64,000 nt of DNA. It comes from Acidaminococcus massiliensis. Lineage in GTDB: Bacteria > Bacillota > Negativicutes > Acidaminococcales > Acidaminococcaceae. Shown here in pieces: positions 1 to 64,000 of this stretch. Below the pieces are notes generated by a model that did not search any database, was not told the origin of the DNA, and worked only from the letters and a program-made list of their open reading frames with translations. The translations under genes and the position numbers were made by a program. The stretch is taken from contig NZ_LT608315.1 of NCBI RefSeq assembly GCF_900095825.1, forward strand, positions 200,318 to 264,317. Direction: 5' to 3'. The number at the start of each line of letters is the position of its first letter. Within the stretch, counting starts at the first letter, position 1.

Positions 1-198
1 TCTCTCCATGCGGAGAGAGGATCACATTCGGTATTAGCATCCCTTTCGGAATGTTGTCCCCAACCAGAGGGCAGGTTGCCTACGCGTTACTCACCCGTTC
101 GCCACTAAGAACATTCCGAAGAAAGTTCTCCGTTCGACTTGCATGTGTTAAGCACGCCGCCAGCGTTCGTCCTGAGCCAGGATCAAACTCTCCAAAAT
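1..198 (-). rRNA. rrs: 16S ribosomal RNA, 5' portion (partial)
   Basis: Read on the minus strand, this stretch has the universal 16S 5' region: the 27F-type site GAGTTTGATCCTGGCTCAG (complement near 171-189) and then the conserved block through ACACATGCAAGTCGAACGG and GGGTGAGTAACGCGTAGG. The 5' end at about 198 is placed by counting back from AGAGTTTGATC with E. coli numbering, so it may be off by a few bases. The rest of the gene lies beyond position 1. The rRNA operon is transcribed leftwards out of the window. Confidence 0.97.
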
Positions 199-366
199 AG
201 ATATTTTGAAGAGCCGCTTGGCTCCCGAAAAACTAGCTTTGATTTTTTAACCTGGTTGTCATCCAGGTGACTCGATCTCATCACCGTAAAGGTGACTTGA
301 CCCGCACATCTGTCAACAATATTCAGTTCTCAAAGTTCGTCTCGCTGTCTCAGTGACAGCTTTTAT

Positions 367-395
367 AGTTTATCACGAATTTCCTTCCTTGTCAA
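367..395 (-). promoter_or_regulatory. rRNA operon promoter, proximal
   Basis: On the minus strand TTGACA (390-395) and TAAACT (367-372) are separated by exactly 17 bases. The promoter lies about 170 bases upstream of the 16S 5' end. The leader between them (199-366) has no open frame and contains an ACTGAA-type segment common in rRNA leaders. Confidence 0.8.
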
Positions 396-465
396 CAGCT
401 TTTTTATCAAGCTGAAGGTATTGGAAGTGATTCTTGAAGTCATTCCCTCTCGAGAATGCTTAATT

Positions 466-494
466 ATAATACCATACTTATCCACAGCCTTCAA
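466..494 (-). promoter_or_regulatory. rRNA operon promoter, distal, with a DnaA box in the spacer
   Basis: On the minus strand TTGAAG (489-494) and TATTAT (466-471) are 17 bases apart. A perfect DnaA-box consensus, TTATCCACA on plus, occupies 478-486 and so sits inside the spacer. The region 496-606 further upstream is very AT-rich and could act as an UP-type element; nothing else was seen in it. Confidence 0.55.
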
Positions 495-606
495 ATTTGA
501 TATTTTAGCGCAGATTCGATTTATTTAAGTTTGTTTACGTAATTTTTACTTTTATATCTATTTTTTACATTATTTTTCTCTATTTTTTACTTTAATTTAT
601 GCTAAA

Positions 607-662
607 AATAAAAGAACGTTTAATTGTCCGCTCCATACCGAACAATTAAACGTTCTTTTATT
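607..662 (-). terminator. Terminator after the M48 peptidase gene
   Basis: A perfect 21-bp inverted repeat (607-627 with 642-662) encloses a 14-base loop and is followed on the minus strand by an A/T-rich tract. It lies 14 bases past the stop of the M48 gene and separates that gene from the rRNA promoters. Confidence 0.75.
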
Positions 663-675
663 ATATTTATTATAT

Positions 676-1761
676 TTATTTTATTTTATTCAGTTTTGCA
701 GCTACCTCTGCTGCTGAAGGGTCATCTCCTGTACAGGTCATAATCGGCTGTTCACCCATCATCACCGTGTCTCCGCTGGCGTAAGCTTCTGGTGCCGTTT
801 TGTTGTTATGGTATACAGCGGCCAGATTGCCCATGACAAAATAGGACCGCTCTTTGCTGGACATGGATCCGGATGCGCTGGGAGTGATGAATTCCTTTTT
901 GTTTACATACACCACCCCGTCTTTATTGTCCACGTGCTTATTGCTCCAAGCGTTGAGTTTCTTTACATAGTTTTCCCGCCGCTCTGTACAGGTAGGATGA
1001 TCGCTCCAGCGGACATTCATATCCCCGTATTTCTCCAGGAACCGCTGCCATACAGCAGCCGTGGCCCCTGGATTGTAATTGGTATGGGTGATGTAGTCAA
1101 ATGACAAATTGTCTGCTTCCCATTCCATCGGCTTGGACAGATGGACATTCCGGGTATAAGTATACAACTGGCTGATAGCGCCTCCGGCGATGCCTCCGGT
1201 AGCTGCATTGGCCATTTCGGCAAGTACGGCTGCATTCAGGGATTTCTTGACTCCCTGGATGGGATGGTCTTTCTGCCCATGCCCCAGCTCATGGCCAATG
1301 ACTACAGCAATTTCGTCATCGGTGGGAAACAGAGTAAAGATCCCTCGATAGACGTTGACATTGTGGCCGATGGTGCAGTAGGCATTGGCATCATCGTTGG
1401 GACTGATGAAGTAGTTATAAGGTTTCTTATAGACGGTAGGATCCACCGCTCCGATCCCAGCAACCACATTTCCCATAATCGTATCCAACCGATTGTTCAG
1501 ATACTCGTCTTCCACCACTCCTTCTTCTTTTTTCATCTGTTCGAACCATTCCTGCCGACCTTTATCTGTGTTGTTGTAGGTCTTGTAGACTCCCATGACT
1601 TTATCCCGATACATGGTCCCGGCAATGGCAGTCCCCAGCACATCTACTAAGACGCCTCCCGCTTCCGCACGGGGTACAGGCAGCGAACCAAAAGCAGCCC
1701 CCATTCCCAAAAGGCCTGCTAAAGTACATCCGATCAAGCGATTCTTCCACAGTTCCATCAT
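676..1761 (-). CDS. M48 family zinc metallopeptidase, exported
   Basis: Predicted periplasmic Zn-dependent protease of about 361 residues. The catalytic motif HELGH sits near residue 157, and a downstream EWEAD segment supplies the expected third zinc-ligand glutamate. The N-terminus has a signal peptide: a basic start, a hydrophobic stretch GCTLAGLLGMGAAF, then a probable cleavage after AEA. The start at 1761 is preferred over a longer frame because it has an AGGAG site eight bases upstream and leads straight into the signal peptide; a second ATG follows at 1758. This family includes BepA/LoiP-like envelope quality-control proteases. It is probably cotranscribed with the DUF805 gene 13 bases upstream. 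The substrate cannot be told from sequence. Confidence 0.88.
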   Translation of the reverse strand: MMELWKNRLIGCTLAGLLGMGAAFGSLPVPRAEAGGVLVDVLGTAIAGTMYRDKVMGVYKTYNNTDKGRQEWFEQMKKEEGVVEDEYLNNRLDTIMGNVVAGIGAVDPTVYKKPYNYFISPNDDANAYCTIGHNVNVYRGIFTLFPTDDEIAVVIGHELGHGQKDHPIQGVKKSLNAAVLAEMANAATGGIAGGAISQLYTYTRNVHLSKPMEWEADNLSFDYITHTNYNPGATAAVWQRFLEKYGDMNVRWSDHPTCTERRENYVKKLNAWSNKHVDNKDGVVYVNKKEFITPSASGSMSSKERSYFVMGNLAAVYHNNKTAPEAYASGDTVMMGEQPIMTCTGDDPSAAEVAAKLNKIK

Positions 1762-1774
1762 TGCTTCCACTCCT

Positions 1775-2278
1775 TTATTTTCCATCCTGTACTTCTTTTG
1801 CAGAACAGAGACCCGTCTGCTGCCCCTGGGTCCACTCAATGGCATAACCATAGCCCAGTTCCAGCGGATCCGGTCCATACCGATTGTCTCCGTCTGTCCC
1901 TTTGGCAAAAAACAGATACAGCATAAAAAGCAAATTCACAAAAGGAATCCCCGTCAAGATCAAACACAGCTCAGATTGGCCCAGATCGTGGATCCGCCGC
2001 AAGACCAGGCTGTACCCCGCCACGGTCAAGAAGCCGATGCCGGGGACCGTACAAACAGCAAGGCTCAGGCTAACCGCCCCCAGAATCAAAATAGCAGCAT
2101 CACTCTTGTCTGTCACGGACATCTTCACAAAGAGAACCCAGCATACAACAAACAATAAAATCAGGCCCACCAGGGTCAGCTGGCGTTTCAGGTACCTCTT
2201 CCGGTTCAGCCGGCCGCTGCACTGATAAAACTGTTCCCAGAATCTTTCCGGACGGACTGCACAATTCGGGTGATCCAT
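1775..2278 (-). CDS. DUF805 family membrane protein
   Basis: A 167-residue small membrane protein with four likely transmembrane segments. Family signatures are the N-terminal CSGRLNRKRYLKR segment and the central RRIHDLGQSELCL segment, both typical of DUF805 (YhaH-like) proteins, whose function is unknown. The last 30 residues are a polar tail. It lies directly upstream of the M48 peptidase with only 13 bases between them, so the two are probably one unit. An envelope role is inferred from context only. Confidence 0.8.
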   Translation of the reverse strand: MDHPNCAVRPERFWEQFYQCSGRLNRKRYLKRQLTLVGLILLFVVCWVLFVKMSVTDKSDAAILILGAVSLSLAVCTVPGIGFLTVAGYSLVLRRIHDLGQSELCLILTGIPFVNLLFMLYLFFAKGTDGDNRYGPDPLELGYGYAIEWTQGQQTGLCSAKEVQDGK

Positions 2279-2322
2279 TATCCTCTCCCCCCATTTTCTT
2301 CCCTTACGCCTATTTTAAACCA

Positions 2323-2361
2323 AAACAGACAGCCGGACCACTCCCTGCCAACTGTCTGTTT
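2323..2361 (-). terminator. Probable terminator after the DUF3298 gene
   Basis: The inverted repeat AAACAGACAG (2323-2332) with CTGTCTGTTT (2352-2361) is followed on minus by TTTTGGTTT. It lies 27 bases past the stop of the upstream gene. The U-tract is imperfect, so strength is uncertain. Confidence 0.5.
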
Positions 2362-2387
2362 CCATTGCCTGAAAACCGTTTCCTTCT

Positions 2388-3131
2388 TTACACTCCCAGG
2401 CCCATATTCAAATCGATGATTCCTACTGCATAGGGTGCGATTTCATACTGCCCAAAGACAAAATGGATCTTGCCTCCTTCATCCAGGTAGTAGTTTTCCG
2501 GAAGTTTTTCCAATCCTTTAAAATCCTGGAAGAAGTAACCGCCTTTTCCATACTCTGTGTTCCAAAGAGCCTCATTGATCTTGTCCAAGGTGAAATGATT
2601 CCGCATCTTCAGCCCGATGACTTTCTGCCAGGGTACCAATTCTCCCGTCTGCAAATCAAAGGTCTTTCCCAATTCCCAGCTGGTGGGATGGGCGGCCCGT
2701 TCAATGTAATCGTATCCATAGGTCTGAAAAGACAGGTATCTCTCTCCATGATAGCTGACCTGATAGTCCACTCGGGAAGTCAGTTTTTCTTCCATAGTAT
2801 TGGCTCTGTCATAATTTTCCCGGGAAACATTGGCCTGTTTTTCAAAATAACGGGAAATTTTCCGGGATACTTCCTGTTTCCCCACCACCCGAACCTGGGG
2901 ATAATGAAGGATCAGATTCCCTTCCCGGATGACTCGGCTCCGAACGACCAGTCCCTTTTGGGCATAAACCACCTGGCCGGGGACATAACTCTGCAGTTCC
3001 TGCTCCACTACATGGTGAGCCGCTTCCGCTGCTGTCGTCGGCTGCAGCTGGGCAAAGCCGGTTCCTCCAAGCGCACACAAACCTGTCAGGAGCATCCCAC
3101 AGGCAAGGATACGGATTTTTTGCTGGTCCAT
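2388..3131 (-). CDS. Exported DUF3298/RsiV-like protein
   Basis: A 247-residue protein with a signal peptide (hydrophobic residues about 9-25, possible cleavage after GFA). The mature part has the layout of proteins with a PdaC-like domain followed by DUF3298. One segment runs from about residue 70 (LILHYPQV) to SFQTYGYDYIERAAH. It is followed by FDLQTGELVPWQKVIG and an acidic C-terminal part ending in the family-like FGQYEIAPYAVGI. Proteins of this type include the RsiV anti-sigma lysozyme receptor and PdaC deacetylase tails. No sigma factor lies beside this one, so that role is not supported. It has its own promoter, separate from the tonB operon upstream. Confidence 0.75.
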   Translation of the reverse strand: MDQQKIRILACGMLLTGLCALGGTGFAQLQPTTAAEAAHHVVEQELQSYVPGQVVYAQKGLVVRSRVIREGNLILHYPQVRVVGKQEVSRKISRYFEKQANVSRENYDRANTMEEKLTSRVDYQVSYHGERYLSFQTYGYDYIERAAHPTSWELGKTFDLQTGELVPWQKVIGLKMRNHFTLDKINEALWNTEYGKGGYFFQDFKGLEKLPENYYLDEGGKIHFVFGQYEIAPYAVGIIDLNMGLGV

Positions 3132-3166
3132 GAAACATCTTCCTTTCGATTTTCTCCATCATCCGT

Positions 3167-3195
3167 ATTATACAAAGAGTCCTTCCCTGGTGCAA
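3167..3195 (-). promoter_or_regulatory. Promoter of the DUF3298 gene
   Basis: On minus, TTGCAC (3190-3195) and TATAAT (3167-3172) are separated by 17 bases, in the 86-base gap between tonB and this gene. The predicted transcription start is about 30 bases before the start codon. Confidence 0.7.
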
Positions 3196-3217
3196 GGAAA
3201 AGAAGATTCCAGGGACC

Positions 3218-3988
3218 TTATTCAAAGACATATCGGATACTGATTGATTTCCGGCAGGAGATGGGGGTGCCTGAAACATCCCGAGCCGGCAGGAACCGCC
3301 ACTTCCAGGCGACTTTCAGAGCCGCCCGGTCCAGCCGATCGTAACCGGAACTTTCTTCCAACCTGGCAGAAGTCACCGTGCCATCAGCACTGATCACCAC
3401 ACCGACAACAGGGGTCCCTTCCTCTCCTGCCTTCCGGGAAGCCGGAGGATATTCCTTGTCAAAGGGAAGCAAAGTGGCATCGCAGCTGAGGTCCTGTCCG
3501 GAAGATCCACTTCCTTCCTCCCCCGCTTCTCCGTTCCCAGAGCCATCTCCATTTGTTCCCCCATCCTGCCCCACTGCCGTCCCATCACCGGTTCCGCTGG
3601 ACATGCTGCTGGAAGGAGTCCCAAAAGGAACTCCAGAGGCCGTTTTTGCTCCGCCAGGGGCCTGGACAGTTCCTTGATCGCTGACTAGACTGGGAGCCTC
3701 CAGCAGCTGTTCCAGCAGCGCTGCCTGTGCCTTCTCACCCTGATTTCCTGCCGGAGCCGTTTTCTCTTTCCCGCCTGGAACAGTCACCGGCATATCCCCA
3801 CCGGATGTGCTTTCCCCACCTGTTCCTTCTCTCCCGGCAATAGGTTCTGCCAGGTGGACCCGGATCGGTCCGGGAGCCTTTTCCGGCAGGGACCGATGGG
3901 CATAGAGCAACGCGCCGCCCAGGGACAGGAACACCAAATGCAGGAAAAGTGACAGCCGAAAGTATCGATTCCATTCAGATTTTCCCAT
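3218..3988 (-). CDS. tonB: TonB energy-transducing protein
   Basis: A 256-residue TonB-family protein. It has an N-terminal anchor (LSLFLHLVFLSLGGALLYAH, about residues 12-31), a long periplasmic linker (about 40-165), and a C-terminal TonB domain. The C-terminal domain includes GTPVVGVVISADGTVTSARL, LDRAALKVAWKWRF and a final beta-strand near SISIRYVFE. It would carry energy from ExbB-ExbD to outer-membrane receptors. The linker is rich in Gly, Ser and acidic residues instead of the usual Pro/Lys, which is odd. The start overlaps exbD by 14 bases, so translation is coupled. It is the last gene of the five-gene operon 3218-6814. Confidence 0.9.
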   Translation of the reverse strand: MGKSEWNRYFRLSLFLHLVFLSLGGALLYAHRSLPEKAPGPIRVHLAEPIAGREGTGGESTSGGDMPVTVPGGKEKTAPAGNQGEKAQAALLEQLLEAPSLVSDQGTVQAPGGAKTASGVPFGTPSSSMSSGTGDGTAVGQDGGTNGDGSGNGEAGEEGSGSSGQDLSCDATLLPFDKEYPPASRKAGEEGTPVVGVVISADGTVTSARLEESSGYDRLDRAALKVAWKWRFLPARDVSGTPISCRKSISIRYVFE

Positions 3989-4397
3989 GATTCTCTCCTG
4001 CAGAAACGGAAAGAGAGAAATCCTTCAGACCAGCCCGTTTCAGTTCTCCCAGTATGCCCATGACCCGGCCATAGCTGATTTCTTTGTCAGCCCGCACCGT
4101 TACAGTCCGGCCAGGGTCTTTGACGGCTTCAGCAGCAGCTTCCTGTACCAGGGCCTCTACGGTCACCGGATGATCCTGGAACCAGATGGTCCCGTCTTTG
4201 GGCAGCGTCACTTCCAGTCCAGCCTTCTGCTGGAGGGATCCCCGCCCCTCCGGCAATTCCACCGGCACCCCTTTCTGCTGGGTCATGTACATGGTGCAAA
4301 CAATGAAAAAAATCAACAGGAGGAATACCATATCGATCATAGGGGAAATCTGGATGGAAGGCTTCTTTCCTCCGCCAGACCGGTGCAGACGGATCAT
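3975..4397 (-). CDS. exbD: ExbD biopolymer transport protein
   Basis: A 140-residue single-pass inner-membrane protein. A short basic N-terminus is followed by the hallmark segment QISPMIDMVFLLLIFFIV, whose Asp is the family's proton-path residue. The periplasmic domain contains LPEGRG and ITVRADKEI-like family patterns (here TVTVRADKEISYG). It forms the TonB motor with ExbB. It overlaps exbB by four bases and tonB by 14 bases, so the three are tightly coupled. Confidence 0.93.
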   Translation of the reverse strand: MIRLHRSGGGKKPSIQISPMIDMVFLLLIFFIVCTMYMTQQKGVPVELPEGRGSLQQKAGLEVTLPKDGTIWFQDHPVTVEALVQEAAAEAVKDPGRTVTVRADKEISYGRVMGILGELKRAGLKDFSLSVSAGENHGKI

Positions 4398-5032
4398 AGT
4401 CTGTCTCCTTCCTCCCGGGGCAATGTTCCGGCATTTTCCATAAAAGCATTGTCCATCTGCTCCACTTCCCCCATCACCTCATCGACTCGCTGGGAAAAAT
4501 ACGTATGGAAACAAATGGTCCCGATGGCAATCAGGAGGCCGAACACGGTCGTGATCATGGCTTCTGCTACACCAGCGGTCACCCCCAGAGGATTCTCCCA
4601 CCGGTCTCCCAATGCTTGAAAGGAGGACATCATACCAGTGATGGTCCCCAGAAGGCCCAGGATAGGAGCCAATGTCACGATTACAGAAAGATAGTTCAGC
4701 CCTTTTTCAAAACGATTCACCAGCTGCTGACTCTCTCCCAAGACATAGCTTTCCTTTTCCCGAGCATCCCGAGGGGCTGTCAGCAGCCGTTCTCCCAGCC
4801 TGGCTTGGGCCCCGGGGGTCTGCCGGCTCAGCTGGAGGAGTTCCTCCCAATGCTGCTGCCGGACCAGCCGACAGAAATCCCGGGCATAATCCCGGCCGGA
4901 ATCCTCTCGGCGAAAAAACGACCACCGTTCCAGGATGATGGTCAAAGATACCAGGGAACACAGCAGCAGCGGCCACATGACCAGTCCTCCCCGTACAAAA
5001 TAACTCCAGCCATGCTGCAGCCAGTCGATCAT
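4394..5032 (-). CDS. exbB: ExbB proton channel protein (MotA/TolQ/ExbB family)
   Basis: A 212-residue protein with the three expected membrane segments: residues about 15-37 (GGLVMWPLLLCSLVSLTIIL), about 115-140 (LSVIVTLAPILGLLGTITGM) and about 155-178 (AMITTVFGLLIAIGTICF). The GLLGTVxGM-type motif of the family is present. It is the pentameric stator of the TonB motor. Its stop overlaps exbD and its start overlaps the ABC ATPase gene by four bases, which links the motor genetically to a transporter ATPase. Confidence 0.93.
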   Translation of the reverse strand: MIDWLQHGWSYFVRGGLVMWPLLLCSLVSLTIILERWSFFRREDSGRDYARDFCRLVRQQHWEELLQLSRQTPGAQARLGERLLTAPRDAREKESYVLGESQQLVNRFEKGLNYLSVIVTLAPILGLLGTITGMMSSFQALGDRWENPLGVTAGVAEAMITTVFGLLIAIGTICFHTYFSQRVDEVMGEVEQMDNAFMENAGTLPREEGDRL

Positions 5033-5856
5033 TTTATCCTTCCTCTCTCTTCCAAGATTTTTTGGAGCAGCTGCTCCCTTCGGGCATCCGGTTCCGGACA
5101 GGCTGCCACCTGGAATACACCGCCTTCTCTCCTAACCTGGAACGGAGCTCCATAAGCCTGTTCCAACTTCTTTTCCTCCAGGACTTCCCAGGGCATACCC
5201 TGTCCCAACAGCCTTCCCCTGCCCACAAGGAGCAGCCGGTCACAGCAGCGGGCAGCCAGTTCCAAATCATGGAGGGACAGGAGGACAGTCCGCCCTTCCT
5301 GCGCCAGTCTCCGACACAGCCGCAGGACCAGCGCTTCGTAAACTGGATCGAGCTCCGCCGTGGGCTCATCCAGAAGGATCACAGGTGCCTGCTGGATCAG
5401 GACCCGGGCCAAAAGGACCCGCTGGCGCTGTCCCCCAGAAAGCGCCGTCACCGGCTGTTCAGCCTCTTCTGCCAATCCCAGGAGGGTAAGACAATCCTGC
5501 GCCATTTCCCGTTCCCGTCCATTTTCCTGCTGATACCAGGCCAGATGAGGATAGCGTCCCATGAGGACCGCTTCACGGGCCGTATACCCAAAAGAAAGCT
5601 CCCTTTCCTGAGGAAGATAGGCAATCTTCCGGCTCAGCACCGGCCGCGGCAGCTGTTCCAGAGCCTTCCCATCCAGCAGGATCTGGCCTCCCAAAGGGGG
5701 CTGGATCCCAGCCAAAGTCTTCAGCAGGGTACTTTTCCCGGCTCCATTGGGGCCGATCAGTCCGATACATCCCCCAGGTTCCAGAGAAAAATCAAGTTCC
5801 TCCAAAACAGGGTGTGTCCCATATCCCACTTGTCCTTTTACCATGCTCAATTCCAT
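5029..5856 (-). CDS. ABC transporter ATP-binding protein, FecE/BtuD type
   Basis: A 275-residue ATPase of the iron-siderophore/cobalamin import family. It has Walker [15 protein letters not shown], a Q-loop near YLPQERELSF, the signature LSGGQRQRVLLAR, Walker B VILLDEPTAELD and the switch histidine in LSLHDLELAARCC. It should energise import of a metal chelate such as a siderophore, heme or cobalamin. Unusually, no FecCD/BtuC-type permease lies in the operon or elsewhere in the window. It starts one base past the binding-protein stop and overlaps exbB by four bases. Substrate not determinable. Confidence 0.92.
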   Translation of the reverse strand: MELSMVKGQVGYGTHPVLEELDFSLEPGGCIGLIGPNGAGKSTLLKTLAGIQPPLGGQILLDGKALEQLPRPVLSRKIAYLPQERELSFGYTAREAVLMGRYPHLAWYQQENGREREMAQDCLTLLGLAEEAEQPVTALSGGQRQRVLLARVLIQQAPVILLDEPTAELDPVYEALVLRLCRRLAQEGRTVLLSLHDLELAARCCDRLLLVGRGRLLGQGMPWEVLEEKKLEQAYGAPFQVRREGGVFQVAACPEPDARREQLLQKILEERGRIK

Positions 5857-5857
5857 T

Positions 5858-6814
5858 TCAATATCCTTTCAGCAGCGGCTCCGGCCCCAGCTTAAAAAGT
5901 TCCCTTCCGTAAGCTCCGTTGGCCAGAGCCTGTATGCCATAGACGGCCATAGGAGACGCATCGTAAACATACCGGTCGGGCAGAGCCACCCGTCGGGCAT
6001 ACCCCTTGACAGCCTGAATAGACGGGTCCCCAAAAAACTGTTCCTGGAATCTGTCATAGGCTTCTTTTTCCTCTCCATAGGGAAGAGAAACCAGAAAAAA
6101 ATCCGGATTTGCCTGGAGGATGGCCTCCCGGGTCAAGGGCTGTCCATTTTTCAGGCCAGCTTCTGCCAGTCCATTGCGGATATGGGCCCTGTGGCACAAG
6201 TCATCGTACAAAGAACCGGTGCCACCGTAGCGGCTCATGAGAGAAACCAGCATCCCCACCGGTTCCGGTCCCTGGATGCCGGACAGGACTTGTTCCGTCT
6301 GCTGCAGCCGTTCTTCCATCTGGGATATGACCTTTTCTCCCCCTTGGGGATTTCCCACAGCATGGGCCATGAGGCGGACATTTTTCTGAATCTGCTCCAG
6401 ATCTACCGGCCCGTAGCAGACAACTACAGGGATCCCCATCTCTTCCACTTTCTGGATCAATCCAGGGTCGGACCAAGTGGATGCCAGGAAAAGGTCCGGC
6501 TTCACACGGGCCACAGTTTCCGGTGTGTAATCTCGCAGGACCGGCTCCACTTTCCGGGCCTCTTCTGCAACAAAGGAAATCCCCGGTTCCCGGTCCAGAT
6601 AATAGGCTCCGGCCAGCCGTTCCGCCGGTACCAGGGTCAGCAGGGTTTCATCCAGATGAAGAGAATCGGTGAGGATCTTTTGGGGAGGATGGGACAGACG
6701 GACACTCTTGCCCCGCACATCTTCCACTCCATAGCCTCCCGGTTCCGGAGCCGCCGGCCCGCAGCCGGCAGCCAGCAGCAGAAACAGGATTCCCATGAGC
6801 CGCAGCAGTTTCAT
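5858..6814 (-). CDS. ABC transporter substrate-binding lipoprotein, FecB/BtuF type
   Basis: A 318-residue class III binding protein. The lipoprotein signal ends in the lipobox LLAAGC, so the mature protein is lipid-anchored in the periplasm. The fold signature includes an early VRLSHPPQKILTDS segment, ETVARVKPDLFLAS, and a long bridging helix near residues 140-175 (EQIQKNVRLMAHAVGN). It binds a metal chelate or corrinoid for the adjacent ATPase. The start has a strong AGGAGG-type site seven bases upstream. It is the first gene of the operon, yet only 54 bases separate it from the previous gene and these hold a terminator. Confidence 0.9.
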   Translation of the reverse strand: MKLLRLMGILFLLLAAGCGPAAPEPGGYGVEDVRGKSVRLSHPPQKILTDSLHLDETLLTLVPAERLAGAYYLDREPGISFVAEEARKVEPVLRDYTPETVARVKPDLFLASTWSDPGLIQKVEEMGIPVVVCYGPVDLEQIQKNVRLMAHAVGNPQGGEKVISQMEERLQQTEQVLSGIQGPEPVGMLVSLMSRYGGTGSLYDDLCHRAHIRNGLAEAGLKNGQPLTREAILQANPDFFLVSLPYGEEKEAYDRFQEQFFGDPSIQAVKGYARRVALPDRYVYDASPMAVYGIQALANGAYGRELFKLGPEPLLKGY

Positions 6815-6834
6815 ACCTATCCTCCTTTTTAATC

Positions 6835-6866
6835 CAAAAAAGGGGCTGTTTTGCCAACAGCCCCTG
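6835..6866 (-). terminator. Terminator after the AsmA-like gene
   Basis: On minus a stem GGGGCTGTT/AACAGCCCC (within 6842-6866) with a TGGCAA-type loop is followed by TTTTTTGG. It begins 3 bases past the stop of the AsmA-like gene and sits just before the ribosome site of the binding-protein gene. Confidence 0.85.
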
Positions 6867-6868
6867 GT

Positions 6869-8191
6869 TTAACTGAAAAAGTGGATCCTTGCCCGAGTCC
6901 CTCCCGGAGCCACATAGTAGAGATTCCCCATCCGCAGTTTCCCATCCACCAGTTCGAACTGGGGCGCCACAATATCGCCCCCATCCGATTTGATTTCCAC
7001 ATCACTGAACTTCAGCTGTTTGTACTGGTTGGAAAAAGTCCCTTTGATGGAGTTGAACTTGATGATGGCATAGATGCCCTTGCCGGAGTAGAAAGAACCA
7101 TACGTCAGGGTGGACCGGCTGTTCCCATCACAGAGCATTTTCAGGTCCAGCTGGACCAAGGTGCGGAAATAAGGGATATTGGTAGCATCCTCACTGTGGA
7201 GGTCATAGCCCATCACACTGACATTGTAAGCCTTGGTATCGATGTTGAAACCGCCTTTGGCATCGCAGTGCCCTTCAAAAATATCCGCAGTCACATTTTG
7301 AGCATCGATATAGCCGTTTTCATACTTGAAATTTCCCTTGACATTGGTAAATCTCAGTCCTGGGAGATTCAGTTTTGGCATATACAGCTCCCCTACGATC
7401 ACCGGATCAGGCAAGTCTCCATTCACCGTGGCACTGGCGGTCACCCTTTCCTTGATATCCAAGCCAGTCCCCAGGGAGGAGGGATTCAGCGCCTTGATGC
7501 CCAGTTTCAGGTCATAGGTGGAAACCGCCGGTTTCAGATCCACATTGCCTTGGATATCCACCCCCTGGCCTTCCAGGGTCCCGCCCAGTTCTCCGGTGGA
7601 AAAATCGATGGTCAGCTTGTCATTGCTGTTGTAGCGCAGATCCGCATTTACATCCTGGAAAGTATGGGTCCGCTGCTTATAGTAGGCCGTCATCCGGCAG
7701 TGGTTCAGTTTTACATGGGCATCCACATTCTTCAGCTTGATGTCGAAATTCTTCTTTTTTTTCTTCGGGTCCGCTGGTTTCGGCACTTCTGCGGCCCGGA
7801 TCCCCCGGATGTGCATGTTCTCCGTAAAAGTCAGTTGGATTTCCGCTTCATTGAGTTCCAGTTCCTGGATGGTCCGGGTGCTGATCTGCTTCAGCACAAT
7901 GTCCAGCGGCCGTACCTGAAAAGAGCCGCTGGGGATGGATACCCGGTTGCCGTCATGGCTGCCTTTCCATTCCAAGTCTTCAAAACGGACACGGCCCAAG
8001 GGAGTCGCCGTCAGCCGTCCCACCGTTATGGTCCCGTCAAAGAAATGCTGTTTGGCCATTTCCCGGTTGAAGATCTGGGCCGCATGGATGCTGGCAATAT
8101 AGGCCAGCCATACCAGCACCAGGATACTGGCCAAGACGCTGAGCAGGATCCATTTGATTTTCCGGCGGTGTTTCTGCAGGAATGCTTTCAT
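6869..8191 (-). CDS. AsmA-like / TamB-related envelope protein
   Basis: A 440-residue inner-membrane-anchored periplasmic protein. An N-terminal segment (ILLSVLASILVLVWLAYIASI, about residues 15-35) is followed by a long beta-rich repetitive region. Motifs such as ITVGRLTATPLGRVRFEDLE, repeated 'IQGNVDL' and 'IVGELYMPKL' style strands, and a Lys-rich patch near 143-148 are seen. This is the pattern of AsmA/TamB/YhdP-like bridge proteins linked to phospholipid transport and outer-membrane homeostasis, and it fits a diderm. It is shorter than TamB. It lies four bases downstream of rpe, so probably belongs to the long housekeeping run. Confidence 0.65.
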   Translation of the reverse strand: MKAFLQKHRRKIKWILLSVLASILVLVWLAYIASIHAAQIFNREMAKQHFFDGTITVGRLTATPLGRVRFEDLEWKGSHDGNRVSIPSGSFQVRPLDIVLKQISTRTIQELELNEAEIQLTFTENMHIRGIRAAEVPKPADPKKKKKNFDIKLKNVDAHVKLNHCRMTAYYKQRTHTFQDVNADLRYNSNDKLTIDFSTGELGGTLEGQGVDIQGNVDLKPAVSTYDLKLGIKALNPSSLGTGLDIKERVTASATVNGDLPDPVIVGELYMPKLNLPGLRFTNVKGNFKYENGYIDAQNVTADIFEGHCDAKGGFNIDTKAYNVSVMGYDLHSEDATNIPYFRTLVQLDLKMLCDGNSRSTLTYGSFYSGKGIYAIIKFNSIKGTFSNQYKQLKFSDVEIKSDGGDIVAPQFELVDGKLRMGNLYYVAPGGTRARIHFFS

Positions 8192-8195
8192 GATG

Positions 8196-8837
8196 TTACC
8201 GCAGGGCCGCTACCGCTTCCTGCATATCCGGGGCGCCAAAGACAAAGGATCCAGCCACCAGCACATCGGCCCCCGCTTCCCGACAGGCCTTGGCGGTTTC
8301 TCCATTGACTCCGCCGTCCACTTCGATCAGGGCCTTCAGCCCCCGATCCTGGATCATTTTCTTCAGCCGGCGGATCTTATCCACGCTGGAAGGAATAAAT
8401 TTCTGGCCGCCAAAACCAGGGTTCACGCTCATGATCAGGATCATATCCGCATAGGGCAGGATCTCTTCGATCTGACACAAGGGCGTTGCCGGATTTAGGG
8501 CCACTCCAGCCTGGATTCCCTTGGTGTGGATGGTCTGGAGCAGCCTGTGGAGATGATGGGTGGCTTCTGCATGGACACAGATCAAATCGGCGCCGGCGGC
8601 AGCAAAACTATCCACATAGTTTTCCGGGTTCTCCACCATCAGATGGCAGTCAAAGAACATCTCCGTCCGTTTCCGCAGGCATTTGACCACTGGAGCTCCA
8701 AAGGTCAGATTGGGAACGAACTGGCCGTCCATGACGTCGATATGGCACCAGTCGGCTCCGGCATCCTGGATACGGGCCACTTCTTCCCCCAGGCGGGAAA
8801 AATCAGAAGACAAAATAGAAGGCGCAATGATGGTCAT
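8196..8837 (-). CDS. rpe: Ribulose-phosphate 3-epimerase
   Basis: Interconverts ribulose-5-phosphate and xylulose-5-phosphate in the pentose phosphate pathway. The 213-residue TIM barrel carries [16 protein letters not shown] at the N-terminus, [42 protein letters not shown] and LIEVDGGVN, which together give the metal ligands and catalytic aspartates. The start at 8837 is preferred: it forms an ATGA overlap with the rsgA stop and has a GAGG site upstream. The rsgA-rpe order after a PASTA kinase and its phosphatase is a common Firmicutes arrangement. Confidence 0.96.
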
Positions 8838-9721
8838 GATTTCTTTCCTCTTTTCTTTTGTTCCGCCAGTTCCTGACGGATCGTACAATAGGAGGCATAA
8901 CGGCTGGAGGCGATTTCCCCCCGTGCCACCGCAGCCTTGACTTCACAGTCTGGTTCATGGGTATGGGTGCAGCCGGTGAAACGGCAGCCGTTTTCCCTCT
9001 GCTGGATTTCCCGGAACCCAGCTGCCGCATTCTCCATCTGGAGTTCCGACAGGTCGATGTTCCCAAAACCAGGGGTATCCACGATATACCCCCCTGCAAA
9101 AGGGAGCAGTTCTGCAAACCGGGTGGTATGCCGTCCCCGTCCGATTTTGCTGCTCACATGACCGGTTTTCAAGGTGAGGGACGGATCCAGATGGTTCAAG
9201 AGAGTGGATTTACCCGCTCCTGAAGGTCCTCCGAAAGCCACCGTATTCCCCCTGACTTGTTCCAGGATAGGTTCCAGCCCCAAGCCTTCCCGGGCCTGGA
9301 TGGGGAATACCGGATAGCCCAGCGGCTCATAAATGGATTGGAACTGTGCCACCAGCCCTTCCGGAGCCAAATCTTTCTTGTTGAGGACCAGGGCCGCCGG
9401 AATACCGGCGGCTTCCGCCAGGGCCAGGAGTTTATCCACCAGCAGGAAGCTAGGGTCGGGATCTCCGCAGGCGAAGACCGCCATCAGACAATCCAGATTG
9501 GCAACCAGAGGACGTTGGAGGAGATTTTTCCGGGAAAGGACCTCCCGGATCATCCCTTCCGTGCCCCGTGCTTCCAGTTCTACCCGGTCGCCAGCCGCCA
9601 TGATGAACCGTTTCTGCTTCATCCGCCCCTTCACTTTGCAGGTATATAGCTGTCCGTCGTCTCCGGCCACATAGTAATAGCCGTTGTAAGTCTTGATGAT
9701 TCTCCCAGTTGCTGTACTCAC
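8834..9721 (-). CDS. rsgA: Ribosome small-subunit GTPase RsgA
   Basis: A 295-residue circularly permuted GTPase that helps late 30S assembly. It has an N-terminal OB-fold (about 1-70), then the permuted G motifs: LNKKDLAP (G4) before [14 protein letters not shown] (G1), then [12 protein letters not shown] (G3). The C-terminal zinc knuckle has the cysteines and histidines of [16 protein letters not shown]. It overlaps prkC and rpe by four bases each, consistent with translational coupling. Confidence 0.96.
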
Positions 9722-11682
9722 AGGGCTTTGTCCTCCGCCAGTTCTCCGTTTACATAAATCTGGACGCTGGCACCGGATCCCACATTCACAGTCCGGGTGA
9801 TCCGGGTTCCAGGGGCCACTGCATCCGAAAAGATGGTCCGAGTGCTGCTGTCATCCGATACGATGATCTTCACATTTTTGGCATTGCCGCTGCCCGGTAC
9901 CGTATAACCGATGGTCCGGGTGCTCCCGCCGCTGCCGGAACTGCTCCGACTCTTCTTTTCTTCCTTTTTCCCAGCAGATATCACCAGGCTCACTGTAGAG
10001 CCCTTGTCCAGCACAGCACCGCTGTCCGGGCTGCTGGAGAGGACTGTATCCTTAGCTTTATCGCTTTCCGCCGTCTGGATACTGCCAATGGTCAGCCCCA
10101 TACTGCTCAGCTGGGACCGAGCATCCGACAGGCTCAGGCCGGTCAAGCTGGGCACCACAGTCTGGTTCCCGCTGATGTTCATCACCAAATCCACACTGGT
10201 CCCTTCACTGACTTTCTGTTTGGGGGCGATGCTCTGGGAGATCACAGTTCCCTGTGGCGCACCGGCTTCATATTTCACAGTGACGCTGCCCACTTTCAGT
10301 TTGGCCTTTTCCAGCATAGCAGTAGCCTCTGCCAGTGTCTTTTTCTTCAGGTCCGGCACCACTCCAGGTTCCGGTCCCTTGCTGACCACCAGTTGGATCT
10401 TCCGTCCAGCCTTGACCCTGCTGTGAGCGGCTGGATTCTGTTTGATGATCACTCCCGGGGTGGCCTTGGCATCGTATTCTTCCGTCAAGGTATACCCCAA
10501 TTTATCCTTGGTCAGGATGGCTTCCGCCTCCACAATGGTCTTGCCCTTCAAGTCCGGGACCGTCACATCGCCGCTGGTATATCCCAGGATGGCATAGATG
10601 ATCCCGCTGAGGACCACGATGGCCGCCAAGAAAAACGCCAGCAGCTTCTTTTTCCCATACCGTTCCAGCAGGCTGTCCTTTTCTTCAGCGTTCTCCTTTT
10701 CCGGTTTTCTGTCTTTTTCAGGCTGCCCAGTCCCTTCGGCTTTCTGGGACTGGAGCAGTCCATCCAGCATATCGCTTTTGCTGATGACCATGGTTTCGTC
10801 ACTGACGGGCTTCTTCCTGGGCTGGGTCCAAGCCTCTTCCTCCAGGCCCGTATCCCCCAGGAGATGAGCCTGGGCATGTTTCAGGTCTGTCAGGAAATCA
10901 TCTGCCGTGGCATAGCGCAGCCGGGGATTCTTGGCCAGGGCCTTGGTGATGATATTGTCCAGATAATAGGGAATGTCCGGATCATACCGCCGGGCCGAAG
11001 GCGTGGAAGATTCCAAATGCATCCGTGCCACTTCCAAAGGGGTATCCCCGTCATAGGGCAATTTCCCGGTCAGCATTTCGAACAGCACCACACCCAGGGA
11101 ATACAGGTCCGACTGAGGAGTCACAGGCTGTCCCGCGGCCTGTTCCGGGGAAAGATAATAGACCGATCCGATGACATTCTTATCAGAAGCATTGCTAGGC
11201 TGCCCAAAAGCACGGGCGATGCCGAAATCGGTGATTTTGGGCACTCCTTTGGTGTCGATCAGGATGTTCTGGCTCTTGACATCGCAGTGGACGATGGAAT
11301 GATCATGGGCCTGCTTCAAAGCTGAAGCAATGCCGATGGCATAACGGACCGCCGTCTTGTAATCCAGGGCCCCGTTTTCTTCGATTACTTCCTTCAGGGA
11401 ACGGCCTACCACATATTCCATGACAATATAGTAAATGTCATTTTCATTGCCACTGTCATAAATATTGACAATATTGGGATGGGACAGGCAGGCTGCATTG
11501 CAGGCTTCCTGGCGGAAACGGGCCACGAACTGCTTGTCCTGGATGAACTGATCCCGGAGGATCTTGATGCCCACATCCCGGTGGAGGACCGTATCATAGC
11601 CATGGAACACTTCGGCCATACCGCCTCCGCCGATTTTGTCAATGATTTCATAACGGCCATTGAGCGTTATTCTTCCTTCCAT
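9718..11682 (-). CDS. prkC: PASTA-domain Ser/Thr protein kinase (PrkC/PknB type)
   Basis: A 654-residue receptor kinase that senses muropeptides or lipid II and phosphorylates division and envelope proteins. The kinase domain (about 8-270) has GGGGMAEVF, the ATP lysine in VGIKIL, HCDVKSQNIL, ITDFGIA and SPEQAAGQ. A juxtamembrane linker precedes one membrane segment (LLAFFLAAIVVLSGIIYAIL, about residue 345). Three PASTA repeats follow, starting near VTVPDLKGK, GVVPDLKKK and TVVPSLTGL, and a C-terminal beta-rich tail of about 85 residues ends the protein. The catalytic loop reads HCD, not HRD, so the activation loop may not need the usual arginine clamp. It overlaps the phosphatase gene by 16 bases. 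Confidence 0.96.
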   Translation of the reverse strand: MEGRITLNGRYEIIDKIGGGGMAEVFHGYDTVLHRDVGIKILRDQFIQDKQFVARFRQEACNAACLSHPNIVNIYDSGNENDIYYIVMEYVVGRSLKEVIEENGALDYKTAVRYAIGIASALKQAHDHSIVHCDVKSQNILIDTKGVPKITDFGIARAFGQPSNASDKNVIGSVYYLSPEQAAGQPVTPQSDLYSLGVVLFEMLTGKLPYDGDTPLEVARMHLESSTPSARRYDPDIPYYLDNIITKALAKNPRLRYATADDFLTDLKHAQAHLLGDTGLEEEAWTQPRKKPVSDETMVISKSDMLDGLLQSQKAEGTGQPEKDRKPEKENAEEKDSLLERYGKKKLLAFFLAAIVVLSGIIYAILGYTSGDVTVPDLKGKTIVEAEAILTKDKLGYTLTEEYDAKATPGVIIKQNPAAHSRVKAGRKIQLVVSKGPEPGVVPDLKKKTLAEATAMLEKAKLKVGSVTVKYEAGAPQGTVISQSIAPKQKVSEGTSVDLVMNISGNQTVVPSLTGLSLSDARSQLSSMGLTIGSIQTAESDKAKDTVLSSSPDSGAVLDKGSTVSLVISAGKKEEKKSRSSSGSGGSTRTIGYTVPGSGNAKNVKIIVSDDSSTRTIFSDAVAPGTRITRTVNVGSGASVQIYVNGELAEDKAL

Positions 11683-12398
11683 TCTGCAGCCTCCAAATCA
11701 ATGACAATAAAAGAGATGTTGTCGTCCCCACCGGCGGTCATAGCTCCGTTCATCAGGCCGTCTGCCAGCCTTTCCAAGTTCCGGTCTCCCATGATCCGTT
11801 CGATTTCCGCTTCTGTGATCATATTGGTCAGTCCGTCAGAACAGACCAGCAGTTTCTGGGCCCCGTCCAAGAGGACCTCGAAGGTATCCACCTGGACTTG
11901 AGGGTCCACCCCGATGGCCCGGGTGATCATATGCTTCTGAGCAGACGCCTCTGCTTCCTCCCGTGTCATCTGTTTCTGCCGCACCAGTTCCGCTACATAG
12001 CTGTGATCACTGGTGACCTGGCGCAGGGTCCCTTCCTGCCACACATAGATCCGGCTGTCCCCCACATGGGCCACGAAAGCGCTGTGGGAATTGGGCAGAT
12101 AGACCGCTGTGAGGGTCGTCCCCATACCGGTGAAATTTTCTTTTTCCCGGGAAAGTTCCCAGATTTTTTTATTGATATTCTGGATACTCCGTTCTAAAAA
12201 CGGAAGGATCTCCTTTCTTCCCAGTCCTGACAAATCCAGACGGCCCAGCTGATGGACTGCTTCATAGCTGGCCACTTCCCCCGCATCTGCTCCGCCCATG
12301 CCATCGGCAATGGCATACAGATCCGGTTCCCGTACCAGGATGCTATCCTCATTATTGGGACGCACCATTCCCCGGTTGGTCCGGCTCACTGCTATCAT
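11667..12398 (-). CDS. stp: PP2C-type protein phosphatase, partner of PrkC
   Basis: A 243-residue metal-dependent phosphatase that reverses PrkC phosphorylation. PP2C motifs are present: RGMVRPNNEDS, ADGMGGADAGEVAS, VGDSRIYVW, HSYVAELVRQ, LLVCSDGLTNM and GGDDNISFIVI; the aspartates bind two metal ions. The start codon follows the rlmN stop directly (TAA then ATG), so the two are probably cotranscribed and coupled. Also called prpC in Bacillus. Confidence 0.95.
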   Translation of the reverse strand: MIAVSRTNRGMVRPNNEDSILVREPDLYAIADGMGGADAGEVASYEAVHQLGRLDLSGLGRKEILPFLERSIQNINKKIWELSREKENFTGMGTTLTAVYLPNSHSAFVAHVGDSRIYVWQEGTLRQVTSDHSYVAELVRQKQMTREEAEASAQKHMITRAIGVDPQVQVDTFEVLLDGAQKLLVCSDGLTNMITEAEIERIMGDRNLERLADGLMNGAMTAGGDDNISFIVIDLEAAEWKEE

Positions 12399-13457
12399 TT
12401 ACTTCCGTGCCTCCTTTAATGCACTGGCCCGCAGCTGCCCGCAGGCCGCATTGATGTCCTTTCCCATTTCTTTCCGGACGGTCACGTTCAGCTTCCTTTT
12501 TTTCAGCAGCTGGAAGAACCGGTCCACTGCCTGATCGGTGGGACGGGCAAACCCCTTTTCCGGAACCGGATTGGCCGGGATCAGATTGATGACACACTCT
12601 CTGTGTTCCAAGGCATCTGCCAGACGCCGGGCATCTTCCGGACGGTCGTTGATCCCGTCCAGAAGGATGTATTCATACATGACCTGCCGGCCATTGCTCT
12701 TTTCATACGCATCGGCCGCCTGGATCACTTCCGGATAGGGATATTTCCGGTTGATGGGCATCAATCGGTTCCGCAGTTCCTGGGAAGCCCCGTGAAGAGA
12801 GATGGCCAGATTGATATTCCTGCCCTGGGCCGTCAATTCTTCGATTCCCGGGACCACCCCGCAGGTGGAGACAGTCATATTGCGATAGCCTATACACTGG
12901 CCCCGGTCACTGTGGAGGATATCCAGAGCCTTGAGCACATTGTCCAAGTTCAGCATAGGTTCCCCGCTGCCCATGACCACCACCCGGCTCACCCGTTCTC
13001 CCTGAGGCTGGAGTCCGCTCTGGAAGAAATACAGCTGGGCCAGGATTTCCGCCGCCGTCAAGTTCCGGACAAAGCCATGGAGCCCGCTGGCACAGAAGGC
13101 GCAGTTCATGGCACAGCCCACCTGGGACGACAGACATACGCTGTAGCCGTAATCATGGTGCATGAGCACAGTTTCCACCGTGGCTCCGTCCGTCAGTCCC
13201 AGGAGCACCTTGTGGGTCAGTCCATCCTGGGACCTATATTCTTTCAGGACCTTCACCTGGGCCGTGGCAATGGTATACTGGTCCGCCAGCTGCTGCCGGG
13301 CTTCCTTGCTCAGGTTGCTCATCTGGGCAAAATCGGTAGCAGCTTTTTCATAAAGCCAGCGGAACACCTGCTCTGCCCGGAACTTCTTCATGCCCAGGCC
13401 GCCCAGTTCCTCCTGAAGTTCTTCCAGGGTCAATCCCATGATTTCTTTTTTACACAT
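12399..13457 (-). CDS. rlmN: Dual-specificity RNA methyltransferase RlmN
   Basis: A 352-residue radical-SAM enzyme that makes 2-methyladenosine in 23S rRNA (A2503) and in tRNA. The cluster motif CAMNCAFCASG (CxxxCxxC) is at about residues 115-125. The N-terminal substrate domain starts LTLEELQEELGGLG, and SGEPMLNLDNV plus the late cysteine in KDINAACGQLR match the family. The ribosome site overlaps the rsmB stop. A second possible start lies six codons in (13439), but it has a poorer ribosome site. Confidence 0.95.
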   Translation of the reverse strand: MCKKEIMGLTLEELQEELGGLGMKKFRAEQVFRWLYEKAATDFAQMSNLSKEARQQLADQYTIATAQVKVLKEYRSQDGLTHKVLLGLTDGATVETVLMHHDYGYSVCLSSQVGCAMNCAFCASGLHGFVRNLTAAEILAQLYFFQSGLQPQGERVSRVVVMGSGEPMLNLDNVLKALDILHSDRGQCIGYRNMTVSTCGVVPGIEELTAQGRNINLAISLHGASQELRNRLMPINRKYPYPEVIQAADAYEKSNGRQVMYEYILLDGINDRPEDARRLADALEHRECVINLIPANPVPEKGFARPTDQAVDRFFQLLKKRKLNVTVRKEMGKDINAACGQLRASALKEARK

Positions 13458-13466
13458 GGTGCGTTC

Positions 13467-14807
13467 TCACTTTCGTTTGGCAAAAAGACAGAGATAAAAC
13501 CCATTGATTCCATCCCGCTGGGGCAGGATCTGGAGCTCTTCCAGGCTTTCTCCCGTCACCGGATGGGAAAAAGGAACAGAAACGAACTCTGGATGTTTTT
13601 CCAGGAACCATTTCCGCATCCGGGTATTTTCATCCTGTTCCAGGGTACAGGTACTGTAAAGCAGACGGCCCCCCGGTCTCACATAGCGTGCTGCATTTTC
13701 CAGGATTTTTTTCTGTAAAGGGGGAAACTGGCTAAGAGACCGTTCCTCCTTCGTCCAACGGGCTTCTGCCCGGCGGTTCAGTACCCCCAGTCCGCTGCAG
13801 GGGGCATCCACCAGGACCCGGTCCGCTCCATTTTCCCATTCTGGGACAAAGACGGTTCCGTCCTGCTTTTCTGTCCGGATACACTGGATGCCCAGGCGGT
13901 GGGCATTCTCCCGGACCAGTTCCAGCTTGTGGTCATAGAGATCCAGAGCTAGGATTTCTCCCCGGTCCTGCATTTTCTGAGCCAGATGGGTGGTCTTTCC
14001 CCCCGGTGCACTGCACAGATCCAAGATCCGTTCTCCGGGCTGGGGATCCAATACTGCCGCATCCAGCATGGAGCTTTCGTCCTGGATGTAGATATCCGGT
14101 CCGAACTGTTCCACAAGGATTTCCAAAGAAGGGAGGCTGTCACAGATGAGCCCGTCAGGGGACCAGCGTGAAAGATGAGTCGCGATGCCTTTTTCCGCCA
14201 GTTTCTTTTGGAGGCTCTCCCGGCTCTCCCGAAGGGTATTCACCCGGAAAGAAAAGGCCGGACGTGCGTTGTCGAAACGGCAGAGTTTCACCGCTTCTTC
14301 CAGTCCGTAACGGAATTTCCACCGCCGGACCAGCCATTCTGGATGGTAATATTCCAAAGCAATCCGTTCCAGTTCATGTTCCGGTCCCTTGGGGAACTTC
14401 CACTGGTCCCTGGTCCGTGCCAGCTGCCGCAGCGCTCCGTTCACCAGTTTGGCAGCTCCTTCATGGACCCATTTCTTCGCCAGTTCCACGCTTTCGTTGC
14501 AGGCGGCAGAGACGGGGATCCTGTCCAGATACAGCAGCTGATAAGCCCCCAGACGCAGGATCACCAGCACCAGCGGATCCAGTTTCCGCAGCGGCCGGTT
14601 CACCACTCTGGACAGGTACCAGTCCAGCGTCCCCATGGTCTTTACCGTTCCGTACACCAGCTCCGTAGCCAGTTTCTTGTCCAGGGCCGACAGGGGCGCC
14701 CTGCGCAGTCCCTGGGCCAGAGCCAGATTTGCATAAGCTCCCTTGAGAAAGATTTGTTCCAATATCAGTAAAGCGGCTTCCCTTGGATTCTTCCCTGTTT
14801 CCTTCAT
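13467..14807 (-). CDS. rsmB: 16S rRNA cytosine-967 C5-methyltransferase RsmB (Sun)
   Basis: A 446-residue SAM-dependent rRNA methyltransferase. The N-terminal NusB-like RNA-binding domain is about 1-140. The catalytic domain has the SAM loop LCSAPGGKTTHLAQK, the motif DAPCSGLGVLNRR and the nucleophile region LLYSTCTLEQDEN. It overlaps DUF116 by four bases, as part of the run def-fmt-DUF116-rsmB-rlmN-stp-prkC-rsgA-rpe, which is largely conserved in Firmicutes. Confidence 0.95.
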   Translation of the reverse strand: MKETGKNPREAALLILEQIFLKGAYANLALAQGLRRAPLSALDKKLATELVYGTVKTMGTLDWYLSRVVNRPLRKLDPLVLVILRLGAYQLLYLDRIPVSAACNESVELAKKWVHEGAAKLVNGALRQLARTRDQWKFPKGPEHELERIALEYYHPEWLVRRWKFRYGLEEAVKLCRFDNARPAFSFRVNTLRESRESLQKKLAEKGIATHLSRWSPDGLICDSLPSLEILVEQFGPDIYIQDESSMLDAAVLDPQPGERILDLCSAPGGKTTHLAQKMQDRGEILALDLYDHKLELVRENAHRLGIQCIRTEKQDGTVFVPEWENGADRVLVDAPCSGLGVLNRRAEARWTKEERSLSQFPPLQKKILENAARYVRPGGRLLYSTCTLEQDENTRMRKWFLEKHPEFVSVPFSHPVTGESLEELQILPQRDGINGFYLCLFAKRK

Positions 14808-15577
14808 TGTCCTTCCTCTTCCAAAATAAATGACCGTATGGCCTCTTCGATTTTTCCCATATCTGCCCGGGTATTGAAACAGGGTCCGTTGGGACGTTCG
14901 TTCAGTACTCCGATGACCGGCAGCGGAAACACATCCTGGATCCCGCTGGTCAGGTCCCGTTCACAGGCCACCGCCAGGATGGCCTTGGGCCGGGCTTTCT
15001 TTACCGCCTGCCGGGCCAGGGTCCCGCCGGTGGCAATGGCCACATGGACTCCGTATTTTCTTGACAGAGCCAGCAGCTGCCCCACTCCGCACCGGCCGCA
15101 TTGATGGCAGTTGTTGATGTCCCGGGTCACTTTATAGGGACAGGTATCCAGTTGGATGCAGTGGGGGGTCAAGATCAGCAGCCGGTTGGCCGGCACTCGG
15201 ATATGCTGCCGCCGGACCAGATGGTTGCTCACTTCGATAAAAGACTGCTCCACCCGCCGTTTGGAAATGCCCATGAGCTTTCCCAGGAAAAGAGCCAGCG
15301 GATAGAGGAAATTGATGATGTGCCAGGCCCAGAAATAAAAGAACCGGATGGTAGGAAAGCCCAGGATGGCCAGGACGATTCCCACCACCCCTGAACAGAG
15401 GGCCAGGATCACCAAGAGAACACCCCAGCCCACCACCCGGGGCAGCCAGGGATGGAGCTGGGTAAGCCCCGGCACCATGATCTGCCACAGGCCGTAGCCC
15501 GCCCCGGCCGCCAAAAGGACAGCCAAGGAGGCCAGTGCAATAAAAAGCCGTTTTTTCGGCCGGAATCCCATACTCAT
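14804..15577 (-). CDS. DUF116 domain membrane protein
   Basis: A 257-residue protein with two or three N-terminal membrane helices (about residues 10-32 and 48-85). A cytoplasmic DUF116 domain follows, with the cysteine pattern HCIQLDTCPYKV, NCHQCGRCGVG and later VACERD, suggesting a bound metal or Fe-S centre. DUF116 genes usually sit between fmt and rsmB in Firmicutes, exactly as here; the function is not established. It starts three bases after the fmt stop and overlaps rsmB by four bases. Confidence 0.85.
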   Translation of the reverse strand: MSMGFRPKKRLFIALASLAVLLAAGAGYGLWQIMVPGLTQLHPWLPRVVGWGVLLVILALCSGVVGIVLAILGFPTIRFFYFWAWHIINFLYPLALFLGKLMGISKRRVEQSFIEVSNHLVRRQHIRVPANRLLILTPHCIQLDTCPYKVTRDINNCHQCGRCGVGQLLALSRKYGVHVAIATGGTLARQAVKKARPKAILAVACERDLTSGIQDVFPLPVIGVLNERPNGPCFNTRADMGKIEEAIRSFILEEEGQ

Positions 15578-15580
15578 GAT

Positions 15581-16516
15581 TTATGCCAGCCTGTCTCCAG
15601 CCTTCACATGCTTGCCATTGATGAAAGGCGCAGCAGCCATCCGCTTCTTTCCTTCCGGCTGGCATTCCAAGATTTCCAGGCTGCCTTGGCCGCAGGCCAC
15701 CCAGAATCCCCGGGAATCTGCCCGGAGCACGGTCCCTGGAAGATTTTGGCCAGTAGTTTCCAATACCCGGCTTTTCCAGATCTTCAGCCGTTTGCCATCG
15801 GGCAGCAGGGTGAAGGAGCCCGGCCAAGGATCGAAGGCACGGATCTGATTGTGGAGTTCCTCCGCCGTTTTGTTCCAGTCCAGTTTCTCCATGTCCCGGG
15901 TGATGAGGGAGGCATAGGTAGCCTCTCCTGCCGGCTGCGGCACCGGCTTAAGGTTCCCTGCGGCAAGCTGGGGAATGGTATCCAGGAGCAGCTGGGCGCC
16001 CTTTTCCTTCAAGATGTCATGGAGTTCTCCCTGGGTCATCTCTGGGCCCACCGGTACAGATACTTTGCTGAGCATGGCGCCAGTATCCATTCCCACATCC
16101 ATCTGCATAATGGTCACGCCGGCTTCCGTCTCTCCCTTTAGGATGGCATAATGGATGGGAGCCGCTCCCCGGTATCGGGGCAGCAGGGAAGCATGGACGT
16201 TGATGCAGCCGAATCGGGGCAGATCCAGCAGGCTTTTGGGCAGGAACTGCCCAAAAGCCGCCACCACAATGAGCTCGGGCTGGAGCTTTTCCATTTCTTC
16301 CTGGAATCCCGGGGTCTTCACCCGTTCCGGCTGGAGCACTGGCAGACCTTGGGTCAGGGCATATTCCTTCACAGCGCTCATCATCACTTTGTGGCCCCTT
16401 CCTTTGGGACGGTCCGGCTGGGTGACAACCGCAACGATTTCATATTGATTGGATTCCACCAGGGCCTTCAGGCTGGCCGCAGCAAATTCCGGAGTTCCCA
16501 TAAATACGATTTTCAT
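15581..16516 (-). CDS. fmt: Methionyl-tRNA formyltransferase
   Basis: Formylates initiator Met-tRNA using 10-formyl-tetrahydrofolate. The 311-residue protein has MGTPEFAAASLKALV at the start, the catalytic region INVHASLLPRYRGAAPIHYAIL (split here for length: INVHASLLPRYRG then AAPIHYAIL) with the essential His and Asn, GVTIMQMDVGMDTG, and a C-terminal anticodon-arm-binding domain with AFDPWPGSF. It overlaps def by four bases, the classic def-fmt pair. Confidence 0.96.
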   Translation of the reverse strand: MKIVFMGTPEFAAASLKALVESNQYEIVAVVTQPDRPKGRGHKVMMSAVKEYALTQGLPVLQPERVKTPGFQEEMEKLQPELIVVAAFGQFLPKSLLDLPRFGCINVHASLLPRYRGAAPIHYAILKGETEAGVTIMQMDVGMDTGAMLSKVSVPVGPEMTQGELHDILKEKGAQLLLDTIPQLAAGNLKPVPQPAGEATYASLITRDMEKLDWNKTAEELHNQIRAFDPWPGSFTLLPDGKRLKIWKSRVLETTGQNLPGTVLRADSRGFWVACGQGSLEILECQPEGKKRMAAAPFINGKHVKAGDRLA

Positions 16517-16989
16517 GCGTTTTCTTCCTTTGGTTTGGCAGAAAGGCTGATGGCCTTGTCAATGAACAGGATTCCTTCCAGATGATCACATTCGTGCTGG
16601 AGTGCCCGAGCCAAGAGGCCCTCTGCCGTCAGCCGGTAATGGTCCCCCTTCCGGTCCTGGAAATGGACGGTGATCTGGGCAGCCCGTTTGACCTCCCCCT
16701 CATAATCAGGTACACTGAGACAGCCTTCCGAATCCACTGCTTCTCCCACCGGATCCGTCAGCACCGGATTCACGAATTCCCGGATGCCTGCACCGTCCCC
16801 GGCGTCAATGACCACCAGCCGTTTGCTGAGGCCGATCTGAGGTGCCGCCAAACCGCAGCCATTGGCCGCATACATAGTCTCTGCCATGTCTTTCAGCAGA
16901 CGGCCCAGTTTTTTATCAAATTTGGTAACAGGGACGGCCTTTTCCCGGAGGATCGGGGCTCCTACTTTTACAATATCATAGATTGCCAT
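16513..16989 (-). CDS. def: Peptide deformylase
   Basis: Removes the formyl group from nascent proteins. The 158-residue metalloenzyme shows all three motifs: GCGLAAPQIGLS (motif 1, about residues 45-56), EGCLSVPDY (motif 2, metal Cys) and LQHECDHLEGILF (motif 3, metal His residues with the catalytic Glu). The start at 16989 has a GGAG site upstream. It is the first gene of the def-to-AsmA run and has its own extended -10 promoter. Confidence 0.96.
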   Translation of the reverse strand: MAIYDIVKVGAPILREKAVPVTKFDKKLGRLLKDMAETMYAANGCGLAAPQIGLSKRLVVIDAGDGAGIREFVNPVLTDPVGEAVDSEGCLSVPDYEGEVKRAAQITVHFQDRKGDHYRLTAEGLLARALQHECDHLEGILFIDKAISLSAKPKEENA

Positions 16990-17022
16990 ATATCATCGAC
17001 TCCTATCGCAATTTTACTCTCT

Positions 17023-17031
17023 ATTATACCA
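17023..17031 (-). promoter_or_regulatory. Extended -10 promoter of the def-fmt operon
   Basis: On minus, TGGTATAAT forms an extended -10 (TATAAT at 17023-17028, TG at 17030-17031). There is no good -35 because the priA terminator occupies that position, consistent with extended -10 use. It lies about 35 bases upstream of def. Confidence 0.6.
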
Positions 17032-17038
17032 TAGGAGA

Positions 17039-17074
17039 CAAAAAAGGGGGGTGTGAAAAAATTCACACCCCCCG
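17039..17074 (-). terminator. Terminator after priA
   Basis: On minus a G/C-rich stem (GGGGGGTGTGAA pairing with TTCACACCCCCC) is followed by TTTTTTTG. It ends the metK-priA transcript before def. The adjoining 17075-17090 is a small GC palindrome (GGTCGCG/CGCGACC). Confidence 0.9.
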
Positions 17075-17090
17075 GTCGCGACCCGCGACC

Positions 17091-19484
17091 CTACACCACA
17101 CTGATCGGATCTACATCGAAATACACATTGGCCATATTCCGGTATTCAGAGTGCCGGAGCCATTCTTTCACCGGTTTCATCTGGGAACTCTTCAGCAGCA
17201 CATTGATCCGGTAGATTTGGTTCACCCGGGCTACGATAGCCGGGAACGGGCCTAAGATTTCCAAATGACGGCCGGTGTCCATTTTCCAGGCTTCCAAGGC
17301 GTTTACCAGACGCTGGGCCGTGGCCAGGGCTTCTTCCTCCTTTTTGTGGAGCACCGTGACCTTCAGCATCCGGATAAAGGGCGGATACGCCAGTTCCTTC
17401 CGCTGGGCCAGTTCCAATTTGGCAAAGCCGTCATAATCCTGCCGGGCCGCCAGCTGAAGGATAGGATTTTCCGCATCATAGGCCTGGAAGATCACCTGCC
17501 CAGGCTTGTCCCCCCGCCCCGCACGTCCGGCAGCCTGGGTCAGGAGCGCAAAACAACGTTCTCCGCTGCGAAAATCCGGCAGATTCAGCTGGGAATCAGC
17601 ACTGAGGACTCCCACCAGGGTCACATTGGGGATGTCATGGCCCTTGGCCACCATCTGGGTTCCCAGCAGCACATTGTAAGCACCGCTGCGGAATGCCTGA
17701 AGGATCCGGTCATGGGCGAACTTTTGACCGGTAGAATCCTGGTCCATCCGCAAAGGCCGCACCCCCGGGCACAATTCCCGGATCTCTGTCTCCGCCTTTT
17801 CCGTCCCGGTCCCGAAGAATCGGATCCGGGAACTGCCGCAGTGGGGGCATCGAGTGGGCACTGGTTCCGTATGGCCGCAGTAATGGCATTCCATCAGCTG
17901 TTCCCGGGCATGGTATACCAGAGAAACGGCGCAGTTGGGACAGCTGAGAGCTTCCCCACAGTCCCGGCACAGGACAAAAGTGGAAAATCCCCGCCGGTTC
18001 AGGAGGATGATGGCCTGTTCCCCATTTTTCACGGTGGTTTCCAGCTGGTCACGCAGGGCATCGGAAAGGACGGTCCGGTTGCCCTGCTGGAGTTCTTCCC
18101 GCATATCCACAATGGATACTTTGGGGAGATGGCTGCCGGCTTTGGCCCGATGGGTCAGCCGCAGATGGGTGTAGACGCCTTTTTCCGCCAGATAATAGGA
18201 TTCCAGATCCGGCGTGGCGGACCCCAGGACCACCGGCACTTTCCAATAATGCGCCCTGTACTGGGCCACCAGCCGAGCATGATAACTGGGCCGTTCTTCC
18301 TGTTTGTAAGTCCCTTCATGCTCTTCATCGATGAGGATCAGCCCCAGAGAAGAAAACGGACAGAACACTGCCGACCGTACCCCGATCAGTACCCGTGCCT
18401 GGCCGGAACGCATCCGGCACCACACATCGGCCCGTTCACCGGGGGACAGCCGGCTGTGGGCTACGGCCACTGCCCCGCCGAACCAGGCTTTGAAGCGTTT
18501 GACGATTTGACCAGTAAGAGCGATTTCCGGCACCAGGACCATCACCTGCCGGCCTGCTTGAAGCGCCCTGGCCGTCAGCCGCAGATAGACTTCCGTCTTA
18601 CCGCTGCCGGTTATGCCCTGGAGCAGGAAAGTCCGGGCTTCCTGCTTTTCCCGGGCTTCTTCCACCGCCTGGATGGCCGCCTTCTGTTCACCAGTCAGTT
18701 CCAGGGTTTCCCGGGAAACTTCCATCCCCTCATAGCTGTCCCGGAGGACCCTTCTGCGTCCTTCCAGCAGCCATCCTTTCCGGACCAGGTTCCGCAGGAC
18801 TTCCGCGGAGATTCCCTGTTTTTCCAACTCCCCTGCGCTGTAAACTTTTCCGGAACACAAAAGGTCCAGGGCAGCCTTCTGGCTTTTGCCCCGGACCTCT
18901 CCATTTCTTTCTGCAGCCAGCCCTTCCGGCGTTGCGGCAAAAGTCCGTTCGCTTTTCTCTCGCAGTTTGTATTTCACATCATAGGACAGGACAACGGCCT
19001 GCCGGGTGATCAGCCCCTTCAGGGCGTTTTCCCCTCCCGGTAGCTGGCGGATGGCCTTCCGGGACAGCGGCCCTTTCAGGGTCAAGAAATCATACAGTTC
19101 CTGCTCAGCTGCGGAGAGCCCGGCAGCTCCCGGCACCGCAACGTATTTCCCCACCGCAGCCAAACTGCGTTTCCCCGGGATGAAAAGCCGCAAGGCTTCT
19201 GCCAGGGTGCACAGGTAATACTGGGACAGCCAGTAAGCCGTAGCAAGCATTTCTCGATCGAACCAAGGTTCTGTCCCCACCACATCGGCAATATCCTTCA
19301 ATTCCCGAGTGCGGTCCGGGTCCCGGTCCTCTTCCACGATGAAACCTTCCAGCAGCTGCTGGCCAAAAGGTACCACCACACGCCAGCCCTGGGTCAGGAA
19401 ATCCAGTGTTTCCGGAACATGGTAAGTGAACTGTCGAAAGATATTTTTGGCCGGCAGATTAATGGCGACCTTTGCGTATTCCAT
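17091..19484 (-). CDS. priA: Primosomal replication restart helicase PriA
   Basis: A 797-residue 3'-5' helicase that reloads the replisome at stalled forks. The N-terminal DNA-binding domain is about 1-200. Walker A is QGITGSGKTEVYLRL, Walker B is LILIDEEHEGTYKQEE, and the helicase arginine region is QAAGRAGRGDKPG. Between the helicase lobes is the zinc-binding insertion with paired cysteines (LCRDCGEALSCPNCAV and CHYCGHTEPVPTRCPHCG). Its start follows the metK stop by one base, so the two are cotranscribed from the SAM-controlled promoter. Confidence 0.96.
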   Translation of the reverse strand: MEYAKVAINLPAKNIFRQFTYHVPETLDFLTQGWRVVVPFGQQLLEGFIVEEDRDPDRTRELKDIADVVGTEPWFDREMLATAYWLSQYYLCTLAEALRLFIPGKRSLAAVGKYVAVPGAAGLSAAEQELYDFLTLKGPLSRKAIRQLPGGENALKGLITRQAVVLSYDVKYKLREKSERTFAATPEGLAAERNGEVRGKSQKAALDLLCSGKVYSAGELEKQGISAEVLRNLVRKGWLLEGRRRVLRDSYEGMEVSRETLELTGEQKAAIQAVEEAREKQEARTFLLQGITGSGKTEVYLRLTARALQAGRQVMVLVPEIALTGQIVKRFKAWFGGAVAVAHSRLSPGERADVWCRMRSGQARVLIGVRSAVFCPFSSLGLILIDEEHEGTYKQEERPSYHARLVAQYRAHYWKVPVVLGSATPDLESYYLAEKGVYTHLRLTHRAKAGSHLPKVSIVDMREELQQGNRTVLSDALRDQLETTVKNGEQAIILLNRRGFSTFVLCRDCGEALSCPNCAVSLVYHAREQLMECHYCGHTEPVPTRCPHCGSSRIRFFGTGTEKAETEIRELCPGVRPLRMDQDSTGQKFAHDRILQAFRSGAYNVLLGTQMVAKGHDIPNVTLVGVLSADSQLNLPDFRSGERCFALLTQAAGRAGRGDKPGQVIFQAYDAENPILQLAARQDYDGFAKLELAQRKELAYPPFIRMLKVTVLHKKEEEALATAQRLVNALEAWKMDTGRHLEILGPFPAIVARVNQIYRINVLLKSSQMKPVKEWLRHSEYRNMANVYFDVDPISVV

Positions 19485-19485
19485 T

Positions 19486-20664
19486 TCAGTCCAGTGCTTT
19501 TTTCAGCACTTCCACTTTATCCAGCCGTTCCCAGGGCAGTTCCACATCCGTCCGGCCAAAGTGACCGTAAGCTGCCGTCTGCCGGTAAATAGGCCGGCGC
19601 AGATCCAGGCTCTTGATGATCCCAGCCGGGGTCAGGGAGAAGTTCTTCTCGATCAGTTCCACGATCTTCTCTTCCGGAATGGCTGCTGTCCCAAAAGTGT
19701 TGATGCTGATGGAAACAGGACGGGCCACCCCGATGGCATAGGCCAGCTGGATCTCGCACTTCTTGGCCAGGCCGGCAGCCACCACGTTCTTGGCCACATA
19801 CCGAGCCGCATAGGCTGCGCTCCGGTCCACCTTGGTGGGATCCTTGCCGGAGAAGGCACCGCCCCCGTGACGGGCCATTCCTCCATAGGTATCCACGATG
19901 ATCTTCCGTCCAGTCAGGCCGGAATCCCCCTGGGGGCCCCCGATCACGAACCGGCCCGTAGGATTGATGTGGAATACGGTCTTTTCATCCAGGAGATCTG
20001 CCGGAACCACCGGACGGATCACCTGTGCCAGGATATCCTTCCGCAGCTGTTCCATGGAAACCTCCGGGCTGTGCTGGGCAGAGACCACGATGGTGTCCAC
20101 CCGCACCGGCTTGTCATCATCATATTCCACGGTGACCTGGGTCTTCCCGTCAGGCCGCAGATAAGCCAAGGTCCCGTCTTTCCGCACCTGGGCCAGCCGG
20201 CGGGCCAGCTTATGGGCCAGAGAAATGGGCAGAGGCATGTATTCCGGAGTTTCGTCAGTGGCATAACCGAACATCATCCCCTGGTCCCCGGCCCCGATCT
20301 TTTCCTCTTCATCCCGGGCACCCTGTTTGGATTCATCAGATTCATCCACCCCTTGGGCGATGTCCGGAGACTGTTCGTCGATGGAAATCAGTACCCCGCA
20401 GGTGGCTCCATCGAAGCCGTATTTGGCCCGGTCGTAGCCGATATCGATCACCGTCTGCCGAGCGATTTTGGCAATGTCCACATAACAACTGGTGGAAATT
20501 TCTCCTACAATATGGATCTGGCCGGTGGCCACCAGGGTTTCGCAGGCAACCCGGGCATCCGGGTCCTTTTCCAGGATGGCATCCAGCACTCCATCAGAAA
20601 TCTGATCGGCAATTTTGTCAGGATGGCCTTCCGTGACAGATTCAGACGTAAAAACTTTTTTCAT
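19486..20664 (-). CDS. metK: S-adenosylmethionine synthetase
   Basis: Makes SAM from methionine and ATP. The 392-residue protein has the family blocks [31 protein letters not shown] and [18 protein letters not shown]. The start at 20664 is chosen over an 11-codon longer frame because it has an AAGGAGG site and matches the usual family N-terminus ([14 protein letters not shown]). It is controlled by the SAM-I riboswitch directly upstream and is cotranscribed with priA. Confidence 0.97.
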
Positions 20665-20696
20665 TGTTTCCTCCTTACGCAAAAAAAATACTCCCA

Positions 20697-20826
20697 AAAA
20701 TGAGAGTACCTATGGGACTCTCATCTTACAATCGACAAACCGCATTGCAGGAATTAGCACCGTTGGCCCAAGGCCATGGTTGCTGTGGTTTCACAGGGCC
20801 ATTCCCTCCGCCACTCTTGATGAGCA
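20697..20826 (-). promoter_or_regulatory. SAM-I (S-box) riboswitch with terminator, controlling metK
   Basis: On minus the S-box aptamer is recognisable: AAGAGTGGCGGAGGGAATGG near its 5' end, the conserved GAAACCACAGCAACC-type core, and AACGGTGCTAATTCCTGCAA, closed by GATGAGAG. Overlapping the 3' side is a terminator hairpin ATGAGAGT/ACTCTCAT (20700-20723) followed by a run of T. High SAM should stabilise the aptamer and end transcription before metK and priA. Confidence 0.95.
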
Positions 20827-20846
20827 ATATGTAATTTTGCTTTGTA

Positions 20847-20875
20847 ATTATATCAGATACAGTACGAAAATACAA
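20847..20875 (-). promoter_or_regulatory. Promoter of metK-priA
   Basis: On minus, TTGTAT (20870-20875) and TATAAT (20847-20852) are separated by 17 bases. It lies between the citC stop and the SAM-I aptamer, so transcription starts near 20840 and enters the riboswitch at once. Confidence 0.75.
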
Positions 20876-20886
20876 GAGGGACCCGC

Positions 20887-21936
20887 TCAGTAATGGACCA
20901 CGTCCTGCTCTTTCCGGATCCGATCCAGAATGGGCCGGGCGTCTTCGCTCTGGAGGAAGTCCCAGGTGGTGGCAGGCACCTGCTCCCGGACCAAGTCCCA
21001 ATTCCCTTCCTGGATGGCCTTCCGCACGGTAGAAGCGCTGACCACTTCCCCCTGTTCTTCCCGGCGAGGGACTACGATGCACTGGATCCCCGCTTCCGGC
21101 AGCCGCTGCTGCATCACCCGATTGTAGAGACCTGTGACCACACTGGTAGGTTCTTCTCCCACATACCGGGCAGTGATGCCCAGCCGATGGGCAATCTTTG
21201 TGAAGATGGCCAGATCCAGATTGGCATGGCTGGCGATCACCGCTTCCGCATCTTTTTGGAAATAGCTGGGGAAGGTGGCCTGACTGATGATATAGGGACC
21301 GCTGTCATGGTACCGGAGGTTGGCCAGATGCCGGGTCCCTTCCTGGATCAGCTTTTTCCGCACGGCATAAGGGAACAGGCTGGCGTCCTCGCTGACCATG
21401 AACAGATGGACCAGATCATTTTCTGCCGCTGCTTTTTCAACCAGATACTGATGCCCCAGGGTAAAGGGATTGGCATTCATGACAATAGCTGCCACTTTGG
21501 GCGCTTCCACCCGGCTTTGGGCCAGCCGGTCCAGGTAACTGGAAAAACCGTCCTTCCGGTTCTCCATGAAGACGATCTGATCTTCGATCCGGGCAATCTC
21601 ATAGAACCCCAGGTCACCAAAAAATTTGGCAGAACTGCATTTGGTATACAGGAAAAGGTGCAGATTTCCCCGTTCGTACTGGTACTGGACCAAATGGGAT
21701 ACGATCTCGTTCATCAGCCCTTCCCCCTGATGGTGATGGTCCACGGCCATGCACCGGAGGGTGTTGCCGAAGCAGCTGCCGGTGGCAATGGCCCGATAGT
21801 CATTGTCAAACATCACACAGGTATAGTCCAGATTGGCATCCCGGCGGATCCCTTCCTGCTCCAGCAGGGCATCCACCTGGGCATTGGTCCGTTTGTCGGA
21901 AGGATATACTTGGGAAATAAAATAATCAGACATCAT
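20887..21936 (-). CDS. citC: [Citrate (pro-3S)-lyase] ligase
   Basis: Acetylates the prosthetic group of citrate lyase, switching it on. The 349-residue protein has an N-terminal GNAT-like domain (GEGLMNEIVSHLVQYQYERG, about 70-90) and a nucleotidyl-transferase domain with MNANPFTLGHQYLVEKAA, in which TLGH is the TxGH-type ATP site, and a late SASTVRKAI-type motif. Citrate lyase genes citDEFXG are not in the window, so this copy is an orphan. A LUD protein gene lies upstream, separated by about 90 bases without an obvious terminator. Confidence 0.9.
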   Translation of the reverse strand: MMSDYFISQVYPSDKRTNAQVDALLEQEGIRRDANLDYTCVMFDNDYRAIATGSCFGNTLRCMAVDHHHQGEGLMNEIVSHLVQYQYERGNLHLFLYTKCSSAKFFGDLGFYEIARIEDQIVFMENRKDGFSSYLDRLAQSRVEAPKVAAIVMNANPFTLGHQYLVEKAAAENDLVHLFMVSEDASLFPYAVRKKLIQEGTRHLANLRYHDSGPYIISQATFPSYFQKDAEAVIASHANLDLAIFTKIAHRLGITARYVGEEPTSVVTGLYNRVMQQRLPEAGIQCIVVPRREEQGEVVSASTVRKAIQEGNWDLVREQVPATTWDFLQSEDARPILDRIRKEQDVVHY

Positions 21937-22029
21937 TTGTCTCCTTCAAGTTTCAAATTCAACCCATTATAGCACAGAAACCAGAGTGAAAACGTTGCCC
22001 CGCCAACTTCTGTTTTCTTTTCTCCCGGT

Positions 22030-22659
22030 TCAGAAGCCCAGTTCATCGTTGATCAGGATTACATGGATCCGTTCCGGATGACGGGCATACCGGGTGATGA
22101 GGATCTGGCAGCAGCGGGTTTCCGGGGCCTTGCAGTGGGAACAGAACCCAGTAGTCCGGCAGGGAGTCTGGATATCGAACTTTTGGGCACAAACAGCGGC
22201 TGCAGTATTTTCCGCTCTGTCCAGTGCCGTTTCCAGGCTGGAACAAACCTTGTTCAGACTCACCAGGAACAATACATGGTGGGGCCCGTAAGAGATAGCG
22301 GAAACCCGGTTGCCGTTGCCGTCGATGTTCACCAGGATCCCGTCCCGGGTCATGGCGTTGCAGCTGGCCAGATACCAGTCCGCATCATAGGCCTTCAGAT
22401 GGGCCGGCCGCCGACTGGGAAATTCGTCCCGGTCGATGAAAGTCCAATTCCCTTCCTTCAACCGTTCCACCAGACCGCTTTCCCGGACTGTCGTGCTGCC
22501 GCCCATGTTGACCACGCTGCCTTCTGGGATCAGTTCCAGGGCCTTCTGTACGGCTTCTTCCACCGTTGCCGCATAGTATCCCTTCATATTCCGGGATGCC
22601 AGCCCTCGGATCACTACCGGGGCCAGCAATTCATTCCGTCTTCTCAGCGCCTCCTGCAT
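22030..22659 (-). CDS. LUD-domain (LutC/YkgG-like) lactate-utilisation family protein
   Basis: A 209-residue LUD (DUF162) protein. Family motifs are EGSVVNMGGSTTVRESGLVE and DWYLASCNAMTRDG, plus GNRVSAISYGPHHVLFLV. A cysteine-rich segment near the C-terminus (TPCRTTGFCSHC followed by a CC pair) resembles a metal or Fe-S site found in clostridial members. Partners LutA and LutB are absent here, so a role in lactate oxidation is not shown. The actual reaction of stand-alone LUD proteins is poorly known. Confidence 0.8.
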   Translation of the reverse strand: MQEALRRRNELLAPVVIRGLASRNMKGYYAATVEEAVQKALELIPEGSVVNMGGSTTVRESGLVERLKEGNWTFIDRDEFPSRRPAHLKAYDADWYLASCNAMTRDGILVNIDGNGNRVSAISYGPHHVLFLVSLNKVCSSLETALDRAENTAAAVCAQKFDIQTPCRTTGFCSHCKAPETRCCQILITRYARHPERIHVILINDELGF

Positions 22660-22702
22660 ATCGATTCCCCCTCATTTGCGTTTTCTTTTTTATTTTATCA
22701 TA

Positions 22703-22740
22703 GAAAAAAGAGGTTGCTGCAACTTTTGTGCAGCAACCTC
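22703..22740 (-). terminator. Terminator after the rubrerythrin gene
   Basis: The 12-bp stem GAGGTTGCTGCA/TGCAGCAACCTC (22710-22721 with 22729-22740) is followed on minus by TTTTTTCTATG. It begins 16 bases past the rubrerythrin stop. Confidence 0.85.
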
Positions 22741-22756
22741 TCCCTGCCTTGCCTTC

Positions 22757-23305
22757 TTATTTTGCAAAATACCGTGCCAACAGGCCATCGAATACACGGC
22801 CGTGACGGGCTTCGTCCTTTGCCATTTCATGGACGGTGTCATGGATGGCATCGTAGCCCAGCTGTTTGGCCAGGGTGGCGATTTCCTTCTTGCCGGCGCA
22901 GGCGCCCTGTTCCGCAGCTGCCCGCATTTCAAGGTTCTTCTTGGTGCTGTCGGTGACCACTTCACCCAGCAGTTCCGCAAACTTGGCAGCGTGTTCGGCT
23001 TCTTCGAAAGCGATCCGCTTATAGGCTTCTGCCACTTCCGGATACCCTTCCCGGTCAGCCACCCGGCTCATGGCCAGGTACATGCCCACTTCGGAGCATT
23101 CACCGGTGAAATGCTGGCGCAGGCCTTCCAGGACCCGTTCATCCACGCCTTTGGCCACACCCACTACATGTTCATCAGCGTATTCTTTGACGCCTTCTTT
23201 CAGTTCATCGAACTTATCCTTGGGAGCACCGCACTGAGGGCACTTTTCCGGAGCTTCTTCACCTTCATAGACATAACCGCACACTCTGCAAATGAACTTT
23301 TTCAT
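22757..23305 (-). CDS. Reverse rubrerythrin (NADH-linked peroxide reductase component)
   Basis: A 182-residue protein with the rubredoxin domain at the N-terminus ([21 protein letters not shown], read as two CxxC pairs at residues 5-8 and about 22-25) followed by a ferritin-like di-iron domain. The di-iron ligands are expected in [34 protein letters not shown] and [13 protein letters not shown]. The domain order is the reverse of classical rubrerythrin, as in clostridial oxygen- and peroxide-reducing forms. It is monocistronic with its own promoter and terminator and protects an anaerobe from oxidants. Confidence 0.93.
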
Positions 23306-23379
23306 AATATTGCCTCCCCTAAACTTTTAACTCTTAAACATTTAATATTTATTGATATTCATTATCTCTTACGGTTATT

Positions 23380-23407
23380 ATTATAACAGACTCTCAAAAT
23401 AATGCAA
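23380..23407 (-). promoter_or_regulatory. Rubrerythrin promoter with a possible PerR/Fur-like site
   Basis: On minus, TTGCAT (23402-23407) and TATAAT (23380-23385) are 16 bases apart. The -10 lies in TTATAATAATAAC, which partly matches the PerR-box consensus TTATAATNATTATAA, and GATAATGAATATC follows near 23355-23368. The operator assignment is tentative; the promoter is good. Confidence 0.6.
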
Positions 23408-23440
23408 GTCTTTTTGGAAAATATTTTTCCATTTGTTATA

Positions 23441-24016
23441 TTATTTTTTAGTCAGCCGTTCCACGAGCTCTCTGAGTTTCTCCTGCAGCAGCGTCCTCCG
23501 CTTGTTCGGATCTGGTTCTTCCGCTTTTACCTGCTGCCGATAAATCCCCATCTGTTCATTGAGGGAACCTAAGCCGACGGGCAGCACCTGCTGGATCTTT
23601 GTTTTCACATACTGGGTCACCAGAGGGCTTCTTCCTCCGCTGCTGACGGCACAGACCACTTCCCGGTCCTTCAGGAGGGCCGGGAAGATAAAAGAACACA
23701 GTGCCGGATCATCCACCACGTTCACCGGGATCTTCCGTTCCTGACATAGCCGGCTGACCCTTTCATTGATTTTTCTTTCACCGGTAGCTGCCACCACCAT
23801 GCGCCAACTTTCCCGGGCAATGTCATCCGGCACGAATTTTCTTTTTTCCACCTGGACCGGAAGGTCCTGGAACCCAGGTGCAAGGACGGGAGCCACGACC
23901 TGGAGCCTGGCCCCGAAGGCCAGCAGGATCCGGGCTTTGTGGAGGGCTGTCCGGCCTCCTCCCACCAAAAGGACAGGCTGCCGGTCCAGCTGGATCATCA
24001 GCGGAAAATAACTCAT
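23441..24016 (-). CDS. Precorrin-2 dehydrogenase / siroheme synthase N-terminal type
   Basis: A 191-residue NAD-dependent enzyme oxidising precorrin-2 to sirohydrochlorin (SirC/Met8/CysG-B family). The dinucleotide fold shows PVLLVGGGRTALHKARILL, and later VVAATGERKINERVS, NVVDDPALCSFIFPA and VSSGGRSPLVTQYVK. The start at 24016 is chosen because it makes an ATGA overlap with the upstream stop and fits the family length; a longer frame only shadows the upstream gene. It is the last gene of the bioY-hemC-cobA/hemD run. A final ferrochelatase domain is not seen. Confidence 0.9.
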   Translation of the reverse strand: MSYFPLMIQLDRQPVLLVGGGRTALHKARILLAFGARLQVVAPVLAPGFQDLPVQVEKRKFVPDDIARESWRMVVAATGERKINERVSRLCQERKIPVNVVDDPALCSFIFPALLKDREVVCAVSSGGRSPLVTQYVKTKIQQVLPVGLGSLNEQMGIYRQQVKAEEPDPNKRRTLLQEKLRELVERLTKK

Positions 24017-25482
24017 GGCTGCTCCCCCTCTTCTTCCAAGACTGCGCAGATTCCAGCCACCGTATGGGTCCTGGCGCTTTCCACCCGGCAGCATCCCTCT
24101 TCCAAAGCAGCCCGGGCCGTCACCGGTCCGATGCACAGGACCCGGGTTTCCGGACTCAGCCCGAACTGCCGGAAGAAAGCATGGACACCCTTGCTGCTGC
24201 CAAAGATCATGACCCGGGGAGAAAGCCGCTGCCGGTTCTCTGTTTGGTTCTCCAGAGAACGGATCCGATAAACAGCCACATCTCGATACGCCTTTCCAGC
24301 CTTTTCCAGTTCCCGGAGCAAATCCGGAGACCCTTCTTCTGCCCGGAGCAGGAGGCAGCGTTCCTGAGGCTCCATGGCTTTCCCCAGGGCCTGTCCCAGA
24401 GACTGGGCGGTGAAACTATCAGGCACCAGATCGGCCCGGAACCCCTGATCAGCCAGTTCTCTGGCGGTTCCTTCCCCAATACAGGCGAACCGGAGCTTTC
24501 CCAGCAGCCGAAAATCTTTTTTCATATCGCGGAGCCACTGGAAAAACAACCGGACCCCGTTACGGCTGGTAAAGACCAGCCAAGGATACCTGGCAAAATC
24601 TTCCGGGATATTCTGGAAAAGAGGCTCCACTTCCAGAAGGGGCATCGCTGCGGCTTCCATCCCGGCACGTTCCAGCTCTCCCGTTGCTTCTCGACAGAAG
24701 GAAGGGGTTCCTGTTACCAGGATTTTTCCAGTCTTTCCCGCTGGCGCTGGATGCAGCCCCAAGCCGGCAGCTGGTCCCACCAGGATCACCGCCGGGGCAA
24801 AAACACCCTGCTGCCGAGCTCTTTCCGGCAGATCGTTCAAAGTTCCATCAATGCGGATTTCCAAAGGGCCATAGCCTCCGCAAAGTACAGCAGCCGGAGT
24901 ATCCGGATTTTTCCCTTCCTCCACCAGGCGCCGGCAAATGGTTTCCAGCCTTTCCAGTCCCATCAGGAAAACCAGTGTCCCCTGCAGCCGGGCCAGGGCC
25001 TGCCAGTCCTCGTCCTGTCCGTCCCGGGTATGGCCGGTGACCACGGTAAAAGAACGGGCCAATCCCCGATGTGTCACTGGGATGCCAAAATGTTCCGGCA
25101 CCGCAATGGCAGAACTGACGCCCGGCACCACATGCCAAGGGATTCCTGCTTCTTGGAGGGCCAGGGCCTCTTCCCCACCCCGTCCAAAGACGAAACTGTC
25201 TCCTCCTTTGAGCCGGACCACCCGTTTCCCTTCCCGGGCCTTTTGGATCAGCAGGCAGTTGATGGCTTCCTGAGCCATACTGTGATGCCCGCTGCGTTTG
25301 CCCACCGGCAGCAGCTCCGCATCAGGTCCGGCCTCCTGGAGTACTTTCGGAGGCACCAGGGCATCGTACAGCACCGTATGGGCCCGAGCCAGGACACGTT
25401 TGCCTTCCAGGGTCAGGAGTCCCTCGCCGCAGCCGGCACCTACCAGCCAGACTTCCCCTCCTGAAGCTTTATCTTCCGTCAT
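24013..25482 (-). CDS. cobA-hemD: Fused uroporphyrinogen-III C-methyltransferase / uroporphyrinogen-III synthase
   Basis: A 489-residue bifunctional protein. The N-terminal half (about 1-245) is SUMT: VWLVGAGCGEGLLTLEGKR, VRLKGGDSFVFGRGGEEA, VVPGVSSAIAVPEH and VTHRGLARSFTVVTGH. The C-terminal half (about 250-489) is a diverged HemD domain with ILVTGTPSFCREA, PWLVFTSRNGVRLFF and MIFGSSKGVHAFF. Together they take hydroxymethylbilane to precorrin-2, the branch point for siroheme and cobalamin. Such fusions are common in Firmicutes. It overlaps hemC by 14 bases and the next gene by four. Confidence 0.95.
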   Translation of the reverse strand: MTEDKASGGEVWLVGAGCGEGLLTLEGKRVLARAHTVLYDALVPPKVLQEAGPDAELLPVGKRSGHHSMAQEAINCLLIQKAREGKRVVRLKGGDSFVFGRGGEEALALQEAGIPWHVVPGVSSAIAVPEHFGIPVTHRGLARSFTVVTGHTRDGQDEDWQALARLQGTLVFLMGLERLETICRRLVEEGKNPDTPAAVLCGGYGPLEIRIDGTLNDLPERARQQGVFAPAVILVGPAAGLGLHPAPAGKTGKILVTGTPSFCREATGELERAGMEAAAMPLLEVEPLFQNIPEDFARYPWLVFTSRNGVRLFFQWLRDMKKDFRLLGKLRFACIGEGTARELADQGFRADLVPDSFTAQSLGQALGKAMEPQERCLLLRAEEGSPDLLRELEKAGKAYRDVAVYRIRSLENQTENRQRLSPRVMIFGSSKGVHAFFRQFGLSPETRVLCIGPVTARAALEEGCCRVESARTHTVAGICAVLEEEGEQP

Positions 25483-26335
25483 ACAGTTCCTCCTTCAGGG
25501 ACTGGCACAGGGCCGTTCCGTCCTTTTCCTTCCCCATCCGCTGGGCCCGTTTCCCATCCACCATGGCCATGATTTCCATCTGTTCCTTGTCACCCAGCCG
25601 GCAGTGGATCCCTACCGGGCAGGAACAATCCACCTTCATGGAACAGAACAGTTTCCGTTCCCACCAGAACCTGCGCCAAGTCTCTGGATCGGAGATCTGC
25701 TGCAGGAGCCGGACCAAATCCTTGTCCCCCTTCCTGCATTCAATGCCGATGATGCCCTGACAGCCGGCGGGGATCACCTGGTCCACGGCGAAAGGAAGCA
25801 CCTGGAATCGATCCATATCCAGGCCCAACCGTTCAATGCCGGCCATGGCCAGCACAATGGCATCATACTCTCCCCGTTCCAGCTTATGGAGCCGGGTGGT
25901 CACGTTGCCCCGGATATCCCGGAAGGTCAGTTCCGGCAGCTGCCGGTGGATTTCCTGGATCCGGCGAGGGCTGCCGGTGCCTACCACGTCCCCTGGACAG
26001 AGTTCCTTGCCCTGGAGCAGAACCAAGGCATCCCGGGGATCTGCCGCCCTAGGAGTCCCGGCGATAAGCAGCCCTTCTGCCAGCTGATAGGGCAGGTCCT
26101 TGGCGCTGTGGACCGCGATATCCGCTTCTCCGCAGAGCAATTCCCGCTCGATTTCCCGGACAAAGATCCCCCGGCCGCCGATTTTCACCAGGGCATGGAT
26201 CCGATCCCGGTCCCCGGCCGTGGTGATAGTCCGGATTTCCGTTTCCACGCCCACATCCGCCAGCATCCGGCAGACGATTTCTGTCTGGACCAGGGCCAGT
26301 CGGCTCCCTCGGGTCGCCACAATGAGTTTCTCCAT
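25469..26335 (-). CDS. hemC: Porphobilinogen deaminase (hydroxymethylbilane synthase)
   Basis: A 288-residue enzyme that joins four porphobilinogens. The family blocks are VATRGSRLALVQTEIV at the start, AVHSAKDLPYQLAEGL, GTGSPRRIQEIHR and the cofactor region MKVDCSCPVGIHC. In that region the first of the paired cysteines should hold the dipyrromethane; the usual GGCQVP is here DCSCPV. It begins one base after the bioY stop and overlaps cobA-hemD. Confidence 0.95.
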   Translation of the reverse strand: MEKLIVATRGSRLALVQTEIVCRMLADVGVETEIRTITTAGDRDRIHALVKIGGRGIFVREIERELLCGEADIAVHSAKDLPYQLAEGLLIAGTPRAADPRDALVLLQGKELCPGDVVGTGSPRRIQEIHRQLPELTFRDIRGNVTTRLHKLERGEYDAIVLAMAGIERLGLDMDRFQVLPFAVDQVIPAGCQGIIGIECRKGDKDLVRLLQQISDPETWRRFWWERKLFCSMKVDCSCPVGIHCRLGDKEQMEIMAMVDGKRAQRMGKEKDGTALCQSLKEELYDGR

Positions 26336-26336
26336 T

Positions 26337-26900
26337 TTACCTCCCCACCAGCGGGCCCAGTTTCCGATAAACCAGGACCGCCAGCATACAAATCGCAGAA
26401 TCCGGGATCACCGTACTGAAAAGCCAGACTTCCAGCAGCCGGACGAACCCGATGCCACCTGTATTCTGCAGGACCAGATTGAACATTACATCATAGTATA
26501 CCAGCCCCCAGGCATAATAGGCCATTTCACCGCCTAGAGCAGCTGCCAAGAGCCGTTTCGTCCCCCGGGAACCGGACGGTTTCCCCGCCAGTTTTCCTGT
26601 GAGCCAGGCGGCACAGGGAAACCCCAGCAGAAAACCGAAGGTAGGTTTCAGCAGGTACCCCAACCCTCCGCCATGGGCAAAGACTGGCAGCCCCGCAAGG
26701 CCCAGGACCAAGTACGCCAGGATGCTGAGGAATCCCTGCCGGGAGCCCAGGAAAAAACCGGCCAGCACCGCCACGAAGATCTGCAGGGAAAGGGTCACCT
26801 GCCAGATCCCGATGGGGACCGTAATATGGATCAAGGCCCCCACCGCCATGAGAGCTGTAAAAAGGCCGCAGAGAGCCAAAGAATTGTGCGCTGGCTGCAT
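26337..26900 (-). CDS. bioY: BioY, biotin-specific substrate-binding membrane component of an ECF transporter
   Basis: A 187-residue polytopic protein with about six membrane helices. BioY features are the early ALCGLFTALMAVGALIHI with GIWQVTLSLQIFVAVLAGFF and the central YLVLGLAGLPVFAHGGGLGY followed by PTFGFLLGFPCAAWLTG. The start at 26900 has a GAGGGG site seven bases upstream; longer frames run into the promoter. It would bind biotin and use a shared EcfAAT module not in the window, or act alone. Its position as the first gene of a tetrapyrrole operon is unusual. Confidence 0.92.
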   Translation of the reverse strand: MQPAHNSLALCGLFTALMAVGALIHITVPIGIWQVTLSLQIFVAVLAGFFLGSRQGFLSILAYLVLGLAGLPVFAHGGGLGYLLKPTFGFLLGFPCAAWLTGKLAGKPSGSRGTKRLLAAALGGEMAYYAWGLVYYDVMFNLVLQNTGGIGFVRLLEVWLFSTVIPDSAICMLAVLVYRKLGPLVGR

Positions 26901-27174
26901 GTTCCCCTCCTGAAAGACTGTTTCCCGCCGGTCAAAGCCGTCACATTTTTTGTATCTATTATAACAGAATAACAGTATATCCACCGTTGTTTCGCAAACT
27001 CTGCTGAAAAAAAATCCATTTTTATCTATTTTTCTTATCATTTCCATAAGTGAACCTGTTGTTATTTTTCCTTATTATTTTGTATATAATGTATACAAGA
27101 CAAGACATTAAGAAAGGGATATCGGGAACCTCCTGGTTCCAAAGGAGATTCCCCAGGTTTGGGAGGAAAAATCC
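26901..27174. promoter_or_regulatory. Divergent promoter region between bioY and a lysR gene
   Basis: A 274-base AT-rich gap. For bioY (minus) a TATAAT lies at 26958-26963 without a clear -35. For the plus-strand lysR gene, TTGTTA (about 27059-27064) precedes TATATAAT near 27083-27090, which runs into the near-palindrome TTGTATA-TAATG-TATACAA. This is a candidate operator for the LysR protein or another regulator. No BirA-type operator was recognised. Confidence 0.45.
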
Positions 27175-28074
27175 ATGAAACTACATCAACTGCGCTATTT
27201 TCAGGAGGTTTGCCGCCAGCACAGCATCACCAAGGCGGCTGAAGAACTCCACATTTCCCAACCTGCTGTTTCAGCTGCCATCAGAGAGCTGGAAGAGGAG
27301 TTTGGGCTGAAACTGTTCAAACGTTCCCACAAAAAGCTGATCCTGACCACGGAAGGGTCCTATTTTTCCCTGGAAGTAGAGGAACTGCTCCAGCGGGCCA
27401 AACAGATTGCTGATGACATGAACCGCCTGCAGAAGAAGAATACCTCCATCCGGGTAGGTCTTCCCACCATGATCGAAGCCCTGGAGACTCCCATGCTGGC
27501 CCTTTTCCACAAGGAACATCCGGAGATCCGTCTGGAACTCCATCACGGGACCTCCCTGAGCCTGCGGAAGGCTCTCCAGGACGACCGGATCGACATTGCC
27601 ATCGTAAGCGGGAAAGACACAGCTTCGGATACCATGGCGGCCAGTGCCATGCGCAAAATCGAAATCGTCTACTGTGTAAACCGGAATCATCCTCATGCCC
27701 AAGAAAAGAAACTTTCCCTGACCCAGATTGCAGAAGATGATCTGGTAGAAATCGAAAACGGCCAGCATTTCCGGGAGACGATCCTGGAACGGTTCCATAT
27801 GGAACGCTGCACCCCCCGGATCCAGTGGTCCACCACCCAGCTGTATACCAAGCTCCAGCTGATCCGCAGCGGCGTAGCCGGCGGGTTCCTATACCGGGCT
27901 CTGGCGGATAGGGAGCCAGATCTGATCCCCATTTCCCTGGAACCGCCGCTGTCTTACGAAATCGAAATGCTGTGGCAGAAAAACGCCGCAGAAAATGAAA
28001 CCATCCGTACTTTCCTGGACTTTGCCCGAAAACACGATGTCATCCAAGGATCCGACGGGGCAGACAAAGGATGA
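27175..28074 (+). CDS. LysR-family transcriptional regulator
   Basis: A 299-residue LysR-type regulator. The N-terminal winged helix-turn-helix is clear (FQEVCRQHSITKAAEELH then ISQPAVSAAIRELEEEFG, residues about 10-45). The effector domain (about 90-295) begins IRVGLPTMIEALETP, with DDRIDIAIVSGKD and later LVEIENGQHFRETI. It is transcribed divergently from bioY, which it may or may not regulate, and is followed by a strong terminator, so it is monocistronic. The effector is unknown. Confidence 0.9.
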   Translation: MKLHQLRYFQEVCRQHSITKAAEELHISQPAVSAAIRELEEEFGLKLFKRSHKKLILTTEGSYFSLEVEELLQRAKQIADDMNRLQKKNTSIRVGLPTMIEALETPMLALFHKEHPEIRLELHHGTSLSLRKALQDDRIDIAIVSGKDTASDTMAASAMRKIEIVYCVNRNHPHAQEKKLSLTQIAEDDLVEIENGQHFRETILERFHMERCTPRIQWSTTQLYTKLQLIRSGVAGGFLYRALADREPDLIPISLEPPLSYEIEMLWQKNAAENETIRTFLDFARKHDVIQGSDGADKG

Positions 28075-28082
28075 ACAGAACA

Positions 28083-28121
28083 GGAAAAAGCCTTCTGCTG
28101 GGGAAGCAGAAGGCTTTTTCC
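28083..28121 (+). terminator. Terminator after the lysR gene at 27175
   Basis: A 17-bp stem (GGAAAAAGCCTTCTGCT pairing with AGCAGAAGGCTTTTTCC) closes a five-base loop and ends in a T-tract. 28122-28257 holds nothing recognisable. Confidence 0.9.
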
Positions 28122-28257
28122 TTGAAAGGAAGTTGTTTATGATGATTTGATGGGGAAGATGTAACAAGGAGGGGTAATCCCTGTTACGGTTATCAGTATA
28201 CCCATGACCTGTGTCAAAGGAAGGGCAAATCCTTGAATGATTTGTGAATTTGGCTCT

Positions 28258-28749
28258 TCAGTCAGACAGTCCAAAATATTCATAGATATTCTGGATCATT
28301 CCTTGGGCATTTTCCGGACTCAAGCCGGTCTTTTCACTGAGCTGGAGCAGTCCTTTCAGCTGTTTCTTCAGATAGCCATTGAATTTTTCCGGGTCCAAGG
28401 ACAGATTGTCCCCCTCCAGCCGGTCGCTTTTGCAGGAGAGCATCACCAACAGCTTCAAGGTCTCCCCTTCTTTTTCAGCCAGGAAAAAGAGGAAGGGAAA
28501 AGCCTCTCCCAGCTTCCGGACAAATTCTACAGCTCCCTGGTTCTCCCATAAAGCCGGACCGCAGTCCTCCCCAAAGGAAAGGCCCCAGCGGCTGCAGAAC
28601 TTCCGGGCCAGAGCCGTCTGGCTCCCCACATAGTCCAGCAGCCGAAAATACCGCTGGAGCTGCTCCGGGTGGTCCAGTTCTGCCTGGTGCACCTGAAAGC
28701 CAATAAAATCCTGCCGTTCCAGATAGGAACGGATCTTTTCCTCATCCAT
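28258..28749 (-). CDS. Hypothetical protein (DUF3786-like possibility)
   Basis: A 163-residue soluble protein that I do not recognise with confidence. It is rich in aromatic and acidic residues, has an LLDYVGSQTALARKFCSRWG segment (split: LLDYVGSQTALARK, FCSRWG), FPFLFFLAEKEGETLKLLVM in the middle and an amphipathic C-terminus (GLLQLSEKTGLSPENAQGMI). No signal peptide or membrane segment. It follows the GT39 gene by six bases and is probably translated from the same transcript, so a link to envelope glycosylation is possible but unproven. Confidence 0.6.
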   Translation of the reverse strand: MDEEKIRSYLERQDFIGFQVHQAELDHPEQLQRYFRLLDYVGSQTALARKFCSRWGLSFGEDCGPALWENQGAVEFVRKLGEAFPFLFFLAEKEGETLKLLVMLSCKSDRLEGDNLSLDPEKFNGYLKKQLKGLLQLSEKTGLSPENAQGMIQNIYEYFGLSD

Positions 28750-28755
28750 AAAGCC

Positions 28756-30396
28756 CTACCTTTCTTTGATCATGACGGTCCACTGGCCGGGGAGTTTCAC
28801 CCGCTTCCAGGTGCCGGGCCAGTCTTCCTCCAACTTGGTCTTCAATTTCCGAGTCTTGGTATCCACCAGTACCACAGCCTTTCCCGGCTGCTCCTGGACC
28901 TGTCCGTAGGTGGTCCAGGGCATGATATTCTTGGCCGACCAGCTGTCTTTCCGAGGCTTGAAGGCTTCTGCCTCTGCATCGGGCACCAACATCACCATTT
29001 CCCGGCCGGTATAGAATACCCCGGAAGTGGGATAGCCCCCGCCCCGGATGTAAATGGGCATATCTTCCGGTACCACAGCATTGATGAACTGGGCCGCCGT
29101 CTTCCCCGTTACATCCTCCATGAGCGGTTTGGCCAAAAGGTCCAAGCTGCAGCAATGGAAGGCGATGGTCAGCAGCACCACCGTAGAAAAGACTTCCTGG
29201 CTGCTTTTGCCCTTGTATTTGTGGAAGGCCAGTACAGCCATGCAGAGCGTATAGAGCAGCATGAAATAGAACAGGTTCTGGGGATTGGGGAATACCCCCG
29301 GAGCCAGTTTGGTCACTTTGGAGGCAGCAAAAGTCAAAGCCCCGTAGAAAAGGATGTTGCCCAGGAGCATCCACTTCAGTTCCAGTCCGCTCCCCTTCTT
29401 CCAGATGTAATCGGCCGTGAGCACGCACAAGGGAAGAAGCAGCGGATAAGTATAGGTAATATATTTGGTGGCCATGCACTGGAAGAACACGAAAATGGCA
29501 GCGATCCAAAGCAACAGGAAAGCTTCCCGAGGCGCCGGATAATGCCACTTCCCGTTTTTCCGGAGCAGGTTCCAGAGCATGCCCGGTACAAAGCCTACCC
29601 AAGCATAAGCGTTCAGGAAATTCACCGCCGTATAGTACCAGATCACGTTGTCCCGGGGATGTTCGGACACAGTAGCCCGAAGTACATTCTGAGTTCCCAG
29701 GAAACTGCCCAGGAAATCCGGATGGACCCGAGCCATGGCAATGTACCAGGGCAGGGCCACCAGCAGGAAGAGCGGGATCCCGAGGGCCAGTTTGGCATCC
29801 TTCAGACATTTCCAGTCCTTTTGGTACAGCAAGAAAAGGGTGATGATGAACCCGGGCATGAGGAAACCGATGGGGCCCTTGGTCAGGGTAGCCAGAGCGG
29901 AGAGGATGTACACTCCGTAATACCAATTCTTTTCCCGGCTGCTATACCCCAGGAAGAAGCACAGCAGAGCCCCGTCCATGAACAGGAACAGCATCCCGTC
30001 CGTCAGGACGCTTTTGGAAATGGTAAAGAATTCCAGGGTCATGAGCAGCAGGACGCCGCTGAGGAATCCCACTTCTTCCCGGTACAATTTCCGTCCTGCC
30101 TGGACCGTAAGCCACAGGCCTCCCAATCCAAAAAGAGAGGGAAAGAACCGAGCCCCGAATTCGCTGAACCCGAAGATCTTGAAACCCAAGGCGATCATCC
30201 AGTAGGCGAAGACCGGTTTGTCATACCAGTAGCGGCCGTAAATCTGGGGAGACAGCCAATCCCCGCTGAGGACCATTTCCTTGGCCGTCAGGGCATAGTT
30301 TCCTTCCACGCTGTCCGTAAGGGGCAGGGCAGAATTCATGAAAAACAGCAAAAAAACCGCTGCGGCCCAAAACCCCAGCCAGTATTTCTTTTTCAT
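28756..30396 (-). CDS. ArnT/PMT-like GT39-family membrane glycosyltransferase
   Basis: A 546-residue polytopic protein of the GT-C fold using a lipid-linked sugar donor. After the first helix comes the acidic loop LTDSVEGNYALTAKEMV with the family's catalytic Asp/Glu, then WLSPQIYGRYWYDKPVFAYW, both typical of ArnT-like enzymes. About ten to twelve membrane helices run to residue 400 and a periplasmic C-terminal domain follows. ArnT adds aminoarabinose to lipid A, but no arn pathway genes are nearby, so the substrate (LPS, protein or other glycan) is open. Confidence 0.85.
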   Translation of the reverse strand: MKKKYWLGFWAAAVFLLFFMNSALPLTDSVEGNYALTAKEMVLSGDWLSPQIYGRYWYDKPVFAYWMIALGFKIFGFSEFGARFFPSLFGLGGLWLTVQAGRKLYREEVGFLSGVLLLMTLEFFTISKSVLTDGMLFLFMDGALLCFFLGYSSREKNWYYGVYILSALATLTKGPIGFLMPGFIITLFLLYQKDWKCLKDAKLALGIPLFLLVALPWYIAMARVHPDFLGSFLGTQNVLRATVSEHPRDNVIWYYTAVNFLNAYAWVGFVPGMLWNLLRKNGKWHYPAPREAFLLLWIAAIFVFFQCMATKYITYTYPLLLPLCVLTADYIWKKGSGLELKWMLLGNILFYGALTFAASKVTKLAPGVFPNPQNLFYFMLLYTLCMAVLAFHKYKGKSSQEVFSTVVLLTIAFHCCSLDLLAKPLMEDVTGKTAAQFINAVVPEDMPIYIRGGGYPTSGVFYTGREMVMLVPDAEAEAFKPRKDSWSAKNIMPWTTYGQVQEQPGKAVVLVDTKTRKLKTKLEEDWPGTWKRVKLPGQWTVMIKER

Positions 30397-30460
30397 ACAC
30401 GTTCCTCCAATGCTTTAGCGTAGACGTATCTAATCTATTTTACACTAGAATGGGGGAAGA

Positions 30461-30496
30461 AGAAAGAGGCTGTTGCAGATGCAACAACCTCTTTCT
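30461..30496 (-). terminator. Probable terminator after DUF5714/pepD
   Basis: A nearly perfect 17-bp hairpin (30461-30477 with 30480-30496) with a two-base loop lies 26 bases past the DUF5714 stop. On minus it is followed by TCTTCCCCC, a poor U-tract, so strength is uncertain. Confidence 0.55.
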
Positions 30497-30521
30497 GGAT
30501 CGCGGGTGAATCCTTCACCCC

Positions 30522-31091
30522 CTATTTTTTATACCCCGGATTATACGGACATCTCTCCCCCAGACACTGCTCGTTCTTTGGATAGAACCCGCAGACGGTC
30601 TTTTCTTCCGGCAGGGTGATCCCGAACCGTTCCTTTACATAGGGAATGGCTGTTTTCAGAGCCGTATAGGCATCCCGCTTGCAGCACCGGGGACCTCCGA
30701 TAGCCGCCAGATTGGCCAGGGCCCGGGCCGTATACGTCATATGGCTGCCCCAGGAGGAATCCGCAGAAAGAGGTCCTGTTCCTTCCAAAAGGGCCAAGGC
30801 AGCCCCCAGGGAAGCCACTGCTCCGCAGACGCCCCAATGGCCGCAGATGGCTCCCGGCATCTGGAGTCCCTCCTGCCGCAGTCTGGTCAAAAGTTCCGGC
30901 AGATCGAACTCCATGCCGGCATTGCGGAGAGCGGTCAAGAGGCAAGCCCCATCCAGCACATGGTGTTCCGGACCGTGGATCCGGACGGATTCCTGACCGG
31001 CCACATGGCGGAAAATGGCCAACGGATTGGTTTCCTTTTCTTTGACACAGGCTTCGATGATGGCCTGGGTCCGCTGTTCCAGATTATTCAT
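30522..31091 (-). CDS. DUF5714 domain protein
   Basis: A 189-residue cysteine-rich protein resembling DUF5714 proteins. It contains HGPEHHVLDGACLLTAL, GAICGHWGVCGAVASLGAAL, GPRCCKRDAYTALKTAIP and the C-terminal cluster VCGFYPKNEQCLGERCPYN. The conserved cysteines suggest a metal or Fe-S centre. DUF5714 domains are often near or fused to radical-SAM proteins; none is here. The start at 31091 is preferred: a TGAGG site overlaps the pepD stop, whereas the longer frame only shadows pepD. Confidence 0.7.
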   Translation of the reverse strand: MNNLEQRTQAIIEACVKEKETNPLAIFRHVAGQESVRIHGPEHHVLDGACLLTALRNAGMEFDLPELLTRLRQEGLQMPGAICGHWGVCGAVASLGAALALLEGTGPLSADSSWGSHMTYTARALANLAAIGGPRCCKRDAYTALKTAIPYVKERFGITLPEEKTVCGFYPKNEQCLGERCPYNPGYKK

Positions 31092-31102
31092 GCTGGCACG
31101 CC

Positions 31103-32545
31103 TCATTTCATCCGTTTCAGCACTTCCAGCAGCAGTTTCCAGGTCCGCTGGACGGAAGCGATGTGCATGGTTTCCCGGTAGGTATGGATTTCCGTCAGTG
31201 TAGGCCCCAGAGAAATGCAGTCCAGTCCCGGCAGTTTGGCGGCGAACATGCCGCATTCCACTCCCGCATGGATGGCTTCTACCTTGGGCTCCTTTCCGTA
31301 CTGTTCCCGATAGGCCTGGACGAACAGATCCCGCAGGGGCGAATCCGTCCGATAGGCCCAGCCCGGATAATCTCCAGCCCGGACGGTCTGTCCGCCCAGC
31401 TGCCGCAGGAGTCCTTCGATCCGTTCCGCCACCATTTTCTTTTGGCTTTCCACGCTGCTCCGGACCAGGAGCCCGGCACAGACCTGCTCTTCTTCTGTGT
31501 ACAAGATTCCCAGGTTCAGGGAGGTCTGGACCATGCCAGCCAGTTCCGGACTCATGGCCTGGACTCCGCTCGGCAGGCTGGTGAGGAGGCACTGGACTTT
31601 TTCCGTGGAAAGCCGGTCCATGGGCAGTTCTTCCGTATTCCCTGGCTCCACCGTCACCTGGAGTCCTGGATCCGTCACGCGATGCTCTTCCTGCACCGCT
31701 TTCCCAAAGGCTGCTGCACCTGCCTGGAATTTCTCCGGTTCCGGCGTGATGACAAGCGCCCGGGCTTCCCGGGGAATGGCGTTGTCCTTGGTGCCGCCTT
31801 CTACTTCCACCAGCCGGTACAGGGCTTCCCGGTCCAGCTGCAGCAGGAGACGGCCCAGGAGCATATCGGCATTGGCTCTTCCCTTACCGATTTCCGCTCC
31901 TGAATGGCCTCCAGTGAGGCCGCTGATTTTTATTTCCAGGCAGGTCCCAGCAAAGGCTTCCCTATGGATGGGCAGGATGCAGTTCACATCCACTCCGCCG
32001 GCGCAGCCTACGGTGAATACCCCTTCTTCTTCCGAATCCAGATTGATCATCCGCCGTCCTTCCAAGCAGCCGGCATCCAGATCCACTGCCCCCAACATGC
32101 CGATTTCTTCATCCACCGTAAAGACCACTTCCAGCCGGGGACGGGGAATCGAGAGATCATCCAAGAGGGCCAGGCCCATAGCCACGGCGATCCCATCATC
32201 CGCTCCCAGGGTGGTGCCCCGGGCAGTGATTTCATCTCCGGACACTTCCAGATCCAAGCCTTCTTTCTCCATGTCTTTGGTACAGCCCGGTGCCTTTTCG
32301 CAGACCATATCCATATGGCCCTGGAAGATCACTGGAGCGGCCTGTTCATAGCCGGGAGAAGCCGGTCCCACCAGGATCACATTATTCAGGGCATCCTGAT
32401 GGACCTCCAGGCCCCGTTCCCGTCCAAAGGCTGCCAGCCAGTCGCTGACGGCCTTGGTATGCCGGGAGCCATGGGGGATCTTCGTCAATTCTTCAAAGAA
32501 ATGGAACACCCGCCGGGGTTCCAGAGAAGCCAGTACATCCATCAT
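31103..32545 (-). CDS. pepD: Aminoacyl-histidine dipeptidase PepD (M20 family)
   Basis: A 480-residue di-zinc dipeptidase hydrolysing Xaa-His and related dipeptides. M20 motifs are present: VIFQGHMDMVCEK (metal His and Asp), TTLGADDGIAVAMGLALLDD (bridging Asp), VFTVDEEIGMLGA (catalytic Glu) and IHAGVECGMFAAKLPGLD near the C-terminus. The lid/dimerisation domain lies between about 190 and 380. It precedes DUF5714 by 11 bases and lies 48 bases downstream of a YfcC-type carrier, which suggests peptide or amino-acid salvage by an amino-acid fermenter. Confidence 0.95.
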   Translation of the reverse strand: MMDVLASLEPRRVFHFFEELTKIPHGSRHTKAVSDWLAAFGRERGLEVHQDALNNVILVGPASPGYEQAAPVIFQGHMDMVCEKAPGCTKDMEKEGLDLEVSGDEITARGTTLGADDGIAVAMGLALLDDLSIPRPRLEVVFTVDEEIGMLGAVDLDAGCLEGRRMINLDSEEEGVFTVGCAGGVDVNCILPIHREAFAGTCLEIKISGLTGGHSGAEIGKGRANADMLLGRLLLQLDREALYRLVEVEGGTKDNAIPREARALVITPEPEKFQAGAAAFGKAVQEEHRVTDPGLQVTVEPGNTEELPMDRLSTEKVQCLLTSLPSGVQAMSPELAGMVQTSLNLGILYTEEEQVCAGLLVRSSVESQKKMVAERIEGLLRQLGGQTVRAGDYPGWAYRTDSPLRDLFVQAYREQYGKEPKVEAIHAGVECGMFAAKLPGLDCISLGPTLTEIHTYRETMHIASVQRTWKLLLEVLKRMK

Positions 32546-32593
32546 TCAGAATCTCCTTTGCTGTTTGATTGGTTCCATTATACTGCAAACGGG

Positions 32594-34150
32594 TCATAAA
32601 ATCCCCAACATGGGTGCCACAGAAACGATGATGCCGCCAGTAATGAGGAGGAGCAGGGCGCCTTTCAAGATAAACCGGAGATAGATGTCATAAGGCACCT
32701 TGTACAGTTCCAAAGTCCCCATATTGGTGGCACTGGGATAAAGAGCACTGGTGAAGTTGAGCCCGATGGTGAAGCTGGCAATCAGCAGCACCTGGCCCCC
32801 CACCGGGCCGATGGGAGCGGTCTCATAGAGGGCATAGGCCACGGCACCCAAGATGGGCATGGTGATCCCGGCCACCCCGCTGGTGGACTGCATGAAGAAC
32901 CCGATGGCCACATAGGACAGGATGACTGCCAAAGAGAAAGCCCAGGAAGGGACTCCCTGAAGGGCATTCTGGATCCAGTACACGAAAGTGACGGACATGC
33001 CTGCGGTCTTGCTGCCCATGATCACAGAGATTCCGTTGGCAATGGCCAGCACCAGGACCACACTGAGCAGGTCCCGGGCCCCAGCGATGAATTCTTTGAT
33101 GAAGGTGGCTTCCGGGATCTTGTTGATGATCCCCAAGAGCAGCGCCCCAGCCAAGAATACAAAGGAAAATTCTTCAAAATACCAGTCCCCGAAATGGGTG
33201 TAATGACCGGCACCCAACAGATTTCCCACCACCGGCACTTTGGCCAAGGAGGTGAAGGGCAGGTTCACCAAGGTCTTCAGGGTGGTCCCATCAGCGAATT
33301 TGAGGGAATCCCAGGGCATGTAGCCGCAGATCATGGCCAGGACGATCAGCACCAGGAGGCCGATGGACCAAGCCTGCCGGGACGTGATCTCCACTTCTTC
33401 CTGTTTTTCTTCCACCAGGGTGTTCACCGGCAGCCCGGCCACAATGGATTTGGAGGGATCCTTCTTCACTCGGGCTGCATACTGGAGCATGTAGGCCAGT
33501 GCTACCAAGTAAAGGATCACAAAGAGCACCAGCCGCAGGACGATGCCGCTACCCAAGGAAAGGGATTCGTTGCCGATGGCCCCCACCGCTGCCCCCAGGG
33601 AGAAGGGGTTCACCACACTGGCCATATTGCCTGCCGTGGCCCCTACGGTCAGGACCCCGATCCCGGTGACCACATCGTAGCCGGCCAGGACGAAAAGAGG
33701 CACCACCGCCATGGAATAAGCGGGGATTTCTTCCCACAGCCCATAGACAGCCCCAAAGAGCGCGGAAAAGAAAGTCAGTACCACAATCAGGGTCTTTCCG
33801 GTAAAGCGCTTCAACAGCCAGCCGATCCCGGCCCGCATGGCCCCTACATAGTTCAGCAGGTGGAGGAAGGCCCCTGCCATCAGGAGGGCAAAACAAAGCT
33901 GGGCCGCTTTGACGAACCCTTTGGCCGGTGCCATGATGATGTCCCACAGACCCATAGGCTGCAGTCCCTGCCCGGCCATCACTTTCCCTTTCACCAGGAT
34001 GGCATCGTAGATGATCTTCTTGGTCCCATGATCATTGACGACCACCGACTGGGGCACGAACCAGGTCAGGATGGCGGTAAAGATCAGGAAAAGGAACACG
34101 ATGGAATAGGAGCTGAGCATCTTGCTTTTCTTTTTGGGTTGATCCGACAT
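32594..34150 (-). CDS. YfcC-family (DcuC-like) carrier, probable amino-acid or dicarboxylate transporter
   Basis: A 518-residue membrane protein with about twelve helices. Family signatures include the early FLFLIFTAILTWFVP, GAVYGLWEEIPAYSM, GATAGNMASVVNPFS and the late QSTSGVAGITMPILG with GLNFTSALYPSATNMG. YfcC/AbgT-related carriers include arginine-ornithine exchangers and C4-dicarboxylate carriers; the substrate cannot be read here. The start at 34150 has an AAGGAA site; a longer frame runs into the 5' leader. An extended -10 (TGCTATAAT, 34218-34226 on minus) gives a likely promoter. Possible partner of pepD downstream. Confidence 0.85.
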   Translation of the reverse strand: MSDQPKKKSKMLSSYSIVFLFLIFTAILTWFVPQSVVVNDHGTKKIIYDAILVKGKVMAGQGLQPMGLWDIIMAPAKGFVKAAQLCFALLMAGAFLHLLNYVGAMRAGIGWLLKRFTGKTLIVVLTFFSALFGAVYGLWEEIPAYSMAVVPLFVLAGYDVVTGIGVLTVGATAGNMASVVNPFSLGAAVGAIGNESLSLGSGIVLRLVLFVILYLVALAYMLQYAARVKKDPSKSIVAGLPVNTLVEEKQEEVEITSRQAWSIGLLVLIVLAMICGYMPWDSLKFADGTTLKTLVNLPFTSLAKVPVVGNLLGAGHYTHFGDWYFEEFSFVFLAGALLLGIINKIPEATFIKEFIAGARDLLSVVLVLAIANGISVIMGSKTAGMSVTFVYWIQNALQGVPSWAFSLAVILSYVAIGFFMQSTSGVAGITMPILGAVAYALYETAPIGPVGGQVLLIASFTIGLNFTSALYPSATNMGTLELYKVPYDIYLRFILKGALLLLITGGIIVSVAPMLGIL

Positions 34151-34354
34151 TTTACATTCCTTCTTTCTCCAGTCGCAGGCATGGAAAGGCTGCCGTTTGC
34201 AGTTGTCCACTATAAAAAAAATTATAGCATAGATTTTTGAAAGTTTCGAATCCTCAGTGTATTTTTGTTTGACTACGTCTGTCCTGCATTTGTCAGGAAA
34301 GCCGTATCTTATTTTACATTTTTTCTCTATTTACTCCCTGTTTTCCTGTTTTAT

Positions 34355-34383
34355 TTGACAACATGGTGAAATCGTATTATATT
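34355..34383 (+). promoter_or_regulatory. Promoter of aroD
   Basis: Consensus TTGACA (34355-34360), 17-base spacer, TATATT (34378-34383). Transcription should start near 34390, about 50 bases before the ATG. A small inverted repeat CCTG-N7-CAGG lies upstream near 34286-34300. Confidence 0.75.
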
Positions 34384-34438
34384 TTTATTTATTTACAATA
34401 GACATTGCGCAGCAAGGGGATAAAAAGGAGTCTTTACC

Positions 34439-35194
34439 ATGAACAAGGTCGTAACCGTCAAAAACATCAAGATCGGCGAAGGGATCCCGAAAATTGCCAT
34501 ACCTATTTCCGATTCTGACTATGCGGGAATCAAGAAATCTGTCAACCTGATTATGAATTCCCCTTGTGATCTCATCGAATGGCGGGGGGATTTCTACAAT
34601 GATGTCACAGATCCGGAGGTCCGGATCAAACCTCTGACCCTTTTCCGGAACCAGCTCTGGAACCTGCCCGTGCTGTTCACCATCCGGACAGATGTGGAAG
34701 GGGGCATGATGGAGATTGACACCAAAGACTATACAGATCTGCTCCTGGCCGTCATCGACAGCGGTCTGATCGATATCGTAGATGTAGAGCTGTCACGGGG
34801 AGAAAAGACCGTCCGGACCGTCGTTCAGGCAGCCCATGATGCGGGTGTCAAGGTCATGGGTTCCCGTCACAATTTCAAGAATACCCCGGATAAAGATGTG
34901 ATCATCCGCAGCCTGGTGAAGATGCAGGAACTGGGCTGTGATCTGGTGAAATATGCTGTGATGCCCCAATCGGAACGGGATGTACTGACCCTCCTGGATA
35001 CGACCCTGACCATGAAGGAAGAATATAGCGATACTCCGGTGGTCACCATGTCCATGGGACACCTGGGCGTGGTCAGCCGGATCTGCGGTCAGGTTTTCGG
35101 CTCCGCCATCACCTTCGGCACCGCCGGAAAGGCTTCTGCCCCCGGGCAGCTGCCGGCCAATGGCCTGTCCATCTTCCTGAAGAGCTTATCCTGA
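34439..35194 (+). CDS. aroD: Type I 3-dehydroquinate dehydratase
   Basis: Dehydrates 3-dehydroquinate to 3-dehydroshikimate by a Schiff-base mechanism. The 251-residue TIM barrel has the class I residues: CDLIEWRGDFY (Glu for substrate), IVDVELSRGE, the catalytic His in GSRHNFKNTPD and the Schiff-base Lys in DLVKYAVMPQSERD. It lies between a YfcC carrier and a catabolic-looking aldehyde dehydrogenase, not in an aromatic biosynthesis operon. Its strong private promoter and terminator make it monocistronic. It may serve biosynthesis, quinate catabolism, or both. Confidence 0.95.
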   Translation: MNKVVTVKNIKIGEGIPKIAIPISDSDYAGIKKSVNLIMNSPCDLIEWRGDFYNDVTDPEVRIKPLTLFRNQLWNLPVLFTIRTDVEGGMMEIDTKDYTDLLLAVIDSGLIDIVDVELSRGEKTVRTVVQAAHDAGVKVMGSRHNFKNTPDKDVIIRSLVKMQELGCDLVKYAVMPQSERDVLTLLDTTLTMKEEYSDTPVVTMSMGHLGVVSRICGQVFGSAITFGTAGKASAPGQLPANGLSIFLKSLS

Positions 35195-35245
35195 CCATAA
35201 AAAACTCCACGGCCCAGAGGGGTTGGCCGTGGAGTTTTTTTATGG
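35195..35245. terminator. Bidirectional terminator between aroD and the aldehyde dehydrogenase
   Basis: A 20-bp stem, CCATAAAAAACTCCACGGCC paired with its complement at 35225-35245, with A-runs on one side and T-runs on the other. It can end transcription of both convergent genes. Confidence 0.92.
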
Positions 35246-35267
35246 AAATCGGGAGAAGGAAACTTAT

Positions 35268-36707
35268 TTATTCTTCGTCCATGCCCGGTTTGAAGAAATC
35301 TCCGAACAGTTCTTCATTGGAAGGCATATCGTATTTCAAAGGACGGGATACCCAGGTGGTATTCATGTAATGTTTCAGGGAAATGTTTTCAGATACAATG
35401 TTGCCGCCCCAGGTACCGCAGCCCATGGAAGAAGTGGGAGGCATACCGTTCCAGGCAGATCCGGAGTTGCCCCGGTTGTTGGGCTGACGGACCATAATCC
35501 GGGAAACCGGTGCTGCCATGCCCAGACGGTTGATGTGGTCATCATCAAAAGAGTAGATGCCACAGGAATGGCCCTTACCCCCTACTTCAAAGATGGCCCT
35601 CATCATATCCAGGGCATTTTCAAATTCGCCCTTGTATTTGAACAGGGTCAGCAGGGTGGTCAGTTTCTCGCTGGAGAAGAAGAACTGTTTCCCTACATGT
35701 TCGATCCCGCCACCGGTCACAGCAATGAACTTCCGGTCCGCCGGGATGGTGAAGCCGGCTGCTTCCGCCAGTTTCTGGGGGCTGATGGCAACGGTGTCCG
35801 GCAGGCGATGGCCGGTTTCGTCCCACATGACTTTTTTGATCTTTTCGGCTTCTTCTTCCGTGGCCAGATAAGCCCCCTGTTCCACCAAAGCCTTGACGAA
35901 ACCGTCGTACACTTCTTCAGAAATCACCAGGTTCCCATCACAGGAACAGCCGGAGCCAAAGTCAGAAGTCTTGGAGATCCGGGTATTTTCAGCCGCTTCT
36001 TTCTGCCGTTCCGGAGTGTTGCAGGTGTTGTCGATGATGACCGTGGCATTGCCGGCCCCGCTGCCGTAAGCCGGTACACCCTGGCTGTAGGCGGCTTTCA
36101 CCATGGGCCGTCCGCCGGTGGCGATGATCAGGTCCGCCCGCTTCATCAGTTCAGCAGATACGGCAATGCTGGGTTTCTCGATGCCCTGGAGGATATCTGC
36201 CGGAGCCCCCTCCCGCACCAGGGTATCCCGGATGATGTTGATGATCTTGTTGGTCACATTTTTCGCTCTGGGATGGGGAGAAAACACGATGGTATCCCGG
36301 CATTTGATGGAGAAAATCACCTGGCCGGCAGGGGTCAGACAGGGATTGGTGGTCGGCACCAGGGAAGCGATCACGCCCACCGGTTTGGCATATTTCACGA
36401 TGCCTTTTTCCGGGATTTCTTCGATGACCCCGATGCTGGGATTGCGCAGGCAGTCTCTCAGGATCAGTTTGATTTTGTTCCGTTTGTTCCGTTTGCTGAT
36501 TTTATCCCCCAGACCGGTTTCATCCACCGCTTCATCGCAGATAGGACCCCACACCTTCATATCGCAGACGGCTGCGGCTACAGCTTGGCACAGCCGATCC
36601 ACACGGGCTTGGTCATAGGTTTCGATGATCTTCTGGGCAGCTTTTGCCCGGGCGATCTTTTCCTCCACCATTTTGATTTCTTCAGGGGTTGCTTCTCTCG
36701 TTGCCAT
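35268..36707 (-). CDS. CoA-acylating aldehyde dehydrogenase (EutE/SauS-like)
   Basis: A 479-residue acylating aldehyde dehydrogenase that should oxidise an aldehyde to an acyl-CoA with NAD(P)+. It has the acylating-family start (EKIARAKAAQKIIETYDQ), VIASLVPTTNPCLTPAGQ, IIATGGRPMVKAAYS, GAGNATVIID and the nucleophile region SGCSCDGNLVISEEVYDG, with the catalytic Cys expected just before DGN. The overall pattern resembles sulfoacetaldehyde dehydrogenase SauS and acetaldehyde dehydrogenases. No sulfonate genes are present, so I do not assign that substrate. No microcompartment targeting peptide is evident. It is divergent from a lysR gene and is the likely last step of the island's pathway. Confidence 0.85.
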   Translation of the reverse strand: MATREATPEEIKMVEEKIARAKAAQKIIETYDQARVDRLCQAVAAAVCDMKVWGPICDEAVDETGLGDKISKRNKRNKIKLILRDCLRNPSIGVIEEIPEKGIVKYAKPVGVIASLVPTTNPCLTPAGQVIFSIKCRDTIVFSPHPRAKNVTNKIINIIRDTLVREGAPADILQGIEKPSIAVSAELMKRADLIIATGGRPMVKAAYSQGVPAYGSGAGNATVIIDNTCNTPERQKEAAENTRISKTSDFGSGCSCDGNLVISEEVYDGFVKALVEQGAYLATEEEAEKIKKVMWDETGHRLPDTVAISPQKLAEAAGFTIPADRKFIAVTGGGIEHVGKQFFFSSEKLTTLLTLFKYKGEFENALDMMRAIFEVGGKGHSCGIYSFDDDHINRLGMAAPVSRIMVRQPNNRGNSGSAWNGMPPTSSMGCGTWGGNIVSENISLKHYMNTTWVSRPLKYDMPSNEELFGDFFKPGMDEE

Positions 36708-36896
36708 TCTAATCTCTCCTTTTCTATTTTTATTGGATTTGTGTCATTCCTCTTGCTATTTAGAGTATACTGATAATTATGGGGAAACTCCAATACATGT
36801 TTTCTGGATTCATGATAGACGGTCTCTATGAATACGTTGTCCCTTCCCCGACCCTATGGTAGAATACAAGCAACAGGATAAGGAGGTAAATGTCCT
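36708..36896. promoter_or_regulatory. Divergent control region between the aldehyde dehydrogenase and lysR
   Basis: For lysR (plus), TTGTCC (36837-36842), 17 bases, TAGAAT (36860-36865). For the dehydrogenase (minus), TTGGAG and TATACT (about 36770-36775) are 18 bases apart. Between them is an inverted repeat ATTCAT-N14-ATGAAT (36808-36833), a candidate LysR operator. This arrangement is typical of a LysR protein controlling the divergent gene. Confidence 0.6.
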
Positions 36897-37868
36897 ATGA
36901 CACTGCTGCAGCTGCTGTATTTCGAAACCCTTGCCCGGATGCTCCATTATACCCATGCAGCCCAGGAACTGCACATTTCCCAGCCCAGTCTTTCTTATGC
37001 CATGAACGAACTGGAAAAAGAACTGGGCGTCAAACTGTTCCTTCGAGAAAAACGGCGCATCGCCCTGACGCCCTACGGCCAGCGTTTCCTTCCCTATGTC
37101 CAGAAGGCCCTCAGCTGCCTGGATCAGGGAAAACTCTCCCTCCAGACCATGAAGGGAGAAGAAAAGAACATCCTCCACCTGGGCTACTTCCACTCCATTT
37201 CCTCTTCCTTTGTACCGCCTCTGATCGAATCCTTCTACCAGGCACCGGAACACCGCAGGATCCACTTCCAGTTCATGGAGGGGACTTCGTATGAAATCTA
37301 CTCTCAGGTAAAAGAAGGGAAACTGGATCTAGGGTTTTCCACCCACCACGGACCGGGCATCCAGACCTGCCTGGTGATGAAACAGCCCCTGTACCTGGTA
37401 GTCCCTTTGGAACATCCTCTGGCCAAGAAGAATTCTGTGACTTTTAACGATTTCGCCAAAGAACCCATCATCGGTCTGACCCGGGGCAGCAATCTCCGGG
37501 ATCAGCTGGACAGGACCTTCCTGTCTCATCACATTGCCCCTAACCTGGTGTTTGAAGTCCAGGAATGCAATGCTGCTCTCCAGTACATCGATCTGAAATT
37601 CGGAGTGGGGATCCTGCCGGAAATCCCCACCCTGCATACGGCTCGGGTGGTCGCCCTGCCCATTGCGGAAAAAGAAGCCACCTTCATCCGGAATGTATTC
37701 CTGATCTGGGATCCGGACCGGCCCATGAGCCCCGCAGTGGAAGCCGTAAGGGATTTCATCGTGGACCACTACAGCCTGAAAGGACAGGAGGATTCCCTCC
37801 CGGTGCCTACCCCTGACGGAAGAAGGAATAAGCCAGGGGGAACAGCACCGCGACATAAAGAAGGGTAG
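36897..37868 (+). CDS. LysR-family regulator, divergent from the aldehyde dehydrogenase
   Basis: A 323-residue LysR protein. The helix-turn-helix is LHYTHAAQELHISQPSLS at residues about 15-35. The effector domain starts ILHLGYFHSISSSFVPPL and includes EGKLDLGFSTHHG and QYIDLKFGVGILPEIPTL. Its last 20 or so residues are a polar tail that overlaps the 3' end of the convergent AEC gene by 62 bases. It has its own promoter and an AGGAGG site. By position it probably controls the divergent dehydrogenase and possibly the whole island. Confidence 0.92.
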   Translation: MTLLQLLYFETLARMLHYTHAAQELHISQPSLSYAMNELEKELGVKLFLREKRRIALTPYGQRFLPYVQKALSCLDQGKLSLQTMKGEEKNILHLGYFHSISSSFVPPLIESFYQAPEHRRIHFQFMEGTSYEIYSQVKEGKLDLGFSTHHGPGIQTCLVMKQPLYLVVPLEHPLAKKNSVTFNDFAKEPIIGLTRGSNLRDQLDRTFLSHHIAPNLVFEVQECNAALQYIDLKFGVGILPEIPTLHTARVVALPIAEKEATFIRNVFLIWDPDRPMSPAVEAVRDFIVDHYSLKGQEDSLPVPTPDGRRNKPGGTAPRHKEG

Positions 37869-38756
37869 TTTCCAAAAAAGCGGCCACGGCCAGATCCACA
37901 TTCAAGTGGAACAGCTGGGCGGTGATCACCGCATTGATGGCCACAGGGGCGGAGGCAGCCAGGAAAATAGTCCCCAGGATCACCGGATCCGTCACCACCA
38001 GGCTGGAAGCGCCGTAAAGCAGCAGGGGCACCAGCAGGAACCGGATGGGGAGCAGAGCCCTGCCGCCTGCCGGAGATAGTGGAAAGCCCGATGGAAATCG
38101 ATGGTATACCCCACCGGTGTAAAGGCGATCCAAGCCTGGATATGGACCAACATCCGGAAGAAATCAGTGACGAAGCCGGGCCGCTCCACTTGGAACAGCT
38201 GGAGGCCCAGACCGATGAGCATCCCAACCACTCCCAGCTGTTTCGGGGTAAAAAGCAGTTCCCGGAGATTGAACTGCAGAGGGGCTTTCCCACCGACACT
38301 GCTTCCCCTGGCCGCATAATACTGGGCCAGAGGAAAAGCCAGCACCACCATCAAAATATTCTGGGGCACCGCAAAAAGCTGCACATAGGCAAAACTCAAT
38401 TCCCCATAGAGGATGTAGCCGCAGATGCCTGCCAAGGTGCCGATATTGGCCAGCATGGCTGCGACTACCAAAGTCCCCTGGTCCACAAAGGACTGGTGCC
38501 GGCACAAAGGGGCCATCATCCCCGCCGAAAGGAAAGCGGTCAAAAGGCTCAGGAGCGGCAGCAGGAGGAGATCCCCCTGGAGGGGCAGGATCCAGAAGCT
38601 GAGCAGGTTCATCACCGTGATCAGCACCACCACATTGAACAGCATCATGCCGTTGCACTGGGCCATCGTCATCCATTTCCGGCGCCGGAGGAAATAGCCG
38701 GCTGCCAGAGGGCAGAAAACATCGAACAGGACGGTAAAAAGCTGGGCATGGTTCAC
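37807..38756 (-). pseudogene. AEC-family carrier, frameshifted
   Basis: Auxin-efflux-carrier family transporter whose reading frame is broken. The first part (38756 down to about 38070) encodes residues 1 to about 235, up to DFHRAFHYLRQAAG. The homologous continuation RALLPIRFLLVPLLLYGAS to the stop at 37807 is in another frame. The intact paralogue at 52863-53825 shows the expected join (its GMLPLKFLVVPALIYG). The shift lies near 38055-38065 in a GGCGGCAGGG stretch and equals one base missing or two extra. The total of 950 bases is not a multiple of three. It could be a real pseudogene, programmed frameshifting or a sequencing error. Confidence 0.85.
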
Positions 38757-38780
38757 AATTCTTTTTCCTCCTTATCCATC

Positions 38781-38825
38781 CAAAAATCAAACCCGCATAA
38801 AGGTATTTTACTCCTTTGTGCGGGT
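38781..38825 (-). terminator. Terminator between the HMG-CoA-lyase-like gene and the AEC gene
   Basis: On minus, ACCCGCACAAAGG pairs with CCTTTATGCGGGT (38813-38825 with 38791-38803; one mismatch) around a nine-base loop, then TTGATTTTTG. It starts 15 bases past the lyase stop and would reduce expression of the AEC gene. Confidence 0.75.
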
Positions 38826-38839
38826 CTTTTGCTCTCTGA

Positions 38840-39808
38840 TTATTTCTTTTCAGGAGTCTGTGTATGATTTTTTCCCTGCCGGGTAGGTACGTCCAGGATC
38901 AGGTCGCTGGCTTTCCCTGCCCGGAGCAGATAACTGTCCGTGGGACGGCCTAAAAATTCTGCCACCTTACGGCTGATGGCCATGAGCCGGTCCAAATCGA
39001 TGCCCGTGGCAATCCCCATTTCATCCAACATGTGGACCACATCTTCACTGGATACGTTCCCAGCCGCTCCCGGTACGAAAGGACATCCTCCCGTCCCGGC
39101 AAAACTGGTGTCATACTGGGTGAAGCCTTCACTGAGCCCGGCCAAGATATTGGCGATTCCCAGTCCCCGTGTATTGTGGAAATGGAGCCACCAGGAACAA
39201 TCCGGATATTTCGCCTTCACGGTCCGGCAGATTTCTGCTACCTGGGAAGGATAGGCCATGCCAGAGGCGTCGGACAGGCTGATTTCCCGGATTCCCACTT
39301 CCCGATAGGCTTCGATGATCTTGCACACCACGCTCACAGGGATCTCTTTGTCCCAGGGAGAGCCGAAAGCCATGGAAATGGAGCCGGAGATTTCGATGCC
39401 CTCTTCTTTTGCCCGTTCCACGCAGACGGCGAACCGTGCCACACTTTCCGCCGGAGTACAGTTCAGGTTGGCCAGATTATGGGCCACAGAAGCGGACACA
39501 TTCAGTTTCACTTTTTTACAGCCGCAGGCTACGGCCCGTTCCACCCCTTTTAAGTTGGCAATGAGGGCCCGGTATTCCACCCCTGGCTTCTGGCGGATCC
39601 CCTGGAACACTGCATCCGTATCCGCTACCTGGGGCACCGCTTTAGGGCTCACGAAGCTTCCCACCTCGATGACCGGGAATCCGGCCGCTGTCAGGTCGTT
39701 CACGGCCTGGATCTTCTGTTCCGTGGTCATGATCTTCTTTTCGTTCTGCAGACCGTCCCGGAGGCCCACTTCGCAGATACGTACTTGTTTTACATCAGTC
39801 AATGCCAT
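38840..39808 (-). CDS. HMG-CoA-lyase-like protein (DRE-TIM family)
   Basis: A 322-residue lyase expected to cleave a 3-hydroxy-3-methylacyl-CoA-like substrate by a retro-Claisen reaction. Hallmarks: EVGLRDGLQNEKK (Arg and Asp of the active site), VIEVGSFVSPKAVPQVAD, the metal histidines in WWLHFHNTRGLG and the catalytic cysteine in TGGCPFVPGAAGNVSSED. All key residues are conserved, so it should be active. The start at 39808 has an AGAGG site; an upstream GTG at 39817 is less likely. It follows the ICL-family gene by 12 bases. The true substrate in this island is unknown. Confidence 0.88.
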   Translation of the reverse strand: MALTDVKQVRICEVGLRDGLQNEKKIMTTEQKIQAVNDLTAAGFPVIEVGSFVSPKAVPQVADTDAVFQGIRQKPGVEYRALIANLKGVERAVACGCKKVKLNVSASVAHNLANLNCTPAESVARFAVCVERAKEEGIEISGSISMAFGSPWDKEIPVSVVCKIIEAYREVGIREISLSDASGMAYPSQVAEICRTVKAKYPDCSWWLHFHNTRGLGIANILAGLSEGFTQYDTSFAGTGGCPFVPGAAGNVSSEDVVHMLDEMGIATGIDLDRLMAISRKVAEFLGRPTDSYLLRAGKASDLILDVPTRQGKNHTQTPEKK

Positions 39809-39820
39809 CCCGTTCACCTC

Positions 39821-40696
39821 TTATTTCTTGATGTAGCGGTTCCCCGCTTCCACCAGTTCATCCACATGGACCAGTTTGATGTAGGTCTCGAAATCGATCA
39901 TATCTCCTTCATACCCTTCCGGTGTGCCATGTTCCTTAATATATTTCAGGATCCGGAGTTCCGCAGCCACTTGTGCGAACAGCACACTGAAGGGGAAAGT
40001 GATGATCTTGTATCCCAGTTTCTTCCCACAGTCTTCCGTAGTGAAATCTTTGAAGAAGGGCTGATTGGGGAAATATCCCAGATGGATGGGACCATGGACC
40101 TTTTCCGGCAGGCTGACCAGAGCTTCCCGGGATTTGGGCAGGATCTTCACCATATCCGCGCCCGCATCCAGATACGCATTGGCCCGGTCAACGGCTTCTG
40201 CATCCGGCGCATCGGTCCTGGCGATGATCAACAGGTCCGGGTCTTTCCGGGTATCCACGGCTGCCTGGATCTTCCCGCACATTTCATCCACACTGATGAC
40301 TTCGGTCTTGGACAGGAAGGGGCAGTTGGGGGGCTGCTGCTGGTCTTCGATGAAGAACCCGGCCACCCCGGTCTTTTCATATTCCTTCACGGTACGGATC
40401 ACATTCAGGGCATTGCCATATCCCCCTTCTGCATCACAGATGATAGGGATATCCACAGCATCGGCCATCTTGCTCAGGATATCCACCGATTCATTGAGAG
40501 CCAGGAGTCCGGAATCCGGCTGGGCCAGCACCACCCCGTGCATCCCATAGCCGGTGGTCCCGCAGACCTGGAAGCCCGCTACCTCGATGGCCCGAGCACT
40601 CAAGGCATCATAGGCGCAGGGCGCTACCAGATAATCATTTTCAGCCAGCAGACGGCGCAGTTTGGTAGTCATCCGCTCTTTTTTCTTCATGCTCAT
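39821..40696 (-). CDS. Isocitrate lyase / PEP mutase superfamily C-C lyase
   Basis: A 291-residue TIM-barrel lyase of the methylisocitrate-lyase/dimethylmalate-lyase/oxaloacetate-hydrolase type. Seen: VAPCAYDALSARAIEVAGF, TTGYGMHG, the metal-binding CDAEGGYGNALNVIRTV and FFIEDQQQPPNCPF. In typical methylisocitrate lyases the active loop reads KRCGH; here the cysteine is kept but the flanking residues are PPN and PF, so the substrate is probably different. The start at 40696 (MSMKKKERM) has an AGGAG site 11 bases upstream. It is separated from the ThDP gene by a weak terminator-like hairpin. Confidence 0.85.
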   Translation of the reverse strand: MSMKKKERMTTKLRRLLAENDYLVAPCAYDALSARAIEVAGFQVCGTTGYGMHGVVLAQPDSGLLALNESVDILSKMADAVDIPIICDAEGGYGNALNVIRTVKEYEKTGVAGFFIEDQQQPPNCPFLSKTEVISVDEMCGKIQAAVDTRKDPDLLIIARTDAPDAEAVDRANAYLDAGADMVKILPKSREALVSLPEKVHGPIHLGYFPNQPFFKDFTTEDCGKKLGYKIITFPFSVLFAQVAAELRILKYIKEHGTPEGYEGDMIDFETYIKLVHVDELVEAGNRYIKK

Positions 40697-40723
40697 AGGG
40701 ATACTTGCTCCTTTCATCCAGAA

Positions 40724-40755
40724 AAGGCTCTGTCCTCCAGGGAAAACAGAGCCTT
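40724..40755 (-). terminator. Weak intra-operon hairpin between the ThDP and ICL-family genes
   Basis: A perfect 10-bp stem (AAGGCTCTGT/ACAGAGCCTT) with a 12-base loop lies 11 bases past the ThDP gene stop. On minus it is followed by TTCTGG, so it may act as an attenuator or an RNA-stabilising structure, not a full terminator. Confidence 0.55.
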
Positions 40756-40765
40756 GCACCTTCTA

Positions 40766-42601
40766 TTATTTTCCCTTGTGGGATTTGGCATGATTGGGAG
40801 CGACAAATTCTCCCCGCTCATTTTTCACCAGTTTCCCGTCTTCCACCAGTTTGTTGGGGCTGTAGATATCATTGATGTTCCAGCAGCCCGGGGTGGGCAC
40901 CACGATGTTTTCCATGGGCGCTTCCACCAAGAAAGGACGGCCTTCCCGATTGGCTTTCAGGGCTGCTTCCATGGCCGGCTTGAATTCATCTGCGCTGTGG
41001 ACACAGATGGCTTCCACCCCGTAGGCACGGGCCACACCGGCCCAGCTGGGGCTGTAAGATTTCCCATCCGGGGTATGGAAAGTGGTCCCGAATTTGGTCC
41101 CGTAATTGGCATTTTCCAACCCGGCAATGGTCCCGAACGCAGAGTTGTTCATGACCACCCAAGTGCAGGGGATATCCTGTTCCACCGCCGTTGCCAGACA
41201 GGTAGGGTTCACCCCGAAACCTCCGTCGCCGGTGAGGGTGATGCAGATCTTATCCGGTTTTCCCAGTTTGCCTCCCAGGACGGCGGAAGCCCCGAAGCCC
41301 ATGGTGGCCAGCCCGGAAGAATGGTGGATGGTCCCAGGGACCGTAATGTCATACTGCTGGGCCACCCCATTTTTGTTCCAGCCCACATCCGTGAAGATTT
41401 CCGCATCTTCCGGCAGGACCTCTTTCACATCCTTCAAGATCCGCTGAGGGGTCATCGGGAAGCGGCCGTCATTGGAGATGGCTTCATTCTGTTTCTTGAA
41501 AGCCGCTTTGGCATCTGCAATGGCTTTCCGCAATTCCGGATGCTGTTTTCCTTCCGGACAGATTTCCTTCACTTCCGCCAGGATCTGCTGGAGTCCCAGT
41601 TTCAGATCCCCTACGGCTCCAATGGCCACCGGATAATTCCGGCCGATTTCTGCCGGGTCGATGTCGATCTGGAGGAATTCCGTATGGTCCGGATCAAAGG
41701 TCACTCCCCGGTACCAGCTGGAGCTGTCGGCTTCTGCAAACCGAGTCCCCAGGCCCAGGATCACATCGGCTTTGGACGTCAGGGAATGGGTGAATTCCAT
41801 GCCCCAGAAACCGGTCTGTCCGATCATCAGCGGATGGGCATCGCTGATGCAGCCCTGGCCCATCAAGGTCCGGGAAACAGGGATGTCCAGGAATTCTGCC
41901 AGGGCTGCCAGTTCGTCTGAAGCCTGGGCCAGGAGGATCCCGCCGCCGGCATGCATCACCGGATGTTCCGCAGCTACCAGTTTCTCGGCAATGGCTTTGG
42001 CCGCTGCCGGATCCAGAGCTGGTTTCATGGTGATATGGCTGTCTTTGTAAGTCCGGTCCCAAATATAATCTTCCACTTCCCGAGAGAAGATATCCATGGG
42101 CACATCGATGAGTACCGGGCCGGGACGGCCGGATTCTGCCAGGCGGAAGGCCTTGTCCATGATTTCCGCCATGGATTCCGGGTCATCCACCCGCCAAGCC
42201 CGTTTCACTACAGGTTCCAGGATCCGGTACTGGGTCCCGTCCCCGTGCATGTTCACTTCCTGATGGGGATGCTTGCCAAAATAATAGCTAGGCACATCCC
42301 CGGCGATGACCACCATGGGGATGGAGTCGAAAGCTGCATTGGCCACCCCGGTGAGCACATTGGTCAGGCCGGGTCCCAGGTGGCACAGGACCACGGAAGC
42401 CTTGTGGGTCACCCGGGCATAGCCGTCCGCCGCCGTAGACGCCACGGCTTCATGCCGATTGGAAATATATCTCACTTTTTTGCTGCGGCTCAAGGCATCC
42501 AGCATCCCGATCACCGTATGTCCGCACAGACCGAATACATATTTCACATCCCGCCGTTCCAGGTAATCCACCATCAGATCGGCAACCAGTTTCTTCGTCA
42601 T
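40766..42601 (-). CDS. Thiamine-diphosphate-dependent enzyme, acetolactate-synthase-like
   Basis: A 611-residue ThDP enzyme with the three-domain ALS/pyruvate-oxidase layout. The N-terminal domain has FGLCGHTVIGMLDAL and the catalytic Glu in SNRHEAVASTAADGYAR. The middle domain includes AEHPVMHAGGGILLAQ. The C-terminal ThDP motif is GDGGFGVNPTCLATAVEQ to MNNSAFGTI (GDG...NN). It could decarboxylate a 2-oxo acid, ligate aldehydes, or hydrolyse a cyclic 1,2-dione as IolD and cyclohexane-1,2-dione hydrolase do. There is no ilvN partner or branched-chain genes nearby, so biosynthetic ALS is unlikely. Its start is 15 bases past the stop of a lysR gene in the same orientation. Confidence 0.85.
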   Translation of the reverse strand: MTKKLVADLMVDYLERRDVKYVFGLCGHTVIGMLDALSRSKKVRYISNRHEAVASTAADGYARVTHKASVVLCHLGPGLTNVLTGVANAAFDSIPMVVIAGDVPSYYFGKHPHQEVNMHGDGTQYRILEPVVKRAWRVDDPESMAEIMDKAFRLAESGRPGPVLIDVPMDIFSREVEDYIWDRTYKDSHITMKPALDPAAAKAIAEKLVAAEHPVMHAGGGILLAQASDELAALAEFLDIPVSRTLMGQGCISDAHPLMIGQTGFWGMEFTHSLTSKADVILGLGTRFAEADSSSWYRGVTFDPDHTEFLQIDIDPAEIGRNYPVAIGAVGDLKLGLQQILAEVKEICPEGKQHPELRKAIADAKAAFKKQNEAISNDGRFPMTPQRILKDVKEVLPEDAEIFTDVGWNKNGVAQQYDITVPGTIHHSSGLATMGFGASAVLGGKLGKPDKICITLTGDGGFGVNPTCLATAVEQDIPCTWVVMNNSAFGTIAGLENANYGTKFGTTFHTPDGKSYSPSWAGVARAYGVEAICVHSADEFKPAMEAALKANREGRPFLVEAPMENIVVPTPGCWNINDIYSPNKLVEDGKLVKNERGEFVAPNHAKSHKGK

Positions 42602-42616
42602 TGCATTCCCTCCTGT

Positions 42617-43543
42617 TTATTCCGTATTGGCAAGGGCAATCCCTTTCCGTTGAAAATACTGATTCAGTACGTCTCCGCTGCGGATGACGTAATTTTTGAA
42701 ATATTCCACGGCCGGAGCCGTATACCGTTCCTGATTCCACTGGAGGTAGATTCCCCGGTCCCGGATGCCGTCCTCGATGGAAAGGATCTTTGTCCCAAAG
42801 GGAACTCCTATCAGGGGATAAGGAACGATGGCCACCCCGTGGCCGGCTGCCACGATCCCGTAAAGGATCACATCATTGGGACTTTCCATGACCACATTGA
42901 CCTGGATGCCCCGTTCCTGGAACAGCTGATCCACCTGGTTCCGGATCTGGCCGGAAGCATCGAAGGCGACAAAATCCACCCCTTGGAAATCCTTCATCTT
43001 CAGGCTTTTCCGCCGGGCCAGAGGATGATGTTCCGGCACCAGAGCCACCAGAGGATGTTTCCCCACATAACAGGCCCCAATCTGGGGGGCATCGATCCGG
43101 GTGCAGAAGATCAGGTCCACTTTCCCTTCCAGCAAATTTTTCCGCAGGTCATACCAGCCCTGGGAACCGTACTGGAACTGGACCCCCAGCCGGTTGGTCT
43201 CGCTCCGGTACCGGATCAACAGATCCGTTGCAAAGGCCTCCACCGAGTAAAATCCTGCACAATTGACACTCCCGGTGTTGGGATTGGTATATTCCTTCAG
43301 GGTATTGATCCCTGATTCCAGGGTATTCAGGGTCCGCAGGGCATAGGGCAGGAAGAGTTCTCCCGCCTTGGTCAGCCGGATGTTCCGGCCGTGGGGCTCG
43401 AACAGCTTGGTCCCCAGCTCATTTTCCATGTCCCGCATGGCATGGCTCAGGTTGGACTGGCTCACATGGAGCCGGTAAGCAGCCTTCGTATAATGTTCCA
43501 GTTCCGCGATTGCCGTGAAATAATACAGCCATTGTAATTGCAT
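42617..43543 (-). CDS. LysR-family regulator inside the catabolic operon
   Basis: A 308-residue LysR protein, co-oriented with its neighbours and placed between dctP and the ThDP gene. The helix-turn-helix is HYTKAAYRLHVSQSNLSHAM (about residues 16-35). The effector domain starts NTGSVNCAGFYSVEAFATD and includes EGKVDLIFCTRID. The start at 43543 is preferred (AGGGG site, normal LysR N-terminus). It probably senses the imported substrate or an intermediate and activates the operon. A large inverted repeat lies just upstream. Confidence 0.9.
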   Translation of the reverse strand: MQLQWLYYFTAIAELEHYTKAAYRLHVSQSNLSHAMRDMENELGTKLFEPHGRNIRLTKAGELFLPYALRTLNTLESGINTLKEYTNPNTGSVNCAGFYSVEAFATDLLIRYRSETNRLGVQFQYGSQGWYDLRKNLLEGKVDLIFCTRIDAPQIGACYVGKHPLVALVPEHHPLARRKSLKMKDFQGVDFVAFDASGQIRNQVDQLFQERGIQVNVVMESPNDVILYGIVAAGHGVAIVPYPLIGVPFGTKILSIEDGIRDRGIYLQWNQERYTAPAVEYFKNYVIRSGDVLNQYFQRKGIALANTE

Positions 43544-43558
43544 AACGTAGATTCCCCT

Positions 43559-43608
43559 AAAGACTGGATATGACAAGATTTACACATATTTTATCATACC
43601 CAGTCTTT
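43559..43608 (-). repeat. Inverted repeat between dctP and lysR
   Basis: The 15-base arms AAAGACTGGATATGA (43559-43573) and TCATACCCAGTCTTT (43594-43608) match at 14 of 15 positions around a 20-base AT-rich centre. The second arm lacks a proper U-tract on minus. It may be a LysR autoregulatory operator or an mRNA stem that separates transporter from enzyme expression. Confidence 0.6.
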
Positions 43609-43626
43609 TTCTGGGGTCAGCCAGGC

Positions 43627-44697
43627 TTATTTGCTGGCAGCATCCAGTTCCTTGGTCAGCAAGGTCCCCAGGCCGCCAACTTGTTCATCGATCTTTTTGT
43701 TCAGTTCCTGTACCCCAGGGAGAGCCAATACCTGATCATAGAAAGATTTTTCATAGGTCACCAGGGTCATTCCCTTCTTTTTCAGGGTTTCCTTGTTGTC
43801 CTGATCCACTTTGGACAGGGTGGGAGCCAGTTCCTTCAGGGCTTCCTGCACCGCCTGGTTCAGGGCTTTCTGATAGGCAGGATCCAGGCTGTCATAGGCC
43901 TTTTTGTTGATGCAGATCTGGTTGGCATAGAGGATGTGGTTGGTATCTGCCACATACTTCTGCACTTCATTGAAGTTAGCGGATACAATGGTGTCAGCCG
44001 CATTTTCTTCCGCATCTACGGTACCGCTCTGGAGTGCGAAGTACAGTTCCGGCCAAGCCAGCGGAGTGGGGTTAGCCCCCAGGGCGGACCAGAAGGCCAT
44101 ATGGTTCTTATTGCTCATGGTACGGATCTTCAGCCCTTTGAAATCTTCCAGGTTCTTCAGATCCTTGTTGGCAGTGGTCAGCCGGAAGGTAGCGTTCTGG
44201 AGGATCCCCAAATAATGGAGCCCGGCCTTTTCATAGGCTCCGGAGAGCTTCTTATGGAATTCCCCATTCCCGTTCAGGACCTTATCGATGGTCTTGCCGT
44301 CATATTTGGCAAAGGACATGGGCATATCGAAAACGGCGGTTTCCGGGATGATGGCGGTCACCGGAGCCATCTGGCTGACCACAATCTGGATGTCGTTGGA
44401 TTTCAGCTGCCGGAGCAGGTCTTCGTCCCCACCCAATTCCGAATTGGGGTGATAGTCGATTTTCAGTTTGCCGCCAGTGATCTTGTCTACATTCTTGGCC
44501 ACCAGTTCTCCAAACCGTTGGCCGGCGGAATCCTTCCCTGCAGAGTCGGCCCCAATCAGTTCCACGGTCTTCAGTTTGGCATATTCACCGCTCCCGGCCG
44601 CTTCTTTTTTGGTTTCTTCTCCGCCGCAGCCGGTGAGACCCATGAGCATCAAACTTGCCAGCAAGACACCTGCCGCTTTTTTCCAAGAGTTTTTCAT
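43627..44697 (-). CDS. dctP: TRAP transporter solute-binding lipoprotein DctP, copy 1
   Basis: A 356-residue periplasmic binding protein. The signal ends in a lipobox, MGLTGC. The DctP fold shows GGKLKIDYHPNSELGGDEDL, the carboxylate-binding Arg in GLKIRTMSNKNHM and ALGANPTPLAWPELYFAL. It captures an organic acid for the DctQM permease just upstream. It is strikingly similar to the second DctP at 48863-49927 (for example an identical AFWSALGANPTPLAWPELYF block), so the two bind the same or closely related acids. Confidence 0.93.
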   Translation of the reverse strand: MKNSWKKAAGVLLASLMLMGLTGCGGEETKKEAAGSGEYAKLKTVELIGADSAGKDSAGQRFGELVAKNVDKITGGKLKIDYHPNSELGGDEDLLRQLKSNDIQIVVSQMAPVTAIIPETAVFDMPMSFAKYDGKTIDKVLNGNGEFHKKLSGAYEKAGLHYLGILQNATFRLTTANKDLKNLEDFKGLKIRTMSNKNHMAFWSALGANPTPLAWPELYFALQSGTVDAEENAADTIVSANFNEVQKYVADTNHILYANQICINKKAYDSLDPAYQKALNQAVQEALKELAPTLSKVDQDNKETLKKKGMTLVTYEKSFYDQVLALPGVQELNKKIDEQVGGLGTLLTKELDAASK

Positions 44698-44737
44698 GAT
44701 ATTGCCTCCTTTTTATAAAAATCTGTATTGGATCGAT

Positions 44738-46054
44738 TTATTTGGCTGCTACTTTCAAAAGCCCGGGCAGATAGGTGGAGATACTGGGCACATAGGTGAT
44801 GACGAACAAGGCCACCACGAAAGCCAGGATGAAGGGGACAGCTTTTTTTGCCACACTCATGGGCTGCTGTTCCGCGATGTTCCCGGCCACGAACAGGTCC
44901 AAGCCGAATGGCGGCGTGGCCAGACCGATGGACAGGCAGCATACCAGTACAACCCCCAGATGGACAGGATCCACACCCAGTTTCACACAGGCCGGCAGCA
45001 ATACCGGTGCCAGGATGATGATGGCCGGACCCGTATCCATGACCATGCCCAGCAGGAAGAAGAAGATCACCAGGACAGTCAGGACGGTAAAGCTGGAATG
45101 GAAGTTCCCCAGGATGAAGGTTTCCACCGTCCGGGTAGCCCGGGTCAAGGACAGTACCCGCCCGAAAGCAGTGGCAAAAGCCAGGACGAATGCCAGACCG
45201 CCATAGGTCTTGACAGATTCGCAGAGCATGGGGATCAGTTCGCTGATTTTCATGGTCTTATAGATGAAGAGAGAAACGATCAGTGCATAGAACACGGAAA
45301 CCGTAGCGGCTTCTGTAGGAGTGGTGAACCCGGTGTAGATGCCCCCCAGGACGATCACCGGGCAGAGCAGCGCCCAGAAACTGTCCTTGAAGAGTTTCAG
45401 GAAACCCTGGGCAGCTAGTTCATCCATACGGGCCTTGATTTTCTCTTTGTCTTCCCCGTGTCTGGCACAGTAATAGACTGCATAGACCATCAGTGCCAGG
45501 CCGATCAGGATTCCAGGGAATACGCCGCCCAGGAATAGGTCCCCAGTGGAGACCCCGGTGGCCAAAGAATACAGGACAAAAGGAATGGACGGCGGGATGA
45601 TGACCCCCAGGCCGCCGGCTACGGCGATCAGCCCAGCGCTCCAGGTCCGGTTATAGCCCAGGTCCGTCAGGAAGGGGACACACATGGCCCCTACGGCAGC
45701 CGTGGTTGCCGGACCGGAACCGGAAATGGCTCCGTAGAACAGACAGGTAAGGATCACTGCACAGGGCAGTCCTCCGGTAAAATGGCCGGCAAAATAGGCA
45801 AAGAAGTTGAACAGCTTCCGGGAGATTCCCCCCTTGGCCATGATCACGCCTCCCAGGATGAACAGTGGGACTGCCAGGATGGGAGTAGAGTTGGCTCCGG
45901 AGAACGTATTGTTCAGGAGCTGCACCACGGATCCGCCCTTGTGGAGGATCTCGATGGGAGCCACCGACCCCAGGATCATGCTGACACTGATGGGAATGGA
46001 AACTGCGATGGCGATCAAGAATACTGCAAATACCATAACCGCTGCCATACTCAA
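44738..46054 (-). CDS. dctM: TRAP transporter large permease subunit DctM, copy 1
   Basis: A 438-residue membrane protein with about twelve helices in two repeats. Family motifs include VPLFILGGVIMAKGGISRKL, YGAISGSGPATTAAVGAM, GVIIPPSIPFVLYSLATGVS, GIYTGFTTPTEAATVS and MDTGPAIIILAPVLLPA. It moves the DctP-bound acid with sodium. It overlaps dctQ by four bases and is nearly the twin of the DctM at 49945-51240. Confidence 0.94.
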   Translation of the reverse strand: MSMAAVMVFAVFLIAIAVSIPISVSMILGSVAPIEILHKGGSVVQLLNNTFSGANSTPILAVPLFILGGVIMAKGGISRKLFNFFAYFAGHFTGGLPCAVILTCLFYGAISGSGPATTAAVGAMCVPFLTDLGYNRTWSAGLIAVAGGLGVIIPPSIPFVLYSLATGVSTGDLFLGGVFPGILIGLALMVYAVYYCARHGEDKEKIKARMDELAAQGFLKLFKDSFWALLCPVIVLGGIYTGFTTPTEAATVSVFYALIVSLFIYKTMKISELIPMLCESVKTYGGLAFVLAFATAFGRVLSLTRATRTVETFILGNFHSSFTVLTVLVIFFFLLGMVMDTGPAIIILAPVLLPACVKLGVDPVHLGVVLVCCLSIGLATPPFGLDLFVAGNIAEQQPMSVAKKAVPFILAFVVALFVITYVPSISTYLPGLLKVAAK

Positions 46055-46605
46055 TCATCCCCTTCCTGTGCCATGCTGGCTTCTTTGGCTGCATCCTGCA
46101 TGGTCTGCTCGATGGTACTCAATTCTTTCTTATGGAAATCCCGGATATGGATCACGATCATCTGGATGCCCCGGATCGTCCCCAGGAAAAAACCGATGAC
46201 CATGAAGGCATAGACAAAAGCCATGGACCACTGCATGGCCGGAGAGATTTCCCGGCTCCGGGCGATGTTGTTATACACATCGATGGAATAATATCCCAGG
46301 TAAGCCATGCTGACGGCCGTAATGACATCCACCGCCAAATTGATGATTTTCTTCAGCAGATCCGGGAGCAGGTCCTTCAGGACACCCACCCGCAGCATGT
46401 TTTCCATCCGGATGGTATAAGGAAGGGAGATGAAGACGCTCCAGATCCACATGAACCGGCAGAATTCCTCTGCCCAGGTCAGGGAACTCATCCCCGGGAT
46501 CTTCCGCACAATGACCTGCAGCATGCTGACGCAGGCGATCAGCACCAGCATGATGACCAAAAAGGTCTCCTCCAGGTGTTTGTCCAGCCACCGTATGACT
46601 TTCAT
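46051..46605 (-). CDS. dctQ: TRAP transporter small permease subunit DctQ, copy 1
   Basis: A 184-residue protein with four membrane helices. DctQ traits are FLVIMLVLIACVSMLQVIVR near the start, LTWAEEFCRFMWIWSVFISL, and AMQWSMAFVYAFMVIGFFLG. It ends with a Gln/Glu-rich cytoplasmic tail. It forms the TRAP permease with DctM, whose gene overlaps by four bases. Confidence 0.92.
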   Translation of the reverse strand: MKVIRWLDKHLEETFLVIMLVLIACVSMLQVIVRKIPGMSSLTWAEEFCRFMWIWSVFISLPYTIRMENMLRVGVLKDLLPDLLKKIINLAVDVITAVSMAYLGYYSIDVYNNIARSREISPAMQWSMAFVYAFMVIGFFLGTIRGIQMIVIHIRDFHKKELSTIEQTMQDAAKEASMAQEGDD

Positions 46606-46631
46606 GATTCCATTGCCTCCTTTATATCGGT

Positions 46632-47504
46632 TTATTTCCCTTCATTCCGTTCCGCCAGGATATCCAGAAGTTCCTGCCGCATAGCTTCCACTGGCGCTTT
46701 TTGTCCCGTCCACAGCTCGATTTGGGCGGTTCCCTGATACAGGCTCATGCTCAGGCCGTTCAGGATCCTGCAGCCTGCCGCTTCTGCATTGAGCAGGAAC
46801 TGTGTCTTTGCCGGATTGTAGCAGGCATCGAAGAAGAATTGGCCCGGTTTGATGTATTCCTTGGGCAGAGGGCTCTTGCCGATGCTTTTGCCCATCCCCA
46901 CCCCGCTGGCATTGAGGACGATGTCACAGGCGGCCAGCTTGGAATAGTCTTCGTGAGGAACGAATTCAGCCACCCGGCTGAAATTTTTGTTGATGTCTTC
47001 CACCAGAGATCGAGCGCTGTCCTCGAACAGATCTGTGATGTAGATCTTCGGTGCTCCGTGGTAGGCCAAGATGGAACACATGGCCCGTCCGGCGCCTCCG
47101 CCTCCGAAACAGAAGAACACTTTTTCTTCCACTTTGATGCCGGCTTCCACCAGAGCCTGGTAGAAACCAACTCCGTCCGTATTGTAGCCGATCAGTTTCC
47201 CTTCCGGAGTCCTGACCACTGTATTGCTGGACCCCATCTTGGCACACAGGGGATCCAGTTCATCCAGGTATTCCAGGACCTTCACTTTGTTGGGCTTGGT
47301 CACGGCAAATCCGGCAAAAGGCATGTACCGCAGTCCGTTGACGATGTCCCCCAGGTGCTCATTCCCTGCGACTGTGTAGAAATAGACCAGGTTGAGTCCA
47401 GCTGCTTCGTATCCTTTGTTCTGCATCCGAGCAGCAAAAGACTGTGCCAGAGGATCTCCGATCAAGGTAATCATACGGGTTTCAATATCCGGTATCATAT
47501 GCAT
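46632..47504 (-). CDS. Shikimate-dehydrogenase-like oxidoreductase, copy 1 (variant pocket, NAD-type site)
   Basis: A 290-residue AroE-superfamily enzyme. Kept: the catalytic Lys in TKPNKVKVLEYLDELD, SSNTVV, the catalytic Asp in GYNTDGVGF and Gln in LSMSLYQGTAQ. Changed: the shikimate-carboxylate motif SxS(P) is SFAA, NVTxP is AVTKP and the usual AVNT is SSNT. The nucleotide motif is FGGGGAGRA, and the next strand ends in ITDL, placing an Asp where NADP enzymes have NRT; this favours NAD+ and so oxidation. It lies in a TRAP operon, not with aro genes. Likely a catabolic hydroaromatic or cyclitol-acid dehydrogenase; the exact substrate is unknown. Confidence 0.85.
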   Translation of the reverse strand: MHMIPDIETRMITLIGDPLAQSFAARMQNKGYEAAGLNLVYFYTVAGNEHLGDIVNGLRYMPFAGFAVTKPNKVKVLEYLDELDPLCAKMGSSNTVVRTPEGKLIGYNTDGVGFYQALVEAGIKVEEKVFFCFGGGGAGRAMCSILAYHGAPKIYITDLFEDSARSLVEDINKNFSRVAEFVPHEDYSKLAACDIVLNASGVGMGKSIGKSPLPKEYIKPGQFFFDACYNPAKTQFLLNAEAAGCRILNGLSMSLYQGTAQIELWTGQKAPVEAMRQELLDILAERNEGK

Positions 47505-47525
47505 TCCATTCCTTTCTGTACAAAA

Positions 47526-48332
47526 TTACTGGTCGACCAGCTGAAGGACTTCTTTGGCATGGGCCAGGCATCTTTCCACATGGCCCATAGCGCCGTATCG
47601 GTGGATGTATTCCTCATTGGGGAGTTCGATGGAACAGGGATTCTTGGGAAGGGCCTTGAGGATGGGCACCAGCGGGATGGCTCCCAGTCCTGGGTATTCC
47701 CTCCGGGCCCGCATGGTTTCCGTCCGGTCTCGAAGATAATGGTCCTTGGGACAGTCACAAAGATGGATCAACCCGAACCGCTCCGGTGCAATGGCTTGGA
47801 TGGCCTCCGGTGTATCCTGGGCCCAGAACACATAGAGCATATCCAGGAACAATTTCAAGTTTGGTGCCTGGACTTTTTCCTGGAGCCGAGCCACTCCAGC
47901 CAGATCGTGGATGGCAGAAGAAGCCGGATATTCCAGATTCACATTCATCCCGAATTCCTGAGCCTGTTCACAGATTTTTCCAAAAGCTTCTACGGCAAAT
48001 TCCTGGTTTTCCGTCCAGCAACTGGAAAGGATATCCGTTGCCCCCAGCTCCGCTCCTTTTTCAAAGACTTCCCGATAGTCCAGCGGCAGATCCTCCCGGA
48101 CCCGGACCAACTCGATATCCAATACCTTCATACCTGTTTCCTGAAGGGTCCTGCGGATCTCTGCAAACAGGTCCTTTTCCCGGATCAGATCATTCTGGGG
48201 TTCCCCCTGCTGTCCCATGGGAATCGTCCGGAGGCTTACGGTATCGTAGCCGGCTTCTGCGGCCATCCGGATCTGGTCCACCGCTTCGATGCCGGGGACC
48301 GTCAAATACGCCAACGAGAATTTTCGTGCCAT
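47526..48332 (-). CDS. AP-endonuclease-2-fold TIM-barrel protein (sugar isomerase / dehydratase-like)
   Basis: A 268-residue TIM barrel of the xylose-isomerase-like superfamily that includes IolE, IolI, hydroxypyruvate isomerase and 3-dehydroshikimate dehydratase. Likely metal ligands lie in MKVLDIELVRV, MNVNLEYPAS (Glu), LKLFLDMLYVF (Asp), LIHLCDCPKDHY (His and Asp) and NPCSIELPNEEYI (Glu). The usual LDxxH His is replaced by Tyr in LDMLYV. The start at 48332 has an AGGGGGA site; the frame is open upstream but does not resemble the family. It is the first gene of the long operon; from context it may be a dehydratase or isomerase of the oxidised ring compound. Confidence 0.75.
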   Translation of the reverse strand: MARKFSLAYLTVPGIEAVDQIRMAAEAGYDTVSLRTIPMGQQGEPQNDLIREKDLFAEIRRTLQETGMKVLDIELVRVREDLPLDYREVFEKGAELGATDILSSCWTENQEFAVEAFGKICEQAQEFGMNVNLEYPASSAIHDLAGVARLQEKVQAPNLKLFLDMLYVFWAQDTPEAIQAIAPERFGLIHLCDCPKDHYLRDRTETMRARREYPGLGAIPLVPILKALPKNPCSIELPNEEYIHRYGAMGHVERCLAHAKEVLQLVDQ

Positions 48333-48690
48333 CAGTTTTCCCCCTTTGGCAGATTCTATCGCAAGACTATACCCACAACTTGGAATTATCAGTTTTCTTT
48401 GGATAGGTGCATCCCTGTGCTTCTTCTCCTGCATTCCTGTCCTGCTGCAGATTCCGCCGGAATTATTGCTGAAATCAGTATCTTCAGTCCTTTTTACAAT
48501 TTCATTATAGCTTTCCCCCATATATGAATCTAATGGTACTTATGCATGTTCTGATGAAGGAAATTCATATATCGCCGATATTATAGAGCCATTCTATAGA
48601 TAGTCTTCCCGATTTCCGGAAAACTCCAGTACTGATGCGCTTTTTTCTTTTTCTCTCCCAGCGTAGCCATTCCTTTATAGTTTTTTTCGA
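48333..48690 (-). promoter_or_regulatory. Upstream control region of the TIM-barrel/TRAP operon
   Basis: On minus a TATAAT (48580-48585) has only a poor -35 (GAAGAC near 48603-48608), as expected for an activator-dependent promoter. Just downstream, in the predicted leader, a perfect 10-bp inverted repeat ATATATGAAT/ATTCATATAT (48520-48529 and 48563-48572) is spaced by 33 bases. The leader would be about 240 bases. Nothing else was recognised here. Confidence 0.45.
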
Positions 48691-48745
48691 TAAAGAAAAG
48701 TCCTTTTTAGGAGGAATACCGTCTCCTAAAAAGGACTTTTCTTTA
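48691..48745. terminator. Perfect 23-bp hairpin between the two TRAP modules
   Basis: Arms 48691-48713 and 48723-48745 are exact complements around a nine-base loop. The arm ends are A/T-rich, so it can work as a terminator for the minus-strand dctP copy 2 transcript, which stops 118 bases before it. 48746-48862 holds nothing else recognised. Confidence 0.65.
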
Positions 48746-48862
48746 CAAATATCACCAATGGATTGATGAAAAGATTAGATAAAATCGTTCTCAGGGGGAA
48801 TTCTTCCCCTTCAAACTATGAAAAAAATTCACATTTTATTCTTCCAGCTTTGTGGACTGCTC

Positions 48863-49927
48863 TTATTTCCCCAACTCTTCCATCATCAGCGTCCCCAGCC
48901 CGCCGGTCTGGGCATCGATTTTCCGGTACAGTTCCTGGACAGGCGGCTGATTCCTGACTGCTTCGTAGAATTCCGGTGGGTAAGTCACCAAGACCATGCC
49001 TTTTTTCTGGAGTTTTTCCTTGCAGTCCCGATCCACCTGGACCAAAGTCGGTGCCAATTCTCCCATAGCTTCCTGGACAGCTTCTTCCAGCACTTTTTGA
49101 TAAGGTTCCGGCAAACTGTCATAGGCTTTTTTATTCAAGACCATCTCATTGGCATAAAGGATCACATTGGTTTCTGCCACATATTTCTGCACTTCATTGA
49201 AATTGGCGGAGACAATGGTGTCGGCTGCGTTTTCTTCTGCATCCACGATGCCGCTCTGGAGGGAAAAATACAGTTCCGGCCAGGCCAGCGGCGTGGGATT
49301 GGCCCCCAGGGCAGACCAGAAGGCCATGTGGTTCCGGTTGCTCATGGTGCGGATCTTCAGCCCCCGGAAATCCTCTGCTTCTTTCACCGGACGGTTGGAA
49401 GTCATCAGCCGATAGGTACCATTCTGGAGAGTGCCCATATAATGGAGCCCGGCCCGGTCATAGGCTTCCGCCAGTTTCCGCCGAAAGGGCCCGTCTTCGT
49501 TGAGTACCCGTCCGATGGTTTTCCCTTCATAGGGAGCAAAGACCATGGGCAGGTCGAACACCGCTCCTTCCGGCACAAAAGCCGTCACCGGGGCCATCTG
49601 GCCCACCACCAGCTGGATGTCGTTGGCCCGGAGCTGCCGGAGCAGGTCCTCGTCCCCGCCCAGTTCCGCATTGGGATGGTAGTCGATGGTCAATTGGCCG
49701 CCGGTCCGTTCCGCCACCTTTTGGGCCACCCGTTCTCCGAACCGCTGTCCCACCGATCCCTTGCCGGAGGAATCTCCTCCCACCAGCACCACTTTGGGCA
49801 GATTGGCATAAGGGCCTGCCCCTTTCCCCTTGTTGTCTGCAGCCGGTTTGCTAGAGCAGCCAGCGGCTCCCAGAAAGAGCACGGCCCCCAGACAGGCTGC
49901 AGCCATTTTTCTCCACAATGTATGCAT
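48863..49927 (-). CDS. dctP: TRAP transporter solute-binding lipoprotein DctP, copy 2
   Basis: A 354-residue binding protein with lipobox FLGAAGC. It has GGQLTIDYHPNAELGGDEDL, the ligand Arg in GLKIRTMSNRNHM, and the block AFWSALGANPTPLAWPELYF identical to copy 1. The start at 49927 has an AAGGGG site; longer frames shadow dctM. Last gene of the second module. Confidence 0.93.
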   Translation of the reverse strand: MHTLWRKMAAACLGAVLFLGAAGCSSKPAADNKGKGAGPYANLPKVVLVGGDSSGKGSVGQRFGERVAQKVAERTGGQLTIDYHPNAELGGDEDLLRQLRANDIQLVVGQMAPVTAFVPEGAVFDLPMVFAPYEGKTIGRVLNEDGPFRRKLAEAYDRAGLHYMGTLQNGTYRLMTSNRPVKEAEDFRGLKIRTMSNRNHMAFWSALGANPTPLAWPELYFSLQSGIVDAEENAADTIVSANFNEVQKYVAETNVILYANEMVLNKKAYDSLPEPYQKVLEEAVQEAMGELAPTLVQVDRDCKEKLQKKGMVLVTYPPEFYEAVRNQPPVQELYRKIDAQTGGLGTLMMEELGK

Positions 49928-49944
49928 AGCTGTCCCCTTCTTTC

Positions 49945-51240
49945 TTACCACAGTGCCGGCAGGAAAGTGGAAAGACCCGGGATGTAGGTGATTCCCACCA
50001 AAGCCGCCAGAAAGGCACAGATGAAAGGTACGGACTTCCGGGCCACGCTCATAGGCTGCTGTCCCGCAATGTTCCCGGCTACGAACAAATCCAGCCCGAA
50101 AGGCGGCGTAGCCAGGCCGATGGACAGGCAGCACACCAGCACCACCCCCAGATGGATGGGGTCCACTCCCAATTTTTTGCAGGCTGGGAGCAGCACCGGC
50201 ACCAGGATAATGATGGCCGGCCCGGTATCCATCACCATGCCCAAGAGCAGGAAGATCACTACTAACACGGTCAGCACGGCCACTCCGGAAGTAAAATTCC
50301 CTAGGATAAAGCTTTCTACTGCTTTGGTGGCCCGGGTCATGGACAGCACCCGGCCAAAGGCCGTGGCAAACGCCAGGACAAAAGCCAATCCTCCATAAGT
50401 CCGGACCGATTCCCGGAGCATGGGCAGGATATCCCCGAAGGTCATGGTCTTATACACAAAAAGAGACACCAGCAGGGCATAGAATACGGACACCGCTGCT
50501 GCTTCCGTGGGGGTGGTGAAGCCGGTGTAAATTCCCCCCAGGACAATCACCGGACACAGGAGAGCCCAGAAACTGTCCCGGAATAACTGAAAAAAGCCCA
50601 GCCGGGATAGTTCTGCCATCCGTTCCCGGACCTTTTCCTTATCTTCCCCGTTCCGGAGACAGTGGAGCACCGCATAGACCATCAATGCCAAGCCCACCAG
50701 GAGGCCGGGGAGGATCCCCGCCAAGAACAATTTTCCAGTAGATACCCCTGTTGCCAGGGAATAGAGCACAAAGGGAATGGAAGGCGGGATGATGACCCCC
50801 AGGCCTCCGGCTACGGCCACCAAACCGGCGCTCCAGGTCTTGTCATACCCCAGCTCCGTCAGAAAGGGTACGCACATGGCTCCTACCGCAGCAGTGGTAG
50901 CCGGACCGGAACCGGAAATGGCCCCGTAGAACAGACAAGTGAGGATCACCGCACAGGGCAGGCCCCCGGGGATCCGTCCGGCAAAAAAAGCGAAGAAATT
51001 GAACAGTTTCCGGGAAATCCCGCCCTTTGCCATGATCACACCCCCCAGGATGAACAGGGGTACCGCCAGGATGGGCGTGGAATTGGCTCCAGAAAAGGCA
51101 TTGTGCAGCACCTGGCCCATGGTGCCTCCCTGATGGAACAGGGCAATAGGAGCCGTGGCTCCCAGGATCATGCTGATCCCGATGGGCAGGGACAGGGCAA
51201 TGGCCAGCAGAAATACAGAAAAAATCAGTGCAGCGGACAA
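49945..51240 (-). CDS. dctM: TRAP transporter large permease subunit DctM, copy 2
   Basis: A 431-residue protein with the same signature blocks as copy 1: VPLFILGGVIMAKGGISRKL, YGAISGSGPATTAAVGAM, GVIIPPSIPFVLYSLATGVS and MDTGPAIIILVPVLLPA. The main differences from copy 1 are at the C-terminus and in the central loop. It starts two bases after the dctQ stop. Confidence 0.94.
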   Translation of the reverse strand: MSAALIFSVFLLAIALSLPIGISMILGATAPIALFHQGGTMGQVLHNAFSGANSTPILAVPLFILGGVIMAKGGISRKLFNFFAFFAGRIPGGLPCAVILTCLFYGAISGSGPATTAAVGAMCVPFLTELGYDKTWSAGLVAVAGGLGVIIPPSIPFVLYSLATGVSTGKLFLAGILPGLLVGLALMVYAVLHCLRNGEDKEKVRERMAELSRLGFFQLFRDSFWALLCPVIVLGGIYTGFTTPTEAAAVSVFYALLVSLFVYKTMTFGDILPMLRESVRTYGGLAFVLAFATAFGRVLSMTRATKAVESFILGNFTSGVAVLTVLVVIFLLLGMVMDTGPAIIILVPVLLPACKKLGVDPIHLGVVLVCCLSIGLATPPFGLDLFVAGNIAGQQPMSVARKSVPFICAFLAALVGITYIPGLSTFLPALW

Positions 51241-51242
51241 AA

Positions 51243-51860
51243 TCAGTCATCCCCTTCCCGCGCCAAAGCGGCTTCTTCAGCCGCATCCTGAAAAGTCTGT
51301 TCCAGGGTGGACAATTCCTTTTCTTGGAGATGCTGGACATGGAGCCAGATCATCTGGATGGCCCGCACCGCTGCCAGGAAGAACCCCAGGACCATGAAGC
51401 CGTACACAAAGGCCATGGGCCACTGCATGGCCGGAGAGATTTCATGGCTTTCAGCAATCACCGAAACCACTTTCACCCCATACAGGCCCAGGACCCCCAT
51501 ACAGCCCAGGGTAATAGCATCCACTGCCAGGTTCAGCACCTTCCGGAGGGTTTCTGGAAGAAGGTCCTTCAGTACCCCCACCCGGAGCATGCTGTCCATC
51601 CGGATGGTATAGGGCAGGGATAGAAAAACGCTCCAGATCCACAGGAACCGGCATAGTTCTTCTGCCCAGGTGAGAGATGCCATGCCCGGGATTTTCCGGA
51701 CAATGACCTGCAGCATGGTGATACCGGCGATAAGGACCAGCATCACCATCAAAAAGGTCTCTTCCAAGTGCAGATCCAGCCAGTGGATCAGAGCGTTCAA
51801 AAAGTTGTTGTGTTTTGCCTTGCTGCTTTCCTTCAGATTTTCCATCGTGAACCTCTCCAT
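51243..51860 (-). CDS. dctQ: TRAP transporter small permease subunit DctQ, copy 2
   Basis: A 205-residue protein with four membrane helices, longer at the N-terminus than copy 1. It shows FLMVMLVLIAGITMLQVIVR, LTWAEELCRFLWIWSVFLSL and AMQWPMAFVYGFMVLGFFLA. Two starts are possible: 51860 (AGGA site) or the ATG five codons in at 51845 (GAGAGG site). It begins 28 bases after the upstream dehydrogenase stop. Confidence 0.9.
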   Translation of the reverse strand: MERFTMENLKESSKAKHNNFLNALIHWLDLHLEETFLMVMLVLIAGITMLQVIVRKIPGMASLTWAEELCRFLWIWSVFLSLPYTIRMDSMLRVGVLKDLLPETLRKVLNLAVDAITLGCMGVLGLYGVKVVSVIAESHEISPAMQWPMAFVYGFMVLGFFLAAVRAIQMIWLHVQHLQEKELSTLEQTFQDAAEEAALAREGDD

Positions 51861-51888
51861 TCTACTTTCCTACATGAGAGCAGGAACC

Positions 51889-52755
51889 TTACTCCTGCCG
51901 CTTCTTTTCTGCCAGGATCTTCTCCAGTTCCTGGCGCATGGCCTCCACCGGAGCCTCCTGTCCTGACCACAGTTCCACCTGGGCCGTTCCCTGGTAGAGA
52001 CTCATGGTGAGCCCGTTCAGCACCGGGCAGCCGACTTTTTCCGCGTTTTCCAGGAACCGGGTCCGGGCCGGATTGTAACAGGCGTCGAAATAAAACTGGC
52101 CGGGCCGGATGTATTCCGGGGGCAGCGGAGTCTGGCCGATGGTCTTCCCCATCCCCACACCGCTGGCATTGATCACAACATTTGCTTCCTGCACCCGGGA
52201 AAAATCACCATAGGGGATTGCTTCCGCCACCGGGGCGAAGTTCTGGTTGATGTCCCCCGCCAGGCTCCGGGCGCTTTCTTCCGCCAGGTCCGCAATCAGG
52301 ATCCGGCCGGCGCCATGATAAGCCAGAGCTGAACAGATAGCCCGACCGGCACCCCCACTGCCAATACAGAAAAAGGTCTTTTCCTTGACGCTGACCCCGG
52401 CTTCGTCCAAGGCCCGAGAGAAGCCCACTCCGTCTGTATTGTACCCTTTCAGACGGCCGTCCGGCAGTTTCACCACCGTGTTGCTGGAACCCATTTTGGC
52501 ACACAGGGGATCCAACTCGTCCAGGTATTCCAAGACTTTGACTTTGTTGGGTTTGGTCACGGCAAACCCTGCAAAGGGCATGTGCCGCAGCCCCTGGATG
52601 ATCTCTCCCAGGTGTTCCGGGCCGGTCACTGTATAGAAATACACCAGATCCAGCCCTGCCGCCTCATACCCTCGGTTCTGCATCCGGGCTGCAAAGGACT
52701 GGGCCAAGGGATCTCCCAGCAAGGTTATGAAACGGGTATGGATATCGATATGCAT
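51889..52755 (-). CDS. Shikimate-dehydrogenase-like oxidoreductase, copy 2 (variant pocket, NAD-type site)
   Basis: A 288-residue paralogue of the enzyme at 46632-47504. It has the same unusual pocket (LAQSFAARMQN in place of the SxSP motif, AVTKPNKVKVLEYLDELD, SSNTVV) and keeps the catalytic Lys, the Asp of GYNTDGVGF and the Gln of MSLYQGTAQ. The nucleotide motif is IGSGGAGRA and the next strand ends LIADL, again with Asp favouring NAD+. It is the first gene of the second module and has a near-consensus promoter. Confidence 0.85.
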   Translation of the reverse strand: MHIDIHTRFITLLGDPLAQSFAARMQNRGYEAAGLDLVYFYTVTGPEHLGEIIQGLRHMPFAGFAVTKPNKVKVLEYLDELDPLCAKMGSSNTVVKLPDGRLKGYNTDGVGFSRALDEAGVSVKEKTFFCIGSGGAGRAICSALAYHGAGRILIADLAEESARSLAGDINQNFAPVAEAIPYGDFSRVQEANVVINASGVGMGKTIGQTPLPPEYIRPGQFYFDACYNPARTRFLENAEKVGCPVLNGLTMSLYQGTAQVELWSGQEAPVEAMRQELEKILAEKKRQE

Positions 52756-52800
52756 TTTCTACCATCCTACTTTCCTGCAATGCAGGACACATCCCGCATT

Positions 52801-52853
52801 TTGTATACATTCATGATGTTTTCCATTTTAGGCCTGTAATACTGTTTTGTCAA
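52801..52853 (-). promoter_or_regulatory. Promoter and candidate operator of the second TRAP/dehydrogenase operon
   Basis: On minus, TTGACA (52848-52853), 17 bases, TAAAAT (52825-52830). The palindrome TGTATACA (52802-52809) lies at about the transcription start, where a repressor would block it. The same TGTATACA core occurs in the promoter spacer at 54002-54009. Confidence 0.7.
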
Positions 52854-52862
52854 TGACTTCCC

Positions 52863-53825
52863 CTACAGCATCCCCCCCATCCGGATGTATAGATAGAACA
52901 AGGGAACCACCAGGACGATGTAGGAAGCCGTGGTAAGGATGAAAGAGGCCACGGTCAGGTCCACATCCAACTGAAACAAGGTGGACGTAACCACTGCATT
53001 GATGGCTACAGGAGCCGCCGCATCCAACAGGATGGTCCCCAGGAGTTCCTGGCTGGTGAAATGCAGCCGAGCAAGGCCATAGATCAAGGCAGGCACCACT
53101 AGGAACTTCAGAGGGAGCATCCCCAGGATTTTACAGTAATAATTCCGGGCCTCTCCGAAATCCAGCTGATACCCCACCGGAAGGAACGCGATCCAGGCCC
53201 GCACGTGGATGAGGACGGGGAACAGCTGTTTCAGGAATTCCGGTTCCGGAACCGCCTGCCAGTGGAGCCACAAGCCTGCTGCCATCCCCAGGACGCCCAG
53301 CTGTTTGGGAGTCAGGAGCACCTTGCGGAAACTGAAATGGAACTCGGATCCCGCTTTTTTCTGGAGGTAGCGGTTCCGGTAATATTGGGCCAGGGGAAAG
53401 GCAAATACCACCATCAGGATATTTTGGGGAGTGGCAAAAAGCTGGGTATAGGCGAAACCCGCCTGGCCGAAGATCATGTAGGAGGCCAGCCCTGCCATGG
53501 TCCCGATATTGCTGAGCATGCTGGCCATCACATAGCTGCCTTTCTGCAGATCATCCGGCATGTGCCGGGCAAAAAAAGCAGCTGCCAAGCCGCCGGAAAG
53601 AAAAGCGGTAAGGAGGCTCAGGGCTGGGATCAAAATCAGGGCCCAGTCGATGGGTAGCAGCCAAAAGCTGAGCAGGTTCATGGTAGTAAGGAGACCGATT
53701 ACATTGACCAGCATCAGGAACCGGCACCCCCGGTCATCCATCCATCCCCTGTGCCGAAGCAAGAATCCCAATGCCAGAGGGCAGAACACGTCTACCAGCA
53801 GTTGGATGATTTTTCCGATTCCCAT
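52863..53825 (-). CDS. AEC-family (auxin efflux carrier type) transporter, intact paralogue
   Basis: A 320-residue carrier with about ten helices in two inverted repeats. The N-terminal half has FCPLALGFLLRHRGW, and the middle has FATPQNILMVVFAFPLAQYY. The C-terminal half includes LLTPKQLGVLGMAAGL and AAAPVAINAVVTSTLFQLDVD. AEC carriers move organic acids such as malate; this one may import or export a pathway acid. It is the intact counterpart of the broken gene at 37807-38756. An extended -10 promoter lies just upstream. Confidence 0.88.
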   Translation of the reverse strand: MGIGKIIQLLVDVFCPLALGFLLRHRGWMDDRGCRFLMLVNVIGLLTTMNLLSFWLLPIDWALILIPALSLLTAFLSGGLAAAFFARHMPDDLQKGSYVMASMLSNIGTMAGLASYMIFGQAGFAYTQLFATPQNILMVVFAFPLAQYYRNRYLQKKAGSEFHFSFRKVLLTPKQLGVLGMAAGLWLHWQAVPEPEFLKQLFPVLIHVRAWIAFLPVGYQLDFGEARNYYCKILGMLPLKFLVVPALIYGLARLHFTSQELLGTILLDAAAPVAINAVVTSTLFQLDVDLTVASFILTTASYIVLVVPLFYLYIRMGGML

Positions 53826-53860
53826 GGGCTTCCCCGTCCTCTCCAGTTTACAATATTTAT

Positions 53861-53869
53861 ATTATAGCA
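53861..53869 (-). promoter_or_regulatory. Extended -10 promoter of the AEC gene
   Basis: On minus, TGCTATAAT (TATAAT at 53861-53866). The -35 is weak (TTGAAG at only 14 bases). It lies 36 bases before the ATG. Confidence 0.5.
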
Positions 53870-53930
53870 TACTTTATTTTCTTCAATTGACCCATTTTCC
53901 AGCAAAAAACTGGGAGACGGAAAAAGGTAT

Positions 53931-54017
53931 AAAAAAAAGCCCTTGAAAAACAAGGGCCAAATGAGGGGCAACTTTAACTTACAAATTGATTATAACACTC
54001 ATGTATACATTATGCAA
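53931..54017 (-). ncRNA. Short promoter-terminator unit: leader attenuator or small RNA candidate
   Basis: On minus a good promoter, TTGCAT (54012-54017), 17 bases, TATAAT (53989-53994), is followed after about 30 bases by a terminator: GCCCTTG/CAAGGGC stem (53939-53957) and eight T. The predicted transcript is only about 50 bases. Either a short RNA ends here, or the terminator attenuates transcription into the AEC gene. The palindrome ATGTATACAT (54001-54010) fills the promoter spacer. No leader peptide was seen. Confidence 0.45.
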
Positions 54018-54080
54018 GATATTTTCAGTTTTTTCATAGTAATTTTATTTGTCGATTAATTCATAGAATGTTGGTAGGGT

Positions 54081-54123
54081 AAAAAAAGAGCTGTGAAAAA
54101 ATGAGGGATCATTTTTTCACGGC
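54081..54123 (-). terminator. Terminator after the LCP-family gene
   Basis: On minus a 13-bp stem (GCCGTGAAAAAAT with ATTTTTTCACAGC, one G-U pair) is followed by TCTTTTTTT. It starts 32 bases past the stop. Confidence 0.8.
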
Positions 54124-54154
54124 CCCTTTCATAGAGCTATTTTTTCACACCCTC

Positions 54155-55537
54155 CTATTTCCCATAATCCCGTCCCACATAAATCACTGCATCTCCGCTT
54201 CCGGGGCTTACCGCTCCCTGGAGCAGCAGATAATCGAAAGGCAGGTTGGCTGCCCGTTCTTCCGCTTCCCGGCTGCCGGCATTGATCAGCACCTGGGTCC
54301 TTTCCATAGGGCTGCCCGTGGTCACACTGACCACGGTGAAGCCCACTGCCCGGGCATCCCCTGCGGCCAGGGACCCTGCCTGGGGATTGCCGCTGCAGTT
54401 GACGATGGAGGCCCGGAGGGCCTTTTCCCGAGGAGCCGGCAGGCTCTTGCTGCTGCCGGGACTCTGGATTCCCATTCCGTTTTGTCCCGGATTCCCGGGG
54501 CCCCCTTTCTCCCGATCCATCTTCCGGGACTGTTCCACCGCTTTCTTCAGTTCCTGGCTCCGGACCTGGATCTGCCGTTTTTCTCCGTTGCCGGCCACGC
54601 TGTTTGTCCCCAAAAGCGCATCATATTTTTTCTTGGCGATCTGAGCCGCCAGTTTGTAGCTTTCCCCTGGCTGCACACCCTGGAATTGGGCCACCTGCTG
54701 CCGCAGCGCCATCATATTGGGGATCCAGTAGCTGATATCGTCCAGATAGGCGGGACTTCCCTGGACCATAGCTGTTTCCAGCTGGGAGGTCCCGGAAACG
54801 TTCTTGGCGAAAGTCACTAGGAGAGAAGCCAGGTCTGTCACCGAAAGATCTGTTTCGATGCTCTGGTAGAGAGTCCGGGCGATTTCCGGCGCCCGGGTCA
54901 GGAGGCTGGTGGAACGGAGCTTGGCAAAGACGGCCTTCATGAATTTCTGCTGCCGGGACACCCTTCCGATGTCTCCCTCTTCATCCCGGTAACGGACATA
55001 CTGGATGGCTGTGGTCCCGTCCATATGCTGCCTCCCTGGCTGGAGATTGATCACCAGTCCGTTTTCCCCATCGTAAGGGTCCGCATACTGCATGGGCTTT
55101 TCCACATCGATATCCACCCCGCCGATGGCATCCACCAGTTTGATGAATCCCTGGAAATCCACCAGCACATAATTGTTGATCTGGATTCCCAAAAAATTTT
55201 CCAAGGTCTTCCGGCTCAAATCATGGCCTCCGTAGGCATAGGCATGGTTCACCTTATCCCAGCCGTGTCCGGGAATGGAAACCAGGGTATCCCGAGGCAC
55301 CGACAAAAGGGCCGCCTGGTTCCGAGAAGTATCCAGCATGGTGACAAAGAGGGTATCCGAACGGCCGGTATCTCCGCTCCGCCGATCCACCCCTAAGACC
55401 ATGATGTTCCGTTTGCCATGGAGCTGGGCCACTTGGGCAGGGCTTTCCGGTTTCTCCGGACGCAGGAGGAAAAAGCCTGCAACGGCCACTAGAAAAGCGG
55501 TGATGCCTGCGATGAGCACTTTATATTTTGCCAGCAT
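54155..55537 (-). CDS. LytR-CpsA-Psr (LCP) family protein with LytR_C domain
   Basis: A 460-residue membrane-anchored enzyme that attaches glycopolymers to peptidoglycan or a related lipid-linked transfer. One N-terminal helix (VLIAGITAFLVAVAGFFLL) precedes the LCP domain (about 45-235): NIMVLGVDRRSGDTGRSDT, LLSVPRDTLVSIPGHG, KVNHAYAYGG and YVRYRDEEGDIGRVSRQQKF, with the conserved Arg and Asp residues. A C-terminal LytR_C domain (about 375-460) follows a Pro/Gly/Lys linker. In diderm Firmicutes the LCP substrate is not established. Confidence 0.93.
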   Translation of the reverse strand: MLAKYKVLIAGITAFLVAVAGFFLLRPEKPESPAQVAQLHGKRNIMVLGVDRRSGDTGRSDTLFVTMLDTSRNQAALLSVPRDTLVSIPGHGWDKVNHAYAYGGHDLSRKTLENFLGIQINNYVLVDFQGFIKLVDAIGGVDIDVEKPMQYADPYDGENGLVINLQPGRQHMDGTTAIQYVRYRDEEGDIGRVSRQQKFMKAVFAKLRSTSLLTRAPEIARTLYQSIETDLSVTDLASLLVTFAKNVSGTSQLETAMVQGSPAYLDDISYWIPNMMALRQQVAQFQGVQPGESYKLAAQIAKKKYDALLGTNSVAGNGEKRQIQVRSQELKKAVEQSRKMDREKGGPGNPGQNGMGIQSPGSSKSLPAPREKALRASIVNCSGNPQAGSLAAGDARAVGFTVVSVTTGSPMERTQVLINAGSREAEERAANLPFDYLLLQGAVSPGSGDAVIYVGRDYGK

Positions 55538-55621
55538 GATGGATCTCCTTTAAGCATTACATTTTACGAGTCATTTTTTCTTTTATCACTATTATACCGT
55601 AAAAAGGCGTTTGCTGCATTA

Positions 55622-55657
55622 GAAAAAGGGGTGTTGTACGTTGCGTGCAACACCCCC
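55622..55657 (-). terminator. trpA: Terminator of the trp operon
   Basis: On minus the stem GGGGGTGTTG/CAACACCCC encloses a loop and is followed by TTTTTCT. It is 150 bases past the trpA stop, unusually far. Confidence 0.85.
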
Positions 55658-55806
55658 GGTCACAGGCCGCGGCTCGCGAGCCTGGACGTTTAAACCGTTT
55701 GTTCTTTTTTCATATGATGGGGAGACAAAATCCACTGATATCTATAAAATTGGACCTTCGATCAGCACCAACAAGCCCGCGACTCAAGGCTCGCGACTCG
55801 TGCCCC
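55658..55806. repeat. GC-palindromic intergenic element between trpA and its terminator
   Basis: A non-coding 149-base stretch with GC-rich, self-complementary ends (CGCGGCTCGCGAGCC near 55669-55684 and CGCGACTCAAGGCTCGCGACTCG near 55778-55800, given here as two pieces CGCGACTCAAGG and CTCGCGACTCG) flanking an AT-rich core. A similar GGTCGCG/CGCGACC motif follows the priA terminator at 17075. It may be a small dispersed repeat. Confidence 0.45.
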
Positions 55807-56592
55807 TCATGACTTCGCCTCTTCCACCGCCTCTGCCATTTCCTTCACGTACTGTTTCACCGGTTCCACGCAGTCTTTGCCGTACTGGGCGCAGAGTTTC
55901 ACGATGGCGCTGCCCACGATGGCGCCGTCGCTGATGGCCGCCATTTCTTTGGCCTGTTCCGGCGTGGAGATGCCAAAGCCTACGGCAATGGGTTTATCGG
56001 AGACTTCCCGGATCTTGTCCACGATTTCCTTCAGGTTGGTGGTGATTTCCTTCCGCACCCCAGTGACCCCCAGGGAGGAGACCAGGTAAATATACCCCTG
56101 GGCTTCTCTGGCAATGCTCTGGATCCGTTGGTGGGAGGTGGGAGCGATCATGGAAATGATCTCCACCCCGTATTTTCCTGCTTCCGGCGCGATGGTATCC
56201 TTTTCTTCATAAGGCACATCAGGTACGATGACCCCATCGATTTTCACATCCCGGCACTGCTGGAAGAATTTCTCTCTTCCGTAGGTGAAGATGGGGTTCA
56301 CATAGGTCAGGAATACCATAGGGATCTGGGTCTTTTCCCGGACCCGGGCCAGCATGGCGAAAATATCCTTGATCTTGGTGCCTGCGGCCAGGGCCCGGGT
56401 GTCCGCTTCCAGGATCACCGGCCCTTCGGCGGTGGGATCGGAGAAGGGGATGCCGATCTCAATGAGCCCGGCTCCTGCCTCTTCCATGGCATAGATCAGT
56501 TTTTCCGTAGTGTCCAGGTCCGGATCCCCTGCGGTAATGAAGGGAATGAACAGCTTCCCCTGTTTCTTGAATGCGTCAGTTATCCTAGTCAT
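55807..56592 (-). CDS. trpA: Tryptophan synthase alpha chain
   Basis: Cleaves indole-3-glycerol phosphate to indole and glyceraldehyde-3-phosphate. The 261-residue TIM barrel has [18 protein letters not shown], the catalytic Glu in [12 protein letters not shown] and the phosphate site near [10 protein letters not shown]. The second catalytic residue, usually Asp in LADGP, is Glu here (PTAEGPVI). Its start overlaps trpB by eight bases; last gene of the operon. Confidence 0.96.
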
Positions 56593-57769
56593 GCAGGTCT
56601 ACCCCCTTGTATCTGGCAATGGCTGCCACGTCTTTGTCCCCCCGGCCGGACAGATTCACCACGATGATCTTGTCCTTGGGCAGGGTGGGTGCCAGTTTCA
56701 TGGCATAGGCCACCGCATGGGCACTTTCGATGGCCGGAATGATGCCTTCCGTCCGGGACAGATATTCAAAAGCTTCCACCGATTCGTCGTCGGTGATGGG
56801 CACGTACTGGGCACGGCCCGTATCATACAGGTTGGCGTGTTCCGGCCCGATCCCCGGGTAATCCAGCCCGGCGGAAATGGAATACACCGGGGCGATCTGC
56901 CCGTCTTCATCCTGGAGGAAATAAGATTCCATCCCATGGAAGATCCCCGGTTTCCCCCGGGCGATAGTGGCGGCGGTTTCCGCGGTGTTCACTCCCCGGC
57001 CAGCGGCTTCCACCCCGATCAGCTGGACTTCCTTGTCCGGGATGAAATCGTAGAACAGGCCGATGGCATTGCTGCCGCCCCCTACGCAGGCCATGACCAC
57101 ATCGGGCAGCCGGCCTTCTTTTTCCAGCATCTGGGCTTTCACTTCTTCCCCGATGATCTTCTGGAAATCACGGACGATGGTAGGATAGGGATGGGGCCCC
57201 ATGCAGGATCCCAGCACATAGAAGGTATTTTCCACATTGGTGCACCAATCCCGCATGGCCTCGCTGACCGCGTCCTTCAGGGTACCGGTGCCAGTGGTCA
57301 CAGGCACCACTTTGGCTCCCAAAAGTTCCATCCGGTACACGTTCAGGGCCTGGCGGATGGTGTCTTCCTTGCCCATGTACACTTCACATTCCAGGCCCAT
57401 GAGAGCCGCCACGGTAGCGGTAGCGACCCCGTGCTGGCCGGCACCGGTTTCGGCGATGACCCGTTTCTTGCCCATTTTCTTGGCCAAGAGGCACTGGCCC
57501 AGGGCGTTGTTGATCTTGTGGGCCCCGGTGTGGTTCAGGTCTTCCCGTTTCAGATAGATCTTGGCACCGCCCAGATCCTTGGTCATCTTCTCTGCATAGT
57601 ACAGCAGGCTGGGCCGGTTGGCATAGTCATGGTACAGGGTCCGCAGTTCCTGGAGGAATTCCGGATCATCTTTGAAACGGTTGTAGGCTTCGTCTAGCTG
57701 CAGCACTGCGTTCATCAGGGTTTCCGATACATATTGGCCGCCGTGTCTGCCAAATCTTCCATTGCTCAT
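56585..57769 (-). CDS. trpB: Tryptophan synthase beta chain
   Basis: PLP enzyme joining indole and serine. The 394-residue protein has [20 protein letters not shown], the PLP lysine in [29 protein letters not shown] and [15 protein letters not shown]. It is the canonical TrpB1 type that pairs with TrpA. It overlaps trpF by four bases. Confidence 0.97.
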
Positions 57770-58392
57770 GATTCTTCCTCTTTTCTTACAGCGCTCACAA
57801 AAGCGCGGATTTTGGTTTCATCTTTCGTTCCAGCGGTCTCGATGCCGCTGCTAGTATCCACTCCAAAGGGATGGCATTCATCAATGGCTGCCCGTACATT
57901 TTCCGGATCCAGCCCCCCGGCCAGGAAAAAGGGTTTGGGGAATCGGACCTGCCGGAGCAAGCTGTGGTCAAAGGTTTTCCCCAGCCCTCCGAACTGGCTG
58001 CCGGAAAAGGTATCCAGCAGGAAATAATCGCAGTCATACCGGTCCAGGTCCCGGAGGCTTTCCGGACCCCGTACCCGGATCACCCGGATGAGGGGAGCCT
58101 TTGTCCGCTCTCGGAGGGCCTTCACATAGGCTTCGTCTTCTTCTCCATGGAGCTGGATCAGCTGGATGGTGCCCCGGTTGGCCAGGTTCGCCGCTTCTTC
58201 CACAGGAGCCTTTACGAAGACGCCCACGGCCGCAATGGCCGGGTCCAGCTGCCGGCGGAGGTTTTCCGCCTGTTCCGCCGTCACCTGCCGCCTGCCGGGG
58301 GCGAAAACGAAGCCGGCATAATCTGGTTTGGCCCGGTTCACCATGGCCACATCTTCCCGCCGCCGGAGCCCGCAGAGTTTGATTTTCGTCAC
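57766..58392 (-). CDS. trpF: Phosphoribosylanthranilate isomerase
   Basis: A 208-residue TIM barrel catalysing the Amadori step. It has [20 protein letters not shown] with the catalytic Cys, [22 protein letters not shown] and the late catalytic Asp region [15 protein letters not shown]. It overlaps both neighbours by four bases. Confidence 0.95.
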
Positions 58393-59174
58393 AGAGCCTC
58401 ACCCCGCAGTTCTGCCAGGGCGGCTTTCATATCCTGGCTCCGCATGAGGGTTTCCCCGATGAGCACTCCGTTGACCCCGGCCTGTTCCAGTTGGGCGGTC
58501 TGCTGTCGGCTTTTGATGCCGCTTTCCGCCACAAAGGGGATATCTGTCGGTACCAGTGCCCGGAGCCGGAGACTGTTGCCGATATCCACGGTAAAGTCCT
58601 TCAGGTTCCGGTTGTTCACCCCGATGACCCGAGCTCCGCTCCGGAGGGCCCGTTCCACTTCCTCTTGATCATGGGCTTCCACCAGGGCGTCCATGCCCAG
58701 GCTTTCTGCCAGCAGCCGGTATTCCTGGAGCTGGCTGCCGCTGAGGAGAGCGGCGATCAGCAGGATGGCATCGGCCCCCAAGATCTTGGCCTGGTACACC
58801 ATGTACTCATCGATGGTAAAGTCTTTCCGGAGAAGGGGCGTCTCTACCGCCTGGCGGATTTCCCGGAGGTACCGGTCGCTGCCCAGGAAATAGTCCGTTT
58901 CCGTCAGCACGGAAATGGCGGCGGCCCCCAGGGCTTCATACTGCCGGGCAATGGCCACATAAGGAAAATCCGGAGCGATCAGCCCTTTAGAAGGAGAGGC
59001 CTTCTTTACTTCCGTGATGAAGTTGAGACCCGGTCTCCCCAGGGCTTTCCGGAAGCAGCCCTCCCGGTCCCGGGGCATCTCTTCCGCTTCCCGCCGAAGG
59101 GTGCAGAAGTCTTTTTCCCTTTTCTGTTTTTCCACCCGCCGCCGGGTGGCTTCTGCCAGGGTATCCAGGATCAT
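58389..59174 (-). CDS. trpC: Indole-3-glycerol-phosphate synthase
   Basis: A 261-residue TIM barrel. Seen: FITEVKKASPSKGLIAPDF with the catalytic Lys, ISVLTETDYFLGS, LLRKDFTIDEYMVYQAK, the Glu of DALVEAHDQEEVE and IGVNNRNLKDFTVD. The start at 59174 is chosen over a longer frame because of the GGTGGAG site and the usual family N-terminus. It begins 16 bases past the trpD stop. Confidence 0.96.
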   Translation of the reverse strand: MILDTLAEATRRRVEKQKREKDFCTLRREAEEMPRDREGCFRKALGRPGLNFITEVKKASPSKGLIAPDFPYVAIARQYEALGAAAISVLTETDYFLGSDRYLREIRQAVETPLLRKDFTIDEYMVYQAKILGADAILLIAALLSGSQLQEYRLLAESLGMDALVEAHDQEEVERALRSGARVIGVNNRNLKDFTVDIGNSLRLRALVPTDIPFVAESGIKSRQQTAQLEQAGVNGVLIGETLMRSQDMKAALAELRGEAL

Positions 59175-59190
59175 GTTCTCCACCTTCCGT

Positions 59191-60213
59191 TTATTGATTG
59201 CTGACTTGGATGACTTTTTCCAGGGCGGCCAGGGCCTTGCCGCTGTCAATGAGCTGGGCCGCCCGTTCCACCCCGTCGGCGATGGTTTCCGCCTTCCCAG
59301 CCACGAACAGGCCGGCCCCGGCGTTCAGGAGCACCGCATTCCGTTTGGTGCCCTGGAGCTTCCCGGAGAGGATGGCCCGGGTGATCTTGGCATTTTCTTC
59401 TGGAGTGCCCCCTACCAGGTCTTCCTTCTTGCCGGAAACCAGACCGAAATCTTCCGGCCGGATCACCGAAGACCGGTAGTACCCGTCCCGGAGCTCACAG
59501 ATGGTGGTGGGTCCGTTGGGAGAGATTTCATCCAGTTTTTCCTGGCCGTAGGCCACCAGGCCCCGTTTCACCCCCAAGGAGCACAGCACCTTGGCCAAGG
59601 GTTCCACTAGGTAGCCGTCATAGACCCCCAGCAGGAACATTTCCGGTTTGGCCGGGTTGGTGAGGGGCCCCAGGATGTTGAACACGGTCCGGAAGCCCAG
59701 TTCCTTCCGGATGGGGCCCACATACTTCATGGCTGCATGGTATTTCTGGGCAAACAGGAAACAGAAATTGGTCTCTTGCAGCATTTTCAGGGCCAGGGCC
59801 GGATCCTGCTGGATGTTCACCCCCAGGGCTTCCAGACAGTCCGCGGTGCCGCACAGGGAAGAAGCGGCCCGGTTCCCGTGTTTGGCCACCTTCACCCCGC
59901 CGGCGGCAAGCACCATGGCGGAGGTAGTGGAAATATTGAAGGAATGGGCCCCGTCCCCGCCGGTACCCACGATCTCCATCACTTCCATCCCGGGATGGGG
60001 AACGGGAGTGGCCAGGGACCGCATGGCTTCCGCACAGCCGGTAATTTCATCGATGGTCTCTGCTCGAGCGCTCTTGGTGGAAAGAGCCGCCAGGAACGCG
60101 GCATTCTGGGTGGGAGTGGTCTTCCCTCCCATGATCTCCAGCATCACTTCCTTGGCTTCGTTATAGGTCAGGTCTCCTTTATTGACCAGTTTGATGATAG
60201 CTTCTTTAATCAT
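59191..60213 (-). CDS. trpD: Anthranilate phosphoribosyltransferase
   Basis: A 340-residue enzyme adding phosphoribose to anthranilate. The PRPP site is [17 protein letters not shown] and [21 protein letters not shown] follows. The C-terminal half has [20 protein letters not shown]. The start follows trpG by 21 bases with its own ribosome site. Confidence 0.96.
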
Positions 60214-60234
60214 GATCGATCTGCCTCCTGTTTG

Positions 60235-60813
60235 TTACTTGTCGATTTTCAGATCCAGGAAATTCCGGATGATGTTCATGCCTTCCGGGGTCAGGATGGA
60301 TTCCGGATGGAACTGGAGCCCATAGATGGGATACTTCCGGTGTTCCACCGCCATCACCTCTCCGTCTTCCGTAGTGGCCGTCGGTTTCAGCACTTCCGGC
60401 AGGGTCTCCGGATCGATGGCCAGGGAATGGTACCGCCCTACCAGGATCTGTTCCGGCAGTCCCTTGAACAGGGGGGATGTCCGGTCCAGGGTCACCGTGG
60501 ACTGTTTCCCGTGCATCAGCTGCCGGGCATAGGTGACGGTACCTCCGAACACTTCCCCGATGGCCTGATGGCCCAGACACACCCCCAGGATGGGGAATTC
60601 CCCCTTCAGTTCCCGGAGGGCCGGTTCACAGACCCCGGCATCACAGGGCCGTCCAGGCCCCGGAGACAGGACCAGATGGTCCGGGTGGAGCTTCCGGATC
60701 CCCTCCACCGTAATGGCATCGTTCCGGATCACCTGGATGTCCGGGTTCAGAGTGCCCATGTATTGATACAGATTGTAGGTAAAGCTGTCGTAGTTATCGA
60801 TGATCAGTTCCAT
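60235..60813 (-). CDS. trpG: Anthranilate synthase glutamine amidotransferase subunit
   Basis: A 192-residue class I amidotransferase giving ammonia to TrpE. It carries LVLSPGPGRP, the nucleophile in GVCLGHQAIGEVFGG and the His-Glu of LQFHPESILTPEG. It starts one base after trpE. It may also serve PabB, as is common, but no pab gene is here. Confidence 0.96.
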   Translation of the reverse strand: MELIIDNYDSFTYNLYQYMGTLNPDIQVIRNDAITVEGIRKLHPDHLVLSPGPGRPCDAGVCEPALRELKGEFPILGVCLGHQAIGEVFGGTVTYARQLMHGKQSTVTLDRTSPLFKGLPEQILVGRYHSLAIDPETLPEVLKPTATTEDGEVMAVEHRKYPIYGLQFHPESILTPEGMNIIRNFLDLKIDK

Positions 60814-60814
60814 G

Positions 60815-62278
60815 TTACGCCTCCGTGGTTGCTTCCAGCGCCTGCCGTACAGCCGCTGCCTTGTTGATGGTCTCCATGAATTCGTCTTCCACCTTGGAAT
60901 CGGCCACGATGCCGCTGCCGGTCTGGAAGGAAACGGTGTCTCCGTATTTTACGGCGGTGCGGATCACAATGCAGATGTCCATGTTCCCGGCAAAATCCAG
61001 GTATCCCATGCCTCCGCCGTAGGGGCCCCGCCGTTCCGGTTCCAGTTCATCCAGGATCTCACAGGCCCGGACTTTGGGAGCTCCGGAAAGGGTCCCGGCC
61101 GGGAAGGCGGCACACAGGGTATCGATGGCGTCCTTGTCTGCCTTCAGGGTGCCGGTGACCCGGGTAGTCATGTGCATCACATGGGAGAATTTTTTCACCA
61201 GAAGATGATCATGTACTTTGACGGAGCCGAATTCTGCTACCTTTCCCACATCGTTCCGGGCCAGGTCCACCAGCATATTGTGTTCTGCCAGTTCCTTGGG
61301 ATCCGTCTGCATATCCCGTTCCAGGGCTTTGTCCTCCTCTTCCGTCTTCCCTCTCCGCCGGGTGCCGGCGATGGGCATGGAGGTGATTTCCCGGTCCTGG
61401 ACCTTGATCAGAGTTTCTGGAGAAGAACCGGCGATTTCCACCTTGTCGTTCTTCAGCAGCACCATGTATTGGGAAGGATTGGTGGTCCGGAGGATCCGGT
61501 ACATGTTGAAAAGATCCTGATTGTAGGAAGCGGAGAACCGCTGGGAATACACCGCCTGGAAAATATCTCCCTGACGGATATGTTCCTTGATTTTTTCTAC
61601 ATTTCCTGCATAGGTCTCTTTATCCTGGTTGCTGGTGATGGGTCCCAGCTGGGCCGGAGTGAATTCCGGAGGAACCACCGGCTGCCGGACCAAGGCTTCC
61701 ATGGCATCCAGGTTCTTCTGGGCCTTGGCGTAATTTCCATCCAAGTCGTCGGTCTTGATGTTTACGATCAGGTACATTTTCTGGAGCACCCGGTCGAAGG
61801 CAATCACCTTGTCGAAGAGCATCAGGTCGAAATCTGGAAAGTCCGTAGCTTTAGCCGGATCGAAATGGAGACTGGGTTCACAGTATTGGAAGAAATCATA
61901 GGAGAAATATCCCACGAACCCGCCGGTAAAAGGCGGCAGCCCGGGGACCTTGGGAACCCGATAGGCCTTCAGGATGGACCGGAGAGCTTCCAAGGGCTGT
62001 TTGGGGTCCACCGGGATCTGGCTGCCGGCAAATTCCACCTGGGCACTTTGGTCCTTGGCCCGGAGCCGGGCAATGGGGTCGAATCCGATGAAAGAATACC
62101 GGCCGGCCTGGTCATTTTGTTCCAGGCTTTCCAGCAGGAAGTACCGGCTGCTTTCCTTCCTCACCAGGCTCACCAGCCCGATGGGGGTAGCCGTATCTGC
62201 CAGGATTTCCCGGACCACTGGCACCGCCGCATATCCCTGGGACAGGGCTTTGATTTCTTCCAGACTCTGTTGTTTCAT
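60815..62278 (-). CDS. trpE: Anthranilate synthase component I
   Basis: A 487-residue chorismate-utilising enzyme. The Trp feedback site motif LLES is present (RYFLLESLEQN). The catalytic domain has IKEHIRQGDIFQAVYSQRF, IAGTRRRGKTEEEDKALE and GGGMGYLDFAGNMDICIVIR (split in two: GGGMGYLDF, AGNMDICIVIR). First gene of the trp operon; GAGGA site upstream. Transcription is controlled by the T-box leader. Confidence 0.97.
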   Translation of the reverse strand: MKQQSLEEIKALSQGYAAVPVVREILADTATPIGLVSLVRKESSRYFLLESLEQNDQAGRYSFIGFDPIARLRAKDQSAQVEFAGSQIPVDPKQPLEALRSILKAYRVPKVPGLPPFTGGFVGYFSYDFFQYCEPSLHFDPAKATDFPDFDLMLFDKVIAFDRVLQKMYLIVNIKTDDLDGNYAKAQKNLDAMEALVRQPVVPPEFTPAQLGPITSNQDKETYAGNVEKIKEHIRQGDIFQAVYSQRFSASYNQDLFNMYRILRTTNPSQYMVLLKNDKVEIAGSSPETLIKVQDREITSMPIAGTRRRGKTEEEDKALERDMQTDPKELAEHNMLVDLARNDVGKVAEFGSVKVHDHLLVKKFSHVMHMTTRVTGTLKADKDAIDTLCAAFPAGTLSGAPKVRACEILDELEPERRGPYGGGMGYLDFAGNMDICIVIRTAVKYGDTVSFQTGSGIVADSKVEDEFMETINKAAAVRQALEATTEA

Positions 62279-62301
62279 TTCTGTTCCTCCTCACTGATAA
62301 A

Positions 62302-62337
62302 AGAAAAGTATCCGGGCTGATCATTCCACCCGGATAC
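62302..62337 (-). terminator. Second terminator-like hairpin between the T-box and trpE
   Basis: A nine-bp stem GTATCCGGG/CCCGGATAC (62308-62316 with 62329-62337) is followed on minus by TTTTCTTTT. It lies after the T-box terminator and just before the trpE ribosome site. Confidence 0.65.
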
Positions 62338-62340
62338 CTG

Positions 62341-62630
62341 CACTGCAATAAAAAACACCTGTCCCTCTACAAGGACAGGTGTCATAACCTGCGGTACCAC
62401 CCTGTAATGGAGCCAAAGCTCCACACCTCAAGCAGAATGCCAACACATTCCTCACCGATAACGTCGGTGCTGCGTCGCGGGATACTTTCCGAAGATTTCA
62501 TCGCGCCCTCAGTGGTCCATTTGTCAGACTGCCACGATCCGGCTCTCAGCTTCCCGGACTCTCTGTGCGCACATTTTCTGGCGTTATCTCCACCTCAAAG
62601 GTTTTTGGTTCTTATTGAATTGATGGTTGT
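62341..62630 (-). promoter_or_regulatory. Trp-specific T-box riboswitch leader of the trp operon
   Basis: On minus the T-box sequence AGGGTGGTACCGCAGG (62388-62403) is clear, followed by the terminator stem ACACCTGTCC/GGACAGGTGT and TTTTTT. Upstream, Stem I has the expected GAGAGTCC and GCTGAGAG features. The specifier is TGG (complement of 62517-62519, in AAATGGACC), matching tRNA-Trp. Uncharged tRNA-Trp should stabilise the antiterminator and switch on trpEGDCFBA. Confidence 0.93.
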
Positions 62631-62659
62631 ATAGTAGCACTGGAGAAAGAACTTGTCAA
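62631..62659 (-). promoter_or_regulatory. Promoter of the trp operon
   Basis: On minus, consensus TTGACA (62654-62659), 17 bases, TACTAT (62631-62636), directly before the T-box leader. 62660-62729 holds only AT-rich sequence. Confidence 0.75.
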
Positions 62660-62729
62660 ATATTTTTCTTGAAAAAGATAAAATTGTTCACTTCTGTATC
62701 TCATTTAACACTTTTTGTTTCTATACAGT

Positions 62730-63020
62730 TTACTCTTTCTCATAAACATCTGCAAATTCAGCTTTGCGGTCGAACTGGACCCGAGCATAAGAACACTGGG
62801 GAATGATCTTCACTCCGGCTTCCCGGGCCATATCCGCCACCGCCCGGACCAGTTTCCCAGCCAGGCCCTGGCCCCCGTATCGGGGATCCACAATGGTATG
62901 TTCCAAGGTCCACACCCCGGGACGGGACACCACATAGGTACATTTTCCGATTTCTTCCGCCCCATCATACAGGGCCGCCCGGAAATTTTCCGGTTCCTTC
63001 ACAAGACGAATGGTTTCCAT
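62730..63020 (-). CDS. Small GNAT-fold N-acetyltransferase (YjdJ/GTLF3B type)
   Basis: A 96-residue minimal acetyltransferase. It has the acetyl-CoA site of the family: LEHTIVDPRYGGQGLAGKLV, then AREAGVKIIPQCSYARVQFD. The start at 63020 has an AAGGAG site; a TTG five codons upstream is less likely. The substrate is unknown. It is likely monocistronic. Confidence 0.85.
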   Translation of the reverse strand: METIRLVKEPENFRAALYDGAEEIGKCTYVVSRPGVWTLEHTIVDPRYGGQGLAGKLVRAVADMAREAGVKIIPQCSYARVQFDRKAEFADVYEKE

Positions 63021-63062
63021 GAGTTCTCCTTTCAAGGCCTGGCCGCTGAAACAGCCAGGCCA

Positions 63063-63093
63063 GTCAACGGTCAGCTGTCAACGGTCAACGGCC
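63063..63093. repeat. Short tandem GTCAACGGTC/GTCAACGG repeat
   Basis: Three copies of GTCAACGG (starting at 63063, 63077 and 63084) surround a CAGCTG core in the gap between the acetyltransferase and the next gene. Function not known; it may be an intergenic dispersed element. Confidence 0.5.
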
Positions 63094-63134
63094 GATGGAA
63101 GAAAACTGCTTGGGCAGTTTTCCGTAGATCTGGA

Positions 63135-63470
63135 TCAATCGGTGCAGGCAGTGACTTTTAGGTTTTCGCAGCCAATGACCATATGGTCTCCTGAATTGAA
63201 CAGGATATCCATTTTGATCTTTTTGTTTTGTCTCTTTGTGGTCACGCTGAAAATATAGGTGCCTCTTCCCCAAGGTTCCCGGCAGCTCATGAGAAAAGCA
63301 TACAGTCCTTGGGCTTCCACTACTGCCCTGGTATGAGGATTGGCCAGTTGAATCACCAAATTGGCCCGTTTGTTTCCGTAATCCAAATTGACGGACAGGA
63401 TTTCCCCATCATGGAAGTTCAGTTCACCCCAATCACAGTCTATTTTCCATCTTCTTTTTTCCATCATCAT
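63135..63470 (-). CDS. Hypothetical protein
   Basis: A 111-residue protein I do not recognise. It is beta-rich with a repeated pattern (DGEILSVNLDYGNKRANLVI and later FSVTTKRQNKKIKMDILF), no signal peptide and no membrane segment. The start has several ATGs (63470, 63467 and 63464). It lies between a GNAT gene and an L,D-transpeptidase gene, same strand. The amino-acid composition is plausible for a real gene but coding is not certain. Confidence 0.5.
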   Translation of the reverse strand: MMMEKRRWKIDCDWGELNFHDGEILSVNLDYGNKRANLVIQLANPHTRAVVEAQGLYAFLMSCREPWGRGTYIFSVTTKRQNKKIKMDILFNSGDHMVIGCENLKVTACTD

Positions 63471-63502
63471 ACCTTTTGAGCAGGCAGCTCTAGCGCTACT
63501 TT

Positions 63503-64000
63503 CTACTCTTCCACCGTCACCTTCGTCCCCACCTTCACATAGGGCTTCAGTTTTTGCAGATCTTCGTTGTTCATCCGGATGCAGCCTTCGGAGGCACGGG
63601 TACCGATGGAGGCTGGATCATGGGTGCCGTGGATGCCGATACCGTCCCACTTTCCCTTGCTCAGGCTCCGGGTATCCAGGCTGATGAACCAAGGCCCGTA
63701 GGCGTGCTGGATCACCCCTTTGCCGTCGTGGAAATCATGGGACCAGCTGGAAGCATCGATGATTTCATCCACCGGAAAAGTTCCCTCCGGTGTCTTCATA
63801 TCCCCGCTCACCTGCTTCTGTCCGGGGTTCTTCCCCAGGGCTACCGGCCATTTGGCCACTGGATCTCCATGATCCAGGAGAACCAGGGTGAACTCCCCTT
63901 TTTTGATCAGCAGGGAGTAGTCATGAGGCTCAGGGGTCTGGCGTACTTCCCCAGTGACAGCGGTCTCTGCCGAGGGCTCGGCTGCCTTCTCCGCCTGCTG
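63503..64000 (-). CDS. L,D-transpeptidase (YkuD domain), 5' part cut by window edge
   Basis: The frame stays open to the window edge, giving 165 residues of a longer protein. The YkuD catalytic motif is IGIHGTHDPASIGTRASEGC with the His and the Cys nucleophile, followed by IRMNNEDLQKL. Before it are LLIKKGEFTLVLLDHG and a Gln/Glu/Ala-rich stretch at the edge that looks like a periplasmic linker. It should make 3-3 cross-links or attach proteins to peptidoglycan. The N-terminus and any signal peptide are beyond position 64000. Confidence 0.92.
   Translation of the reverse strand, partial: QQAEKAAEPSAETAVTGEVRQTPEPHDYSLLIKKGEFTLVLLDHGDPVAKWPVALGKNPGQKQVSGDMKTPEGTFPVDEIIDASSWSHDFHDGKGVIQHAYGPWFISLDTRSLSKGKWDGIGIHGTHDPASIGTRASEGCIRMNNEDLQKLKPYVKVGTKVTVEE

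Follow-up and report, generated by a model that had tools for sequence, protein, structure and literature searches.

Quinate and shikimate are plant acids common in food, quinate being abundant in the diet (coffee, fruit) as chlorogenate, and all quinate catabolic routes known to us pass through aromatic protocatechuate. In myo-inositol catabolism, IolG, IolE and IolD act as dehydrogenase, TIM-barrel dehydratase and ThDP-dependent hydrolase of a cyclic 1,2-dione, respectively, and the route that we propose here for an Acidaminococcus locus would follow the same logic, i.e. a dehydrogenase, a TIM-barrel dehydratase and a ThDP-dependent dione hydrolase. In contrast to inositol catabolism, a shikimate dehydrogenase (SDH) fold would replace IolG, the TIM barrel is closer to Lmo2234 and IolI than to IolE, the substrate would be a hydroaromatic acid, and the end products would be acetyl-CoA and 2-oxoglutarate. 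Passages in PMC9324987 describe the catabolism of quinate and shikimate to protocatechuate, in which a metal-dependent TIM barrel eliminates the C5 hydroxyl, and as far as these passages go, the route of QuiC, QsuB, Qa-4 and Listeria QuiC2 shares SDH, AroD and this elimination with the proposed one. Unlike there, however, the TIM barrel would act on 3-dehydroquinate, and the ring would stay non-aromatic and be opened by the ThDP enzyme. Ring hydrolysis of a 1,2-dione would also be shared with the cyclohexane-1,2-dione hydrolase of Azoarcus (2pgn), a ThDP-superfamily member that matches the profile at 3e-64 but is not the nearest relative of our enzyme and, although absent from our tree, probably falls into a different clade.

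The window, i.e. the whole analysed stretch of 64 000 nucleotides, encodes two SDH-like paralogues with 74 % identity, SDH1 and SDH2 (Table 1). The genes for the TIM barrel, SDH1, three TRAP subunits, a LysR-type regulator, the ThDP enzyme, a lyase and the HMG-CoA-lyase-like (HMGL) protein form one minus-strand run with gaps of −4 to 50 bp. This neighbourhood is a larger finding than the SDH motifs. The original prediction, which dealt with the two SDH-like enzymes, had overlooked the surrounding ring-cleavage gene set.

Table 1. Features of the window and the evidence for their assignment
Feature	Position	Strand	Basis
AroD, type I 3-dehydroquinate dehydratase	34439-35194	+	Profiles, genome search
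CoA-acylating aldehyde dehydrogenase (SauS/EutE-like)	35268-36707	-	Profiles
LysR-type regulator, divergent from aldehyde dehydrogenase	36897-37868	+	Profiles
HMG-CoA-lyase-like protein, proposed homocitryl-CoA lyase	38840-39817	-	Profiles
PEP-mutase/isocitrate-lyase family protein, 2-alkylmalate-lyase-like	39821-40759	-	Profile, solved relatives
ThDP-dependent enzyme, proposed ring-opening 1,2-dione hydrolase	40766-42601	-	Profiles, comparisons, tree
LysR-type regulator, SDH1 run	42617-43576	-	Profiles
TRAP substrate-binding protein (DctP), SDH1 run	43627-44697	-	Profiles
TRAP large membrane subunit, SDH1 run	44738-46054	-	Sequence and place; homologues
TRAP small membrane subunit, SDH1 run	46051-46605	-	Length and place between SDH1 and large subunit; homologues in same place
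SDH1, SDH-like dehydrogenase, 290 aa, paralogue of SDH2	46632-47504	-	ORF list, profiles, tree, alignment
TIM barrel (AP_endonuc_2), QuiC2/Lmo2234- and IolI-like	47526-48332	-	Profiles, homologues
Second TRAP substrate-binding protein, SDH2 run	48863-50134	-	ORF (listed start probably too long)
Second TRAP large subunit, SDH2 run	49945-51240	-	ORF; homologue comparison
Second TRAP small subunit, SDH2 run	51243-51860	-	ORF; paralogue of 46051-46605
SDH2, SDH-like dehydrogenase, 288 aa, SFAA pocket, Asp156	51889-52755	-	ORF list, profiles, model, tree, alignment

Both SDH copies scored above the cut-offs of Pfam Shikimate_dh_N and SDH_C, but all listed NCBIfam models stayed below their curated cut-offs (at best 199.5 and 209.5 bits vs 252), including TIGR00507 aroE (183.4 and 188.3 bits vs 200.2) and the curated YdiB model NF009390 (145.3 and 143.1 bits vs 349); we therefore call them YdiB-like rather than YdiB. 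Structure comparison and alignment show an SDH fold with the catalytic or hydroxyl-binding Lys, Asp, Asn and Gln, matching the NAD-dependent quinate/shikimate dehydrogenases of the YdiB/Listeria kind (1npd, 1o9b, 3tnl) both in fold (3tnl: Z 36.2, rmsd 1.8, 277 aligned; 1npd: Z 35.3) and in catalytic residues, with NAD use likely alike. Identity to these enzymes is about 32-37 %, and SxSP is changed to SFAA, N/G-V-S-M-P to A-V-T-K-P and AVNT/AINT to SSNT.

In an alignment of 58 rows (SDH2 numbering), S20-F21-A22-A23 occupies the position of SxSP, A65-V-T-K-P-N-K71 that of NVTxPxK and S90-S91-N92-T93 that of AVNT, with N106-T-D108-G and Q255 also present. Of the motif residues, the first Ser of SxS, K71, N92, D108 and Q255 are retained, and the second Ser of SxS, the Pro of SxSP and the NVT Asn have been replaced. 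The motif changes and the retention of the catalytic Lys, Asp and Gln had been read correctly in both copies by the original prediction. SFAA is common to all 13 rows of a clade of single origin (support 100/99; SYAA in L019), so that the SxSP carboxylate motif is absent clade-wide and the change is not due to chance; the AVNT position varies among these rows (SSNT, SCNT, ACNT or ASNT), and SSNT is not general. Directly after the second Rossmann strand (residues 151-155 in the predicted model) stands Asp156, found in 12 of the 13 rows (Ser in L019). The claim that an Asp replaces the Arg of NADP enzymes was right in sense but one column off, as in the canonical NRT alignment Asp156 falls on the Asn and Leu157 on the Arg column in both copies; the NRT/R NADP motif after strand 2 is missing from SDH1 and SDH2 in the 58-row alignment. 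Judged from the sequence, Asp156 predicts the use of NAD. In the tree, the SFAA clade joins YdiB and 3tnl from Listeria, whose crystals both contained NAD, in a 27-row group (support 99/90). The clade stands apart from the window genome's own AroE, although that row has a long branch; the suggestion of a distinct AroE-family subgroup is supported.

To assess linkage, we compared 15 loci carrying a ThDP gene of the same clade, i.e. the window, G003, G008, G019, G426, G419, G038, G052, G166, G337, G078, G269 and loci of Azoarcus, Streptomyces and Nonomuraea, nine chosen via SDH and six reached by ThDP search. The fetched stretches contained an SDH at 13/15, the TIM barrel at 10/15, type I AroD at 8/15, an HMGL or citryl-CoA lyase at 9/15 and an acylating aldehyde dehydrogenase at 6/15 loci; at the six reached by ThDP search, SDH was found at four, AroD at three and a lyase at five. 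Neither SDH nor AroD was present at six control loci carrying ten other ThDP hits. The TIM barrel was missing at five and the lyase at six of the 15 loci (some contigs end), and the acylating aldehyde dehydrogenase was not found at the Azoarcus, Streptomyces and Nonomuraea loci. Conversely, the loci of seven of the 13 SFAA rows lack the ThDP gene, i.e. L005-L008 (about 10 kb examined on each side) and L004, L013 and L014 (whole genomes, E<=1e-100), and the SFAA pocket change is therefore not tied to this pathway. The gene is also absent with the related SDHs of G191, G219, G244 and G293, and other loci of the same module harbour SDHs with an ordinary SxSP pocket (L086, L087, L023, L018, L048 and L095).

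The ThDP enzyme shows the three-domain architecture TPP_enzyme_N, M and C (Pfam), and its clade (13 complete rows, SH-aLRT 99) spans three phyla, including Bacillota, Azoarcus and two actinomycetes. Among solved and curated families, BbmA and acetolactate synthases rank first; cyclohexane-1,2-dione hydrolase comes far behind (3e-64 vs 1.9e-100), so the sequence itself names no dione hydrolase, and IolD is not among the best 25 of 52 matching families. Accordingly, we propose that the enzyme works like IolD or cyclohexane-1,2-dione hydrolase, not that it is either. The listed ORF of the TIM barrel extends to 48521, its start at about 48332 having been set from homologues. Its nearest solved relative is Lmo2234 (1.1e-8 as single sequence, 1.7e-18 as profile), which we regard as the dehydratase QuiC2 of Listeria. 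In the profile search, Lmo2234 and the isomerase IolI are nearly tied, and no match to IolE appeared at E<=0.01. The metal ligands E132, D162, H188 and E234 are invariant in eight rows and align with E, D, H and E of IolI, although the predicted model is only moderate (pLDDT 72). The HMGL protein scored 332 bits against PRK05692 (cut-off 246) and matched Pfam HMGL-like, homocitryl-CoA being its putative substrate here, and 2,3-dimethylmalate lyase and petal death protein are the nearest solved relatives of the neighbouring PEP-mutase family protein. While some lineages carry HMGL in the lyase slot, Azoarcus, Streptomyces, Nonomuraea and G078 carry a citrate-synthase-domain citryl-CoA lyase, accompanied in the first three by a CoA-transferase. 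Both families cleave 3-hydroxyacyl-CoAs with a tertiary hydroxyl, and homocitryl-CoA therefore fits as substrate.

From the observed gene content, clades, linkage and motifs, we infer every reaction of the following route. SDH1 and SDH2 would be YdiB-kind, NAD-dependent dehydrogenases that oxidize quinate and/or shikimate, imported by the TRAP transporters, at the C3 hydroxyl, with SDH1 opening a non-aromatic catabolic route, a reading to which we give about even odds (probability around 0.5). Quinate would yield 3-dehydroquinate, and shikimate would enter via 3-dehydroshikimate with AroD running towards 3-dehydroquinate. The TIM barrel may then eliminate the C5 hydroxyl, the reaction of QuiC enzymes on 3-dehydroshikimate; with the hydroxyl on C1 still in place, the ring would not become aromatic at once but give a 3,4-dione (a 1,2-dione). 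Hydrolysis of the C3-C4 bond by the ThDP enzyme, as in IolD, would leave the carboxylate beside the deoxy carbon and the aldehyde at the opposite end, i.e. OHC-CH2-C(OH)(COOH)-CH2-CH2-COOH, which the acylating aldehyde dehydrogenase could convert to homocitryl-CoA for cleavage by the HMGL protein to acetyl-CoA and 2-oxoglutarate. Free homocitrate, which is a 2-alkylmalate, could alternatively be cleaved by the PEP-mutase-type lyase into acetate plus 2-oxoglutarate. The net reaction, quinate + 2 NAD+ + CoA -> acetyl-CoA + 2-oxoglutarate + 2 NADH, closes in balance, and considering that Acidaminococcus ferments glutamate, 2-oxoglutarate would be a usable product.

The location in transport and catabolism operons supports the catabolic role originally suggested. 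It is possible, if somewhat unlikely, that SDH2 with its own TRAP transporter instead serves salvage, converting imported quinate or shikimate into dehydroquinate or dehydroshikimate to supply the synthesis of aromatic amino acids rather than energy, as suggested by G004, G006 and G007, where an SDH2-type gene, TRAP and AroD lie within about 3-9 kb with no clade ThDP gene; in the window, however, SDH2 directly adjoins the SDH1 run, and the two roles are compatible. Besides AroD, no dehydroquinase of type I or II was found in the window genome, and the position of AroD near the operon need therefore not be catabolic, whereas G008 and G078 possess a type II enzyme elsewhere, leaving the module's type I copy free for catabolism. 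No type I AroD was found in G426, which has the module.

We consider it improbable that the substrate of the SDH-like enzymes is another polyol acid, a cyclitol or a sugar, as it is for 5-ketofructose reductase of the same superfamily, such reductases being tied to shikimate dehydrogenases in part of PMC7954740. The reductase 7cok is close in structure (Z 34.7) and sequence (135 bits), at a level that several SDHs also reach, and it is the carboxylate-binding motif that carries the Ser/Pro change. Moreover, the SFAA gene of L005 adjoins arabinose-isomerase, aldolase, kinase and Fe-ADH genes, and on an Aminobacter plasmid, a Gfo/Idh/MocA oxidoreductase, a TIM barrel and an aldehyde dehydrogenase occur together with a distantly related ThDP enzyme, i.e. 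the same logic for another substrate class. On the other hand, DctP-type TRAP systems mostly transport carboxylates, and AroD at eight of the 15 loci, the QuiC2-like TIM barrel and the intact-SxSP SDHs in the same slot elsewhere point to quinate or shikimate itself rather than to the different or modified cyclic acid of the original prediction, whose interpretation is partly supported. Replacing SxS by SxA would more likely adjust preference, quinate having an extra hydroxyl on C1, than signal a new ring system.

Quite improbable, too, is a protocatechuate route in which SDH and AroD form 3-dehydroshikimate for a QuiC2-type TIM barrel, while the genes for the ThDP enzyme, the aldehyde dehydrogenase and the lyase belong to a different pathway: the kinship with Lmo2234 would suit it, but the ThDP gene shares a run with SDH1 and the TIM barrel and is linked to SDH across three phyla, and no protein of the UbiD family, to which all protocatechuate decarboxylases known to us belong, was found in the window genome. 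Despite the same fold and catalytic residues, biosynthetic, NADP-linked reduction of 3-dehydroshikimate by an ordinary AroE is highly improbable, given Asp156 in place of Asn-Arg, the clade position, the missed AroE cut-off and a separate AroE gene elsewhere on the contig, adjoining ORFs similar to L069 genes of EPSP- and chorismate-synthase size (names by our own reading).

Taken with the quinate/shikimate reading, one odd motif has led to a five-enzyme prediction testable in vitro. Tentatively, the module would represent a previously undescribed oxygen-independent, non-aromatic quinate/shikimate pathway in gut Acidaminococcus, other Bacillota, denitrifying Azoarcus and actinomycetes, which combines the shikimate-pathway enzymes SDH and AroD with a dehydratase and a ThDP ring hydrolase of the inositol type and with either of two unrelated homocitryl-CoA lyases that can take each other's place. 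If so, homocitrate would be a catabolic intermediate, an orphan ThDP clade whose annotation is acetolactate synthase-like would gain a function and the SDH subgroup with the altered carboxylate pocket a role, there would be genes for anaerobic quinate/shikimate use, and plant acids would be explained as a source of 2-oxoglutarate for an amino-acid fermenter.

The two SDH-superfamily ORFs of the window, SDH1 and SDH2 (residue numbers follow SDH2), are 74 % identical and, in a 58-row alignment, both retain the first Ser of SxS, Lys71, Asn92, Asp108 and Gln255. The same alignment bears out the pocket motif changes noted for both copies, i.e. SFAA for SxSP, AVTKP for NVTxP and SSNT for AVNT. The original prediction had also put an Asp in place of the Arg of NADP enzymes; the Asp is present, but its column is the one before the Arg, with Asp156-Leu157 at the Asn-Arg position in both ORFs. 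Asp156 is found in 12 rows of the SFAA clade (13 alignment rows with SFAA, or SYAA in L019, instead of SxSP; L and G numbers denote compared loci or sequences and compared genomes, respectively).

In the 58-row tree, the SFAA clade has a single origin (support 100/99) and lies inside a 27-row group with YdiB and the Listeria enzyme 3tnl (support 99/90). The genome's own AroE falls outside this group, its exact place being unsure because its long branch meets another long branch. Beyond the clade the motif is graded, i.e. SFSA in L020, SYSS in L022, TFSP in L018, L048 and L049, and SFSP in L021-L027, with NVTKP or AVTKP in nearly all of these rows. Structure comparison of the AlphaFold model of SDH2 (pLDDT 89.4) gave as top match 3tnl, which contains shikimate and NAD (Z 36.2, rmsd 1.8, 277 aligned), followed by YdiB, Aquifex AroE, the C. 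glutamicum quinate dehydrogenase and 5-ketofructose reductase; since all lie within Z 34-36, the fold alone does not make the choice among these relatives. A reading of SDH1 and SDH2 as ordinary AroE enzymes is rejected by the separate AroE elsewhere on the contig, by Asp156-Leu157 and by the tree position.

The altered positions, i.e. the second Ser, the Pro and the Asn of NVT, lie at the carboxylate end, and the residues facing the ring hydroxyls are unchanged. Quinate and shikimate differ exactly at C1, and there are plant quinate dehydrogenases with Gly in place of the second SxS Ser; this Gly, as well as the VKAP that the Azoarcus module SDH has for SxSP, would be in line with quinate as substrate. 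A newly gained Lys68 (NVTKP) might substitute for the lost carboxylate contact. As other module SDHs retain SxSP, the pocket change would reflect a substrate preference at most. The original interpretation is supported in part: the subgroup is distinct, well supported and probably NAD-dependent, but the different cyclic acid proposed as its substrate gives way to quinate/shikimate as the most likely one. We estimate at roughly 70 % the chance that SDH1 serves a catabolic operon as an NAD-dependent dehydrogenase of the quinate/shikimate type.

Features of the window and of two compared loci, with coordinates in the respective stretch
Feature	Position	Strand	Remark
SDH1	46632-47504	-	SDH-superfamily ORF
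SDH2	51889-52755	-	SDH-superfamily ORF
Type I AroD	34439-35194	+	sole dehydroquinase found in genome
CoA-acylating aldehyde dehydrogenase	35268-36707		SauS model, 411 bits vs cut-off of 600
254-aa ORF	37992-38756	-	between HMGL-like and LysR genes
Auxin-efflux-type (AEC) permease	52863-53825	-	just upstream of SDH2
L064 (G019), second SDH-like gene	3427-4305	+	SFSP but AVTKP
L094 (Azoarcus sp. KH32C plasmid), module SDH	15819-16679		VKAP for SxSP, LFDG for NTDG

SDH1 belongs to a minus-strand run spanning 48332 to 38840, in which neighbouring genes are -4 to 50 bp apart; the order is TIM barrel (QuiC2/Lmo2234- and IolI-like), SDH1, three TRAP genes, LysR, ThDP enzyme, PEP-mutase/ICL-type lyase and HMG-CoA-lyase-like protein (HMGL). 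Beyond it lie the 254-aa ORF, a plus-strand LysR, the CoA-acylating aldehyde dehydrogenase and AroD. SDH2 stands at the head of another run, which has separate TRAP genes. The genes for ThDP enzyme, SDH, TIM barrel, AroD, lyase and acylating aldehyde dehydrogenase form the module proposed for quinate/shikimate ring cleavage. The idea that AroD is a dedicated catabolic copy is weakened by its being the only dehydroquinase found. The putative 254-aa ORF had no Pfam or NCBIfam match, and a stretch 89 % identical to it (234 aa) adjoins AroD in L060. A 52 % relative of the AEC permease stands at the end of the module in L010. By eye, the first bases of the window resemble a 16S rRNA gene in complement.

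In a search of 398 Bacillota genomes, a ThDP profile built from eight SDH-linked members reached E<=1e-150 in 8, of which six scored at least 800 bits; the weaker matches G268 and G397 (640 bits) served as controls. A class-level search around G337 (15 genomes) gave nothing further. The clade ThDP gene occurs in 12 of 24 chosen genomes (the G419 copy as two contig-end pieces) and in three of the four plasmid records matching the window ThDP protein at E<=1e-100 (46-55 % identity), the fourth, from Aminobacter, having a ThDP protein at 36 % identity. On that plasmid (pUSP3 of Aminobacter sp. MSH1, L112), two ThDP genes, a Gfo/Idh/MocA oxidoreductase, a TIM barrel and an aldehyde dehydrogenase are annotated at 9968-18681, which looks like a cyclitol-type pathway of equal dehydrogenase-TIM-ThDP-ALDH logic. 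All 13 complete ThDP proteins of the module group in a single clade (SH-aLRT 99) and carry G-K/R-H-P-H-Q-E, compared with 0/10 control rows; CGH near residue 28 was rejected as a module mark, being also present in 3/10 controls.

In the fetched stretches around clade ThDP genes (15 loci), SDH was present at 13, at nine of them by construction because SDH guided their choice, TIM barrel at 10, type I AroD at eight, HMGL or citryl-CoA lyase at nine and acylating aldehyde dehydrogenase at six; SDH was not found at G269 (contig of 5.9 kb) or Nonomuraea. The six loci reached by ThDP search (G166, G078, G269, Azoarcus, Streptomyces and Nonomuraea) had SDH in four cases, AroD in three and a lyase in five. 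Neither SDH nor AroD was found at E<=1e-10 at the six control loci, which comprise all weaker ThDP matches (n=10) of the Bacillota and chosen-genome searches. TRAP, Tct, CoA-transferase or weak HMGL matches also occur at G268/G397 and the control loci, so that transporters and weak lyase matches are not specific to the module. Nor is the SFAA pocket its hallmark: the SDH slot of other module loci holds SxSP enzymes (L018, L023, L048, L086, L087 and L095), SFSA (L020) or the Azoarcus variant, and the ThDP gene is missing at the locus for 7/13 SFAA rows.

As to the chemistry, C3 oxidation of quinate would yield 3-dehydroquinate, and loss of its C5-OH and C4-H the enol of a 3,4-dione. QuiC enzymes perform this elimination on 3-dehydroshikimate, metal-dependently and yielding protocatechuate (PMC9324987). 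The structural matches of the TIM barrel were tied at Z 14-16.3 (many sugar epimerases, AsbF 15.3, Lmo2234 15.2, IolE 14.2), so its function is not decided by fold. IolD places the carboxylate beside the deoxy carbon; an IolD-like ring opening would give homocitrate semialdehyde, whose aldehyde adjoins CH2-C(OH), its acylation homocitryl-CoA, and retro-Claisen cleavage acetyl-CoA and 2-oxoglutarate. The balance closes: C7H12O6 + H2O = C2H4O2 + C5H6O5 + 4 H. The lyase slot mostly holds an HMGL at Bacillota loci, and a citrate-synthase-domain protein (40-55 % identities) in G078, Azoarcus, Streptomyces and Nonomuraea, annotated as citryl-CoA lyase in Azoarcus and accompanied by a CoA-transferase in the latter three. 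Known substrates of both lyase families are tertiary 3-hydroxyacyl-CoAs. The strongest hint of homocitryl-CoA, or of a compound much like it, is that two unrelated families with such substrates fill the same slot. The cyclohexane-1,2-dione hydrolase of Azoarcus can oxidise its own product with NAD+, and for the loci of Azoarcus and the actinomycetes, which are without aldehyde dehydrogenase, a possible alternative would be a ThDP enzyme that itself oxidises, paired with a CoA-transferase.

Several loci fit less well. In G004, G006 and G007, SDH2-type genes stand with TRAP and AroD at loci lacking the ThDP gene, and perhaps serve quinate/shikimate salvage. The SFAA genes of L005 and L006 have sugar genes and TRAP beside them, that of L007 lacks TRAP and lies in a polysaccharide region, and that of L008 has TRAP only; for L005, L007 and L008, Pfam searches covered some of the neighbours. 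G426 has the module but lacks type I AroD; this lack fits quinate as substrate, but it also shows AroD to be dispensable. The second SDH-like gene of L064 adjoins a 954-aa ORF, with no ThDP or TRAP genes around it in the fetched stretch. The L094 SDH, which among solved structures is closest to P. putida 4k28, has no Gln near its end, and its lost conserved positions suggest another substrate or mechanism in the Azoarcus lineage. At L069 (G419, 1-8578), ThDP, SDH, TIM and AroD genes are followed by ORFs BLAST-similar to those beside the window genome's AroE; this locus may combine shikimate genes of catabolism with those of biosynthesis.

No description of an anaerobic non-aromatic quinate pathway was found in the literature searched, which covered few subscription journals; Brune and Schink reportedly obtained hydroaromatic-fermenting isolates. 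With about even odds for the pathway role as stated, the SDH1/SDH2 subgroup may take part in what would be a new catabolic pathway.
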